DNA of 64,000 nucleotides from Diplonema papillatum (taxonomy: Eukaryota > Euglenozoa > Diplonemea > Diplonemida > Diplonemidae): assembly GCA_030068145.1 (NCBI GenBank), contig JAPJBO010000285.1:1-64000 (forward strand), read 5' to 3'. Below the pieces are notes generated by a model, which saw nothing but the letters and a program-made list of their open reading frames with translations, searched no databases and was not told the DNA's origin. How positions within the stretch are numbered: position 1 is the stretch's first letter; the number at the start of each line of letters is the position of its first letter. Shown in pieces: positions 1-64,000 of this stretch. The position numbers and the translations under genes are program-made.

Positions 1-1830
1 GTCACTTTTTCGGGTCATTTTGGGTCACTTTTTTGCACTTTTTCGGACTTTGGTGGTTACTATTAGTTTGTGGGTACAGTTGTCCGTCTGTCTGTCTGTC
101 CGTCTGTCCGAACCCGCGACTTTCTCAGGTCACTTTTTGACAAAAAAAAAATTGGCCCAAAAGGGCCAAAAACTGGTTCACGGGTCGTTTTTTGTCACTT
201 TTTCGGGTCATTTTGGGTCACTTTTTCGCACTTTTTCGGACTTTGGTGGTTACTATTAGTTTGTGGGTACAGTTGTCCGTCTGTCTGTCTGTCCGTCTGT
301 CCGAACCCGCGACTTTCTCAGGTCACTTTTTGACAAAAAAAAAATTGGCCCAAAAGGGCCAAAAACTGGTTCACGGGTCGTTTTTTGTCACTTTTTCGGG
401 TCATTTTGGGTCACTTTTTCGCACTTTTTCGGACTTTGGTGGTTACTATTAGTTTGTGGGTACAGTTGTCCGTCTGTCTGTCTGTCCGTCTGTCCGAACC
501 CGCGACTTTCTCAGGTCACTTTTTGACAAAAAAAAAATTGGCCCAAAAGGGCCAAAAACTGGTTCACGGGTCGTTTTTTGTCACTTTTTCGGGTCATTTT
601 GGGTCACTTTTTCGCACTTTTTCGGACTTTGGTGGTTACTATTAGTTTGTGGGTACAGTTGTCCGTCTGTCTGTCTGTCCGTCTGTCCGAACCCGCGACT
701 TTCTCAGGTCACTTTTTGACAAAAAAAAAATTGGCCCAAAAGGGCCAAAAACTGGTTCACGGGTCGTTTTTTGTCACTTTTTCGGGTCATTTTGGGTCAC
801 TTTTTCGCACTTTTTCGGACTTTGGTGGTTACTATTAGTTTGTGGGTACAGTTGTCCGTCTGTCTGTCTGTCCGTCTGTCCGAACCCGCGACTTTCTCAG
901 GTCACTTTTTGACAAAAAAAAAATTGGCCCAAAAGGGCCAAAAACTGGTTCACGGGTCGTTTTTTGTCACTTTTTCGGGTCATTTTGGGTCACTTTTTCG
1001 CACTTTTTCGGACTTTGGTGGTTGGGGGGTTTGTGGCTTTAGAAAAGCCACGACTGCATTTCATTCTGGGTCACTTTGGGTCAGCTTTTCGGGCTACATT
1101 CCATCTTTGGTGGTTTGGTGGTTACTATTAGTTTGTGGGTACGGTTGTCTGTCTGTCTGTCTGTCCGTCCGAACCCGCGACTTTCTCAGGTCACTTTTTG
1201 ACAAAAAAAAAATTGGCCCAAAAGGGCCAAAAACTGGTTCACGGGTCGCTTTTTGTCACTTTTTCAGGTCATTTTGGGTCACTTTTTCGCACTTTTTCGG
1301 ACTTTGGTGGTTACTATTAGTTTGTGGGTACGGTTGTCTGTCTGTCTGTCTGTCCGTCCGAACCCGCGACTTTCTCAGGTCACTTTTTGACAAAAAAAAA
1401 ATTGGCCCAAAAGGGCCAAAAACTGGTTCACGGGTCGCTTTCTGTCACTTTTTCAGGTCATTTTGGGACACTTTTTCGCACTTTTTCGGACTTTGGTGGT
1501 TGGGGGGTTTGTGGCTTTAGAAAAGCCACGACTGCATTTCACGACTGCATTTCATTCTGGGTCACTTTGGGTCACCTTTTCGGGCTACATTCCAACTTTG
1601 GTGGTTTGGTGGTTTGGTGGTTTGGTGGTTGGGGGGTTTGTGGCTTTAGAAAAGCCACGACTGCATTTCATTCTGGGTCACTGTGGGTCAGCTTTTCGGG
1701 CTACATTCCAACTTGGGTGGTTGAGGGGTTTGTGGCTTTAGAAAAGCCACGACTGCATTTCATTCCGGGTCACTTTGAGTCACATTCCGACTTTGGTAGT
1801 TGGGGGTGTATGACTTCAGAAATTCGACTA
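1..1830. repeat. 193-bp satellite array, left edge of window
   Basis: The unit beginning gtcactttttcgggtcattt recurs at 1, 194, 387, 580, 773 and 966, an exact 193-bp period. Each unit holds a CCGTCTGTCTGTCTGTCCGT block and a poly-A run followed by ttggcccaaaagggccaa. From about 1020 the array decays and is broken by a second repeat. Because 193 is not a multiple of three, the long open frames across it are by-products of the repeat and not genes. The array continues beyond the left edge. Confidence 0.95.
1022..1790. repeat. hairpin-bearing repeat interspersed in the satellite
   Basis: A segment containing gtggctttagaaaagccac (a perfect 8-bp stem with a 3-nt loop) followed by gactgcatttcattctggg recurs at about 1030, 1508, 1638 and 1729. 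It replaces part of the 193-bp unit at the array margin. Confidence 0.8.
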
Positions 1831-2090
1831 GTCGGACGTTGGTGGTTAGATTGATGTGGAGTCAGTTTGCGCCAATTTTCCCGGCGACTCTTTCTTGTGA
1901 ATTGCATCAGCTTTGTTGAGTTTTCTTAAAATGGCAAACCCTTGTGCTGGCATATGTGGTTTCCTGTTTTTTTGGCAGGGGAAAGGGCCAACCACGCCAG
2001 CACTGATGGGAAGACTATTTCCTTTTTCTTTTGCATAGGGGAAAAAGCATTGTATCAAAGAAGCTAGCTAATGGTGCTAGAACGAGTGCA
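1830..2090. other. unassigned spacer between two repeat arrays
   Basis: No gene or repeat is recognised here. It separates the 193-bp satellite from the minisatellite. Confidence 0.5.
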
Positions 2091-4072
2091 TGGACAATGT
2101 CAAATAGTGGCGCCAGAGATACAGAACGACCACAAATGACTAAAGAACAGTGCCAGAACACAGCGCACTGCCAGCCCAAACGGCCAGAGAACGGTATTGC
2201 CAAAGAACAGTGCTACGATGACCTCAAACTGCCACACAACGACCGTAGAACGACTGCAGCGGCAGTGGTAAAAAGACTCCAAATGTCCAAAGGATGTCGC
2301 CTTAATTGCAGGACGGCCGAAAGGCGGGGCCAGGAATGACACAGTGAATGCTGAACAAGCGGTGCTAGAACGGCGCTAGAGTGACCACAAACAGCTGGAG
2401 GACACCGCCTGAGAGACAACGAATGGCCCCAGAGCAGCGATAGAAACGACCCCAAATGCCCACAAAACGGCCGAAGAGCGGCGCTAGAACGAGAACACAA
2501 TGACCACAACTGGTGCCAGTGAGACACGAATGGGCACAGAACTGCGGTAGAACGACTCCAAATGTCCAAGAAACGGCATCATTTTCCAGCAGCTAGAACG
2601 GCCGGGGAGCGGCGCTACATCGACTTGTAATGGCCACAGAACGGTGCTAAAATGACGGTAAACCCGTCAGAGTCAGAGAATGGTGCAAGAGACAATGCAC
2701 GGCCAGGGCGCCAGCGATAAAACGACCCAAACCGGCGAGTGATGCTAGAACGACGAAAAATGCCCAGAGTGCGGAACCGGCATGACTGACCAGCTAACAA
2801 GCGGCGCTAGCCACAAAACGAAAGGATGACAACAAACGGCCAGAGGACGGCGCCAGAGAGACAACGAATGGCCACTGAGAAGCAGGGTAAAACGACTCCA
2901 AAACTCCAAGGCACGGCGCCAGAATTACAGCAAACGGCCGAAGAGCTGCACCAGAACGACTGCGAATGGCCAAAGAACGTTGTCGGCGACTGCAAATGGC
3001 CGGAGATGGTGCCAAGAATATCAGTGAATGACCTACGTTTCATCATTTCCAAGAGCATACCAGAATAACAGCAAATGGCGGTAGAACAACTATGAATGCC
3101 CAGAGAGCGGCGGCGGAATGACAGCAGGCGGATAACAGATCGGCGCTTGAGCGACTGCTAATGACAAAAAAACGACGTTTGAATGACGTCCAATGCCCAA
3201 AGATCGGCGCCAGGGAGACAACAAATGGCCCTCGACCGACTGCAAATTACCACAGACAGGCGCTAGAATAACAACAAACACCCAAGGATCAGCGCCAAAA
3301 TGCTTCATCACGTCCAAAGGACGGAGCCAGAATAACAGCAAATGGCCAATGAGCGGCGGTAGAACGACTACGAGTGCCAAGAAAGCGGCGACAAAATGAC
3401 AGCAAGCTGATATCAGAACGGCGTTTGAATGACCACGAATGCCTGAGAAGTGGCACCAGATTGACAGCCAACGGCCACAGATCGGCGCTCTAGACTGCGA
3501 ATGACAAAGTAATGGCGTTTGAATGACATCAAACACCCATACATCGGCGCCAGTGACACAGCAAACGGCCCTCGACTGACTGCAAATGACCAAAGACCGG
3601 CGCTAGAATAACAACAAACTACCAAGGATCGGCGCCAGAACGCTACATCATGCAACAGCAAATGGCCAAGGAGCACTGAAAACAGCGTTCGAATGACATC
3701 AAACGCCCAAAGATCGGCAACAAACGGCGAAACCTCGATGGAAGCTACAACAACAACAAACGCTCAATGACCGGCGCCAAAACGCTTCATCATGTCCAAC
3801 GGACGAAGCCAGAATAACAGCAAATCGGAAAGGAGCTGCGGTAGAACGACTACGAATGCCCAGAGAGCGGTGGCAGATGACAGCAATCGGATAACAGAAC
3901 GGCGTTTGGATGACCACGAATGCGCGCCAGATTGACAGCGAACGGCCACAGATCGGCGTTCGATAGACTGCGAATGACCAAAGAACGGTGTTTGAATGAC
4001 ATCAAACGCCCGTAAGCGAAATCCTAAAAACGCTTGATGCAGGGTAGATGGCCAGATAACAGAACCAGCATG
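2090..4072. repeat. degenerate ~33-bp minisatellite, block 1
   Basis: Loose tandem copies of a unit like acgactgcaaatggccaaag followed by aacggcgccagaa. No two neighbours are identical. The block from about 3100 to 4072 is closely repeated at about 6515-7883, so the array also has a higher-order duplication of about 2 kb or more. All reading frames are interrupted, and the ORFs here are repeat by-products. Confidence 0.85.
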
Positions 4073-5850
4073 TGGCGCATTTGAAGGCCTGATTTTGACA
4101 GTAACTGGTAGGTAGCTGACAGTAACTGGCAGGTAACTTTTTTTCAGCCTCAAAATAAATATTTTTGTGCAGCTTTTCGCACTTAGCAGAAAAAAGGGCT
4201 CGGAAACTTCGACGCTTACAAGGCTCGATCCCTTCGCAACAGATGCCAAGATGTGATGGAGGAAAAACAACCCATGTACTCTTGCAGCAAATCATCAATT
4301 CTCGTTGACATCTCCTTCGTGGAAGAACAGCGGCGGGTCCAATGGTCTCTTGTCTTGGTCGACTTCTGTATAAGGGCATCCGGGGGAATTCGTTGTCGTG
4401 TCTTGGATTTGCACATCTGGGGGCCCTTCGCTGCAACTTTTGTGTGAGTCTCCATGTCACCCTCAAGCAAGCTTGCATGCAGAAAGTCGATGTCCTTCTC
4501 ATCCTCGCTCTCTTGCCACTCCAACACAGGCCTTCCTTTTTTCGCTGGCTTATTGTCGATTTTGCTCCTCTAGCTTGGCACTGCTGAAGTGGTACTGGTC
4601 TCTGCCAGTCCGTTCTGTAGTCCAAGCGGAATGGAATCGTTTCCTTTTCCGAGCTTCAACGTTTTCTGCTGCCAACTGCTTGGTGTTGCCCCACAGCCGC
4701 TTTTCTTCGACCAGCTGCTTCTTTCGCTCTGTTGCCAAGAGAGCAAGAAGCTCTTTGAGACGACCCTGAGGAAGGATGACAAGGATGACAGTCGGTAACT
4801 CGGACTCCTTACAGCAAACCTTTGCCTTACCATCTCGTCACGAACTCTTGTGGTTTGCATCTCGCAAGATTCGCTTCATTTTCCCTCATGCCCCTTCCAG
4901 CACTGGGACCAAGCACCACGAGCCACTTCATGATCGAGATCGTCGGAGGGACAGTACTTTGTGATACTCGTAGTACAGCCCGCTTGCGATGCGGAGGAGG
5001 AATTCCACTTCGGATGCGCTGGAGATACTGGGTATGAGAACCTTTGACCTCTTCACTCTAAAAGGTGAGGATAGTTTCCTATCTTGTGCTGCAGGTTCCA
5101 TGAGGTCTTTCTTGCCGGGCAGGTAAAGTTACTGCATCGTCTGATCGGCTTGCACGTGAGTGGCAACAAAAATAAGCATGGGGGCTGGCTCACTCCCTAT
5201 CCTTGCTCCCTGCCGTTCAAGGGACCTTACTACTTCGTTTTGAATCAGAAACAGCGGGAAGCCTCCGTTGGTGCTGCCATAACAGAAAGGTGGAGGGGGC
5301 GATGGGGACTGTAGGAAAATGAAGCCAGAAATCACATTCTGGAAAAGTCTTGTGGCTGGTGGACGAATTCGTCACTACGGCTTTTCTCCGAGGGACTGGA
5401 TGTTGCACGGCATAACAGGTTGCGGGGTCGGTCGCGGTGTGTCGGTTACAATCGTTTGACGGGATGTTCGGTAGAGCACTTGGTCGCTGGAGACTTTCCT
5501 TACCCGCCACTTGTGGACAATTTATTAATGTTTTCCAAGTAAGCACCACAAAGTCTCATCTCACCAGCAGGCGGGGGGTACACCGTCCTGCGCGTTTTCA
5601 CTGCCCTTTGCGGTTTGTTTAGTGTCAGGTTTTAGATAATTTGTGTGAGGTTTCTATCCTCACTCGTTATTTCGCACACAACTTGGATGCATCCCTCGGG
5701 AAACCCGCCCAGGTGGTGAAACCCCCAAACTTTCTAGTACACAACAGTACGAACTGGGGGAAAAAAATATTGAAACCCGGCCTGATTTTTACAGTAACTG
5801 GTAGGTAACTGGCAGTACCTGCTAGGTAACTTTGCTCGATACCAAACGCG
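4073..5850. mobile_element. 1,778-bp insertion with 8-bp target duplication
   Basis: The duplicated minisatellite at about 7860-7900 reads straight through accagcatgacaatatata. In this copy the sequence is split: CCAGCATG at 4065-4072, then 1,778 bp, then CCAGCATG again at 5851-5858. Both ends carry similar subterminal motifs (cctgattttgacagtaactgg at about 4090, cctgatttttacagtaactgg at about 5790). An 8-bp duplication is typical of hAT and some other cut-and-paste transposons; the superfamily is not otherwise supported. The terminal inverted repeats are weak. Confidence 0.75.
4216..4847 (-). pseudogene. frameshifted ORF inside the 1.8-kb insertion, unknown function
   Basis: Two abutting minus-strand frames look protein-like. 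The first (about 4847-4555) has a helical charged stretch with TERKKQLVEEKRLWGNTKQL. The second (about 4560-4216) starts with KIDNKPAKKGRPVLEWQ and runs through STKTRDHW and EMSTRIDDLLQEYMGCF to a stop. They would join with a one-base shift near 4557. I do not recognise the family. Position inside a target-site-flanked insertion suggests a decayed transposon protein, but an intron or a chance open frame is possible. No ATG start is evident. Confidence 0.4.
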
Positions 5851-5858
5851 CCAGCATG

Positions 5859-8430
5859 ACAATATATAAATATAGCGAGGCTAGAATGAGCACAATGCGA
5901 CCAATGAGCGGCGCTAGAATGACTGCCAACGGTCGAAGAATAATGCTAGAACTAGAACAACCGTCGCTGGCCAAAGAATAGAATTCGAATGACTACCAAT
6001 TCTCTTCAACAGCGGCGGCAGACTGACAGTGAATGGACAAAGGGCGGTGCTCTCGTGGCCAATGAACGGCACAGAACGGCGTCAGCATGACTGCCAATGG
6101 GCAGAGAGCAGCGATAGAACGACTGCAAATGACCGGAGACAGTGCCAAGAATACCAGCCAATGACCAACGAGCGGCGCCAGTGATCGCCCAAAGGATGAA
6201 AGCAAATGACCAACGCACGGCGCAAGGACGACTACCAATGTCCAAAGAACGGAGCTTGACTGAGTGCCAATGGTCAAAGAATGGCGCCAGAACGACTGCA
6301 AATGGCCAGAGAACGGCGCAAGAAAGACTACAAAGGCCCAGGGAGACAACAAACGGCCCTTGACCGACTGAGAATTTCCAAAGACAGGCACTAGAATAAC
6401 AACAAACACCCAAAGATCAGCGCCAAATCGCTTCATCACGTCCACAGGACGGAGCCAGAATAACAGCAAATGGCCAATGAGCGGCGGTAGAACGACTACG
6501 AATGCCCAGAAAGCGGCGGCGGAATGACAGCAGGCGGATAACAGATCGGCGCTCGAGCGACTGCTAATGACAAAAAAACGGCGGTTTAATGACGTCCAAT
6601 GCCCGAAGATCGGCGCCAAAAAGACAACAAACGGCCCTCGACCGACTGCAAATTACCAAAGACAGGCGCTAGAATAACAGCAATCGCCCAAAGATCAGCG
6701 CCAAAACGCTTCATCACGCCCATAGGACGGAGCCAGAATAACAGCAAATGGCCAATGACTACGAATGCCCAGAAAGCGGCGGCGGAATGACAGCCAACGG
6801 CCACAGATCGGCGCTCGAGCGACTGCTAATGACAAAAAAACGGCGATTTAATGACATCCAATGCCCAAAGATCGGCGCCAGGGAGACAACAAACGGCCCT
6901 CGACCGACTGCAAATTACCACAGACAGGCGCTAGAATAACAACAAACGCCCAAGGATCAGCGCCAAAACGCTTCATCACGTCCAAAGGACGGAGCCAGAA
7001 TAACAGCAAATGGCCAATGAGCGGCGGTAGAACGACTACGAGTGCCAATAAAGCGGCGACGGAATGACAGCACGCTGATATCAGAACGGCGTTTGAATGA
7101 CCACGAATGCCTGAGAAGTGGCACCAGATTGACAGCCAACGGTCACACATCGGCGCTCGAGCGACTGTAAATGGCAAAGTAACGGTGTTTGAATGACATC
7201 AAACGCCCATACATCGGCGCCAGCGACACAGCAAACGGCCCTCGACTGCAAATAACCAGAGACCGGCGCTAGAATAACAACAACTACCAAGGATCGGCGC
7301 CAGAACACTTCATCATGCGCAAAGGGCGGTGTCAGGACAACAGCAAATGGCCAAGGAGTAGCGGTAGAACGACGACGAATGTCCAGAGAGCGGCGGACAA
7401 AGAAAACAGTGTTCGAATGACATCAAACGCCCAAAGATCGGCAACAAACGACGAAAGAGCGGTCCTCGATTGACTGCAAAGACCAAAGAACGCTAGAATA
7501 ACAACAAACGCCCAAAGATCGGCAGCAAACGCCGAAACCTCGATGGAAGCTACAACAACAACAACGGCTCAATGACCGGCGCCAAAACGCTTCATCATGT
7601 CCAAAGGACGAAGCCAGAATAACAGCAAATGGGAAAGGAGCTGCGGTAGAACGACTACGAATGCCCAGAGAGCGGTGGCAGATGACAGCGATCGCTGATA
7701 ATAGAATGCCGATTGGATGACCACGAATGCCTAAGAAGTGGCACCAGATTGACAGCGAACGGCCACAGATCGGCGTTCGATAGACTGACCAAAGAACGGT
7801 GTTTGAATGACATCAAACGCCCGTAAGCAAAATCCTAAAAACGCTTGATGCACGGTAGATGGCCCGATAACAGCACCAGCATGACAATATATAGCGACTA
7901 ACCTGCAGCAGGACGAATAACGGCGCTAGACTGGCTGCCAACGGCCGAAGAATAATGCTAGAACTAGAACAACCGTCGCTGGCCAAAGAATGGAATTGGA
8001 ATGACTACCAATTCTCTTCAACAGCGGCGGCAGACTGACAGTGAATGGCCAAAGGGCGGTGCTCTCGTGGCCAATGAACGGCGCTTGAAGGACAGCAAAT
8101 GGCCACAGAACGGCGTCAGCATGACTGCCAATGGGCAGAGAGCAGCGATAGAACGACTGCAATGGGCAGAGAGCAGCGATAGAACGACTGCAAATGACCG
8201 GAGACAGTGCCAAGAATACCAGCCAATGACCAACGAGCGGCGCCAGCGATCGCCCAAAGGATGAAAGCAAATGACCAACGCGCGGCGCAGGGACGACTAC
8301 CAATGTTCAAAGAACGGAGCTAGACTGAGTGCCAATGGTAAAGAATGGCGCAGAACGACTGCAAATGGCCAGAGAACGGCGCAAGAAAGACTACAAGAGC
8401 GGCGCTGAATTACTGCAAATGTTCATAGAT
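5859..8430. repeat. degenerate ~33-bp minisatellite, block 2
   Basis: Same repeat as at 2090-4072. It contains near-duplicates of itself (about 5895-6360 resembles 7900-8400) and of block 1. The stretch at 7830-7900 preserves the uninterrupted target of the 1.8-kb insertion. Confidence 0.85.
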
Positions 8431-9385
8431 TGGTTGCCAACGAATGAACAGTTTCGTTTGCCCAAACAGGAAGTCAGAAAACAAAGCTGTCGAAGATTTG
8501 TGCTTGATCATCAGTCAAAGACAGGTCTTCGGTGACAGAATACAATTGGAGAAACAACAACAATGTGTCAGGAACAGGCAACTATCCATCTCCTGGGTGG
8601 GGGCTTGCAATTTTGTGATCTCTACAGGGAGATATTTTGTGTGTGTCTCTTGATTGGATGCATCGGTCAAGAATTCATCCAAAGAAAATGAATATCTTTC
8701 TTAGAACCTCTTCAACGGCACGCAGCTTCACGTACCTTGCTAAAGAAACACGATAGGCGACCTTCCCCCGACTTCAGAAATGGGGGCTTGTCCTCCGACT
8801 TTCCGACTCTCGAAATCCCTTTCGTATTCTGAGCTTCTGTTACAGTTTATTTCGATGCATCGGTCAAAGGCTCACTAAAATGAGTACCCACAGCTTTTTC
8901 AGAACCTCTTCAAGTAACCGCAAATTCGCATACCTTGATTCTTTCCGCACAAGACGGCCACATCCACCAATCGAGAACCCCAGGCCCTCTGAAGCCCCGT
9001 TTCCTGCACTTATGAAAAGGCAGTAGGAGACCTGATGTCGAAATGGGGGTCTTGTTCTCCCGAAGTTCGGACCCTCGTAACACTGTCGTTCGTCTCAGCT
9101 TCGGGTTCCTGTCAGGTTTCTTTGAATGCATCGGTCAAAATCTTACCAAAATGAGTACCGTACATCTCCCAGAACCTCTACAATGACTCGTAAATTAACA
9201 TACCTTGATTGCTTCCCTGCGAAATCCTAAAGACGTCGTCGGACACCATCTTGTGCAATTTTCTTGTTCGTTACTTCTTGGTTGGTTCTTCTTCCTCCTG
9301 TTCGGTGTTCTCTTTCGAGTCGCACTCCATCACAGGGGGGTGTGGGGGGGGGCACGCAATCCCGCCGCCAGGCGGGATTGCGTGT

Positions 9386-9442
9386 GCGGGTTTGCGGGGT
9401 TTGCGGGTTTGCGGGGTTTGCGGGTTTGCGGGTCGGGTGTTC
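9386..9442. repeat. G-rich TTTGCGGG tract
   Basis: Alternating gggtttgcgggg and gggtttgcggg units. Shorter forms occur near 12580, 12920, 16091 and 16700. At least seven closely spaced G-runs give strong G-quadruplex potential. Confidence 0.75.
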
Positions 9443-9746
9443 TCCGTGTGATTCTTTTTCTTCACAAACAACGAAAGGCACAACCACACCACTGGCAGGC
9501 GCAGTTTTTGACCGCACCGGTTCACATTGAACCGGCGCCTGCCACACGGCACTGGGGAACCCCTTCTTTTTTCTTTCTGGGGGTTCAGCTGGGAGCCTGG
9601 AAAGGCCGCCGCTTCGCCACAAGCAACCCTTTCTTGCACAGACGCAGGGAATTCCACTACTTTGGCCCCGCAAGAAAAGCCAAGCACCAAAGCAACCTCG
9701 CCTTCGCAGCAAGAAAGACCCACCGGGGAGTCCAGCCTTCCGGAAA

Positions 9747-10005
9747 CGGAAACGGTTTGTCAAGCCGCTTCTGCCTTCGAGCCTTCGATATTCAACCTCT
9801 CCGCCCCACAAGGGGGCAGAACCAGCCTTCGGGTGAGGAAACGGTTTGTCAAGCCGCTTCTGCCTTCGAGCCTTCGATCTTCAACCTCTCCGCCCCACAA
9901 GGGGGCAGAACCAGCCTTCGGGTGAGGAAACGGTTTGTCAAGCCGCTTCTGCCTTCGAGCCTTCGATCTTCAACCTTTCCGCCCCACGAGGGAGCAGAGA
10001 GGTAC
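9747..10005. repeat. 89-bp unit, about three tandem copies
   Basis: The unit beginning ggaaacggtttgtcaagccg starts at about 9747, 9836 and 9925. 89 bp is not a multiple of three, so the same peptide appears in successive frames; this argues against a coding role for the long ORF over 9205-10179. Confidence 0.85.
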
Positions 10006-12379
10006 TGCTTGCCTTGGCCGCGTTTCGAAAAACACGTTTCCAGGGGACACCGCGAGGAGGTGGCAAGTCAGATTTTGTCCCCCCGGCTTGTCCGTCCGTC
10101 TGTCCGTCACAATGAAAAATTCCAAGCAAAAATTTCACCTTTGTCAAAAAAGAATTCACCCCAACCCTCTTTTCCTTAAACCTTTGGCTTCTGCTTTTTC
10201 GGGCTTGGCATCCCACTTTTGCAATTTCAGGCGGGGCAAACACAGGACTCCAGAAGGAACGGCGCAGAACGGGAAGCAAATGGATAGTGTTGGAGTCCTG
10301 TGTGTCTACATTCTCTTTCTTCAACCAAGGAATCCTGTCAAGGCATTCTCTTGGTCTTGCTGGGGCCCTCTTGGAGCTGCTGCTGGTCTCTGCTGCTGAT
10401 TTTGGCTGCTGTTTTCTGCTTTCGCTTTCCTGGCTATTTCAAAAAGTTTCCAAAAACCGCAAATTTGAGGAGGAAAGTTCAAGAATCACATCCCATGCCA
10501 AAGATTGTTGCTATGCATGTGCTTTGTCTGTCTCTAATCTGCCCAAAACTTCCACCGATTAAGGACCATCAGAACTTTGAACACACAGACCTCGAAAGGT
10601 TTGCTTCCCCCTGTTTTGTTTCCACTACAGTTGGCCACATACAATGTTGTGAGACAAAGTTTTTTCGGCCGGTTGTGAGGAACGCCCAAAGCAAGACGAG
10701 CTTTTCCAATCAACCAAACACACGGTCATTGTTGACCAACCAATTGGGGAAACAACATCTAAGACTGCCTGCATCGGCAGCGCGTTGAGCATGTTTCCGA
10801 GGGACACCACGAGGAGGTGCAGGTCAGATTCTTGTCCCTCATGTAGTAAGGAAACACGAGATATGAGACCTTCTCGCTTTCAAAAAGGGGGGCTTGTACT
10901 TCCGAAGTTCTGACCATCGAAATAACACTGTTCGCATGAGCATCGAATTCCTGTGGGGGTTTCTTTGGATGCATCGGTCCGAAATGGAAGAAAACGGGTA
11001 CCCATAGCTCTCTCATAACCTCTTCAATGACTCACAACTCCACATACCCAGATAGTTTCCACACGAGACCCGCAGAACCACTCATCGATAACCCTTGGGC
11101 CCCGGAGGCCAGTCTTCTTCACTTCCTGGTCTTTAGGGGCCATCTTGTTCAAGGAACGCCAAAAACGGCAATACGCGACTTTCTCCTGTTCTTGAATTCG
11201 GAGGGGCTTCTTCCCCGAAGTTCCGACCCTCGAAAGAACATCGTTCGTCTGAGCTTCGAATTCCTGTGAGGGCTTCTTTGGATGAATCGGTCAAAAATGG
11301 AAGAAAATGGGTACCCATAGCTCTCTCACAACCTCTTCAATGACTAGAAAATCCGCATGACGCTGATTGTTTCCACACGAGACCCGCAGAACCACTCATC
11401 AATAACCCCTGGGCCTCCGGAGGCCAGTCTTCTTCACTTCCTGGTCTTTAGGGGCCATCTTGTTCAAGGAACGTCAAAAACGGCAATCCGCGACCTTCTC
11501 CTGATGTCGAATTCCCCGAAGTTCCGACCTTAAAAGAATGACGTTTGTCTGAGCTAAGAATTCCTGTGAGGGCTTCTTTGGATGCATCGGTCTAAAATGG
11601 AAGAAAACGGGTACCCATAGCTTTCTCACAACTTCTTCAATGACTCGCAAATCCGCATACCCAGATTGTTTCCACACGAGACCCGCAGAACCACTCATTG
11701 ATAACCCCTGGGCCTCCGGAGGCCAGTCTTCTTCACTTCCTGGACTTTAAGGGCCATCTTGTTCGAGGAACGTCAAAAACGGCAACACGCGACCTTCTCC
11801 TGATGTCGAATTCGGGGGGGCTTGTTCCCCGAAGTTCCGACCCTTCAAAGAATGACGTTTGTCTGAGCTTCGAATTCCTGTGAGGGCTTCTTTGGATGAA
11901 TCGGTCAAAAACGGAAGAAAACGGGTACCCATAGCTCTCCCAAAACCTCTTCAATGACTCGCAAATCCGCATGCTTTGACGGTTTCCGCAAGAAGAGCTT
12001 TTCCAATCAACCAAACACACGGTCATTGTTGACCAACCAACTGGGGAAACAATATCAAAGACTGCCTGCGTCGGCCGCGCGTTCAGCACGTTTCCGAGGG
12101 ACACCACGAGGAGGTGCAGGTCAGATTCTTGTCCCTCATGTAAAGAAACGCATGATAAGAGACCTTCTCCCTTTCAAAAGGGGGGGGGCTTGTACTTCCG
12201 AAGTTCCGACCGGCGAAAGAACACTGTTCGTATGAGCTACGAATTCCTGTGAGGGTTTCTTTGGATGAATTGGTCAAAAATTCGAGAAAACGGGTACCCA
12301 TAGCTCTCCCAGAACCTCTTCGATGACTCGCAAGTGGGCATACCTTGGTTGGTTTCGCGCGAAACTTCAAAGACCAGCT

Positions 12380-12600
12380 TTTCGGATCACCAAATTCGTC
12401 CGACATTGTCGCTATACATTGTGAACTTGTTTTTTGGTACTAAATTTTCCTGTTTTTGTTGCGTTTTTCGCTCTCTTTCGAGTCGGCCTCTTCACAAAGA
12501 GGCTGTTTCTAGAAGGAAGGCTGAAACACACTGAGAATCAATCCAATACACGAGGGGGCCCGCAGGGCAACCGAGTGCGGGTTTGCGGGGATGCATCGGT
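12380..12600. repeat. repeat block, copy 1
   Basis: This block (ttttttggtactaaattttc, cgctctctttcgagtcg, then cacgagggggcccgcagg and the G-rich tract) is repeated at about 15895-16110. A weaker copy lies at about 9225-9330. Confidence 0.8.
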
Positions 12601-13214
12601 CAAAACCATCATCAAATTGAGCACGCGCACCGCTCTCTGCACTTGTTCACTTAATCGCAAAAAAAATGGCATACTTCATTGTTTCCGGTGGGCGCCAAAA
12701 CAACCGGCATTGAACCTCGTCACCCCGCCATCTTTTATTTTGGTGTCATGTTCTTCCGGTTGCTTTGATTACCTTTTTTGTCGTTTCAATTTGAATGGTT
12801 TCAACTTCTTCTTGCTCGAGTCGGGCCTCCCATAGATGAGAGGCCCCCTTTCCTGGACAAGACGGCCGCCTTCTTTCAAAGGTTCGGGATTCACGAGGGG
12901 GCCCGCTAGGGCCACCGAGTGGTCGGGTTTGCGGCGCGTTGGTCCCCAGGACCTGCCATTTCTGGCTCTGCTCTCACTCCAACCCTCTTTTCCTTGAACC
13001 TTTGGCTTCTGCTCTTTCGGGCTTGGCATCCAAAATGCTGGCATCGTGGCACAAGTTGGTCTTGCTGACTGGCTCGACAGGCACTCCCGCGTTGCAAAGT
13101 GCAGCTTCCTTTCAACCCTTCAAAGATGGGACAAAGCACACACAAGAGACAACCAATAGCCATTTTCCCCTACCCACTTCCCCCCTGCCAATGTTTTTGG
13201 TTCTTAGTTTGGTT

Positions 13215-13312
13215 CTGCTGATGCTGCTGCTGCTGTTCTTCTCCTGCTCTTGCTGCTGCTCTTGCTGCTGCTCTTGCTGCTGCTCTTGCTGCTGCTCTTG
13301 CTGCTGCTTCTG
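13215..13312. repeat. 15-bp microsatellite-like array (tgctgctgctcttgc)
   Basis: Repeated TGC/CTC triplets with a 15-bp higher period. The frames (Cys/Ser-rich on plus, Gln/Ala-rich on minus) are open only because of the repeat. Confidence 0.9.
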
Positions 13313-15894
13313 CGGAAAAGGCAAAGGGGTGAAAACCCCACGTGCTGACATTTGTGGCAACCTGTTTTTCGGCCAAAAGGGGCCTGCCATGTCAGAACTC
13401 GTGAGACTTCTTTATTATTTCTTTATAAAGATGGAGGAAAGTGCACATGAACAGCCTTCAGTGGCCTTATCCTTGTGTGGCTTCCCAAACTTGCAAAATG
13501 CTTCGAAAGAAACCCTCATGTGAGGTTGGAGCTTCCACTACTGACTACCAAGACTTTCTTTGAAGGCCACAACTTCAGGGAGGTGAGCCTTTTCATTTCG
13601 GATCAATTCGAAGCAATTGGGAAGCCCCGAAATGAAATCAAGAAGTCAATCAATGACCCGCAAATCCGCATACCAGATCCGCAAAACCACTCGTATGTGA
13701 TCTTCTTCTCCTGATGTCGAATTAGGGGAAGTTCCGACCTTCTAAGGAACCTTGTTCGTCTGATCTTCGGATTCCTGTGAGGGCTTCTTTGAATGAACCG
13801 GTTTTGAATACAAGAAAACGGGTACCCGTAGCACTCTCAGAACCTCTTCAATCACCCGCAAATTCAAATGCTTTGATGGTTTCCAATAGAGACCCGCAAA
13901 ACCACTCATCCTCCAGGCCAGTCTCCTTCACTTGCTCTTCAGGGCCATACTGCTGAAGGAACGTCATAAAAGGTCAGGCCCTCTTGAATGACTCGCAAAT
14001 CCGCATGCTTTGAAGGTTTCCGCAAGACGAGCTTTTCCAATCAACCAAACACACAGTCATTGTTGACCAACTCATTTTTTGAATTAATGAATAGATTTCG
14101 GGAAACAATATCAAAGACTGCCTGCGTCGGCTGCGCATTGAGCACGTTTCCGAGGGACACCACGAGGAGGTGCAGGTCAAATTCTTGTCCATCATGTAAA
14201 GAAACACATGATCAGAGACCTTCTCCCTTTTCAAAAGGAGGGGCTTGTTCTTCTGAAGTTCCGGCCCTTGAAAGAACACTGTTCGTCTGAGCTTCGAATT
14301 CCTGTGAGGGTTTCTTTGGATGAATCGGTCAAAAAATCGAGAAAACGGGTACCCATAGCTCTCCCAGAACCTCTTCGATGACTCGCAAGTTGGCATACCT
14401 TGGTTGGATTCGCGCGAAACCTCGAAGACCAGCTTTTCGGATCACCAAATTCGTCCGACATTGTCGCCCGGGTCTTAGCATGAATCGGTCGAGACTACAA
14501 GAAAACAGGTACCCGTAAGTATCTCAGAACCTCTTCAATGACCCACAAATCCGAATACTCTGATTGTTCCACAAGAGACCCGCAAGACCATCCTCATTGG
14601 CATCACTTGGGCTTCGCAAGGCTGTCTCTTTCACTTCTCGGCCTATAGGGGCCACCTTGCTGAAGGAACATCAAAAATCGCACACAACCTTCTCGAATTG
14701 GGGGCTAACCCCCCGAAGTTCCGACCTTCGCAAACTTGTCCCCCCGAAGTTCCGACCTTAGCAAACTTGTCGAAAGAACCCTTCGAAAGAATGGTGTTCC
14801 TGTGAGGGCTTCTTTGGAAGAATCGGTCAAGAATTCGAGAAAACTGGTACTCATAGCTCTCCCAGAACCCCTTCAATGACTCGCAAATTTGCATGCTTTG
14901 ACCGTTTCCACGCGGGAAACATCATCAAAGACTGCCTGAGTCGGCCGCGCGTTCAGCACGTTTCCGAGGGACACCACGAGGAGGTGCAGGTCAGATTCGT
15001 GTCCCCCATGTAAGGAAACACGAGATATGAGACCTTCTCGCTTTCAAAAAGGGGGCAAGTACTTCCGAAGTTCTGTCATCGAAATAACACTGTTCGCATG
15101 AGCTTCGAATTCCTGTGGGGGGTTTCTTTGGATGCATCGGTCCGAAATGGAAGAAAACAGGTACCCGTAGCTCTCTCACAACCTCTTCAATGACTCGCAA
15201 ACTCGCATACCCTGATTGTTTCCACGAGACCCGCAGAACCACTCATCGAGAACCCCTGGGCCTGGAGGCCAGTCTTCTTCACTTCCTGGTCTTTAGGGCC
15301 AATCTTGTTCAAGGAATATCAAAAACGGCAATAATGATGTCGAATTCGGGGGGGCTTGTTCCCCGAAGTTCCGACCCTTAAGAGAATGATGTTTGTCTCA
15401 GCTTCCTGTGAGGGCTTCTTCGGATGAATCGGTGAAAGACTCAAGAAGATGAGCACCCATACCTCTATCAGAACCTCTTGAATGACTCACAAATTCGCAT
15501 GCTCTGACGGTTTCCGCACCAATCAACCAAACACACGGTCATTGTTGACCAACCAATTCGGGAAACAATAACAAAGACTGCCTGTGTCGGCCGCACGTTG
15601 AGCACGTTTCCAAGGGACACCACGAGGAGGTGCAGGTCTGATTCTTGTCCCTCATGTAAAGAAACGCATGATAAGAGACCTTCTCCAATTCAAAAGGGGG
15701 GGCTTGTAACTTCCGAAGTTCCGACCGGCGAAAGAACACTGTTCGTATGAGCGCCGAATTCCTGTGAGGGTTTCTTTGGATGAATTGGTCGAAAATTCGA
15801 CAAAACGGGTACCCATAGCTCTCCCAGAACCTCTTCAAAGACTCGCAGGTGGGCATACCTTGGTTGGTCTCGCGCGAAACCTCAAAGACCAGCA

Positions 15895-16110
15895 TTTCGG
15901 ATCACAAAATTCGTCCGACATCATCGCCATTCATTGTGAACTTGTTCTTTGGTACTATTTTTTCCTGTTTTTGTTGCGTTTTTCGCTCTCTTTCGAGTCG
16001 ACCTCTTCACAAAGAGGCCGTATCTAGAAGGAAGGCTACAAACACTGAGAATCAATCCAATCCACGAGGGGGCCCGCAGGACAACCGAGTGCGGGTTTGC
16101 GGGGGTTTGC
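15895..16110. repeat. repeat block, copy 2
   Basis: Near-copy of 12380-12600, ending in the gtgcgggtttgcggg tract. Confidence 0.8.
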
Positions 16111-16438
16111 GGGTTCACGGCACTGGGGGGGACTCAGAAAAACGAAAGGAGAATCGGCTAAGGGCCTGGAAAGGCCGCGGCTCAGCCACAAGCCGCCACC
16201 TGTCACTCAGACTGGGGCCAACTAATTCAAAAAACCGGGGGCACATTGGTAACCATCCCGATTTTACCCCGGGCAAGGCTCACCTGGAAGGTGCCTCTTT
16301 GCACCGCCCGCCCCGTTCCTGCTGGGCAGCTTGGGGCAGGATCTTTTACGCCCGGGAAGGGTAGGTGCGCAGCTCGGACGCCAGATACGAAGTAAGGGGC
16401 TTTCACCCACAGCAAAGGTACTGCTTGCCTTGGCTTGG

Positions 16439-16690
16439 AAGCCCAGTACCTTCAGAAAAGTTGGCCCCCATCAAGGCTTCTAAAGCCCAGTATCTTCAGA
16501 AAAGTTGGCCCCCATGAAGGCTTCTAAAGCCCAGTACCTTCAGAAAAAGTTGCCCCCATCAAGGCTTCTAAAGCCCAGTATCTTCAGAAAAGTTGGCCCC
16601 CATGAAGGCTTCTAAAGCCCAGTACCTTCAGAAAAGTTGGCCCCCATCAAGGCTTCTAAAGGTCAGTCCCTTCAGAAAAGTTGGCCGCAA
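16439..16690. repeat. 44-bp tandem repeat, about 5.5 copies
   Basis: The unit beginning aagcccagtaccttcagaaa starts at 16439, 16483 and 16527 and continues to about 16690, an exact 44-bp period. It lies just past the 3' end of the DUF3754-type gene. Confidence 0.9.
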
Positions 16691-16691
16691 A

Positions 16692-16713
16692 CCCGCAAAC
16701 CCGGGTTTGCGGG
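16692..16713. repeat. 22-bp perfect palindrome in a TTTGCGGG context
   Basis: cccgcaaaccc is followed directly by its reverse complement. The gene's stop codon lies about 75 bp further on. Confidence 0.8.
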
Positions 16714-16784
16714 GGCACACCTCCGAACAGCTGAAGGACAGTGCAATGGCTGCTAAGGACAAAGGGTGGAGTGTTGGAAGAAAG

Positions 16785-18896
16785 TCAGATTCGCTTGTTG
16801 ACAATGGCCGGCATCTGGTTTTTGAGCAGTGTAAACCAGCGTCGGTGTCGAACAGTTAAATACTGTTTTGGAGTTAGACCTATCCTGTAAGAGCCGGATT
16901 TCGCTGAAACTAAGCCCAAGGCAGTGAGCTTTTCATAAGCTTCCTCATACCTGAGTTCAGATGACTGAAGGAAGAAGGACCATAGAAAGTCAGTCATTTT
17001 TTTCTGAAGGGTGCTCAGTGAAGAGTAGCCTTCTCCAGTAGAGTACAATATGTAGTATGCCAAAACCATTTCCATAATTTCTTGATCTTCGGCCTGTTGT
17101 GCTAGTTGCTGGAGGGCAATCTGACCTGACCCAATATGCCTGTCTGACAACCACTGCCTGTGCAACCTTTGCAAATTGCATTGAATGCTTAGCAACTGTA
17201 CAATACATGCGATGAAGTTCCAGACAGTTGCTACAAGGAACATAACCTTTAACTTCGTGCAGACGTCGTTCCAGTACCCTGGAAGCTCGTCAGTCCTCAT
17301 CAGAGTGACAAACAGACTCAGAAACAGAAGTGTTCTGCCTGCTGAGCACCCTATCAGCACCATATCTAAGGCAGGATGAAATCTGTTGCAAGGAAGGACT
17401 GCCGCGATGTCATCCACTGGGACATTGATGTACAGATGTGTCTCGAGTTCTTCCTGTTCTTGCTTGTGGGTGGGTGTGGCAACAAGTACATACTTGTAAG
17501 CCTCTACCATTTGGTCAGCCTTTCCTGAGAGATTCAGCTGTGGCTGGTGCATGAGTGCATCCAACGCAACTTGGATTTTTCCCTGTGTGAGCACAATTGC
17601 CTTGCTTGCGAAATCCGGAGCAGGCTCTGCCTCTCGCTCTGGGTCCCAGAAATAGCGGTGTGATAAGTAATAATTGTGAACAACCTCTGAATGCTCAAGT
17701 TCTGACAGGTGTGGGCGGATCTTTTTCAGTCGTTTCCTGCTCCCTGGAATACATCGGTCAAGCACACCAGCTTTCCACAGGGCAGGCGACAAAGGTACGA
17801 ATTTTGCAGCAGCTGCCAGCTTCAGAATGATGGGTAGCTGCTGCAAGCTTGAAGGTGTAACACTGACAGAGGATTGATAAGGCTCAAGCAATGAAGTGTA
17901 TGTAGCTGCCGCAATCGAAGACAAAACTGACGAAAGTCGCACCCACCGCATTCCATCGGCTTTGGAGACCGACTGTGTGATGGCCTCAATCAAAAGAAAT
18001 CTTGTAAGTGAAGTGTAAGTCAGATCGCCTGTATCTGGCTCAGCATGGTGAACTTCTTCAATATCACTTACCTTGTAGAAAGTGGACTTTCGGTTTTCGA
18101 GCAACTTTCCGCTTTTGACTTCTGTTACAGATGTTGCGATTTCCATTCGATCGGGTGACAGTAGTTTCCGAATCTCGACAATATGACGCCCTTTGCCCTC
18201 TGTCACAATGCTGACTGAACCATTGGGCATTGTATCACTGGTTATCCCTTCTCCCGCTTCTCCCTTACGCTTTCGTCCATCCAATTTGCGCGTGTCCCTG
18301 CGGCGCTTTGCCCCCGACTCAGATGTTGTGGTTATGAGCTCTCCAGGGTCATGGTAACAGGTGAGCTCCCATGTACTATCAGAAGATTTCCAGACGCCTG
18401 AGAAGTTCACAATTTGAGGCCCAGGCCTTTGTTCAGACGATCTGAGTGTATCCGGTGATGTATCTGGAAGGTGTTCCGCCTCTTTTCTGACAGCGGTGTC
18501 GCGAGTGCTCTTTGGTGATTCGTTGCAGAGAGACAGAAACGATAGCGGTGTGGTATATGGCTCGGTAGCATCAGGAAGCTTGATCGTTGCGGTTTCGCCC
18601 CCTGGGCTTAATGAAAGCACAGTGCCCTCACCAACAGTATTCTTCCACAACCCATCTGTAGCCTGATGTTCGCTCTGGACAAGAACACGGTCTCCAACAC
18701 ATATCGTTCGGGACCTAGCTTTTCGGAGGTGCCTCACCTCTGTGACGTAAGCCTCTTCCCCTGTGCCCCAATCAACTGTAGCCTTCAGCCCATCCAGAGC
18801 CATAATTGTTCCATCCTGGGTATGCTCAACCCATGTTTCATCGCTCTGCTGCACTTCTACCTGAACACCAACAATATCTCCAACAGCGAATGACAT
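16785..18896 (-). CDS. DUF3754 (TMEM143-like) membrane protein, 703 aa, intronless
   Basis: A complete 703-codon frame with an ATG start. Residues about 1-60 (MSFAVGDIVGVQVEV...) and 62-115 (VGDRVLVQSE...) read as two SH3/Tudor-like barrels. Residues about 140-270 hold a strand-rich segment starting FSGVWKSSDSTWEL with a basic insert (AKRRRDTRK, GRKRKG). The C-terminal third matches the DUF3754 pattern: HLYINVPVDDIAAVLP, two hydrophobic segments (LIGCSAGRTLLFLSLFVTLM and KVMFLVATVWNFIACIVQLL), then LAQQAEDQEIMEMVLAYYIL and YEEAYEKLTALGLV. The family is best known from TMEM143, proposed to be mitochondrial; its biochemical role is unknown to me. No cleavable signal is evident. The family call rests on recalled motifs; the Tudor-like reading is weaker. 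Confidence 0.75.
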   Translation of the reverse strand: MSFAVGDIVGVQVEVQQSDETWVEHTQDGTIMALDGLKATVDWGTGEEAYVTEVRHLRKARSRTICVGDRVLVQSEHQATDGLWKNTVGEGTVLSLSPGGETATIKLPDATEPYTTPLSFLSLCNESPKSTRDTAVRKEAEHLPDTSPDTLRSSEQRPGPQIVNFSGVWKSSDSTWELTCYHDPGELITTTSESGAKRRRDTRKLDGRKRKGEAGEGITSDTMPNGSVSIVTEGKGRHIVEIRKLLSPDRMEIATSVTEVKSGKLLENRKSTFYKVSDIEEVHHAEPDTGDLTYTSLTRFLLIEAITQSVSKADGMRWVRLSSVLSSIAAATYTSLLEPYQSSVSVTPSSLQQLPIILKLAAAAKFVPLSPALWKAGVLDRCIPGSRKRLKKIRPHLSELEHSEVVHNYYLSHRYFWDPEREAEPAPDFASKAIVLTQGKIQVALDALMHQPQLNLSGKADQMVEAYKYVLVATPTHKQEQEELETHLYINVPVDDIAAVLPCNRFHPALDMVLIGCSAGRTLLFLSLFVTLMRTDELPGYWNDVCTKLKVMFLVATVWNFIACIVQLLSIQCNLQRLHRQWLSDRHIGSGQIALQQLAQQAEDQEIMEMVLAYYILYSTGEGYSSLSTLQKKMTDFLWSFFLQSSELRYEEAYEKLTALGLVSAKSGSYRIGLTPKQYLTVRHRRWFTLLKNQMPAIVNKRI

Positions 18897-19113
18897 TTTG
18901 CGTCCTCCGCACCCTTGCCCTTTCGCTGTTGTGGTTAGCAGAACTGTAAAGTCAACTGCGGTAGTTTGCGGTGACGAGGACTAATGATCGCGCGGGATCA
19001 GGCGCAATCTTCGTACCACCTTCTGCATGTGCTTCGCATCCAGAGGGCAGGCTAGCTCAGAAGTGTCTCAACAAGATGAGTTCGTCCTACCATTCTTGGA
19101 ACAACAGGCAGTT

Positions 19114-19398
19114 TCATTGCTTGCTGGTGAACGATAAAGAGCCAGTGTCTCGGAGGCTCTTTTTCCAACGAGACTTGAGAGCAGCAGCTAGGATAATGGC
19201 CGTTGTTTGGGCTGAGCTACTTGATACCCGAGACTTCTTGTTGTTTTCGGCTTTTCGTTGAAGTCCGGTGATCAGAAACTGTCGTTCGGTCATGTACCTT
19301 TCCATCTCGTGCTGATTGACCAGTCCTGTACGCACACCGGCACCATAGATAAAGGTGCAGGCATGAGGTTTGTCGCCTGCTTTCATACCCAACTGCAA
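19114..19398 (-). CDS. possible exon or small ORF, unknown function
   Basis: The minus frame contains DKPHACTFIYGAGVRTGLVN and HEMERYMTERQFLITGLQRK, which look more protein-like than surrounding frames. It may extend upstream in frame (KSKHILQLGMKAG). No family is recognised and splice limits are not clear. The rest of 18900-19480 holds nothing I can name. Confidence 0.3.
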   Translation of the reverse strand: MQLGMKAGDKPHACTFIYGAGVRTGLVNQHEMERYMTERQFLITGLQRKAENNKKSRVSSSSAQTTAIILAAALKSRWKKSLRDTGSLSFTSKQ

Positions 19399-19439
19399 TA
19401 TATGCTTCGATTTTGTAGCACCCCCATCCTTAGCTGTTG

Positions 19440-20512
19440 ATTCAGATCACTTATCGCATCTTTCCAACTTACAGGCTTCTGAAAGTAACAACCATCTTCG
19501 GGGAATGTCAGCTGTCTGTGTATCAAGACAATGAAACCCCTGGAAGCGCAGTTGAGGACGAGCAAGACACGCAGACCTGCAAAGCCGGAGGCTCAGGCAG
19601 CTGTCGGAACGGGTCACTATCATGCGAAGGTGGGAAGAGGAAGGTGGTGCCAAAAAGTCCGGCAGTGCGGTGCTACCAGCTCGCCAATGTTGTGCTGGTT
19701 CTGCTGTAAGCAGCTGAAGACGAAGTGGCACGGAAGTGAGAAACCCGACTCAGTGCGGTTCAAGGAAAGACGGCAGCGACACAAACGAAGAAGCGGCGAT
19801 TGACCTCGGCAGTTCCATTGAAGACCACACGACCATCCCAGTGGAAGGAAGCAATTATCGCAACCGATGCCACTGGGCGAGCAGGCGAAGGAGAAGAGGA
19901 GTGCCAAGTGCACTTAATCAAGACGAGCTGAAGAGGCGAAAGCATGACTCCCCACCGAACCCGCAAACCCGTGCGAAGATGCGACACCGGCGATGCAGAT
20001 TGTTGCCACAGAGTATTTGCAATATAATCCAAACCGTCCTAGGCCATCATCATTCACCCACAGACGACGACATGTGAAGGGAGCGAGCCGCAAGGTGGAA
20101 CGCCTTGGACGCCGATTGCACCGGTGACCAACAAGCCGACGAGTAGCTGTGCAGTGTACAGCAGATGAAGTGCACGCCCTGCAAACGGAGTAGGAAAACA
20201 GGGGCGTGATGCTGAGAAGCCCACCGCAAGAGTGGGGAGGCTAGCCCAAATAATACTACGAGAAGCACCGGATGATGATCTGCGCGATGTGCGTGATGGT
20301 CGCAGAGTGCTGGCGACATGTGAGAACTGCAGAGGGATATCAGACCTGCACAACCGACGGCCTGGCCAGTGCTGCAAACGAGGCTACCACCACCAGGTAT
20401 TGCAACAACGCGAGCAACAAAACGCGAGGATTCGCCAGTGCCTGCCATGCCCGAGGCTGAAACAAAGGGTCAGGGGGGACCAGCACCCTGCGGTATACAA
20501 TATGGTGGTATA
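19440..20512 (+). other. degenerate region with Cys/His- and Arg-rich ORFs
   Basis: Plus-strand frames include PMLCWFCCKQLKTKWHG (about 19690-19740) and DGRRVLATCENCRG (about 20300-20350), resembling zinc-knuckle or zinc-ribbon pieces in a basic context. No frame is continuous. Decayed retroelement ORF1-type sequence is possible but unproven. Confidence 0.3.
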
Positions 20513-20563
20513 GTGCGTTGTGCAGGGTAGTCGAAGGCCTGACAATCACACTAATGCAACAAA
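20513..20563 (+). repeat. 51-bp sequence shared with 62043-62093
   Basis: gtgcgttg, then cagggtagtcgaaggcctga, then a short tail ending gcaacaaa, matches 62043-62093 with about four differences. Flanks differ on both sides, except that in each case degenerate retroelement-like sequence lies next to it. Confidence 0.75.
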
Positions 20564-21254
20564 TTTACTACAAAGTGCTGCCGGGTTCCGCCCCCGGGGC
20601 TCGACCGAGCTCTTATGATAGATGGACGCCTACCATAGGCACGTGTCAAAAACTGGGATTCGTGGTAGGCGCATGGTAGGCGGTAGGTGCATGGTAGGCG
20701 CTTTTCCCAATGTAATTTGCTAGTGGTAGGCGCTTGGTAGGCGCTTTCGACAGCGGGTTTTCAAATGGTCGGACGAGAGGAGGATCGCCTTGAATCGGCA
20801 GCGCTCAAAGCGATAACTTCTGCCCCACAATGCCATGGAACAGACACCAGACCTGGTCCATGTTTCTTTGCCGCTGGAGAGAGTCTGCCAGCTTATCCAC
20901 GACAGGTTTCAGTGCGCTGTGCGCCTTGCCCGGTTCGGTCAGAGTCTTTTCACTGACTCGCAGGTGGTCGATCCAAAGGACAACCCTTCGGCAGCATTGA
21001 ACGTTTTTCTAGGAGAAGGTGGTCAATGATCTCGTTCCCTTTGAGTCGATCATTGCTCGTGTGGATGCGGCGCCCAAGGCCTGGCCTTGGGTCCTTCGAG
21101 ACGCTGCTTTGGAAGGTGGTTCAGGGTCTTCGAGACGAGCCCCTTCCTTTCGTTGTGGATAGCGTTCCCAGCAAAGAGGACGACGAGGTCAAACAAAACT
21201 GGCGCCGTTAAGTTGTGGGTGGCCCGGTCCAACACGAAGTGAGGACAAATGCAT

Positions 21255-21385
21255 TTGAGTTGTGGCCGACTAGCAGGCATCTGCATAAACAGGCATCCAA
21301 CTAGCAGGCATCTGAGTAAGCAGGCATTTACTTTGCAGGCTAACTCTGTAGGCATTCTAGCAGGCATCTGACTGTGCAAACATTG
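21255..21385. repeat. short repeat with agcaggcatctg
   Basis: Six or more loose copies of (ag)caggcat(ctg) spaced about 17-25 bp apart. Confidence 0.6.
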
Positions 21386-21488
21386 GACAATGTAGACATT
21401 AGACTACGAGAAAACTGCTTGAAAGGTCCCTGCGGCGATCAGCCCAGGGGTGGTGGTGCCGATGTTCCGCTCTGTGTCGGGGTGGGAG

Positions 21489-21590
21489 TGAGACGAGTTA
21501 GAGTGCAGAAACCATCTCTCAGTGAGTTTTCGGTCTTCTCACTTCCTCACGTACTGCTACGGTGGCCGCAAAATCGCTCCGTTGTAGGCG
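21489..21590 (-). pseudogene. relic of a LINE 3' end
   Basis: gacgagttagagtgcag, accatctctc, gagtttycggtc, ctcacttc and cgctccg occur in the same order and spacing as at 23985-24085, the 3' end of the LINE in this window. The two copies are clearly diverged. Confidence 0.7.
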
Positions 21591-21669
21591 TGTAAGGGGA
21601 ACGGTGGGTTTTGGGGTTGGTAGAAGCGCGCTACCATGAGCCTAAAAAACGCCTACCATTCACGTGCAA

Positions 21670-22640
21670 GCCGCGCTCGAACCTGCTCAACTTCCTCAAG
21701 CGACAACCCGTGGAACCTTGATGCTGAGTTCGGCATGTGACGACAAGTCCGGGGTCTGTACTGGTTCACCTACAGAAAGTCCCCCCATCCGAGTGTGATG
21801 TTAAGTTCGTGGATTCCTCAGATCAGGATAAAATAAGACCTGGACTTTTCGGGCAGTGTTACCCATCCGCTACCCGTTCTCAATCTTGGAACTCCCGACA
21901 CTTTTGAGCTGTACCTTGCTAATCTTAACGCACGACTTCGGTGTCCCACGGCGGATTTGCAACCTTCTTTGACTTGGAGTGTGCTCACAAGTGTGCATGT
22001 GGTTTGTCCTTGTGCCTGTCCCCTTGCACTAAACTATCCACAAAAGTTAAACAGTCCAAATAGATCACTATACCTGAAGCTTCCTGGTGCATGTTGAGAC
22101 ATTTCAGAGTTCCCCTCTGCTAAGTCTGAGACTGTTCGAGGCTCAAAGACTTCGAATTTGTAAGAAAACTATGCGTGAGTCTTAATAACCCGCAGACACA
22201 GCAATAACAGGCAAGCAAAAGTTGAAGAAATGTTGCAGTAGTGAAAACATCGTGGCTAACAAGAGAACATCTGGACACCCCAGTAGAATCTAGTGACATG
22301 GTCGAGGGCGGCAGCAAAAAGACAATCATACAATATGTGCCAAAGAAAAACAGAAAAAATATTTGGGGTGCCCATGAGAGACCGTTGAAAAGACAACAAC
22401 ATCCCTTCTGTTTTTGACACGGAGGAAATAAAAAGGCAGACACGGGGGAAGAGGCACGCGTAGATACTTGTGTCCTGGACTTCCAGCCAACTGCTGGCCT
22501 CTTCACAGCAGGTACTTCAACTGGAAGAATGTTTGCCAATCAATATTGGTGGTGTGGTATACGAGAAGCGAAATCATACAAAAATGGGTGTTGGTGTTGA
22601 GGTTGTAAAATACAGTTTGTATGGCGTTTCGCACACAAAG
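21670..22640. other. unassigned region downstream of the coiled-coil gene
   Basis: No convincing gene. A minus ORF at 22120-22539 has a hydrophobic stretch (APQIFFLFFFGTYCMIVFLL) but no recognised domain; it could be 3' untranslated sequence or a terminal exon of the coiled-coil gene. Confidence 0.4.
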
Positions 22641-23933
22641 TCATGGGTCGATGCAAAAAATTAACGGGGCATATTCCCGATCCTGCCTTTGGCTTACTTT
22701 TTTGGGATGATGAAGTGCCGAAGAAGGTGAGCGTGTTCTAGACTGCGGATGATGTTTCGAGCGGCTCGATGTGGCATACCCCGTACATGTTGCCCGACGA
22801 CTTGGGTTCAGTTTGAAGCCCCTTGCGTGTGATGCATACGAGCTTGAATTATGGGGATTGATGCTCGGACTAGTGCTAACAGAAGACTGCCCTGTACGCG
22901 GACAGGTGCCTGCACGAGGCGAGACAGATGCAGACCGCAAATTTCGGTCCAGAGGGAGAAAGCACACAGAGTTGCCGACAGGGGTGGGTGAAGTAGACAA
23001 GGCTGGAACTCCTTCCGAACCTGAGCTTTGTTCCGAGATGTGTACTGAGTTGCTACAGGTCCGCACGCCTGAGCTGTGGCTGCATGCACGGCCAAGGCCA
23101 ACACTACAACGACCTTCGGAAGTGCTGGAGGGTTCTGAATATGCATGCAGCATCGGAGACTCAGAATGGCCCGCGGAAGCTGTGCGTCCTTCTGGAAGTG
23201 ATGGTGTGTCAGAGCCCGACGTTCTCGAAGGCGCTTCGCTCCGCATTTGGTCTTGCTGCAGCATGACCCATTCTGTACTGCACCCTTCATCTTCAAACCT
23301 GACATGAGCAGGCATTGCCGGGGGCGAGCCAGGAGGGAGAGGAGGCAACCCAGGCTTCAATTTGCCTTTGTCTGTATGCGGATGCACATGCTTTGACAGA
23401 AGGTGCATCCGTTGTTTCGCGACAACTTGTCTCAGGGCATCACGTTCCTCGGTAATTCGATGGATTTCTTCCGGCGACTTACCCCGGCTCAACTCGAGCT
23501 GTTGTCTTTGCACCTCTCCACGCAGATCGAGTACAGCTTTGCGCAGAGAACTAATTTCTTGGTGGGTCGGTTCGTTCTCCCGACTCGATGCTTGTTCACC
23601 TAGTTGCTTCCGCAAAGTATCAACTGTGCTTGCCTCCGATATCGCCGTCTGCTGGAAATGTTCCGTATCGCTTCGAAGTCTGTCAAGTTCTCGTCTGCAA
23701 TGCGCCGCTTCAGCCTCCCATTCATCGGATTTGATGTTCACTTCCTTTAGCTTTTCTTCGTACTCTTTGACTGTGCATCGCAAGTGCTCGACCTCTTCGT
23801 AGGCTGTTGTTGCTTCTTTCTTGGCTTGAGCAAGTTCTGCCTCCAGCAAATGCCTTTGGTTCGCCTGTTTGGATGTAAAGCTTCTTAGTTCAAATTCTCG
23901 GGGCTCATCCAATCGCCTTCTTGTCCCAACCAT
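22641..23933 (-). CDS. coiled-coil protein with Ser/Pro-rich tail, ~430 aa
   Basis: The frame opens with ATG (a GTG codon lies directly upstream). Residues about 1-190 are an almost unbroken charged heptad region (LLEAELAQAKKEATTAYEEV, EYEEKLKEVNIKSDEWEAEA, ITEERDALRQVVAKQRMHL). Residues about 195-210 are Pro-rich (PGLPPLPPGSPPAMP), and the remainder is Ser/Thr/Arg-rich low complexity. A structural or scaffold role is inference only. Near the C-terminus, AAAAGTAAGCC could be a splice donor, so the last ~15 residues may be intron read-through. No family assigned. Confidence 0.65.
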   Translation of the reverse strand: MVGTRRRLDEPREFELRSFTSKQANQRHLLEAELAQAKKEATTAYEEVEHLRCTVKEYEEKLKEVNIKSDEWEAEAAHCRRELDRLRSDTEHFQQTAISEASTVDTLRKQLGEQASSRENEPTHQEISSLRKAVLDLRGEVQRQQLELSRGKSPEEIHRITEERDALRQVVAKQRMHLLSKHVHPHTDKGKLKPGLPPLPPGSPPAMPAHVRFEDEGCSTEWVMLQQDQMRSEAPSRTSGSDTPSLPEGRTASAGHSESPMLHAYSEPSSTSEGRCSVGLGRACSHSSGVRTCSNSVHISEQSSGSEGVPALSTSPTPVGNSVCFLPLDRNLRSASVSPRAGTCPRTGQSSVSTSPSINPHNSSSYASHARGFKLNPSRRATCTGYATSSRSKHHPQSRTRSPSSALHHPKKVSQRQDREYAPLIFCIDP

Positions 23934-23984
23934 CACGTAGGCAAGACTGTACTGAGGGAAGCAAAAGAAATAGAGAGAGAGAGA

Positions 23985-26395
23985 GACGAGTTAGAGTGCA
24001 GGACCATCTCTCCGGGGAGTTTCCGGTCTCCTCACTTCTCTTCGCACTGCTACGGCGGGCGTAAGTCGCTCCGGAGGCGCGCTGCAGGTTACGGCTCTGC
24101 TACAGTGAGTGGCGGCACCGGAGTTGGTGCTGCAGCGGGCGCTCTGGCCGGCGGGTGAGCTCGTCTCGCGGGGGATCGCCGCCTTGTAACGCTGCGGGCC
24201 CTCTTCTTCCTCGCGACTGCGCGGCCTACGGCGGCGGCTAACACCTTGATGGGAAACTTCAGCTTCCATTTAGCGAAGGCTTCGTCCTGAGGGTACACGG
24301 GTTTGGCGTCATTCCAGCTGTCTTTGGAGCAAACTGCTACTATGCCGTTTAACATCGCCTCTGTCCTCCGTCCAGCTGCAAAACGTGGACGGTGTGTGAA
24401 TCCCGGCATTGCCGGCGCACCCAGGCAGCGTAAAGAGCATACACCCTGACGCCACTTCCCGGGGAAGGCTGAGGCCCCCGTGTCAGCAAAGCTTAGGTCG
24501 TTGATGGCTCGTGTTAGATATCCTATCTGCAACCCTTTTTCGGCAAACGTTTCCCCAGGCAGCTTGGATCGCGTGTAGGCCTCAAAATCCAAAGCGAGTT
24601 CCACGCCGGTCGTAGGGAGAGGGGGGGTGTTGACCCAACGTAGATTCCTTAGCCAGTAGACTAGCGTCGCCGCGAAGCGCGTCCCGATCTGCTTCGTGAG
24701 GAGCTCACGGCTGTCCCTTGCCAGCTCAACGTCATATATCTCCCTGCCGCGGCGGAGGCAAGCTCCCAGGGGCGCGTCGTCGCGATATTGCGCCATCTCG
24801 ATGGAGATGGTCCCGATCAGCTTCTGGACCCTCTCCACGAGTACCGGCGGGGTTCCGATGGGGGGAATCCCCCGTGTGCTCAGGCATAGGGGCATATTCT
24901 GTGCCGCCACTTCGAGTCGGCAGCGTAGATTTACCACCTGCCCCCTGGTCCCGGGCATTCCCAGAAATAGTGTAGCAGGGTCCCCGGCGTCCCACCGTCG
25001 CAGAACTCGCATACGCCGTCATCCGTTCCCCATTTTCTGTTGCACCACTCGCGAGAGTACACCGCTCCTGCGATGCATTTGCGGATTGCAAAGCTGAGCC
25101 TGTCCTCCGTCGCGCGGTTCTGCCACAGTCTGTTCAGCAGGCGCACATCCACCCCCCTCTCGATACCCGAGTAGCCTTGCCTTTGTGTCGTCAGGTAGCG
25201 CCACGCTCGAAGACGCAGGCCCTCACGGACGAAGTGCAGTGTCTCCTTTCCCGGAAAAAGGCACGGCTCGCATTCGAACGATAGCAACTCGAAACTGTGC
25301 CGCTTCGCCGGCAGGAAACGTATCTCTCGAAGGAGATTGGATATCAGCCCGACGGGGCCCTTTAAGGAGGCGTCAGCCCCGGATACAAGAAGGGCATCCA
25401 TTCGCAGCCGAAACCTCTCCTTCTGGTATTGCTTCGCGGCGGTGCGGAGTGAGCTGTACCCGGAGGCGCATGCCGGATCGCACAAGTGCGCCTTCGCAAC
25501 AAGGGTAAGTGTCGCGAGGGGGCTCTTCGCCCGATTTGAGCGAGGAATCAAGCAGGCGGAGAGAGCCGTGCGAAGGACGGAGTTGTTCGCAAAGCCACCG
25601 GCCGAGTTGGCGCAGTAGGCCGCGCCGTAGTGCGCGGATGCCGCGATCGTCTGCATGACGCGGAACTTGGTGCGCGGCTTCAGTGGCGACGCTTCCAGCC
25701 TGGCTGCGGCTTCCACGGTCGCGTCAGACCTACCGTTGTCCACAGGCCCTTCTGTGCCCAGGGGAACGCCCAGAACCTTAACGGTCTTCACCGACTTCAC
25801 CGCCTTGCCTCCAACCTCGAGACGGGGGCCTTTTTCCGACGTCGAGAAGGAGGCACACTTGCCTTCGTTGAGAGCGAGGCCGGTCAGACTCCCGAATATC
25901 GCGGTGACTTCTATTCCTTCCTGGAGCAGCTTCGCGAGTCGCGAGAGGAGGTACAAGTCATCAGCAAAGGACTTCGGACTCACTCGTGCCCGGCTGACCA
26001 GGGCTTTCGAGAGCACGGACAGAAGGGCGTTGATCAGGACCACGGAGATAGGGCAGCCTTGGAGGATGCCGTTCGTGACCTTGAATTCATCGCCCACTCC
26101 CAGCGGGTACTTGAAACGACGTCTGAGGTACTTATAGACGTGGCGCAGAGGCGCCAGCACACGCTCATCAGCCCCAGAGCCTCAACTAGGTCGAGTACCA
26201 AACCTTGCGGAACGCGGTCAAAACATTTCGCAAAGTCGAGCGCGATCCCGTGTAGCGGCGTTCCGTTAATAAGGGATTCCTCTATCGACAGCGCGATGTC
26301 CATGATGACGTCGTCGCAGGAGTGGCCTTTCCGGAAGCCATGTTGAGACTCGTGTATCCACTGCTCTTGCCAGACAAGAACGTTGAAGTATGGCT
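23985..26395 (-). mobile_element. 5'-truncated or interrupted LINE (non-LTR retrotransposon)
   Basis: Minus-strand element with reverse transcriptase, a Cys/His knuckle and a C-terminal domain. The 3' end is marked by the sequence shared with 21489-21590, and a GA-rich run follows at 23970-23985. A third fragment of the same family lies at 34053-34960. Coding capacity is destroyed by frameshifts, so this copy is inactive. Confidence 0.85.
24089..26395 (-). pseudogene. LINE reverse transcriptase ORF, two frameshifts
   Basis: In order: SQHGFRKGHSCDDVIMDIAL (about 26350-26290) and GIALDFAKCFDRVP (motif A, catalytic Asp; about 26245); a frameshift near 26155; NGILQGCPISVVLINALLS (motif B) and SFADDLYLL (motif C, FADD) in the 26160-24931 frame; then CEFCDGGTPGTLLHYFWECP, a CCHC knuckle typical of LINE C-termini, near 24985. 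A second frameshift near 24965 moves the frame to 25012-24089, which carries RFAATLVYWLRNLRW and GVELALDFEAYTRSKLP and ends in an Ala/Pro/Arg-rich tail. No apurinic endonuclease domain is seen in this stretch. The catalytic RT residues survive. Confidence 0.85.
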
Positions 26396-26430
26396 AAAGA
26401 TAAAGTGGTGTCACCTGAGGGGGTAATCTC

Positions 26431-26507
26431 AGGGCCGCCCACGTGATAAGCCGTTAAGCATTGAGTTCTTTTAAGTACATGAACCACATGGATTAGCATG
26501 CACTGCC
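26431..26507. repeat. 77-bp direct repeat, copy 1
   Basis: Identical over 77 bp to 26907-26983 (agggccgcccacgtgataag ... gcatgcactgcc). The two copies bracket the basic ORF at 26520-26906. Confidence 0.9.
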
Positions 26508-26519
26508 TTGAAAGTCAGG

Positions 26520-26906
26520 TTATCGGATGACGTCGTCACCTGCCATTGCGTCGTCAAGGTCGAGCATTTGTGGAGCTAGCGGGGTTTGGCTTTCTTGCGA
26601 TTCCAGAGACTGAGTCGGCGAGTACGAGGGCGGGCACGTGTGTCCGTTTTTCACTTTCGAGGGCATTGGTGTGCCCGTGGTCCCCGGTCGTTTCTGAGAG
26701 CTGCTTGCCCTCGGTACCTTCTTCTTCCTTCGTTGCACCCCTGAGTCGGGGGTGGTCGCCTTCGTCTTCTTCCGCTTGCGGCCGGCGATCAGGCCTTCCT
26801 TCGGGGTGCCGAGCACCCTCTTCTTCAGCGCTGGTCGTTCGCTGGTTCCTGGCGTTGGTGGCGGCCTCTTGGTCGCCCGTCCGGTCGTCGCCGTCTCCTT
26901 TTTAGT
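26520..26906 (-). pseudogene. basic low-complexity ORF between the 77-bp repeats
   Basis: About 129 codons rich in Lys/Arg/Pro/Thr (RATKRPPPTPGTSERPALKK, AGRKRKKTKATTPDSGVQRR) ending DLDDAMAGDDVIR. Composition resembles the disordered basic linker of LINE ORFs. It lies between the zinc-finger ORF and the RT in the same orientation, but its reading frame starts inside a 77-bp repeat, so the true start is unknown. Confidence 0.45.
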
Positions 26907-26983
26907 AGGGCCGCCCACGTGATAAGCCGTTAAGCATTGAGTTCTTTTAAGTACATGAACCACATGGATTAGCATGCACTGCC
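26907..26983. repeat. 77-bp direct repeat, copy 2
   Basis: Second identical copy. It also contributes the left arm of the hairpin at 26916-27014. Confidence 0.9.
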
Positions 26984-27014
26984 GTTAAGCAGCGGCTGCC
27001 GGCTTATCGCGTGA
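26916..27014. repeat. 14-bp inverted repeat, potential long hairpin
   Basis: cacgtgataagccg at about 26916-26930 pairs with cggcttatcgcgtg at about 27000-27014 with one mismatch. Confidence 0.6.
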
Positions 27015-27116
27015 CACCTTTTATATGTATGTTATTGAAAGAGTAGCGTTGGCACTCTTACAGGTTCGTTCCCTCGTAGCTCGCCGGGAACGGGCACTCC
27101 AGTGAAACTGGGTATG

Positions 27117-28070
27117 TTACCGTTTCAGGTTTGGGTTTTGGGAGCATTGCCTCATGTGAATTCTGAGACCAATTTCTCCCACGAATGGTGAACCAGCTTT
27201 GGTGATCGCTGTTCCGCAGTCGATACATCGATATGTTTCCCGACTTGCGGATCGTGCTCGGTCATTGGAAGGGGCGCGGACAGTCGACGAGTGGTCTGGT
27301 TGAGATGAGGAAGCTCCTCGTTCGGCTGTGGATGTGGTATGACTGGACGTGGTTGTGGTTGCGGATGCGGTTGAAGACGGGTCGGTGAGGTCGCTGCACT
27401 GGCGCTGAGGTTCCGGTGAGGCTCGTACCTCCAGGTGGTCACCTTCGTCTCGCGCGCGGACAGAGTGAGATGAAGAAGCTCTTCGTTCGGCTGTGGATGT
27501 GGTATGACTGGACGTGGTTGTGGTTGCGGATGCGGTTGGAGACGAGTCGGTGAGGTCGCTGCGCTGGCGCTGAGGTTCCGGTGAGGCTCGTACCTCCAGG
27601 TGGTCACCTTCGTCTCGCGCTGGGCTATCAGCCGGGTTACCGAGCCCTTGGCACCACTGCTCCGCGTAGCTTGCTCGAAAAACCCCAGGGACGTAGTCGT
27701 AATGCGTCTCGCCGTAGTGAGCGAGCATAATTGCTGATTCGTCTTGTTGATCACTTCCGATCCGCAAGTACGTAGGGCTGCCGGTCCGGGTGAGGATAAA
27801 GAGAAGGTAGACTACGTTAGCGACCTGGAGCGACGTAAGGTCACCCCACCCTTCGGAAGTTCCGACCGAACTCAAACTCCTCTTCCATTGGGTCCAGGTG
27901 CGGTGGGGGAGGACTTCGTTGGTGAAGAAAGCAGGGTTGCGTTCGGCGAATTCAAGGACGTCCGCCCGAACAACGCGGTCGTTCTTCCCTACTGCCTTGC
28001 CAATTGCTGCAAATTGGCAATTGCCATCCCCTGGTATGCGTACTAGGGAAAGGCCTCCTGCAGACGCACA
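27117..28070 (-). pseudogene. OTU-like cysteine protease plus CCHC zinc finger (retroelement ORF fragment)
   Basis: The frame is open from an in-frame TAG at 28071-28073 to the stop at 27117, with no credible ATG before the first domain. It begins RIPGDGNCQFAAIGKAVG (D-G-N-C with catalytic Cys at about 28019) and reaches PTYLRIGSDQQDESAIML and GETHYDYVPG (catalytic His near 27700), the two hallmark blocks of an OTU peptidase at normal spacing of about 105 residues. Then follow two ~60-residue tandem repeats (DEGDHLEVRASPEPQRQ ... HTTSTAER) and a finger C-x2-C-(x18)-H-x3-C in YRCIDCGTAITKAG...GLRIHMRQC. Known from the family: OTU domains occur in several retroelements. Here it sits next to LINE RT sequence in the same orientation. 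A host OTU gene is less likely given the finger and context. Confidence 0.75.
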
Positions 28071-28140
28071 CTAGCCCAAAGACGATAAACGACACTGGAG
28101 ACGGTGATGGGCCGCAGCTTCATCTCCTTCTCCATTGGGA
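28050..28140 (-). pseudogene. LINE reverse transcriptase fragment (block before motif A)
   Basis: The minus frame reads KLRPITVSSVVYRLWASVR, the conserved block that in LINE RTs normally comes just before the QHGFRKG block found at 26350. It then runs into a stop at about 28046, where the OTU frame has already begun. This suggests that 26398-28050 interrupts one RT domain, or that two LINE pieces abut. Confidence 0.7.
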
Positions 28141-28149
28141 GAAATATTC

Positions 28150-28537
28150 AGGAACGATTGTTGTTGGTCAAACTTGGTTAGATTGGCCAAATTAGCATGT
28201 GCAAGCTACGCCCCTGTGACATACCTCTTGTGATGCTTCAACTCCGCTGGTAGATAGCTGATCGGTCAATCTTTTGATTTCCTGATGATAGTTTTTCGCT
28301 TGCATCACCCTACTGCCGACTTACGGAATCAAAAGGTGGCTCGTGCCTGCTTCGACATGGTATCTGCCAGAACAAGTAAAGGGGTTGCAAGAACGTGCTT
28401 GGAATCGAAAGATTGACGGTGTCTCTTCTGCAGTCCAACCACCAGACTAGGTGTAACATCGTAGCGTGATTTTCATGCATACCACGTGCGTGTAGTGAAA
28501 CGTGTTATAATGTGTAGCTCTCAAGGATGCAAAACCG
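28150..28537. other. unassigned spacer
   Basis: No gene, repeat or element end recognised. Confidence 0.4.
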
Positions 28538-28888
28538 TCAGGTGTTGAGCAGTAAAAGATCTGTGTAGAAAGATTGCAGGTCGGAGTATAGACTCGCAGA
28601 AGTAAACCAGACCTGTTGTTGCTCTGTGATATGTGCCTCGAGAGATGGTTGCTTTGCATCGTACTTCTCGTTCACTGACTCTAGATACGCCACGTATTCA
28701 ACCAACTCTTGGTTTTCTTCGAGCTGTTGGTTTGATAAAGTTGGTAGTTTCTCCTTGTGAGCACCGGTTCTCGTCCGATGACACGCACCTGCAGAGTCGG
28801 CAGTTGGGACTTTCAATTCACAGCGGGCAGCTTGACGGGATGGAACAGGTGCATGCGATCTTGGCGAAGAACATGTGCTGCAGGACAT
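28538..28888 (-). CDS. small coiled-coil ORF, 116 aa
   Basis: ATG-started minus ORF. The C-terminal 70 residues look genuinely coding: KLPTLSNQQLEENQELVEYV, AYLESVNEKYDAKQPSLEAH, then SASLYSDLQSFYTDLLLLNT and a stop. The N-terminal 40 residues are Cys/Ser/Arg-rich and contain CAGGTGCGT, a possible donor, so the true protein may join this exon to another one upstream. Family unknown. Confidence 0.45.
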   Translation of the reverse strand: MSCSTCSSPRSHAPVPSRQAARCELKVPTADSAGACHRTRTGAHKEKLPTLSNQQLEENQELVEYVAYLESVNEKYDAKQPSLEAHITEQQQVWFTSASLYSDLQSFYTDLLLLNT

Positions 28889-28929
28889 CTCTCCTCGGGA
28901 GGAGCCGACACAGCCTTAAATGCCACTGG

Positions 28930-28931
<2 letters not shown>

Positions 28932-29010
<79 letters not shown>
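28932..29010. repeat. (CA)n dinucleotide microsatellite, ~39 units
   Basis: Uninterrupted CA repeat. A shorter CA tract lies at 29250-29266. ORFs across it are artefacts. Confidence 0.98.
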
Positions 29011-29012
<2 letters not shown>

Positions 29013-29013
<1 letters not shown>

Positions 29014-30220
29014 TAGCAAGCTTGCTTGAGCGCCGAAGGCGCGTATAGTGGAATCCCATTTTCCGTTTCCACCATTTGACGTACGCGATGCCTCCTATTC
29101 CACTCTCTAAGAGGTTGGACAGCGATAGGATTACGCAAACATCCAGGCCGTTTCCCCTTCGCTGTTTGTACTCCCCTTTCCCCCTTTCCCGTGTGCCGCC
29201 CATGCGGCCCTCTTCTCTTTGTATTGCCGTCCGGCCGCTTTTCCTCGACACACACACACACACCCACACCCACAACACGTTCAGGCATTTCTAGGCATAC
29301 CTTCCGTCTCAAGAAGTCTTGTATTTGCGTTTCATCGACGTCTTCTGTGCTGCAAACACCAGGGGATCGAGTACATGCGGGTATTGGCATCATGGGTTCC
29401 TTTTGCTGGTGGTTCGTTTGTCATGTAAAATGGACATGTTGAATATCTTACTGGAAGATCAAGTCAATACTGCTACCTGAAGTCGGTGCCCAAGTCCGTG
29501 TACATCTTTCGCACTGCTCACTTCGCACAGGTGTTTACACCCTCTGTAAAGTAGGGAAGAACCGGTGCAGCTACAAGAATTGGTTGGGGCAACAAAGGCA
29601 CTCCAAGCGCAAACGGAGCGAAAACACGTTTATGCTCATTGCGAAAAGGCAAAGTCATAGGGTTTACGAAGCCGAGATTCTGCCAAGTCTTGTCAACTTC
29701 AACAGATAAATATTAAGTCACCCAACATTGTTCTTTCGCGCAAGGTACACTTGGCCTAATGTTTGTCGTTGCTTCTCCATTTTTCTCTTCAGCTCGTATT
29801 CTTGTTGCGTTTGTGGGGAGTCATTTGCAGCAAATGAGTACCACACTATACTTCAGCTTGACTTTTTTGTGTTTCCGACGAGAAATGTTTCCGACGATCC
29901 CGTGGGACGTACAGAAAAAAACTGTTTTTTTTAAAAGCTACTTTGTGCCTCCGACAGGGCTACATATTCTTGTGCTTTCAAGATACTTGGACATCCAGCA
30001 ATAAAACTGGACGATTGACAGCTTGGAATAGAAGTCTTCCGCAAGATGTGTAGCAGCAAAACCGTGCTTATCGCTGAAGTGTCTGCTGGTAACCAACATG
30101 AACAGCACGCAAAAAGCGATTCTGCTTGCGCAATGCAAGCGTCCGACTTTTCTTGCATAAGTGGGCAGCCAGAGGTTTGTTGAAGAGGTCATTCAAAGTT
30201 GATGTTCCACTAGCAAGGTC
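29013..30220 (-). other. unassigned region with possible exons
   Basis: Two minus frames look weakly protein-like: one near 29290-29390 (STEDVDETQIQDFLRRKVCL) and one near 29940-30150 (LVTSRHFSDKHGFAATHLAE, YSKLSIVQFYCWMSKYLEST). No start, splice frame or family can be defined. The second lies directly downstream of the 291-aa membrane protein gene and may be its 3' untranslated region. Confidence 0.3.
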
Positions 30221-31096
30221 TCAATGGATCTTTTTCAGTGCAGACCCCTGTTCGAGCCACACTTGACCACTAGCGTTCTTTTTCACTGTGTAAACTGCGC
30301 CCGGAGGAGCTACCTTGAAAGTAACACTACGCTGGATTGCGCGAACTCCTGGGATCCACGGAAGGCGCTCGAGGGACTTCCACGTGGTACTATTGACTGA
30401 CGTCAAGCTCAGAGCAGTATGCAGTTCAGACTTTGTTTCGCTCTCCTGTATTCCGACGACCGCTGTCCATGCAAGTCGGCTCTGCAACCCAATGAAGTTG
30501 AGGACCGGTGATAGAATGATTTGATGGGTAACGACACCGATATTCTCTCCTGTAGTGCGCCTTGTGACCGACGAGGTCACCACACCATTACTGAGTTGTG
30601 TTACGGTTACCTCAAAAGTCGGAGAGCTCTCGTAGTCCCTGTGGACTTCCAAAACACCCAAGTCTTCTGCCATAAGCAAAAGACAAAATGATCTCACTAA
30701 AAGTAAGCCCATGACCACAACAAGGAGAGTGACTGATACGATCTTTTCGACAAACGAAAAGATGTCTATCAGCCCAAGGAAGTACGCCGCCACATAAGAG
30801 ATCACACAAGCGAAGAAGATGTTTACCCAGCTGCTCATGTACTGCTCGATGCTTGCACCAAATGGAGATCCTTCAAAAAAGCTGCGTTCTTCGCCACGCG
30901 CCTGCATTAAAACACTTCTGAGGTGAGGAGAAAATGCTTGTAAGTCGTTGACATCCAGGTTGAGCACCTCATACAAGCTTCTGATGCCACGTTTGGAAAG
31001 AACGTGGGTGTAGTCGTGAGCATTGTTTGGTGTGGTGTACGCCAGAAGCTCTTCGTACAAGGTATGTTGTGCATTGTCATGTTTCTCGACCCCCAT
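30221..31096 (-). CDS. membrane protein of unknown function, 291 aa
   Basis: Complete ATG-to-stop ORF with no intron. The first ~90 residues are soluble and mixed alpha (YEELLAYTTPNNAHDYTHVL, IRSLYEVLNLDVNDLQAF, reminiscent of a SAM-like helical bundle). Two or three membrane segments follow (WVNIFFACVISYVAAYFLGL, IVSVTLLVVVMGLLLVRSFC). The C-terminal ~140 residues are beta-rich (TFEVTVTQLSNGVVTSSVTR, SVTFKVAPPGAVYTVKKN). No family recognised; the topology suggests a soluble domain on each side of a membrane hairpin. Confidence 0.7.
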   Translation of the reverse strand: MGVEKHDNAQHTLYEELLAYTTPNNAHDYTHVLSKRGIRSLYEVLNLDVNDLQAFSPHLRSVLMQARGEERSFFEGSPFGASIEQYMSSWVNIFFACVISYVAAYFLGLIDIFSFVEKIVSVTLLVVVMGLLLVRSFCLLLMAEDLGVLEVHRDYESSPTFEVTVTQLSNGVVTSSVTRRTTGENIGVVTHQIILSPVLNFIGLQSRLAWTAVVGIQESETKSELHTALSLTSVNSTTWKSLERLPWIPGVRAIQRSVTFKVAPPGAVYTVKKNASGQVWLEQGSALKKIH

Positions 31097-31099
31097 TGT

Positions 31100-31765
31100 T
31101 TACTTTATGCCAAGGGTTCTATTAGATCAAAGCCCTAAAAAGTGTGGAGGTCGTCAGTTGAACGTGACCGAGACTCGCTTTGCAGCTTTTGGCATCTGGT
31201 TCAGGCTGAAGTATCAGAGGTGGGGGGAAATCTTAGTTTAATGTTGAGGGGACGCGAGCCAAGGTGCAGAATTACGGCCCCTTACGCAGGACGGCAGTGC
31301 CTGTCTATATGTGCACCAAAGAGCAAGGAATGGCATGAGAGAAGAAGCATCATGCACAAAGTGGGGGACTCCGAAGTGCGCCCACCCACCCACTCATTCC
31401 GCATGTCCACTTGTCCACCACCCGCAGCCCCATTTCTTCTGCAAAAAGAATCGGCTGCTGCCGAAGCTTATGGAAGTGCCGAGCTGACATTTCACAGCCT
31501 GGGCGAAGACACGCACCTGCTTCTGTTCGATTTGCCCCGGCTTAGAGAATCGGAGATCGGGGGGTTGTGGTTCGCACGCGGTGTTTGCGCACGACACAGC
31601 TTGCATTTCCATTCCTGCAATGGAACTGACACAAGAAAGCGAAAGGCGGGTTCGTGGTTGGAACTGACACGCGAAGGCGAAAAGGTAGGTTCGTGGTAAT
31701 TGTGTAAATGAGTTTAGATGGGTGCAGATAGATGCTGTGAGAAACAATGTTAGGAAAGCTGCCAC
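31100..31765. other. unassigned intergenic spacer
   Basis: A plus ORF (31142-31699) spans it but shows no domain or protein-like pattern. I see no repeat or element here. Confidence 0.4.
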
Positions 31766-32320
31766 TCATGCACGGTCAATGTCGTTAAACCTTGTTGCAT
31801 ACATGTTGCCGAACTTGTCTCCATAAAGGATGAAAGAAGAGTTTTGGCGTGACCGAGCAAGTGTATAGGTCTGCCCCCTGGTGTACAAGCAGAGAACCGG
31901 TTCGCTGCCGCCGATATCCAACTCAAACCTGTATATCAGAATGGACAGGTTGTTTCGGGCACCAACAATGTGTAAATTTGTTGCATTAGTGTGATTGTTT
32001 TGGGCACCAACAATGTACATTTGCCCCAAAGGCCCTGGTCCGAATGTGCAACAGTTCCAATTGCCTTGAGACTTCATGGTCCAAATACATGCACCACCAC
32101 TAACCTCCCACAGTCGAATTTCTTCAGTGTCATTCGACAATACCAGGCTTGAATTCGGACTGTAGCTTGCGGACAGAATGGTTCCGTTGTGGCCCTTAAA
32201 GACATTCTTCACTTTTCCAGTGGCAGCGCTCCAGAGCTTGATGCACGTGTCTGCCCCTCCACTGATAACGTTTTCGCCATTCGGTTCAAAATTGACAACA
32301 GTTACTACTGACGAATGGTC
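31766..32320 (-). CDS. WD40 protein gene, last exon
   Basis: Opens after an acceptor (gcacag|gac) and encodes three WD blades: SSVVTVVNFEPNGENVISGG then TCIKLWSAATGKV; GTILSASYSPNSSLVLSND then EIRLWEVSGG; and a divergent one with SILIYRFELDIGG and SSFILYGDKFGNMYATRF before the stop. The frame extends a little further upstream without an ATG, as expected for an internal-start exon. The preceding blade is missing its d-strand (about 15 residues), so at least one short exon between 32345 and 37383 has not been placed. Confidence 0.75.
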   Translation of the reverse strand, partial: DHSSVVTVVNFEPNGENVISGGADTCIKLWSAATGKVKNVFKGHNGTILSASYSPNSSLVLSNDTEEIRLWEVSGGACIWTMKSQGNWNCCTFGPGPLGQMYIVGAQNNHTNATNLHIVGARNNLSILIYRFELDIGGSEPVLCLYTRGQTYTLARSRQNSSFILYGDKFGNMYATRFNDIDRA

Positions 32321-32391
32321 CTGTGCATTTGATTTAGAGTTCACTTCGGTTTTATCACCTCAGAAATGTGGTAATAATATTCTCACGATAC

Positions 32392-32413
32392 CTGACTCAA
32401 ATGGCTCGACCAC
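32392..32413 (-). CDS. candidate 22-bp micro-exon of the WD40 gene
   Basis: Bounded by ttttag on the 5' side and GTATCG on the 3' side, 22 bp long. Phases fit: the upstream exon ends two bases into a codon and the last exon starts in phase 0. It would add WSSHLSQ. It does not supply a WD strand, so it may be wrong or need a partner exon. Its acceptor lies inside the end of the GGGGAGTTTC element. Confidence 0.25.
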
Positions 32414-34052
32414 CTAAAATATCGGGTGTTTTGGGGTGTTTCGGGGAGTTTCGGGAAGTTTCGGGGAATTTCGGGGAAATTCGGGGAGTTTCAGGGAAGA
32501 CACCCAGCCGCGTTGTAAGGAAGGACAGACTGGAAGGTACAGGTTGACACGGTTTTACACAGGTAGCAACAAGATCCGCTGCGGCAAGGAGAGCAGGAAC
32601 CGTTCCACCAGAGGTCGTGCGGTTACAGAGACGATGCTCGTGCTCGAGTCGCAGCTGGGGGAGTCGCAGCTGGGGGAGTCGCAGCTGGGGGGCGAACAGG
32701 CACGTTCAAAGATGAGGTGTGGGGGATGGACGTATTTTCCACGTATGGGGAGGAATGGATCGGACGTGCTGGTGGGACGCCTTCGAAGACGGCACCTCCG
32801 GCAAGAAGGGGCAGAAAAGGGTAAATTTAGTGGGCGGCGGAGACCCAGCGCGTGGAGGTAGGCGTGCCCAGGCCACCACCAAGGACGAGAGAGTGTGCAC
32901 GAGACATCAAAGTGAAATGCGAAGAGTGCAAGCATCGGCAAGCGTCGGTAGCGCGCTGCTGCCGAGGCACACCACGCGGCAGGGGACGGCCTTGTCGTGA
33001 AGTATTCGAGAAGCACAGATGACGCAGTGCTGGACGATCGCGGAATGCTGCAGGAACTCACACCACGGATGCCTGCAGCACGATATGCCGATGTGCGGAG
33101 TCGGCGGCGAAGAGACGGAAGCGCGGGCCTTCGCCCCGAAGCGACACCGAAGTCGAGACGCAAGCTGCGACCATCGGCCCAAAGCGCCACAAGGGAAGCG
33201 GCGGATGCCGGCGCCAACACCGCCATCGAGAACGCCGCAGGGAATTCTCCGTCGTTCACGCACTCCTGAGACGCAAGCAATGAACGGAGAAAACACGAGA
33301 GGTCACATACGATGGGGTTACCCCCCGAGCTAGCCGCAGAAAGTGAGCGAACGGGCTAGCCCCGGAGGTCACGGGGGACGGAGGGTGGGAACCCATGCCC
33401 CACGGATCTCGCCGCCGAAGCAACGGAAGCTGGTATCCAGCAAGAAAGTGCACCCCCGCACGAGGGTATCCATGGCCGCACGGCCGTCGAAGGCAGACAA
33501 TGATAAACAGAGTTGCAGGGAGGGCGGGTGGGAAAATTTTCCCCCGCGATCCAAGTGCGCACCGAGGTGTCCTAAGGGTCGTTTGTTTTACCTAGTAACC
33601 CCTGATAAATCAATACAACGAAGCGGCGGCGTAAGGACTCGCCATCATCGAAGACAGATGGCGTGCACTCCGCGGCGGGCAGAGGTGCAAGATAAGGTAC
33701 CAGTGACGAAGAGAGGTAGCACGACGACGTAGTCACGAAAGCGAGCACAAGCGAGGAGTAAGGTTGATAACCAAAATGAGAAGCACGATGGCCATCCTGA
33801 AGAAGCAGGGTTGCAGGATAATGCTTGGCCGAGGATAAGGTTGCTATGACGACTGGGACAGAGAGATAACGAGTCCTCCTTATGGGGTGGTCACGCTTTC
33901 GCACTGTTTCCGATGCGGCTTCCAACCATCGAAGGCTAAACTCGGGCGCAGGAGCGGTGCTTGTCGTTCGGGACCAGATGGGGGACGACTGGGTCTGCCC
34001 GGTTTACACGTGACTGCTGCAGCGTGGTCAGAAGTGAGAAAGTCATCGGGAG
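32410..34052. mobile_element. GGGGAGTTTC-repeat element, copy 1 (damaged)
   Basis: Starts CCACCT then aaaatatcggg, and carries a direct array of tcggggagtt-like 10-mers to about 32506. The interior (32520-33000 and 33740-34044) matches 50540-50940 and 50960-51460 of the second copy; 33000-33740 is unique to this copy. A shared frame reads EGQTGRYRLTRF ... RCGKESRNRSTRGR and a Cys-rich KVKCEECKHRQASVARCCRG. Another ORF at 33019-33333 has ECCRNSHHGCLQHDMPMCG. The right end is lost where LINE sequence begins at 34053. Confidence 0.7.
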
Positions 34053-34076
34053 ATCCCGGCACCGCCGGCGCACCTA

Positions 34077-34710
34077 CTGGGGGGGTCAAATACAATAGGT
34101 ATAATATTGTATTTGCTGGGGGAGGCTAAAGAAAACCGGGTTTTCAAAAGTCTGGGTGCTGAAAGTCTGGTGTACAGGCACTTGGGGGTCAACAATGGAG
34201 GAAATTTGGCAAAAACGTTGCGGGACGGAAAGAGCTATCCCTGGCATGTATCGGCACCTTTTCGACACTCGATATAGCCTAAAATCTGGCCCCCAGATGG
34301 CACTTCAGACTTTGGAAAACCCACTCCGCCAGGAATCGAACCAGCACCCTCAGCACCACATGTGGGTGTGGGAACCGCTGGACCACGTGCTAAAAAAAAG
34401 CGGGCCATTTATTTTTGGGCTCGGGTGGTTCTCAGAAATTGTTGAACCCGAATCCGAGGAAAAGCCATCGACAACGAAATCAAGCAGTAAGATTGGACTC
34501 CCGGCTTCAGGAGTGTTCCACATTGAAACTTCTCTCGAAAAAGAAGCTGCTCTCGAGTGGGGAAGCCCGTGGAAGCCCCTGCAAACCCCCACTGAGGACA
34601 AATAATATTGTATTCCAAGACTATGCTCACCAAAACCCCCTTTTCAGCGTACCTATTGTATTTGCCAATAATATTGTATTTGACTACCTACAGTATTTGA
34701 CCCCCCCCAG
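34077..34710. mobile_element. TA-flanked inverted-repeat element with tRNA-like core, copy 1
   Basis: Ends CTGGGGGGGTCAAATAC and its inverse GTATTTGACCCCCCCCAG, each flanked by TA. Subterminal motifs aataatattgtatttg occur at both ends. No transposase: non-autonomous. The LINE flanks (cgcacc on one side, gacaacgc on the other) indicate insertion at a single TA, as in Tc1/mariner-type transposition. A second copy is at 53966-54628. Confidence 0.9.
34332..34385 (-). promoter_or_regulatory. tRNA-like Pol III internal promoter (A and B boxes)
   Basis: On the minus strand, TGGTCCAGCGG (34385-34375) fits the A-box consensus TRGYNNANNNG and GGTTCGATTCC (34342-34332) is a perfect B box, 32 nt apart. 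TTTT follows about 14 nt downstream, a Pol III terminator. Stem pairing is poor, so this is a tRNA-derived sequence and not a functional tRNA. Confidence 0.65.
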
Positions 34711-35139
34711 TAGACAACGCAGGGAGCAGACGCCCTGGCGCCACCTGGGAACCCCTGAGTCGGCGCAGCTTAGGTCGTTGATGGCCCTCATAAGGTACCC
34801 TATCTGCAGCCCTTTCTCGGCGAAAGTCTTCCCTGAGTTTCGACCGTGTGTATGCCTCGAAGTCCAGAGCAAGTTCCACGCACGATTGGAGCTGTCCCAG
34901 GTCAGATTCCGCAGCCAAAAGACCAACGTCGCAGCGAAACACGTTCCGAGAGTATACCATATGAATTCACTACCACGACAGAAAGGTAAGCACACCCGAA
35001 ATGTCAGAAGAGGTTCCTTCATCTTTTTCGACTTCGTCGTGAACAGCCGACAACTGCTTGTTTGTTTCATTAAAAATGTAATTCCCTTATATCCCGTATG
35101 TCCCATTGGGATATAAGGGAACAAAATTTGTTGACCACA

Positions 35140-35410
35140 GAACCTGGCCAGACCAGTCAGTCCGACCAGCCCGGACTGACCAGACAGCCTGGACAGACCA
35201 GACAGTCCGACCAGCCTGGTCAAACCAGACAGCCTGGACAGCCTGACCAGACCAGTCAGTCCGACCAGCCCGGACTGACCAGACAGCCCGGACAGCCTGG
35301 ACAGACCAGACAGTCGACAAGCCTGGCAGGCTGGAGGCTGGAGCCTGGCCAGTCTAGTCCGGCTGACCCAGAGTCCGACCAGTCTGGACTGCCTGACCAG
35401 ACCAAACCCT
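35140..35410. repeat. GACCAGaCAG/CCTGGACAG minisatellite
   Basis: Irregular 5-10-bp units (gaccag, acagcctg, agtccgacc) fill about 270 bp. All frames are open because of the repeat. Confidence 0.85.
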
Positions 35411-35754
35411 GGCGGTTGGTGCTGCAAGATCAACAGGAACGGTGGTCTTCTAGGTCCTTGGTTTCTTTCAATGGGAAAAACGGGACAAAATTAGTTACCC
35501 AATGAACAGATGCAGAACCCCCGGTACAAGGTTGTTAAAAGTCAACACGAATCACAGGACGTGGAACATGATTCGTAGGACCGCGGCAGGCAATAGGCTC
35601 GGTCAGGACTGATCCCTCACACCGAAGTGATCACGGGTTGTCTTGTTGGGCTTTAGAAAACCCCCCAGGTGACAGCAAACCTGCCCCCAGAGCAAACTGG
35701 AACTGGTCTTAATTTGTACTTTCTAGCTTTCATTCGATACGTTTGCAGTAGTCC

Positions 35755-36305
35755 CGCAAATACACCCAGCAGATCAAAGAAAGGGGGAAACGTGGAAAAT
35801 GCAGATCAAACGGGAGTAGAATGTGCGCACGCTTATCCGTCTCTTGACTTACTATGCCGTGTTCTGAAAGCTGTCGAGGGGCCCCTCCATAGGTTCTCGC
35901 ATGATTCGTTCGCCTTTGTAACACTATCCGTTTGTAGTAGGCTTCGCAATTGTGTTCTTGCAATATCTAACCGAATGGTGGGTGGCGGATTTCCGCGCTC
36001 GTGCGCAAGACACAATTATGCTGCTTTTGCAGTGCAAGCTGAACCCGGTTCGCGACTTCGGTCGCGGTAAAGTGTTACAAAGTCTTCGGCTTTCAGATCC
36101 GGATACGCGTATGCAACAGATAGTTAGAGGTCACTTGAAGGATACCCGTGTGCAGCGTTCGAAAGAGTTTGCGTATCTGGAGTCTTATTTTTTTGGGGGG
36201 AAGGCCCTTTCGACCCTGTATTTTTTGAGAAGATTTTTGAAACAGCCCGAAGATATTCGTCGATTCCTGATATTCGTCCAGCGTAATGGTTGTCCAGATT
36301 ACTGA
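35755..36305 (+). repeat. shared interior block with short ORF, copy 1
   Basis: About 35755-36190 matches 55335-55830. Both copies keep a frame after a common TAA that includes FLQYLTEWWVADFRARAQD and NPVRD. This copy runs on to 36305 (DIRRFLIFVQRNGCPDY). Function unknown. Confidence 0.6.
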
Positions 36306-37154
36306 CCGTGAGAAAGGGTTCCAAGTACATGCTCTCAATTCTGTCTGAGTGCGCGACGCAGTTTCCCGATAGCCACCGCGTGCCTTCTGTGCCAGGGGTC
36401 GAATACGTTTACTTGCTGACCGGTGCTAACGTTGTAGAAGGCCCACCTATCAGCCTGAGTTCAGCTCCACAAGGTTCGTTTCGTGAAGGCAACTCATGAT
36501 CACTTCGGTGTGAGGGTACTAGTCCTGCTAGAAACTACTTGTGGCCGCCTGCTCAGTTGTGTGGTCTTCTCTCCGTACAGTGCATTGACCGGGATATAAG
36601 GGCATTACACCTTTAGACAAACCAGACGTGCCAAATAACTGTTATTATTCGACCCCCCTTTAAACGCAGCCTCAGATTTGGAATTTCTTTGTTTCAACGG
36701 CACCAAACGTCCCCCCGATTAGTCGCTACGACCCCCGGAAGAAGAAGAAAAAAGAAAAAGGCCGCTCCTGGTCCAGGAACGTGACGGTCAACCACAGTTT
36801 GCAAAGCTTGAGTCGGAGGCAGCACAGTGCTACAACCCCGTCCGCTCTGCCCTGCGGCTGACCGTCTCGACGAGCGCGAGCGCCAAGCCCCAAGGTGCGC
36901 CACGCCTTGGTGGTTTAGTTTGGGAAATCGGTAGCCATTTGACCCGTAGGCCCGTGGCTCTGCAGTACCGCCGCTTGGCTCCCGTGTAGCAGGCTTTCCC
37001 TGGGTACCATCGACCCCCGGGAAACCTTTTTAGAGGGGTCCCCCAATAATCGTCATGACCACAAATTTTGTTCCCTTATATCCCAATGGGAAAACATTTT
37101 TTGTTCCCTTATATCCCTCACCTTCATTAAAGCATTCCAGGAATTAGGATTTCG

Positions 37155-37200
37155 TAATTGTCGAACGCTGATGCCCGGCACAAAACCCAGGTATGAGTGA
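37155..37200. repeat. relic of the DIRS terminal repeat
   Basis: gtcgaacgctgatgcccggc then acaaaacccaggta resembles ttgaacgcttacgcccgcca then ctaaacccaggg of the direct repeats at 55992 and 60454. Diverged and isolated. Confidence 0.45.
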
Positions 37201-37383
37201 GGGTTGGATGGAGAGGGCGCAGGCGTGCGCTTTGAAGAAGGCCGTGGAAGTCGGCTGAACCGGGAGCTACCGGAGAAGGTGTGTATGTGCTTGGCTGTTA
37301 CAACCTGGCTCGATTACGGGATGTTAAAACCTCGGGGATAAAAGACTGCGTGTTTTTCCCGTTCAAGAAAAAAGGTTACATAC

Positions 37384-38213
37384 TGCCAATCCTGACATCC
37401 GGTCACAAGAAACTGACTGTTGCGGCTGAAGGTGGCGCAGGACACAACCTTTGGGTGCTGGTAAGTCATTAGTTGCCTCGCTGTTGCCATGTCCCAGACA
37501 ATGAGAGAGCAGTCACGCGATGTGGTCGCTAAGAACTTGTCGTCATTCGAAATTGTTGCACTGGTTACGGTGTCACAGTGACCTACGAAGCTCTGCACTT
37601 CTCTTCCAGTGATCGTTTCGTAGCACATGATGACGGGTGAAGTTATGCAACTGACGACATAGTGTTTTTCTGACGATGTGATTGCGAGGCATTTGATACG
37701 TGAAGGCCGAGCTGGAAGGTCACGGGTATGGAACGACCAGATAGTTTTGTTGTTACGTCGAGAGCGTGCCGGTTGTGACTTCAGATCAATATGTTTAGCA
37801 TTGGTTCCTGTCAACGCGCCAGTACCCCTACCCTTCTTCACAGGGCCTGCTGGAGGAACAGGTGCCTTTTGTTTGTCATCCTTCTTCTTTTGCGGTGCAT
37901 CCGGCATGGCAATGCTGAAGTCGCCAAACACGAACATGTCGTCGTCGGAAGGCTTTTTCTTGTTGTCGAAGTCTTGTTGAATTTCCTCATCCATCTCATT
38001 CTCAAGCGCGACTGCAAAGTCACTGAAGGCAAAGACTCGTGGATCCGGCTCCTCGTCCACAATGTCAAGGTCGACGTCTACCCGATTTGCCAGATAATTC
38101 TTCTTGTTGGCCTTCAATTGAAAGTCGCCAAATGTGAAAGATTCGTCGGCAATCATGTCTTGCATCATCAGATCCTCGGCTGTATTTTTCCGTGTTTGAG
38201 TAGAAGGGTCCAT
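37384..38213 (-). CDS. WD40 protein gene, N-terminal exon
   Basis: ATG at 38213. The first ~100 residues are acidic and hold three copies of an F-x-F-x-D-F motif: ESFTFGDFQLK, RVFAFSDFAVAL and DMFVFGDFSIAM. A Lys/Pro linker follows (PQKKKDDKQKAPVPP), then WD blades: KTIWSFHTRDLP, IKCLAITSSEKHYVVSC, VIMCYETITGREVQSFVGH, then TSATISNDDKFLATTSRD with SLIVWDMATARQL, and KVVSCATFSRNSQFLVTG. The exon ends CAGGATTGGCA|GTATGT, a classic donor, two bases into a codon. The last exon is at 31766-32320, about 5 kb away. Likely a scaffold; no specific family assigned. Confidence 0.8.
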
Positions 38214-38313
38214 TCTTAAAGTGCGCTAACGCACGGTATTCACCGGTGAATGGCAGCTGGCCTCAACACGGCTTAGACATCGCGGTGTTTCATGAGTATG
38301 AGACAAAGCATAC

Positions 38314-38420
38314 CTTGCGAGGGATTTGTTTCCTCTTCTCTGTCATTGCTATGGGATATTAGGAAATCCCCAAATATAAAGTCTCGCTGTGTGAGTTCGG
38401 GTACGCATCCAGACGACCTC
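38314..38420 (-). CDS. possible upstream exon of the WD40 gene
   Basis: The frame reads ELTQRDFIFGDFLISHSND, matching the F-x-F-G-D-F motif repeated in the next exon, and ends CTCGCAAG|GTATGC. Phase would join it to an AG inside the next exon (gatgcaag|acatg) giving SQDMIADESFTFGDF, so it may be an alternative first exon. The 5' limit is not determined. Confidence 0.45.
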
Positions 38421-38741
38421 GGCAAGCCTTTACGGTAACGGGAAAATGAGCTGATCACAAGAAGTGGGTAGGAGACGAGAAGAGTCCAGCGATGCAGAAG
38501 TATGTGTGCATGGCTTGGCACATGCCAGCTTTCTAGATTCTTTCTTCTCTCGAAAGAACAACTCAATAAGTGAACCGGCGTCATGCTACTAATACATCCT
38601 CCTCCTACTGCGTATACTGGCTCCGTCTGCTGCTTCGTCTTCACCGTCGCGGATGATGCATAAATCGAAAGTAGAAAGGTCAGACAGTGATTCGGTGTGT
38701 TTGTCACAATCGTCGTGACGCCTCAGGACACGGCTTCAGAC

Positions 38742-39203
38742 AAAAGGGGGGGGGGGGTTGGGCAGATGTTTTCTGGTATATACTGGGCATGTGGGGTATA
38801 GGACCCATACCCCCCCAGGAACCATGTTTTCGGGCCGATTTTGGGGTCCAATGCCCTCGGAGAACCTTTTTCTGAGCGCAAACCTCAGTTGTTGTGGACT
38901 TTGAGGCCCCAGGTAGGGTTACGACTGTACAATGGCTACTACTACTACTGGATCTAGCAGGTGTGCCCACGCCCGACACTTTGGCCGCACAGTTAACACC
39001 CCCACACGATGCTGGAGTGCACCGTGCGGGGCCTCGAAACCCACAGAAACAGAGTTTTGCGCTCAGAAAAAGGTTCTCCGAGGGCATTTGGCCCCAAAAC
39101 CGGCCCGAAAAAATGGTTTCTGGGGGATATGGGTCCCATACCCCACATGCCCAGTATCTTACTATGCCATAAAACATCTGCCCAAACCCCCCCCCCCCCT
39201 TTT
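38742..39203. mobile_element. foldback element with ~150-bp inverted arms
   Basis: Left arm runs aaaagggg(n)ttgggcagatgtttt, tactgggcatgtggg, ccatgttttcgggccgattt to ttctgagcgcaaa; the right arm from about 39055 is its inverse, ending cccctttt at 39203. The 160-bp centre is unique. No coding capacity. Confidence 0.9.
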
Positions 39204-39821
39204 GGCATCGTACACGGTGCAGTAGTAAAGGCTTTCACTAGTAAACTTAAATTTTACTAGTGCACTTGTAAAATTTACAAGTGCACTAGTAAAATTTACA
39301 AAAAAAGTGATTTCAGGTGTTTTGGCAGGTGTTTTGGGGTGAAACAAGAAGAAACTGTGGCAAGTGAAGCACACATTCAGAAGAACCGGCTTCTTTTTCA
39401 CCTAACTCGTCAAAATGGGGCTGGGAGAGCAGAGCAAAGTGACAACCCAGTGCTTGAGAGCCCCGCGCGTAGGCAGACCGCGTCAATCCAGATTTCCCCA
39501 CTCCAAGGCAAACGTGAACACTCGAACACGACCCCCGTGTGGCTCGATGCGGTGGGAACACGGGACAATAACATCGGAACAGACGGAGCGCGAAGGAGGA
39601 GGCGTTCTTGTCCTCTCAGAGCAGAGTCGTGCACAGGTACGTCCTGGTACCAGAAATAGAGTTGCACGGCAAAAGACGCTCTGGTATCTTGCTTTTGGCC
39701 CAGGAGGTTACGAATATCTCTGCCTGCGTGCGTCTTGTGCCGGACAGGCTTGGCATCCATTTTTTGGACTGAGTCGTGGGCAACAGTGCGGTCAACTCTG
39801 AAGGGCAAATACCGATAAACG

Positions 39822-39897
39822 GAAATAAGTTGGACCGGACAAAATGGTCCAACTCACCTATTTTGGGCTCTGGTGGTCCAACTTTTGTCCGGCCACT
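39822..39897. repeat. TTGGACCGGAC hairpin repeat, copy 1
   Basis: cggaaataagttggaccgg, acaaaatggtccaa, then ggtccaacttttgtccgg: an imperfect foldback of about 75 bp, related to 41913-42010. Confidence 0.75.
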
Positions 39898-40431
39898 TTT
39901 TTTCGGGGGGTTCTGTGTACTTGGTGCAGTTTTGCGGCTGGCCAGCACTCGCTCCACTCCGTAGTCGCGCATGGGTCCGCCGCCAGGAGTTCCCGAACAC
40001 TGCGCGGCGCTGCGTAACCCGCTGAGTTCCCTCCAGCAACTCGCAACGAAGCACCCTGGCCATGGTCATTGGTCGCCATGGCCCTGTGGTGGAATCACAA
40101 GATCTTCCTTGCGCGGAAGGGTGTTTGATCGCGACCGGTTGCGGTTGGTCAGTGCCGAGGGTGGACCAAGATGCGTCCACCGTCTGTCCCATTGCTTTGG
40201 TAGAGTGCAAACGCAAAACTGCAGAGTGCAAACGAGATGGCTCGAGGTTGTGTGGCTGACAGTGAAGGAAAAAGTATGAGCCGCCAATAAACGACGATCT
40301 TGGTACGCTCAAGAAGAAACCCAACGCATCTCTCGCGCCTGACTACCCATTTGTCACGGGACATTTTTTACCTCATGCCCATCGACCCAACCCCGCCTAA
40401 GTGGATACGTGCCTGGGCGGAAATATGGGAC

Positions 40432-41906
40432 ATTCCCCATTATGCTATTAAAGTTTGCTAATTTCCCCATTATGCTATTAAAGTTGCTAATTTCCCCATT
40501 ATGCTATTAAAGCTGCTAATTTCCCCATTCTGGGGGGGTTTTTTGCTAATTTCCCCATTATGCTATTAAAGTTGCTAATTTCCCCATTATGCTATTAAAG
40601 TGGTGCTAATTTCCCCTTTTGGTGAACATGCTGATTGTTTCCCGCGGACCAGCACAGTGCCAAGACGCTGTGACTTGCAAAGTTAACTGTTCGGAAATAA
40701 GCCGTTTTCTCGAAACAATCTACTGAAAGTAGGCTAAGTAGCGCCGTCGAATCGATTTCATCAAACGACTGCTCGCGTTAGGCACAGTTAGAAAGTGCAA
40801 TGTCATTATCTTCCTCGAAAATGGACAAAACTACTCACAAAAAGTCTTGACCAGACTACCTGTGCTGTACTACGACCGCCAGTAGCCCAGTCGCAGAATG
40901 GGGAAATTAGCAAACTTTAATGGCATAATGGGGAAATTAGCGCCACTTTAATAGCATAATAGTCTGACACCAGACTAAGTTGGAGCAGACTAAAGACAGC
41001 TGCACCGAAGCTAAGCTCTCACTGTCTCAGCGGCACTGTAGCAAAGCAACAGCTTCTGCCAAGTTCTGGCGGAAAAACTCGGGAACCATACTGCAGGCTG
41101 CACTGCAGCGTGGACCTTTGTGGTACTCATTTGGAAATTTGATACATGAGATGAGGCTTTTCATCATTTCATGAGCCCAGTTTGTGTTGTCACAGTTGTG
41201 GATTCAGATACAGTGGAATGCCGCTGCGGTGGCCATGATGGGCGCCGGGTCAAACCCGAAGTGCCAGGGCGGGCACTTCGGGTTGCTGCCATGTCTTGGA
41301 CCAACCAAGGACTCCTGAAGGAGTGTACTGAAGATTTCATGACCAGCAAGCTATTAGCCGTATCCTCACACACGTACACAAATCCAAGGGTTTGCGGGAA
41401 ACCATTCCCGAAACGGTAGGACATGTTCGTGGTAGAGGCCGCGGGAAACTGTGGAAAACGGGTGGAAACCCGCCGAAACCCAAAAAAAATGTTTTAATGG
41501 CATAATGGGGAAATTAGCAAACTTTAATGGCATAATGGGGAAATTAGCACCGCTTTAATAGCATAATGGGGAAATTAGCAGCTTTAATAGCATAATGGGG
41601 AAATTAGCACCACTTTAATAGCATAATGGGGAAATTAGCAAACTTTAATAGCATAATGGGGAAATTAGCACCGCTTTAATAGCATAATGGGGAAATTAGC
41701 AGCTTTAATAGCATAATGGGGAAATTAGCACCACTTTAATAGCATAATGGGGAAATTAGCACCGCTTTAATAGCATAATGGGGAAACTAGCAGCTTTAAT
41801 AGCATAATGGGGAAATTAGCACCACTTTAATAGCATAATGGGGAAATTAGCAGCTTTAATAGCATAATGGGGAAATTAGCACCACTTTAATAGCATAATG
41901 GGGAAT
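40432..41906. mobile_element. element with opposed ~30-bp minisatellite arms
   Basis: Left arm: about six tandem units of ttccccattatgctattaaa at 40432-40620. Right arm: about thirteen inverted units of tttaatagcataatggggaa at 41490-41905, plus two inverted units at 40897-40965. Linkers between units alternate (caccac, cagc, caccgc, aaac). The two outer ends are inverse copies (attccccattatgc ... gcataatggggaat). The 40970-41490 interior has no recognised gene. Confidence 0.8.
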
Positions 41907-41912
41907 CACCCC

Positions 41913-42010
41913 GGAAATATGTTGGACCGGACAAAATGGTCCAATTGTTTTGGTCGTCCGCGGTCCAACCTTTGTCCGGTCCAATATATTTTCGGTCCAA
42001 CATATTTCCG
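41913..42010. repeat. 98-bp foldback with perfect 19-bp ends
   Basis: CCGGAAATATGTTGGACCG (41913-41931) is perfectly inverted at 41992-42010. A second TTGGACCGGAC pair lies inside. It abuts the right arm of 40432-41906. Confidence 0.85.
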
Positions 42011-42342
42011 GTCCAACTTTCTTCTGCTTATGATATGGAAGATCCACGGGGGGTTTCGAGGGCTGAAGGATTCTTGTCACACGAGGGTGCTAGGGGAAGT
42101 TGTTTGGGCTGTTGCCGTGAGAATAGTACTTCTTGGGGTTTGGCGGTTGCTTTGGTCGGGTCGGGGTGTTGGGAACGAACGCGGTGTGCCTACTGCTTCA
42201 TTTTATTGTCGTTGATTATTGGGGTGTTGCTGCCGCTGCCGTGCTTGCGTTCTCACCTTCTTCCTATGCTTGTAGGGCCCATGTTGCCCATTCAGCGCAC
42301 TTGTCTCCCGGGCAGCTGGCACGCGTAGAGCCACACTCCGGA

Positions 42343-42786
42343 TTACCGCGTGGTTCCCTTCGCATAGGCGTCCAGGGCCTGCATTCGGGTGCCCGAACAC
42401 CGGCCTTTGGTCCGCCTCCGGCTGAACCATCTAAGGTGCGCTGTGTCGCCCCCTGTCAGAATGTGTTGAGAGGTGGCCTTTTCGTTGCACCCTCCTAAAC
42501 CACATATCTCCGTTGTGCCGTTTTGTAGAATCGATTGCCTCACTAGCGCACTGCTCCGCTGGACCTCCGGAGTTGGTGCAGCGTCTTGCCGTTGATGCTG
42601 CTCTGTGGCGCGTTTAGTCGCTCTCTGATGCTCGAGGGTCCCCCGTGCAAACCTGCCGATCTCTTCCATCTGCACTAGGCCGGCGGCATCTTGGGCGCAT
42701 ACATATTGATCCACATCAAAGACGCTTCGTCCGTTTAGCACTCTTCCTGCTGCCTCGTCCGCTTTTTCATGTTTACGAAACCTCAC
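42343..42786 (-). pseudogene. possible LINE C-terminal relic
   Basis: The minus frame has CGLGGCNEKATSQHILTGGD, resembling the Cys/His knuckle near LINE C-termini, after a basic Gln/Arg-rich stretch. No RT motifs are visible upstream. A plus ORF at 42800-43088 with CYIDGLCGTPHCGNNNVKIP overlaps the adjoining part and is equally unassigned. Confidence 0.35.
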
Positions 42787-43549
42787 AAATTCTGACTATT
42801 ATGGTCGAGCCCGAGTGTTACATTGATGGGCTGTGTGGAACTCCTCACTGCGGCAACAACAATGTCAAGATCCCTGCTTGGGCAAAGCCTCCGTGCCGAA
42901 GCGTGTCGGGAAATGGTAGGCATGCTCGGACCGACTGGAAGTATTCGCAACAGTCAGGCGGCCGCTTCTGCCCAGGGTTCCCCGCTCCCCGCTCACGTCG
43001 CTATTGTAGAGTGTGTTTCACTGTTGTGAATTTGGCACGACACCACTCACAGTGCGTCTCTCTTGCCTCCGTTTCTTCTCATTTGTAGACGCTTTTCCTC
43101 GGCAGCTGTCAACTAGCTCAACAAAAGTCTCAGGGTAAAGGGGCTGGACAGTGCGTACAGTTCCAGTTGGGTGCGCGCTGCTCCTCTCATCCTTTTTCAA
43201 CGGCGCCGCTGTCTATCAGGGGAGATGATTCCCATCAAGGCCCCCAACAACCCTGCCCAACTCAGTCCGAGGGGTAGTGCACATCGACCAAACCTCCCCA
43301 GTTTTCGATCTCGCAATTTTTCACGCAAAATCCCCTATAAATCACTGTTTTGGACTGAAAAACACCTGAATTCACTTGTAATTTTTACAAGTGCACTAGT
43401 AAAATTTACAAGTGCACTAGTAAAATTTACTAGTGCACTTGAAAATTTTACTAGTAAAACTGTAAATTTTACTAGTAAAAGTTTTTCCTAGTAAATTTAC
43501 TAGTAAAAGGGTCATTTTACAAGTTTACTACTGCACCGTGTACCATATT

Positions 43550-44375
43550 AATCTTCTAAGATCTGCGATCTTATACGACAAAAAGAAAACCCCTCCGAGT
43601 CCCCTCCTTTTGATGTTGTCACTTCGTCAAACTTCCTACTCCGAGCGATTGAATGCAGCAAGCTAAAACTGTGCACATTCATGTGTGAGCCCCGACGGCA
43701 CACAAACTGCAGAGAGTGAACTCCCTGTGAGGTATTCGGTCATTTGCTATCCTATACACTGAGGCTTCATCATGAGGAAAAAACGTAAAGATGGGACAGC
43801 GTGCAACAAGAGGGCAAACCGGTGAGCGGGGAGATTCAGGGGCACTACCGCTTGAACCTTGAGGAAGCTCGAGATGGACGGGCGTGCGCTTCTTTTTGTT
43901 GGCGATCCTTGCGGCGACGGCTGCGGCAACTGCGACGAAGATCGCGCTGGAAAACAGTGGTGAAGCCGAAGGTTTTTTCTGTCTACCAGAATAGCATATC
44001 GATGCCCTGAGGCGACCAGGGGCCGACCTGTTGGGTATGCCGGCCCTTTTGTTGCTTCTGCGCTCATGTAAGGCCGTCATTTTTTTCAACACTGCGACGG
44101 AGCTTCTGTACTTCTTCTCACTCAAGAGTGGCACTTGTGCTGCGGCAATTGCGACGTCTACATCGTGTAGCGTCACCATGGCTACATTTACGGTACTTTT
44201 TCTCGCTTTATGTGGGTTTGTAGTTTACTTGCCAGGTCACCTTTTAGTGTATAAGCGTCGAAACGACATGGCTGCTGCGCCACTTAACTCGAGCACCCTC
44301 TCCCTGCTGGCACTTTGACAAACACCGAAAAGACTTTGTTCTATTATGGTACTTCATGTCGACAAGTTGCTATTT
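43550..44375. other. unassigned region between two elements
   Basis: A minus ORF from an ATG at 44179 begins MVTLHDVDVAIAAAQVPLLS, and a short plus ORF from 44178 begins MATFTVLFLALCGFVVYL (signal-like). They overlap antisense; I cannot choose between them and neither matches a known family. Confidence 0.35.
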
Positions 44376-45515
44376 AGTTAGGGTAGAAAGTTTTTTTTTT
44401 TGTGCCCATGTTATTTTGACCCCCAAAATTTTCCGCGCAAAAACAAAACTTTTCTTGGCTAGGAAACCACAACGTCCCCGAAGAAGAGAAACGAAGATTC
44501 GGGTTCTCATGAGGACCAGGGGGGCACCAAAAGACAGACAAATCCAAAAAACACCGAATTTCCGCGTTTAGAGGCAGGGTTTAACATACTCTGAGTGATT
44601 TTTGGCGGACCAAAAAATCGACAATTTGTCACAAGTCTGTCATGCCACACTGTGATGTTCGTGTGTGCATGAAGAGACTTTGCGTGTCATTTCGTAGTTG
44701 TTTTGCTTTTCTTGTGCTCGACTCTCACGTCGTGCGTTCTCTGCTTGTTGAGCCAACACACGGCTTCGTCAAAAAGGTTTGGGCAAGGGAGCTACACAGG
44801 TGTGCCTACAAAAGACCATCACGTCGATGGAACGGCGAAGGAAAACCGCAATTTGTGTCATGTCAGTTGGACACGAAACCTTCTGCTTCACCTTTTTCTT
44901 TTGAACGGACCCCTTACCGCCACCATGCTACGGTTGCAGTCTGATGCTTGAATGGGAAAACTTGACTTTTTCTTTGAACCAACTACACCCTGAAGGCTGT
45001 GTAAAGTTCTCGTATCGAGTGTTCCTGCTACCGGGGAGGCAGCAGAAGACGAGTAACAACCGACGCGAGCGAGCGAAGATGCGGCGAACGAACTCTGCGT
45101 CGAACCCGACAACAAAACGGCGTAGAGGAGCGCCCATCGAAGCGCGGCCATCGCCCAAGCGCCGTGAAGAAGCAGAAATCGACGCGCAACCGATGAACCT
45201 GGACGAGCAGTCGAAGGAGTCGCGAGGCACCAAACGCGCGCCTGTGCGCGACGACCTGTTAACAACCTGTTAACAACCCAAACCTAGAATAAAAGTGCAT
45301 GCACAACGAAAGTTAGAAAAAAAAAACCTTGTAAGAAAATTGGAAAAAAAGTCGCGGTCTCAAAAACCCAGGACCGGGGGTCCCGAGTACATTCACCCCT
45401 GCACTTTCCTGTTGAAAAGTTTTTTTTTTCCAAAAGTTTTTTTTCCCGGAGGTTTGGAAAATTTTGCGCGCGCGCGAACATGGGCACAAAAAAAAAAAAA
45501 CTTTCTACCCTTAGT
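44376..45515. mobile_element. 1.1-kb inverted-repeat element
   Basis: Left end agttagggtagaaag, T-run, gtgcccatg (44376-44410) is inverted at 45478-45515 (catgggcac, A-run, ctttctacccttagt); aaaattttcc follows inside both. A plus ATG ORF (44944-45273) inside is basic (NNRRERAKMRRTNSASNPTT) with no recognised domain. Confidence 0.75.
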
Positions 45516-45870
45516 GGTGTTACCCACAATGCTGAATATAGAAGTTTGATAGAAGTTGTATGGAGTAGAGGGTGTCACTTTTTATTGCTATAATGATGGT
45601 GCACAACGCTGACGTTTTCTTGAGCCGAACTCCCGTTTTCTGCGCGCAAGCCCAACTGCGGTTGTGGTTCGCGCTGCACGCGGCCCTTTGGACCCATTTC
45701 GGGCGAGGTAAAGACACTGGCCTTGCCAACACCTCCAGTACTTTCTGACCACCTGTGATGTTCATCTTGGCAAGGGGCCAATGTGCAAGCGACCTTGCGT
45801 TTCTTGTGCTGATGCACTGGATGGCTCGCCTCGGCCTTTCCCTGCCACCAGCTCACAAGGGTGTTGTCCT

Positions 45871-46150
45871 GGCGGCTGGCTGGGCAGCTGGCTGGGCGAC
45901 TGGCTGGGCAGCTGGCTGGGCGACTGGCTGGGCGACTGGCTGGGCGACTGGCTGGGCGACTGGCTGGGCGACTGGCTGGGCGACTGGCTGGGCAGCTGGC
46001 TGGGCAGCTGGCTGGGCGACTGGCTGGGCAGCTGGCTGGGCGACTGGCTGGGCAGCTGGCTGGACGACTGGCTGGACGACTGGCTGGGCGACTGGCTGGG
46101 CGACTGGCTGGGCGACTGGCTGGGCGACTGGCTGGGCGACTGGCTCCGTT
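45871..46150. repeat. 12-bp tandem array, about 23 units (ggctgggcgact)
   Basis: Perfect 12-bp period with ga/ag and ct/tt variants. All six frames are open; ASRP/ASCP or PSQS/PSQL tetrapeptides result on the minus strand. Confidence 0.95.
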
Positions 46151-46397
46151 TTGCATCACAGCCGCGCCAAACCGACGGGCCACCGGCGTTGCTGACGTGG
46201 TCACCGTATTTCAAAACAGCCGCGGCAATCCCGCCATGCACTGCTCGTAAGTGCCCAGTGCTATCTGGGAGAGGACTGGTGCGGTTTCTGCTGCCATCTT
46301 TCCTTGTTTCAGCATAACTTTGTTCACGATCATCGTGAACGTACATGACATTGTTATGTGCAGATTTGTTCCTTCCCTGGTTCATCCATTTAACCCC

Positions 46398-47162
46398 TTA
46401 ACTCCAGGCTCTCAACTTTTCCCTGGTTATTTGGTCGAAATCCAAGCTTAAAAGTTCGTTCCCCTCCTTAGCGGTCTCGAGGCCCTTCGAGGGTGCACTT
46501 GAAGCTTGTGTGATATTTTTGCAACTGAGCTCTTCGCATTTAAGAGTTTTCCGTCTGATATACACACGGTGGCCCTCAGGACAATATGTCTGTTGAGCGT
46601 CGAGCCTGTCCTGAGCTTCTGGATTGGTCAGGGCCTTTTGCCCACCCCCGGCCACCCGACCAGCATTTTAGCTAAAGGTGGCCAAATACTCGGTAAGTCT
46701 TCTGAGGGTTGTTCTAAAATACTTCTGGGGGGTGCATAGACAGGAGCGTTCACAACAAGCATCCAATTCGGACAGCTTGAAGACGCTGTCCAAGTAGTCG
46801 TTTTGGAACCTTGCCGTCGTAGTTGTTGCTGCAGTCGTAGTCGTGTGCACTTCCTCCGCGTGGCACCACACTCCTGGAGGCACTTCAAACAGATGAATCC
46901 TCTTGTACCAGTCTCTTCTTCACTTCGGGCTGAGGAAACGAAGCAACCTTTCTCCAGGTTTTCGCACTGCAGATTTTGCAGCATCCCTGTTCTTCAGTAC
47001 CTGCCATCCCAGTTCTGAAGTGCGCTCATAGGGGATGGCAATATGCCTGGTGAAGTGAAGTGCAAAAGGAGGGGCCATGGGGGACAACCTTTTTGGGTCG
47101 TATTCTGACGATTTCGTGACCGATCTTTCCATTCCGTGTCTTCTCGGGAGCAACATGCACAT
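46398..47162 (-). pseudogene. broken ORF inside the 1.9-kb element, unknown
   Basis: One minus frame looks protein-like along its length: HIAIPYERTSELGWQVLKNR; a TGA near 46918; then RFQNDYLDSVFKLSELDACC and YFRTTLRRLTEYLATF; a TAA near 46668; then YCPEGHRVYIRRKTLKCEEL (zinc-ribbon-like). Two in-frame stops and location inside an inverted-repeat element suggest a dead element protein. Family not recognised. Confidence 0.4.
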
Positions 47163-47449
47163 ATCACACGTACCACACGCGCTCCCGGTATGATCTAAAT
47201 ATAATTATATCGGGTTGAACGCGTCCAAGGGGGGTCATCTTTTTTTTTCTAAACCCTCGGGAACAGAGAGACCGGGGACACCTGCGCGCATAGCATCAAA
47301 AATTGGTCGATTTAGTGAAACCTTTGGTGACTGTGTGCGCTGCCATAGGGTGGTCATTTTTGACATATCGAAATAAAAAGTGACACACCCCCCCTGAATA
47401 TAGAAGTTTGATAGAAGTTGTGTAGGCTCCTAGTGGGTAACACCACTTA

Positions 47450-50030
47450 GGTGTAATTTGGTGTAAAACGAAAGCCGTCAGCGTCCATTTTTGTTAAGCA
47501 TTGAGTCAACGATGATGAGAATGAGGTCAGGTTGGTCATTTCCAGGTCAAGGTTTGTTTCCGCTCGCTTTCGCAGCGCGGACTTTCCGAGCCGTTCTGGC
47601 TGTTTTGGGTCGATGGGAAAGAAGATAGGCCTTTCACTAGCGTCGAGTTCTTCGGCAGCGTGGACCTACGCGATCTCTTTCCTCTTCGCGTCTTCCCTGT
47701 CGGGGATGCGGGCTTTTTTTGGAGACTCCTGCAGGGTCCGCGACCTTCTTGTTAAGCATTAGGAGCACTACTTGCAGTTTTGTGAAGCTCTTTGCCACTG
47801 TTGTCTTGGACTCACTCGCTAGCTCCCGTTCAACTAGTCCTTTTGAAAAGCTGGCCTGCTCTGCCTAGGCGGTGGGTTCGCGTCGTCGGAGCTGCGCATC
47901 GACACTTAAAATCAGCACACACACGGTCGCTCCGCACACTACTAGATTGACAACCTTAGAACGGTGGAAGCAAACAAAAATCGCAAAACACGTGTGGTGT
48001 ATTCACGACACAAGACGAAGTTGTTGAACGTTGACTTGTTTGCAGCTACCCTGTTGACGCTTCAGGCATGACGCTGCGTGCATTATGATCAAGGAAGTCC
48101 AGACTCCGTTGCACATTCTCTCGAATGTGCTGTCGGGTTTCTGATTCTCGGACAATAGGGATTGATGGCTAGCGGAGTTCGTTTCGACCCTCAGAATACG
48201 ATGGCACGGGTTGTTTGCCCGAGCTTTACCGCCGATTACAATGCTCCAACCGTGGTGGGCTGCCGAATTACCTCTCTGTTTTCTAAAATGAGCTTTTGAG
48301 TTCGGCCCACTGACTTGTGACAATAAAGGACTTCCAGGTCACATGATGGTTTGTAGCATGGAATTTGGAATGGCAGGTTTGTGGTCGAGCAGCCCTTTCC
48401 TTACATTTTGAGAGTGCCATTGAACCTCGGGGACACAGATATTCGAACTCAGAATTTAAAAACAGAGACGCAGCATGCGCTTCCCGAAACAGTCGGAGTG
48501 ACCCGAGTGGTCGCAAGCATTCTTGGGATCGCATGAATAACCTTGGACAGAAGAATCATCTAACGAGCCACGAGTTTGGTGCAGAATGAAATGTTGTTGC
48601 TGAGGGCGGCATGCAGTTAGTTTGCATAGGTCCGCAAAGGAGTGAATTCCTTGACGAGAGTCAGTGTTCAGCCCTGTTCACAGTTGCAATTTGTTGGCAT
48701 TGTCTTGGACCAATTTCGTGGCTGTTGCAAGTGAGGAGATGTTTGCTGACACATTGTGAAGTATGCGCGCTATTCGAGGCCTGCAACGACAAAATGAATG
48801 AACCCCGCTTTTTGAGAGGAAGAATGCCAGACAGCAAAGGGGAGCAGACGCCCTACCACCAATAAGTACAGCGCTTCGGTGTACCCTCGCGGCTCAAGCG
48901 GGTGTAACTGCATAAGCTAGTCTTGTTGGTCTTAGGGAAGTGGAGAAGGGAGATGCTTTCATGCCGGAGTAAAGACGAGAAAAAATGTAGCAGGTGCGGT
49001 TGTAACAAAACAGAAAGAATTCCTTGATGTCGGTACGGCCAATCCAGATTCTCTCGCGCAGGGAAGAATGTAATTGGAAGCAAGATTTGAGCTCGGCATC
49101 TTGCAAAGAAGTGCTCCCCTCCTTTTCCTCCACGCTTAAAACAGGATACATCGTGGGGAATCAGTGAAGAATCCCGTATTGGCCAAGATCGGAATGTGTT
49201 TCTCAAGATTTTCGAAGGTTATGTTGACCAGATCTATGCTATGATGGTTCGCATTGCGAAGGTATATGGCCGTAGGAAAAGGAGACATGGGCGGAAGAGC
49301 GTATCAATGATCTGCAGTGACCGGGAATTAGTGTGCGAGGCTCTTCTGGTGTTTGGTTGTCTTTGCCGAGAAGCGCTTGTTGATTTTGAAGGCGGAGTGG
49401 TTAAAAATACGGAGAACAAAACAGATTCCAATTGTGCAAAATGCCTGTTATTGCAAGCAAAACAACTGGGAGATGGTGATACAGGGGAACACACTGCGCC
49501 TTGTCGAATCAGCCCCACGTCATTTTTTGTTGCAGGATGGCGACCTCTGGTTTTCAAAGCCATGTGAGGGTGAGGCGCAACGCTCACGATGACTTCTGAA
49601 GCCCGCCTACTGTAGCAGTAAGCTACAAATGGCATGATAGGCCCCCAGAATCCGTTCCCGTACAGTTGGACAAATTGAGCCGCATTGAAACGGCGCCCGT
49701 TTCCGGTTGGTGGTTGCGGGCACAATTGTGGTTCGACACACTCCATCGATATTTGAGAAGAACCGAAAGTGTGATGCTGCGCTAATGCTGAGTGCAAAGG
49801 CGTCGCTGATCGCCTACACAATACGTTGTTACGTCCCCCAACCGGTCGCGAGAAACCGCCCACTGGGAGTCATCTGTTGATTGTTTGTTCGTAGGTACAT
49901 ATCGGAGACACATACTTACAAACAACCCAGCTTAGGGTCCATAGCAATCGAATTTCTCGTCGAGACAACCGCGTGAATTTTTGAGCACGAATCTGAGTCT
50001 TTAAAGGAACAACATTAAAAACATACAGGC
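47450..50030. other. mostly unassigned region
   Basis: Possible coding pieces: a minus ATG ORF 49151-48894 (85 aa; ELKSCFQLHSSLRERIWIGR, DIKEFFLFCYNRTCYIF) and a plus frame 49196-49567 (RRKRRHGRKSVSMICSDREL, CEALLVFGCLCREALVDFEG). Neither has a recognised domain, and starts and splice sites are unclear. A 270-bp stretch at 47491-47763 is bracketed by ttgttaagcatt on both sides and is Lys/Arg-rich when read on minus. No other repeat or element identified. Confidence 0.35.
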
Positions 50031-50036
50031 GAATTC

Positions 50037-50277
50037 TCAGGAGTCGGAAGATTCGATGACGAAAAGTTGCGGTGCTTGGCAGAAAGTAGCCCGCCGGCAC
50101 TGCCCACGCCATTTGATGACAGGGGCCACCTGTGTATAGTATTCGTAGGTTGACGTTGAGAAGCTACCAGTTTTGCGCAGATCTGCCAAGGAAGGAGATG
50201 CAAGCGGCGGAGTTCGACGAGAGGCACCAAATTTAGCACCAAACTTCGCGTCCCACATTGTGGGTTGAGCACGCGGC
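50037..50277 (-). CDS. myosin heavy chain, inferred last exon
   Basis: Begins after gtgttttcag with one base completing the codon left by the preceding exon, then PRAQPTMWDAKFGAKFG, SLADLRKTGSFSTSTYEYYT, PVIKWRGQCRRATFCQAPQL and a stop. The phase matches exactly. The sequence is a Lys/Arg/Ser-rich tail with no known domain. The call rests on phase, a good acceptor and composition; a cDNA could overturn it. Confidence 0.55.
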
Positions 50278-50306
50278 CTGAAAACACACTGGTTTCGACG
50301 CTTGTT

Positions 50307-52041
50307 CCACCTGGTCCAGACGAAAATATCGGGGAGTATCGGGGAGTTTCGGGGAGTTTCGGGGAATTTCGGGGAGTTTTCGGGGAAATTCGGGGAGTTT
50401 CGGGGTGTTTCCTTTGTGGCGACCACTTTCCCTGCAGCCGGCCTTGGCGAAGGCGGGGAGGGGGCTACGCTATTATGGCCCTACCTTGCGCAGAGCGGTC
50501 CCGTGTTTGGCTATGCCCCGAAGACGAAGATAGAGGCTGAGAAGGAAGGACAGACTGGGAGGTACAGGTTGGCACGGTTTGACACCGGTAGCGACAGGAT
50601 CCGCTGCGGCAAGGAGAGCAGGAACTGTTCCACCAGAGGTCATGCGGGTACAGAGTCAATGCTCGTGCTCGAGTCGCAGCTGGGGACGAACAGGCACGCC
50701 TTCAATGATGAGGTCTGGGGGATGGACGTATTTTCCACGTATGGGCGGACGGCACCTCCGGCAAGAAGGGGCAGAAGAGGGTAAAGTTAGTGGGCGGCGG
50801 AGACCCAGTGTATGGAGGTAGGCGTAGAGTGTGCACGAGACATCACAAAGCGAAATGCGAAGAGTGCAAGCATCGGCAAGCGTCGGTAGCGCGCTGCTGC
50901 CGAGGCACACCACGCGACAGGGGACGGCCCTAACCACCAGGACCAGGGGCAGCTACGGTCGAAGACGGCAATTCGAGCGAGGAGTAAGGTTGATAACCAA
51001 AATGAGAGGCACGATGGCCATCCGAAAGCAGGGTTGCAGGATGATGCTTGGCCAAGGATACGGTTGCTATGGCGACTGGGACAGAGAGATAACGCAAGAT
51101 AGAGTGTCCTCCTTATGGGGTGGTCACACCTTCGCAGTCCCAGGACCTGCATACGGTCGTCGACTGACCATTCCCGAGACGAGTTGGAATGCGGGTACCA
51201 TCTTTCCGGAGATTTCCGGTTCCTCCCGTACTCTACAACTCCCCACATAACTTTCAGCCGGGTGCACGAATTCAGAATTCCGGGATGGGTTGACCCACTG
51301 TTTCCGATGCGGCTTCCAATCATCGAAGGCTAAACTCGGGTGCAGGAGCGGTGCTCGTCGTTCGGGACCAGATGGGGGACGACTGGGTCTGCCCGGTTTA
51401 CACGTGACTGCTGCAGCGTGGTCAGAAGTGGGAAGGTCATCGGGAGATGGCGGGCGCGAATAATTTTTGCCCAAACCAAAACCCAAGAGGGGATTGGAGA
51501 GTTTGACATAAGAATGGCAAACTCGTGGTACCGAAGGTTGCAACCGCAAACAGAAGAGTCAGATGATGGTTGAACCTGCGCACATGCACACGACGCGTCC
51601 TGTTCAGACTCCTCCCTGTGTCCAAGGACTCAAAGGCAGGTCCTGCAGGTTTTCCAGCAACTGCTGGTTCGCCTTGAGGCCCTCCGAATCCGCAGGCTGA
51701 AGGGTGTGCCTCAACAACTGCCCAAGCTACAGTTGGTAGATGCATCCGGTTAGTAGAGGAAGAGGATCGGAGGAGGAGGAACACGGACGGCTTCAGGGAG
51801 CCGCGTCCGAAGCACACTAGCACACCTACCTGCACACCTCACCCACTGGCCCGCACCCGTCTACCCAACTACCCACCTGTTCACCCATCCACCGACCTGC
51901 TCACCCACCGGCAGCCCCACTTTTTCCCACAAAAATCGGGCTGAGTATCGGGGAGTTTCGGGGAGTTGCGGGGAGTTTCGGGGAGTTTCGGGGAAGTGTC
52001 GGGGAGTTTCGGGGAACTTACCAGGAGCCCGGACCAGGTGG
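50307..52041. mobile_element. GGGGAGTTTC-repeat element, copy 2, with TIR and 5-bp TSD
   Basis: Ends CCACCTGGTCC (50307-50317) and GGACCAGGTGG (52031-52041), perfectly inverted, flanked on both sides by TTGTT (50302-50306, 52042-52046). Direct arrays of tcggggagtt units lie inside both ends (50328-50412, 51943-52018). Interior shared with 32520-34052, including the GRYRLARFDTGSDRIRCGK frame and CEECKHRQASVARCCRG. No known transposase or RT. It fills most of myosin intron 4. Confidence 0.85.
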
Positions 52042-52410
52042 TTGTTATATAATCCACTCTTTGGATTCCGTATCGTCGGTTTTCCTCATTAGAAATACGC
52101 TTGACTATGGTCTAGACAAATCTTTTTGTTTAAGTCGGCACTAGTTCGACCACCTCTTTGGTCTTTAGTGGGGCCCCAAAGACGGGGCACAACACCCAGC
52201 TCACAAAACGGTCCAAGGCTCAGCGATGCACAAAAACGCTTGAGGCGACTGGGTCCGAAACGCACTTCTTTTTCTGCGGAGAAGTCCAGATTCAAGAGTT
52301 GGCGACCTCGCTTGCTGAAGAGACAGCTTGTCCTTGACCCCTTCTCATTCTGTACAAAAACGCCCAGCGCTGATGGCTTTCGTCTAACGTTTTGTAAAAA
52401 GCTAACATAC

Positions 52411-53648
52411 CCAGCTTGCGCAACATCGCACACATCGGCTACATCACACCACAGGTACCGACCGTCAGGAAACTCGACCCTAAATTGGGACCTGCCTCCC
52501 GGTTCATGGTCAGAAACAGTGGCCAGTGCTTGGGCGGATGAAACATACACCTGCTGCCCTTTGCGCACCATGACAGGTGGGCAGGCAAGGATGTCGATAG
52601 CATGGGAATTGATACTTCCATCCGAATGCGTGTGCGTGCCAGGGAGCAGTGTCTTCACTACATGCGGGTGTGGTGTGGTGGGCGAACTAAAGGGGGTTGT
52701 GGAAGGTGTACGTGGGCTCACTGCAAGCAGCTCGAGAGTTAGTCGGTTTTCAAGAACCTGGGTGTGCGCCTTCTGCTGCAACGTGTGCAACTCCTCGGCA
52801 GCTGCGATGTTGATCTCCGGTGCATTCGGCAGTGCGAGCCGCTCAACCAAAGATCTGTCTTTCACGCGGTTCCGCTCGCGGCGTAGCTGTTCTTTGCGAC
52901 CCCGCTCTTCGCGGCTGTTGTGGAGCGCCGCGTGCGCCTGAATCCGAAGCTTCTCAAGCTCAACGCGCTGCCGAAGCTCGGCACCCGAAGTGCTGAACGT
53001 GTTGAAAGCACGCGCTTCTTCGCCTTCGAGGGCTCGTCGGGCTATCGTTTCTGCGGTCTCGCACTGCAGTAGCACGATTAAACATGCCAACCGATACTGT
53101 TCATCTCGGAAAGGCTTGTGCAAACCGAGCTCCTCTTGCTCAATTTCTTTGCGCGCTTTTTCCTCGTCTGCAGACAGATTAAAGCTCGCATTTTTGAGTT
53201 TGTCCGCCAGCTCTCGTGCAACACGTTCCGCTTCCTCGCGTGCATATTTATCTGCGTCTAGCTTTCGTTGCTCTTCTTCTCGTTTTCGCCTCGCTTCCAA
53301 CTCCTTCAAAACCTGCTTTCTCGCTTCATCAAGCAATGCGCTGTTCACCGTCAGGACCGTCTTCCTTACGTCGGCGATGGAGAACAAGCCTCTCGCAAAC
53401 GCTTGCGCCACCTCTGCATGTTTACGCAGTCGTTCTTTTTTCATTGTTTCGACTTCGACAAAGGCCTCAGCCTTCATGAAAACCTTCGTTTTGCCGAGCT
53501 GTGCGCTTTTCTTCTCCATGCCGCACTCCTTCAGTATTTTCTCACACGCTGCTCGTCCTTTTCCTCCCCCTGGACTAATGACACGATACTTGTAGAAAAA
53601 GTCATCGTGCTTTAAGCGCACGGGGAATCCGGCCTTCCGAATTGTGAC
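52411..53648 (-). CDS. myosin heavy chain, converter/neck/tail exon
   Basis: Starts after aaacacag with VTIRKAGFPVRLKHDDFFYK, the converter region. GKTKVFMKAEAFVEVE marks the end of the motor. The expected lever arm follows (KKERLRKHAEVAQAFARGLF) but lacks a clear IQ motif (IQxxxRGxxxR). A charged alpha-helical coiled-coil region comes next (LEARRKREEEQRKLDADKYA), then a Pro/Thr linker and a small barrel-like segment (QFRVEFPDGRYLWCDVADVC). I end the exon at GCTGG|GTATGT; the open frame continues to 52089 but would be intron. The class is not determined. Confidence 0.8.
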
Positions 53649-53965
53649 CTGTGTTTTAGGTTGCTCAATATACGGAATGGACGTGATCGTTCACGAGAAG
53701 TCGTGATTCTGGCCTGAAGAAAAATAATCGTTATTTTGAATATTTATGAGACAAAACCATATCGGAAGCACTTAAGTGGGGAAAATATTTATCGGAACGT
53801 TTCCGATAAATATTTTTTTGTTTCCGATAAATATTTTTTGTTTCCGATAAATATTTTTTTTTGTTTCCGATAAATAGTTTTTTTGTTTCCGATAAATATT
53901 TTTTGTTTCCGATAAATATTTTTCTGTTTCCGATAAATATTTTTGATACGGGTTCCTGGGGACTA

Positions 53966-54628
53966 CTGGGGGGGGTCAAATACAATAGGTATAATATTGT
54001 ATTTGCTGGGGGAGGATAGAGAAAACCGGGTTTTCAAAAAAGTCCGAATTTCGACACATAGTCAAATACAATTATACTGGTTTTGGGTTTTAGGCCACCT
54101 TGGGGGTTAACAATGGAGGAAATTTGGCAAAAACGTTGCGGGACGGAAAGAGCTATCCCTGGCATGTATCGGCACCTTTTCTACACTCGATATAGCCTAA
54201 AATCTGACCCCCAGGTGGCACTTCAGACTTTGGAAAAACCACTCCGCCAGGAATCGAACCAGCACCCTCAGCACCACATGTGGGTGTGGGAACCGCTGGA
54301 CCACGTGCTAAAAAAAAGCGGGCCATTTCTATTCGGGTTCGGGTGGTTTTCAGAAATTATTGAATCCGAATCTGAGGAAAATGCCATCGACAGCGAAATC
54401 AAGCTGTAAGATTGGACTCCCGGCTTCAGGAGCGTTCCACATTGAACTTCTCTCGAAAAAGAAGCTGCTCTCGAGTGGGGAAGCCCGTGGAAACCCCTGC
54501 AAACCCCCACTGAGGACAAATAATATTGTATTCCAAGACTATGCTCACCAAAACCCCCTTTTCAGCGTACCTATTGTATTTGCCAATAATATTGTATTTG
54601 ACTACCTACAGTATTTGACCCCCCCCAG
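53966..54628. mobile_element. TA-flanked inverted-repeat element with tRNA-like core, copy 2
   Basis: Same family as 34077-34710, same ends and interior. Flanks read ctggggac-TA and TA-gtccccag, so the empty site would be the perfect palindrome CTGGGGACTAGTCCCCAG. Confidence 0.9.
54250..54303 (-). promoter_or_regulatory. tRNA-like Pol III internal promoter, copy 2
   Basis: A box at 54303-54293 and B box at 54260-54250, identical to the first copy. Confidence 0.65.
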
Positions 54629-54639
54629 TAGTCCCCAGT

Positions 54640-55330
54640 GCGAAATGTGCCCAAGGGGAGTCCCATTGGGCAAGCAATTTCATTGGATTTTGCGAGGACC
54701 CTAAGGAATCCGGAGCCAGTGTGATAGACCTCTGATGTGGGCCGCTTCACTGCTCGCCTGCATGTGGACTGCTCTGTACCTGTGCCTTCTCCGCGCTTGC
54801 AGCTTTTCAAGCCGGCCACGCCTGCTTTCCCTTTTCTGTCTTTCGACCTCGGTGATCCCTCGCGGGCGTCCTGCTGTGCCATCTGAATCTCCTCGCCTTC
54901 CTTCCTGGTTTGCTTGGCACCCTCTGCTCGCGCAGCTTGCGGCGCGGGTCTCTTCAGAGCCGGTCGTCTTCGTGTGCGCTGTTCTGTCATCGCTTGCCTT
55001 TGTTGCCGATTTCTGCAACAAAGGCAGTTTTGGCCCGTGAAATGGGCTACTCTCTCTTTATTGTGTGAGTGCTTTTGTCTCCAGGATTGAAATGAGGCTG
55101 ACGCGGAAAATCCTACCGTCCGACATGGCACAAGTCAAGGGAAACAAATATTTTACGGGAACTAGTATGCACGGCAGCCCCGATACTACTAAGCCCCGTT
55201 GGCATACTTACACTCCATGGCTGCCTCGATGGCACTAAATCCGTAGTCGTGGTTAGACATTTTCAGGTAGGATGTTACCTGGTCAGGACCGCATGCAGTT
55301 TTGTCGTATTGGAGCCGCATAGGACCCGGA
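54640..55330 (-). other. interior of the satellite-armed element, basic ORF
   Basis: A minus frame from about 55131 contains NCLCCRNRQQRQAMTEQRTR and is Lys/Arg/Gln-rich; no ATG start. Possibly an element protein remnant; unassigned. Confidence 0.3.
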
Positions 55331-55334
55331 TGAA

Positions 55335-55844
55335 GTCGTTGCGAATACACACAACAGATCAACGGAGGGTAGAACTGGGGAACATGCAGATCAGACGGAA
55401 GTAGAATGTGCAAACTTATCCTTTTCTTGACTTACTATGCCGTTCTGAAAGCTGTTGAGGGGCCCCTACGTAGGTTCTCGCATGATTCGTTCGCCTTTGT
55501 AACACTATCCGTTTGAAGTAAGCTTTGCAGTTGTGTTCTTGCAATATCGAGCCGAATGGTGGGTGGCGGATTTCCGCGCTCGTGCGCAAGACGCAGTTTT
55601 ACTGCAACGGCAGTGCAAGCCGAACCCGGTTCGTGACCTTTGTCGCGGTGAAGTGGTACAAAGTCTTCAGCTTACAGATCCGGATACTGCTCAATGCAAC
55701 CAGATAGTTAGATGCCACCACTTTACCTTTAGCCATACTACAACTCACTTGATGGATACCCGTGTGCTGCATTCGAAAAGGTTTGCGTATCTGGTGTTGA
55801 AAATTGAACAGCCTTTGCTTGGGAGGCTTTCGACCCGAAACTAG
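55335..55844 (+). repeat. shared interior block with short ORF, copy 2
   Basis: Matches 35755-36190. Keeps FLQYRAEWWVADFRARAQD after the same TAA, then diverges downstream. It sits in an element whose ends are unlike those around copy 1. Confidence 0.6.
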
Positions 55845-55991
55845 ATAGAAAACCGATCGTATTTGGCTTCGTCGCGGTCGTCCACAGGACGAAGTAGGTG
55901 AACCTACTGTCAAAGTGATCAATACTTATCGGAAACAGAAAAATATTTATCGGAAACAAAAAATATTTATCGGAAACAAAAAATATTTATT

Positions 55992-56127
55992 GTTGAACGC
56001 TTACGCCCGCCACTAAACCCAGGGTTACCTGTGTTTCGTGTGGGCTACAGCACATTTACCTCCTTTGATCTATCGCAACTGGCAGTCTCCTCAAGCATTT
56101 CCTACAAAGCAGGTGCTTATACAAAAA
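55992..56127 (-). repeat. DIRS direct repeat, 3' copy
   Basis: 136 bp from ttgttgaacgcttacgcccg to ggtgcttatacaaaa, identical as far as I can read to 60454-60589. Confidence 0.9.
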
Positions 56128-56217
56128 TACTCGAGGGACTGCCTTGTGCTCATTTCGAAGGAGGCTAGAGGGGGAGAAAACAATACAACTACAAAGTGGG
56201 TCTTTTTTGTTGAACGC

Positions 56218-58050
56218 TTACGCATCAGGACCCCCAGGGACCACGCAGTGGCACACCAAATCTGAGGGCGGAGCTAGATCCTCTGCATGAGGCGACCAGA
56301 CACTCTCTGGCGTGTCGCTCACCAGGGCCAGCACCCCGCGGGTGTAGGGGTCGGCCCTTTGCGCATCGGTCGGAACCCACTCGGCACTGATGACAAGGCC
56401 GGCAGCCCGTGCGGCGTCGAATATCCTCGTCAAAAGGACATTGGCCGCAAAATTCTTTGAGTGTCCCTTGTTGAGACAATGGACCGCCGGGAGGTTGTCT
56501 ACCATGAGCCTTACGCGGACGTTCGAATGGAAACTGGCGGTCATCTCGATGCCCCGAAGGACTGCAAAGAGTTCCTTCAAAAAGATGTGGGTGTGACTCA
56601 ACTCCACAAAGGGGCCCTGTGACACGCGCTCAGATTCCCCTTCGAGGACCGCAGCCCACCATTTGGACGAGGCGTCTGTCCAGAGAGTGACCGATGAGGG
56701 AAAGGATTCTGACCGACTGACCCAGCGATTCTCTTCCACAAGGGAAACAAGATGCTCGACCTCACGCACCGTCGAGGGCGGCACAGCCCTCGTCACATCC
56801 CAGGCAGCTGGATCCGATGCCAGAGTCGAGGCCAGCCTCTGCAGGAACGACAAGGAACATCGGGCGTAGGCCAGTCGGAAACGTGTCGTGTACGCGAACC
56901 AGACCAAAGATCCGAACACCCGGTAGAACTGGCGAGGGGATACTCCTCCAAGCCGAACCATGGCGAGCTCGGGGGAACCAAGCAATTTCGACACCCACGA
57001 TTCTGCCATCCTATACCGGGCGGGGCGGTCGAACCGGGAGAGTTCGAAATGGAGTCCTAGGAGGTCGAACTCCCTGAGGGGGGCTCCAAACTGCTCGTCG
57101 TCTTCGTTGAGCTCGCAGTTAACGTCCCTGCAGCGTTGCACGAAAGAGTCGAACCGCGAAGTTGCCTCCCGCAACGAGCTTCCCACGACGACAAAGTTGT
57201 CCACCCAGGGTAGACCGTCAGCCTCCGGTAGGAGCACCCGGGAGGCCCTCTGAGCTATCGCCGGAGCCCAGCTCCACCCCATGCACATTGCGGCGAGTTG
57301 TGCCTGTACAAAACGGCCCCGCGGCCCTGCCAGGTGCATGCCAAAATACGGTCGGATGTCTGCGTCGAGCCGGAACTGATAAAAATAGCTCCGGGCGTCC
57401 GCGAGAAACACCACCGATGAGGCCAACACGCGGTCGATCACCTCGTGAACCGAAGGGAGCAGCATTGGAGGCGGGCGCGCCATGATCGCGTTGAGCTTGC
57501 GACCGTCACACACGAACCTCTGCCCACCGCTCTTCTTGTCGACAGTGAAGGCGGGGAGGACGACCCTCAACCCGCCCGATGCGACCTCTGCCACGCCATA
57601 TCTCACCAGATCCGGGAAGTGGCGTAGCATGCGCCTCGACGTCGTTCGTGTGATCGCCGATGCCATCAGCGCTTCCTCCGCCCCCGGGAGCAGGGCGGAC
57701 CGGAAGGATTCCCACGAACGGACCACGTCCAGCACACCGCGCAGCAGCCCCCGGCTGTCCAGCGCCGTCAACCTCTCAAGGTTCATGAACGATGACGAGA
57801 TGGGCGCGAGAGCCTCGCCGATTCTGCGTTGCGTAGGGACGGCCGTGAGGTTGTTGATGAGGAGTTCACCCCCGTAAGCAACACCAACAAAGGGAGTGAA
57901 CATCGAGGGGGGCAAGTCTTCTTCGGGACCCTCTCCCGGCCCCTGGTAGAACGTAGCCAACGGGTCGGGGAACTTCTTGGGCGGCTTAAACGGGAAAGGG
58001 GGTTCAAGACGAAGGGTTAGAGAAGGGACGCCGACGCCCTCGCGGTGTTC
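56218..58050 (-). CDS. DIRS reverse transcriptase - RNase H
   Basis: The frame is open up to 59181, but the upstream part overlaps the recombinase gene in another frame, so coding probably starts near 58050. RT: LPAFTVDKKSGGQRFVCDGR; FLADARSYFYQFRLDADIRP (motif A Asp); AAMCMGWSWAPAIAQRASR; and LPWVDNFVVVG at motif C, where the usual YxDD is WVDN. RNase H: VTLWTDASSKWWAAVLEG, FLKELFAVLRGIE, LMVDNLPAVHCLNKGHSKN and WVPTDAQRADPYTRG supply the D-E-D-D set. The start overlaps the recombinase stop (58017), so frameshifting or reinitiation is likely. No stop or frameshift inside. Confidence 0.9.
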   Translation of the reverse strand, partial: EHREGVGVPSLTLRLEPPFPFKPPKKFPDPLATFYQGPGEGPEEDLPPSMFTPFVGVAYGGELLINNLTAVPTQRRIGEALAPISSSFMNLERLTALDSRGLLRGVLDVVRSWESFRSALLPGAEEALMASAITRTTSRRMLRHFPDLVRYGVAEVASGGLRVVLPAFTVDKKSGGQRFVCDGRKLNAIMARPPPMLLPSVHEVIDRVLASSVVFLADARSYFYQFRLDADIRPYFGMHLAGPRGRFVQAQLAAMCMGWSWAPAIAQRASRVLLPEADGLPWVDNFVVVGSSLREATSRFDSFVQRCRDVNCELNEDDEQFGAPLREFDLLGLHFELSRFDRPARYRMAESWVSKLLGSPELAMVRLGGVSPRQFYRVFGSLVWFAYTTRFRLAYARCSLSFLQRLASTLASDPAAWDVTRAVPPSTVREVEHLVSLVEENRWVSRSESFPSSVTLWTDASSKWWAAVLEGESERVSQGPFVELSHTHIFLKELFAVLRGIEMTASFHSNVRVRLMVDNLPAVHCLNKGHSKNFAANVLLTRIFDAARAAGLVISAEWVPTDAQRADPYTRGVLALVSDTPESVWSPHAEDLAPPSDLVCHCVVPGGPDA

Positions 58051-59189
58051 CGGACGAGCGGAACCTCGGCCTCCGGAAGGTATCGCATTAGCGCACTCAG
58101 CGTCGTATGGCGCGACACACTTTGGATCACCTTCAGGTCGATCCCGCTTCTCAGGAGATGAAACAGGGCGCCCCGCCGGAGAGAATGGCCGGAGAGTGAA
58201 ATGTTCGCGCGCTTCAGCGCGGTCACAACTCGTCGGAAAGGGAGGTCCGGGAACAGGAGGCGTCCCGGAGGTGTTTGCGACAACAGCGTCCGGAGCTCCT
58301 GGTCCTGGGCTGGAGGAAGAATCACTCCTGTCACCTGGCCGAGACGGAAAGGATCCGACTTCGAGCCCACCCAGTTCACCGCCCAGAAACCAGCACTTTC
58401 GGTGACGTGCTCTGCCTTTCTCGTCAGCACGTCGTCCACGCGGGCGGCACCCTGCCAGGCCAAAGCCAGCGCAACACGCACCCTGGGGTCCGCTTCCAGG
58501 GCAACGGCAAGATGCAGCTCGTCCTTCGTCACCGGTACAGCCTGCTTCGACGGCTTCATCGCGCCGGCCCGTTTCAGAGACCTGACAAAGTCCCTGACGA
58601 GCTGGCTGTCGACAGGCCGCCCCAACCGCTTCTCGGCCGACTGTACGTTGACGACGTACTGTACTGCCGAGGCCGCGCAGATGTCTCCACGAGAGAGCAA
58701 ACGGGTCACGAACAAGACCAGCGCCGTCGGGACATCGAGCTGCGAATCTGCCTCTGCATCCCAGTGACGTCGGAACTCCAGAAAGCGCCGGTACACGGAG
58801 TGGATCCCGCGTCGTGTGGACAGCGCCAGTGCATCCGCCACGTACGCGTTCGCAGTCCGGACAAGACGGTTCCGTTCGCCGGGTGAGAGAGGGGGCTCCG
58901 AGAGGAGGGGACGTCCGCATCGCCCCGAGACCGGAGGAGGGAAGCGGTTCACGGCGTCTACTGCTTGGCCTTGCTCCTGGTTGCGTTCGTCCGCTGAGGG
59001 GCCTGGGGAGCGTCGGGGGGAAGAGCTTCGCCCGAGTGTCGGGTGCGGGGCCTCGGGCTGCGCTTCCTGGGCGGCTTCGAGGCGGGCTGCTCCTCGGCTT
59101 TCTGTAGAGCCTGGAAGACGCTCCGTAGAAACGGAGGAAACCCGGCCTCGTGCTGATGCCGGTGCTGGAGGCTGCCTGCAAGAGACCAC
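58017..59189 (-). CDS. DIRS tyrosine recombinase
   Basis: Core-binding part: RTANAYVADALALSTRRGIH, YRRFLEFRRHWDAEADSQLD. Catalytic part: VALALAWQGAARVDDVLTRK (first Arg), ISLSGHSLRRGALFHLLRSG (H-x-x-R) and IQSVSRHTTLSALMRYLPEA (His and the nucleophilic Tyr). All catalytic residues are present. The frame overlaps the end of gag by about 230 bp; its first ~80 codons may be shadow. Confidence 0.9.
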   Translation of the reverse strand: MVSCRQPPAPASARGRVSSVSTERLPGSTESRGAARLEAAQEAQPEAPHPTLGRSSSPRRSPGPSADERNQEQGQAVDAVNRFPPPVSGRCGRPLLSEPPLSPGERNRLVRTANAYVADALALSTRRGIHSVYRRFLEFRRHWDAEADSQLDVPTALVLFVTRLLSRGDICAASAVQYVVNVQSAEKRLGRPVDSQLVRDFVRSLKRAGAMKPSKQAVPVTKDELHLAVALEADPRVRVALALAWQGAARVDDVLTRKAEHVTESAGFWAVNWVGSKSDPFRLGQVTGVILPPAQDQELRTLLSQTPPGRLLFPDLPFRRVVTALKRANISLSGHSLRRGALFHLLRSGIDLKVIQSVSRHTTLSALMRYLPEAEVPLVRNTARASASLL

Positions 59190-60451
59190 CCGGCTTTCAG
59201 AGCCGTCTTCAGGACCATCATCCGGTGGATGGTGTCCCTTCCCAGCTGGACGAGGGCGTCTGGGTCGGTGGTGTCGTCCATCAGTCGCATGATGGTGGTG
59301 ACGTGGTTGGTGAGATGTTGGGCGTCGTTGGCGACGCTCGGGATGGCATCGAGGATGTCGGCGAAAAAGTCGCGGATGTGCACCAGGGCCAGCGACTTCT
59401 CGATGGGGCTGAGGCCGACCCAGAGCTGGGGGTCGAGGAGCTCTGGCCCGGGGGAGAGGAGCGTGGGGGAGCCTTGGACCGACCCGCCCTCCCCCAGCGA
59501 AGGCGGGCCCTCCGGAAAATCCGGAAGGGGTTGTGAAGACCCAGCGTAGGGCTGGGGGGGCTCGGCGCGGGGCTGGTAGAGCTCAGCGTACGGATGGTGT
59601 CGGTACACTGGCGGCGCGGCGTCCTCGATGGCCCGCAAGAGGCCGCAGGAGGAGCCCGGCAGCAGGACAGCCCGGGGTAACCGAGAGACGTCGATAAGAG
59701 GCGGAGGTGGCGGGAGCTGGCCTGCGAGCGGCCCCTGACGGGGCGCTGGGCAGGGACAGGAGTCCAGCGGCGTGGCCGCGGCGGCGGGGAAGGACCCAAC
59801 GGGCATCGCTACCGGCGGAGGCGCGGGGCAACCAGGAGGCGCGTCGCGTGCGGGGTGAGTCGTCGCCGCGGGGACAGGCTCAGGCCGCGGCGAGTCGCGC
59901 GTCGGGAGAGCCGCCATCACCAATTCGGTGAGGCGCTCGACCTGCCGCTGCAGGCGGTCCATGCGGTCTGAGTCGCCGCCCCGGCTGCCCTCGGTGGAGC
60001 CGCAGTCCCTGAGGTCGCCATCACCCGGGTCGTCGCTCTCAGCGAACGAAACGCGGCGCGCCGCCGGCGGAGATAGGGCCGCGGTAGAGTCGGTGGGGGT
60101 GGCGGGGAGCGGCATGTGCCCCGGCGTCTGTGGCGGGGGCGCGGCCTTCGGGGACGAGCGCAACAGGTCTGCGAACTCGCCCTCGGTGGCGGAAGGCGCC
60201 GACGCGACTGCGAGCCACGCCAGTACCCACTGGGCGACGCCCTCCGGGGGGGCCTCCTCGTCGGTGTAGCCCAAGGCGCCCAGGAGGCGCCTCAGCCCGG
60301 CTTCCGCGGTGCCCTCGACCTCGCGGGCGACCTTCAACACCGTCGAGAGACGGCGGTTGTTCGCGGTGAAGGAAAAAAGGGACGGGACATCAGTCCCGAC
60401 CACCCTCTTCACCCAACTCACCGCGCCCGACCTGTCGAGTTGCTTCGGCAT
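58958..60451 (-). CDS. DIRS Gag-like protein, 497 aa
   Basis: ATG at 60451, directly after the 5' repeat. N-terminal ~100 residues are compact and helical (SWVKRVVGTDVPSLFSFTAN, EGTAEAGLRRLLGALGYTDE); then a long Pro/Ala-rich disordered region with a heptad stretch (MDRLQRQVERLTELVMAALP); then a helical block (SPIEKSLALVHIRDFFADIL, DDTTDPDALVQLGRDTIHRM) and a basic tail (KPPRKRSPRPRTRHS). No zinc knuckle. Assigned by position and character. Confidence 0.75.
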   Translation of the reverse strand: MPKQLDRSGAVSWVKRVVGTDVPSLFSFTANNRRLSTVLKVAREVEGTAEAGLRRLLGALGYTDEEAPPEGVAQWVLAWLAVASAPSATEGEFADLLRSSPKAAPPPQTPGHMPLPATPTDSTAALSPPAARRVSFAESDDPGDGDLRDCGSTEGSRGGDSDRMDRLQRQVERLTELVMAALPTRDSPRPEPVPAATTHPARDAPPGCPAPPPVAMPVGSFPAAAATPLDSCPCPAPRQGPLAGQLPPPPPLIDVSRLPRAVLLPGSSCGLLRAIEDAAPPVYRHHPYAELYQPRAEPPQPYAGSSQPLPDFPEGPPSLGEGGSVQGSPTLLSPGPELLDPQLWVGLSPIEKSLALVHIRDFFADILDAIPSVANDAQHLTNHVTTIMRLMDDTTDPDALVQLGRDTIHRMMVLKTALKAGWSLAGSLQHRHQHEAGFPPFLRSVFQALQKAEEQPASKPPRKRSPRPRTRHSGEALPPDAPQAPQRTNATRSKAKQ

Positions 60452-60453
60452 TT

Positions 60454-60589
60454 TTGTTGAACGCTTACGCCCGCCACTAAACCCAGGGTTACCTGTGTTT
60501 CGTGTGGGCTACAGCACATTTACCTCCTTTGATCTATCGCAACTGGCAGTCTCCTCAAGCATTTCCTACAAAGCAGGTGCTTATACAAA
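60454..60589 (-). repeat. DIRS direct repeat, 5' copy
   Basis: 136-bp partner of 55992-56127, ending three bases before the gag ATG. Confidence 0.9.
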
Positions 60590-60768
60590 AAAAAAAAAAT
60601 ATTTATCGGAAACAAAAAAAATATTTATCGGAAACAGTTTCCGATAAATATTTTCCCGACTTAAGTGCTTCCCTTATGGTTTTCTCCGAATACTTATTCT
60701 CCTTCTTCGACGATGTTTTTCGTTAGCCATGGAGGTTTGGATACTGTAGTCAGGAAATGAAAGTGTAC

Positions 60769-60859
60769 CGTTCCCAAAACGCCAGAGCTGCTGAGCTGGT
60801 TGAGCGTCGAGTTGCCATCAAAATGCAGAGGACGCTTCGCCGGATGAGGTTTTATGCAC
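60769..60859 (-). CDS. myosin heavy chain, 91-bp exon
   Basis: Preceded by tttacctacag and followed by GTACAC. Joined to the previous exon it reads IRCIKPHPAKRPLHFDGNST then LNQLSSSGVLGT, the invariant myosin block around the reactive-thiol helices. It ends in phase 0 and continues into VTIRKAGFPVR at 53648. Too short to stand out as an ORF. Confidence 0.9.
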
Positions 60860-61041
60860 CTGTAGGTAAAGGGAGGAAAATCTTAGTGGAGGGGACGAAT
60901 AAGTTAATGATTCGGGTCCAATCTCACGTGGTTAAGTACTACCTGTGACGGCCGTTCGTGCCGGGCCAACCCCTTTCAACGTGGAGAGCAATTGTACAAC
61001 AGCTTTCTGACGCTGCAGCACTCAACAAGAAATTTCCATAC

Positions 61042-61162
61042 CTTATCCAGTGTGGGTTGGTAGAATTCACGAGCTCCATTAAGTCATGCAGTTGCTGCTT
61101 GTAAAAGCCGCCAACAGTGATCTTTGCTCCTCGCGCTTCCGGATTTGGTTTTGGAAGAAGCT
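61042..61162 (-). CDS. myosin heavy chain, 121-bp exon
   Basis: Follows caacacag; encodes LLPKPNPEARGAKITVGGFY then KQQLHDLMELVNSTNPHWIR, ending ATAAG|GTATGG. Matches the motor's strut/relay-proximal segment. Confidence 0.9.
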
Positions 61163-61405
61163 CTGTGTTGGTATGAGTTAGTTCGCTAAGACCAAGTGCA
61201 AAGTGTACAACCGGCACCTTATAGCTGATTTGGACACCTCTTTTTTCGTAGCTGGCCGAAAAGGTGTCCCGATTCCATGCGCTAGCCACAGTTGGCAGAT
61301 ATTCACGACTATGAAGCTCGTTGCGTGGGGAGACATTTGCAGGCAAATGAGGGGGGGGAAAATGTTTCTTGGGTTTGAAGAAGGGGGGGGGGATTGCGTA
61401 GCATC

Positions 61406-61523
61406 CACGACGCACTTGTTAGCTGTTTTTTTTTGGGACATAACTAGTTATATTTCTAACAAGTGATGTACCAAGTGGTCACTTGTTATATAACAAGTGA
61501 TTGTGTATGACAAGTGCGTCGTG
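61406..61523. mobile_element. 118-bp MITE-like foldback in a myosin intron
   Basis: cacgacgcacttgt at 61406-61419 is perfectly inverted at 61510-61523. Inside lies a 20-bp palindrome (cacttgttatataacaagtg) near 61481-61500. Confidence 0.75.
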
Positions 61524-61620
61524 TCGTCCCGTGTACGGCAGAGAACATGGTGTACAACCCAAGACTCGGATCACGTATTTAGTCTATGAAAACACCTAAG
61601 TTCTTCAGATGCGAACATAC

Positions 61621-61989
61621 CACTGATGTAGGAGTTTCGGGAATTTCGCATGAGCGCCTTGAGCGCATCTTTCAGTGTGTCGCGATTCTTCTCCAAGAAC
61701 CCCGTAACGGTGTAGCTGACATCTTTCGCATAGTGTTTCACGATGAAGGAGTCTCTCGCCAGCCGTTTAACTTCAAAAAAGGGGTTTGCCGAATGGTTCT
61801 CCGCAACCTTTGCTAGAAACCCATTGTCCGACCCTTTTCCCAGGGAGCATTCTTCGTCGAGAAGGGCCATGATACCTCCCTTCCCAGCCACCATTGTGAG
61901 ACAAGGCGTGTTGTCCGGGAAAACGACAGATGTCACATCGATGCCTTCTGCTCGGCATTCGTCCATGTCCTGCTTGTGTAAAGATTGCT
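61621..61989 (-). CDS. myosin heavy chain, motor-domain exon
   Basis: Encodes CRAEGIDVTSVVFPDNTPCL, GIMALLDEECSLGKGSDNGF, FIVKHYAKDVSYTVTGFLEK and NRDTLKDALKALMRNSRNSY: the classic lower-50K block with DEEC, HYA and GFLEKNRD. Ends ATCAGTG|GTATGT in phase 1, joining the next exon as ISELLPKPNP. The acceptor is uncertain: aattcag (start 61989) or acacaag (start 61972). P-loop and switch exons must lie beyond 62.1 kb, probably outside the window. Confidence 0.85.
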
Positions 61990-62042
61990 CTGAATTGCTC
62001 TTTTCCGACACCGGTAGCTTGTTAAACATAACAACATTAACA

Positions 62043-62093
62043 GTGCGTTGCTCAGGGTAGTCGAAGGCCTGACAATTACACTACTGCAACAAA
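62043..62093 (+). repeat. 51-bp sequence shared with 20513-20563
   Basis: Marks the junction between the myosin exon's flank and LINE sequence. Confidence 0.75.
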
Positions 62094-62100
62094 GCTTGCG

Positions 62101-62679
62101 ATGAAGCCGTGCATGGCTCTATGCGGCGTCATGCCCAAGGACGCGATGGGACTCGACTTCGACGAATGCAGTGAGCTGGCGGCCGGGATGCAGCTGATGT
62201 GCGTCGAGATCCTGCTCGGGAGGCAGCGGGCCGACGGGATCCTCGAGCAGGACTGCCGGCGCAAGGAGCTCAAGGTGTCGACATATCCGTGGGGGTGGGA
62301 GCCGCAACGGCCGACGGCCAGCCAGACCATCAACGTCGACGGTGCGCGGCCGGACCGCAACGCATGGAAGGACACCCACGAGATGCTCCTGGCGCTGGCA
62401 GAATGGTGCTCGACGAAGCGGTGGTCCGAAACCGGCAAGGAGGCCTCCATCTCGTATTTCGAGCTCGCTGTCGATTTTGAGCTGCACAGCGGCCTGACCC
62501 TCACGCGGCCGGCACACAGCGGAGGCAGGAGAACATCGCGCAGCGGCAGCCGAAGGAGCGCTGGACCGTGGCGGACACGCTGCCGGGAGAGGAGACGGCG
62601 GCGTTCTTCGACGGCGGCAGTCGGGGGAACGGGACCAACGGCGCGGTCGCGGGAGCCGGGGCGGTCTCGCGCTGACTGA
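62101..62679 (+). pseudogene. LINE C-terminal domain and RNase H start, frameshifted
   Basis: LAEWCSTKRWSETGKEASIS and YFELAVDFELHSGLTL correspond to the C-terminal ELALDFE domain of the LINE at 24.6 kb. After a frameshift near 62510 a second frame reads AAFFDGGSRGNGTNGAVAGA, the opening motif of RNase HI with its first catalytic Asp, and then stops (62676). The rest of RNase H is absent. Confidence 0.7.
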
Positions 62680-62684
62680 GCAGG

Positions 62685-64000
62685 TTGGGCAAGATTGCGC
62701 GCGTGAAAGCCGTCCACCGGCCCTCGAGAGGCGACGAGCTGGTCGCGACGCTGCTCCGGAAGCCAAGCGCACCTCTGCCGCCTGCGGACCATCACAGGGT
62801 GTCCGTGGTGGTCGCACGCCGGTACACGACGGCGGAGGCGTGGACGGGCTGCGGGGCGGACGCCAGGGCCTGGCTGACGGGCCACTTCGTGGGAGAAGGC
62901 GTGCCCCGAGAGGACATCGTGTCCCTGACGGGGATCGAGACGCGCGGCACCCCCGGCCCCACGGCCCAGATCCGCGCTCTACTGCGAGTCACGGGACGCA
63001 GCAAGGAGGGCGCCTTGGCGGCTTCCGGGAAGCGAGGCGTCTTCACGACGCTGAAAGGAGACGGGAGGGGCGCTCTCTGGCTGAGGGACGACCTTGCCCT
63101 GGACGAGGCAAGGGAAGCCGCCGCGCGCGCTCGCCTCATCGTCAGTGTGCGCGGCATGGGCGTCCTGAAAGGGGAGGGTGAGCAGGCGAAGCGGCGATGA
63201 GGGCGCTGCTGGGGACAGCAGCCGCGCAGGAGGAGGAGCAGCCGGGACAGCCGGGCCTGGTCTGGGACGTCGACGGGTTTCCGCGGACGGTCTCGCCAGT
63301 GCAGGTTGCGGCGTTTCTGCATCGCCTCGACCTGGAAAATCCAGGCCGGATGGACGGGCGTCGAAGTGATCCGCGTGATCCCGAAGCGCGGCAAGCGCCT
63401 CGCGGTCGTCCGCGGCGCCTGAACCACCGGCCTGGATTTTCCAGGTCGAGGCGACGGGTGACCTGGTCACCGTATCGACTGCCAGGGAGAAGGACGAGAC
63501 GCAGCCGAAGTGGGTGCAGGCGAAGACGACGGAAGAGCGGACGGACCCGGCCGAAGATGGAACAGAGCGCCAGGGCATGACATATGCCAAGGCTGCATTC
63601 ATCGGCCTGTACGGAAGGAAGCAGGGCTCGAAGGCCTGGAGTGACGGCAGACCGCGGACGACAGGCGTAGCGGCGACGCACCAGCAGCCCGCGCCACTCG
63701 AAGCAGGACGACAGAGTGGCCCTCCCGTGCCAGGCGCTGAGGCGGTGGCAGCTGCCTCCGGCGCCAGCATCCCGCAAGCCTCGCACGCACCACCGCCGAA
63801 CGCCGGAAAGGGGGGGAAGAAAGGAAAGAAGGGCGGGAAAGCGGGGAAGCCGCAGCCAGTCGAGCATGACGTGCAGCGACCCGACGAGGCGAGGGCGAAG
63901 CTCGAGAAGGAGGTGCTCGAGCTGCGCGCTCAGAACGCCGGCATGTGTCGGAGGATGGAGGAGCTGGGGACGCTGGTGGAAGCCTTGCGTGCGCAGCTCC
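62685..64000 (+). pseudogene. retroelement ORF1-like sequence, frameshifted, runs off window
   Basis: Three successive frames: RVKAVHRPSRGDELVATLL ... GALWLRDDLALDEAREAAA (to 63197); GLVWDVDGFPRTVSPVQVAA (RRM-like, about 63255-63330), then VEVIRVIPKRGKRLAVVRGA; then ATGDLVTVSTAREKDETQPK, MTYAKAAFIGLYGRKQGSKA, a Gly/Lys-rich KGGKKGKKGGKAGK stretch and a coiled coil (ARAKLEKEVLELRAQNAG) open to 64000. GC-rich, unlike the host exons next to it. An RRM-plus-coiled-coil ORF1 is my best reading. Confidence 0.5.
63322..63454. repeat. 28-bp perfect inverted repeat around a 77-bp loop
   Basis: 63322-63349 and 63427-63454 are exact reverse complements. The right copy lies in the apparent ORF1 frame (PAWIFQVEATGD); the left reads antisense to it. 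Confidence 0.9.

Follow-up and report, generated by a model that had tools for sequence, protein, structure and literature searches.

Foldback-like ends have been discussed for transposons with unrelated transposases, and the design has been described as polyphyletic (PMC3169594, PMC3573991, PMC4079207; statements on earlier work here and below follow the available excerpts of the cited sources). In Galileo, a THAP domain binds repeats located inside the long ends, and for Foldback and Phantom elements such binding is called untested in the same source (PMC3688188). Subterminal repeats of CACTA elements are bound by the TNPA protein (PMC2613891). The THAP sites of Galileo and the TNPA sites of CACTA elements thus provide a precedent for terminal arrays as recognition platforms, and the arrays described here may bind proteins in a comparable way. 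Target duplications are 2-4 bp long in CMC and 5-8 bp long in hAT elements (PMC4482050).

We analyzed a stretch of 64,000 nucleotides from Diplonema papillatum (contig JAPJBO010000285.1, positions 1 to 64,000; hereafter, the window), in which four elements with short inverted ends and arrays just inside these ends had been predicted. All four were found at about the predicted coordinates, and the borders of elements A, B, C and D were refined; the original prediction had missed the nesting of B within A and of two further elements, E and a DIRS-like retroelement, within C. The 271 Mb genome was searched with internal parts of A, B, C and D as queries, which yielded 803, 158, 1391 and 1689 first-look candidates, respectively. 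For each element, 40 candidates, including the window copy, were scored; the long matches among these were 91-100% identical for A, 86-100% for B, 93-100% for C and, the window itself excepted, 88-95% for D. We fetched 20 copies of A, 7 of B, 8 of C and 7 of D, mostly from the best matches, so that the sample is skewed towards young copies.

The internal parts of A-D repeat across the genome, and the fetched copies contain the same arrays: A-D are genuine repeated DNA transposons. Ends and arrays occur together in independent copies of all four, which bears out the prediction that the arrays belong to the element borders and rules out that they are ordinary satellites unrelated to these borders. 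No transposase match at E 0.1 was obtained for the open frames tested (two in the A copy L043 and one each in the C copy L062 and the D copy L077), and the claim that the elements carry no known transposase holds for these frames only. The longest frame in L067, the only B copy listed, is at most 109 aa. Our preferred interpretation, to which we assign a probability of about 0.75, is that A-D represent three or more unrelated types of non-autonomous cut-and-paste DNA transposon, in which the arrays would have been built independently as putative binding sites.

Element A, the outermost of the nested pair, comprises the following features:

39211..39212, no strand: left TA target duplication of A
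39213..43540, plus strand: element A, ends CACGGTGCAGTAGTAAA and TTTACTACTGCACCGTG, with B inserted within
39233..39301, plus strand: left subterminal array of A, made up of TTTACWAGT motifs in both orientations
43371..43480, plus strand: right subterminal array of A
43541..43542, no strand: right TA target duplication of A

The 17-bp ends of A, CACGGTGCAGTAGTAAA and its complement, start with CAC. Both ends were readable in 16 of the 20 fetched copies (L048, L052, L053 and L055 were left out) and in the window, giving 17 complete copies, and the length of A without large inserts is 2.8-2.9 kb. A 2-bp target duplication was detected in 15 of the 17 complete copies, compared to 77 of 272 pairings in a control that combined flanks across copies; the 2-bp flanks of L044 and L049 did not match, and a duplication longer than 2 bp was present in a single copy, L050 (4 bp). 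The duplicated sequence is TA in 8 of the 15 matched pairs and CA, AA, TG or CG in the rest. The strict TA duplication of Tc1/mariner elements is not observed, and the duplications beyond TA argue against a simple Tc1/mariner label but are no proof of CMC membership. Among the CMC features, A displays the CAC start, a duplication within the 2-4 bp range and a subterminal motif repeated in both orientations; it differs from CACTA/En-Spm elements in that its ends read CACGG, not CACTA, and in that 2 bp rather than 3 bp are duplicated (PMC2613891, PMC4482050). From these characters, A appears to follow a CACTA-like plan and may work like a CACTA element, although with its CACGG ends it is not filed as one.

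The TTTACWAGT motif, counted on either strand in the two 300-bp ends, occurs 18-28 times per copy in the 16 fetched complete copies of A and 17 times in the window copy; in the interior, it is absent from all 17 complete copies. The confinement of the motif to the ends bears on the view that the arrays are functionless by-products of slippage in end DNA. Under this explanation, unit number would be expected to differ among copies, as it does, and gaps are indeed more frequent in the A arms (8.2% and 3.3%) than in the interior (2.3%). The mean pairwise identity of the arms, however, at 98.1-98.7% in 12 of the 17 complete copies, is not below that of the interior (97.8%), and the arrays of four families, whose ends differ, lie just inside both ends in the complete copies. 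Given this fixed position, we consider slippage without function quite unlikely and retain the interpretation of the arrays as putative binding sites.

A candidate autonomous A element, suggested by two array matches 7.9 kb apart at C33, was rejected: the 3.5 kb read between the matches contained no A sequence and included a cellulase-like frame. The two matches most likely belong to two separate A copies.

Element B is inserted in A and is delimited as follows:

40418..40426, no strand: left 9-bp target duplication of B, CGGAAATAT
40427..41911, plus strand: element B, nested in A, ends GGGACATTCCCC and GGGGAATCACCC, arms of a unit of about 30 bp
40433..40616, plus strand: left arm array of B
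40613..40960, minus strand: 348-bp segment from inside B, containing inner array units, in the opposite orientation to L067
41493..41905, plus strand: right arm array of B, for which Tandem Repeats Finder gives 13.6 units; expanded compared to the fetched copies
41912..41920, no strand: right 9-bp target duplication of B

The target CGGAAATAT is present twice around B in the window and once, as an empty site, in 19 of the 20 fetched A copies; among these 20, the empty site was not found in L052. All seven complete B copies (six fetched and the window; L070, which has no left end, was left out) are flanked by identical pairs of 9-bp duplications, the sequence of which varies from copy to copy. 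The arms are inverted arrays of the approximately 30-bp unit that run on from the end sequence, with 5-8 units on the left in the six complete fetched copies and 5-9 units on the right in all seven fetched copies. The window copy has 5 units on the left, 14 on the right and a 15th in the inverted piece. It is rearranged: the 348-bp piece is inverted compared to L067, at 99% identity, with junctions at array sequence.

Such a rearrangement would be expected if the arrays were mainly a recombination or foldback platform, with paired inverted arms driving inversion, arm expansion and template switching, and with transposase binding secondary. The inversion and the expanded right arm of the window B fit this scheme, as does a 111-bp part of B that lies in the window orientation in C744 as well, and so do the unequal arms of C, three copies of which terminate inside the array (see below). 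The inversion is rare, however: among the matches listed, both internal pieces of B are on opposite strands in 36 of 36 other places, unlike in the window. Moreover, the arrays of A are short, and those of D occupy the corresponding place despite their direct orientation. The rearranged window B and the unequal arms lend slight support to a recombination role, and we regard it as unlikely that this is the main role of the arrays. Under the preferred interpretation, in which the arrays primarily serve as binding sites, changes in arm length would be secondary.

Element C is interrupted by two other mobile elements:

53739..53747, no strand: left 9-bp target duplication of C, AATATTTAT
53748..60688, plus strand: element C, ends GAGACAAAACCATATCGGAAGC and GCTTCCCTTATGGTTTTCTCCG, interrupted by E and the DIRS-like element
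53799..53944, plus strand: left arm array of C, TTTCCGATAAATATTT unit
53966..54628, plus strand: element E, inserted in C, with CTGGGGGGGGTCAAATAC ends and a duplicated TA
55921..55990, plus strand: portion of the right arm array of C lying to the left of the DIRS-like element
55987..60591 (about), minus strand: DIRS-like retroelement, inserted in C, with direct terminal repeats of 141 bp
60588..60636, plus strand: portion of the right arm array of C lying to the right of the DIRS-like element
60689..60697, no strand: right 9-bp target duplication of C, AATACTTAT, differing from the left copy at one position

Without insertions, C measures about 1.7 kb (L062). A 9-bp duplication flanks all three copies with both canonical ends: in L062, it is exact (TTCTTGAAA); in L064, it is also exact but is a run of A and therefore weak evidence; and in the window, 8 of the 9 bases match. 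The arms of L062, L064, L065 and the window contain 8-31 units on the left and 6-10 on the right, the left arm of L065 being incomplete because it extends past the fetched stretch. In L059, L061 and L063, there is no canonical left end, the array runs straight into unrelated DNA and no duplication is evident; L060 is rearranged, and no left arm was seen in L066. The DIRS-like element, which sits inside the right array of the window copy, has a Phage_integrase match above and an RVT_1 match below the Pfam cut-off. In the window, as in four of the eight fetched copies (L059, L060, L061 and L063), element E is inserted at the left array's inner edge; its empty site, GGGGACTAGTCCCC, is preserved in L062, L064 and L065, and L066 retains the right half only.

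B and C resemble the Foldback/Phantom-type Mutator elements (Tm1) in their 9-bp duplications and in their inverted arms with varying numbers of short units; they differ in the unit sequences and in that several C copies have no canonical end (PMC3169594). The features of Foldback-like Mutator elements found in B are the 9-bp duplication and the inverted arms of tandem units; in C, the 9-bp duplication is found in the three copies with both canonical ends. Galileo likewise has repeats within its ends, dynamic arm lengths and arms that change independently, but it is distinguished from the elements described here by a P-superfamily transposase and by arms of up to 1.2 kb (PMC3688188, PMC3573991).

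The host sequence on the two sides of C contains minus-strand matches to the myosin head at 61571-62080 (profile positions 402-533), 60939-61418 (546-582, weak) and 52089-53690 (612-679, below cut-off). Because these pieces are collinear across C, the element probably sits within a myosin gene intron.

Element D differs from the other three in the orientation of its arrays:

50307..52041, plus strand: element D, bounded by the 11-bp inverted ends CCACCTGGTCC, with GGGGAGTTTC arrays in direct orientation and a 5-bp target duplication, TTGTT
50329..50411, plus strand: left array of D
51943..52015, plus strand: right array of D, in the same orientation as the left array

All eight D copies have the 11-bp inverted ends, with one mismatch in L078, and in all eight, GGGGAGTTTC is repeated in one orientation at both ends, as originally claimed. 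Inverted repeat arms are thus not found, and because its arrays are direct, D is not a foldback element. The likeness to Foldback elements proposed for the whole group accordingly holds for B and C, is weaker for A and fails for D. An identical 5-bp duplication flanks four of the eight D copies, compared to 1 of 56 pairings across copies; L079 has a 6-bp duplication, L078 matches at 4 of 5 bases, and, among the eight copies compared, no duplication was detected in L075 and L076. Duplications of 5-6 bp fall within the 5-8 bp range quoted for hAT, from which D is set apart by its CCACCTGGTCC ends and direct arrays (PMC4482050), so that the hAT label is a guess. For all four elements, the superfamily names are read solely from ends and duplications and should be taken as provisional.

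The duplications of A, B, C and D are 2, 9, 9 and 5 bp long, respectively, and a single transposase normally yields one duplication length. Lengths of 2, 9 and 5 bp point to three or more modes of cutting, which makes convergence the best reading of the common plan. Four elements of like outward plan within 25 kb could instead indicate one undescribed class with array-bearing arms, served by a single machinery. They differ, however, in ends, array units and array orientation, which is direct in D, as well as in duplication length; array orientation and duplication length together rule out a common family, and the single class is very improbable. Nor is such a class needed, given that Foldback-like ends on unrelated transposases are already in print. 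Most likely, the array-at-end appearance evolved repeatedly.

In the preferred scheme of independently built arrays, the short end sequence would be the transposase cleavage site, and the array units would most likely be repeated binding sites for this transposase or for an accessory factor, either being provided in trans. The arrays would mark the element ends and help to bring them together, and arm length would subsequently be altered by unequal exchange or replication slippage. The inconsistent duplications of D and the fact that only two of the eight fetched C copies have both canonical ends count against this scheme. What had been suspected to be a new class becomes a natural case of convergence, with at least three transposon types in one genome sharing the array-at-end design. 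Thanks to the many similar copies and clear insertion scars, the arrays can be compared side by side as candidate multimeric docking sites for transposases.

The insertion sites of A are associated with G/C homopolymers. A run of G or C of at least 10 lies within 40 bp of an end in 13 of the 17 complete A copies, compared to 0.2% of random positions in the window. Runs of at least 7 within 40 bp were found in 18 of 45 distinct A flanks against a background of 1.1%, and in 3 of 43 control flanks (B, 2 of 15; C, 0 of 12; D, 1 of 16; Fisher p = 0.0003 for A versus B, C and D combined). In 16 of the 18 run-bearing flanks, the run starts 6-16 bp from A. Several A copies are inserted in one short host repeat ending ccccttttggcatcgtaccatat, the loci L041 and L042 are duplicated, and L044, L046 and L047 have 1.4 kb of left flank in common, so that the A sites are not all independent; as the random background also comes from this window only, the bias is a lead rather than a law. 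We tentatively propose, at somewhat less than even odds, that A targets positions about 6-16 bp away from G/C homopolymers, perhaps via an unusual DNA structure, in a genome with convergent subterminal binding arrays across several superfamilies. The microsatellite-targeting Mutator-like family MuTAnT is similar to A in its insertion bias towards simple-sequence DNA, but it inserts into (TA)n, whereas A lands near, not in, the homopolymers (PMC4486113). If confirmed genome-wide, this would be a target preference that was not met in a limited literature search.

The A copy L058 contains a further element with ends CCGTAAATGGAAATATGTTGGACCGGACAAA and TA on both sides; the uninterrupted site in L043 is slightly different. 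A 311-aa frame spans this insert and presumably resembles a helix-turn-helix transposase. It was not accepted as a transposase: there was no Pfam match at E 0.1 and no solved structure at E 1, with PPP4R2 reaching 0.12 in Pfam, below the cut-off. A worn relative of the L058 insert forms part of A itself.

Element E, about 660 bp long, is represented in the window by two copies, 53966-54628 and 34074-34713, that are 91% identical. The first of these, nested in the array-bearing transposon C, shows a TA duplication, and its ends carry a G8 run together with repeated motifs like CAAATACAATA. Fragments of a second, degenerate copy of transposon D adjoin the second E copy (32424-34054).

An additional element with TA on its flanks was identified within transposon family A, at A positions 2111-3082 of the genomic copy L058 (sequence C417), with repeated GGACCGGAC motifs close to its ends. 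The core of A contains a worn relative of this element, fixed within the family.

Three A loci (L016, L018 and L019, the same loci as L044, L046 and L047) share an identical left flank of 1.4 kb, a pattern that reflects either duplication or an assembly effect. Despite the identity of the left flanks, the bases separating A from the next poly-G tract differ among these loci.

Long G or C homopolymers adjoin A copies far more often than they adjoin either random window positions or copies of transposons B, C and D. Examples of A flanks with such homopolymers are:

39187-39212, in the window
L039, L046, L050 and L051, elsewhere in the genome

The window also contains retroelement sequences and, at the contig start, a tandem array:

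55987-60591, DIRS-like retroelement whose ends are direct repeats, inserted within the right-hand array of C
24931-26181, minus strand, reverse transcriptase (RVT_1) fragment, E-value 2e-9
1-1600, repeats arranged head to tail, about 190 bp per period

The DIRS-like element matches both reverse transcriptase and tyrosine recombinase. Outside the window, a further B copy, with internal pieces of mixed orientation, lies near 70649-71841 of another sequence of the same genome (C744).
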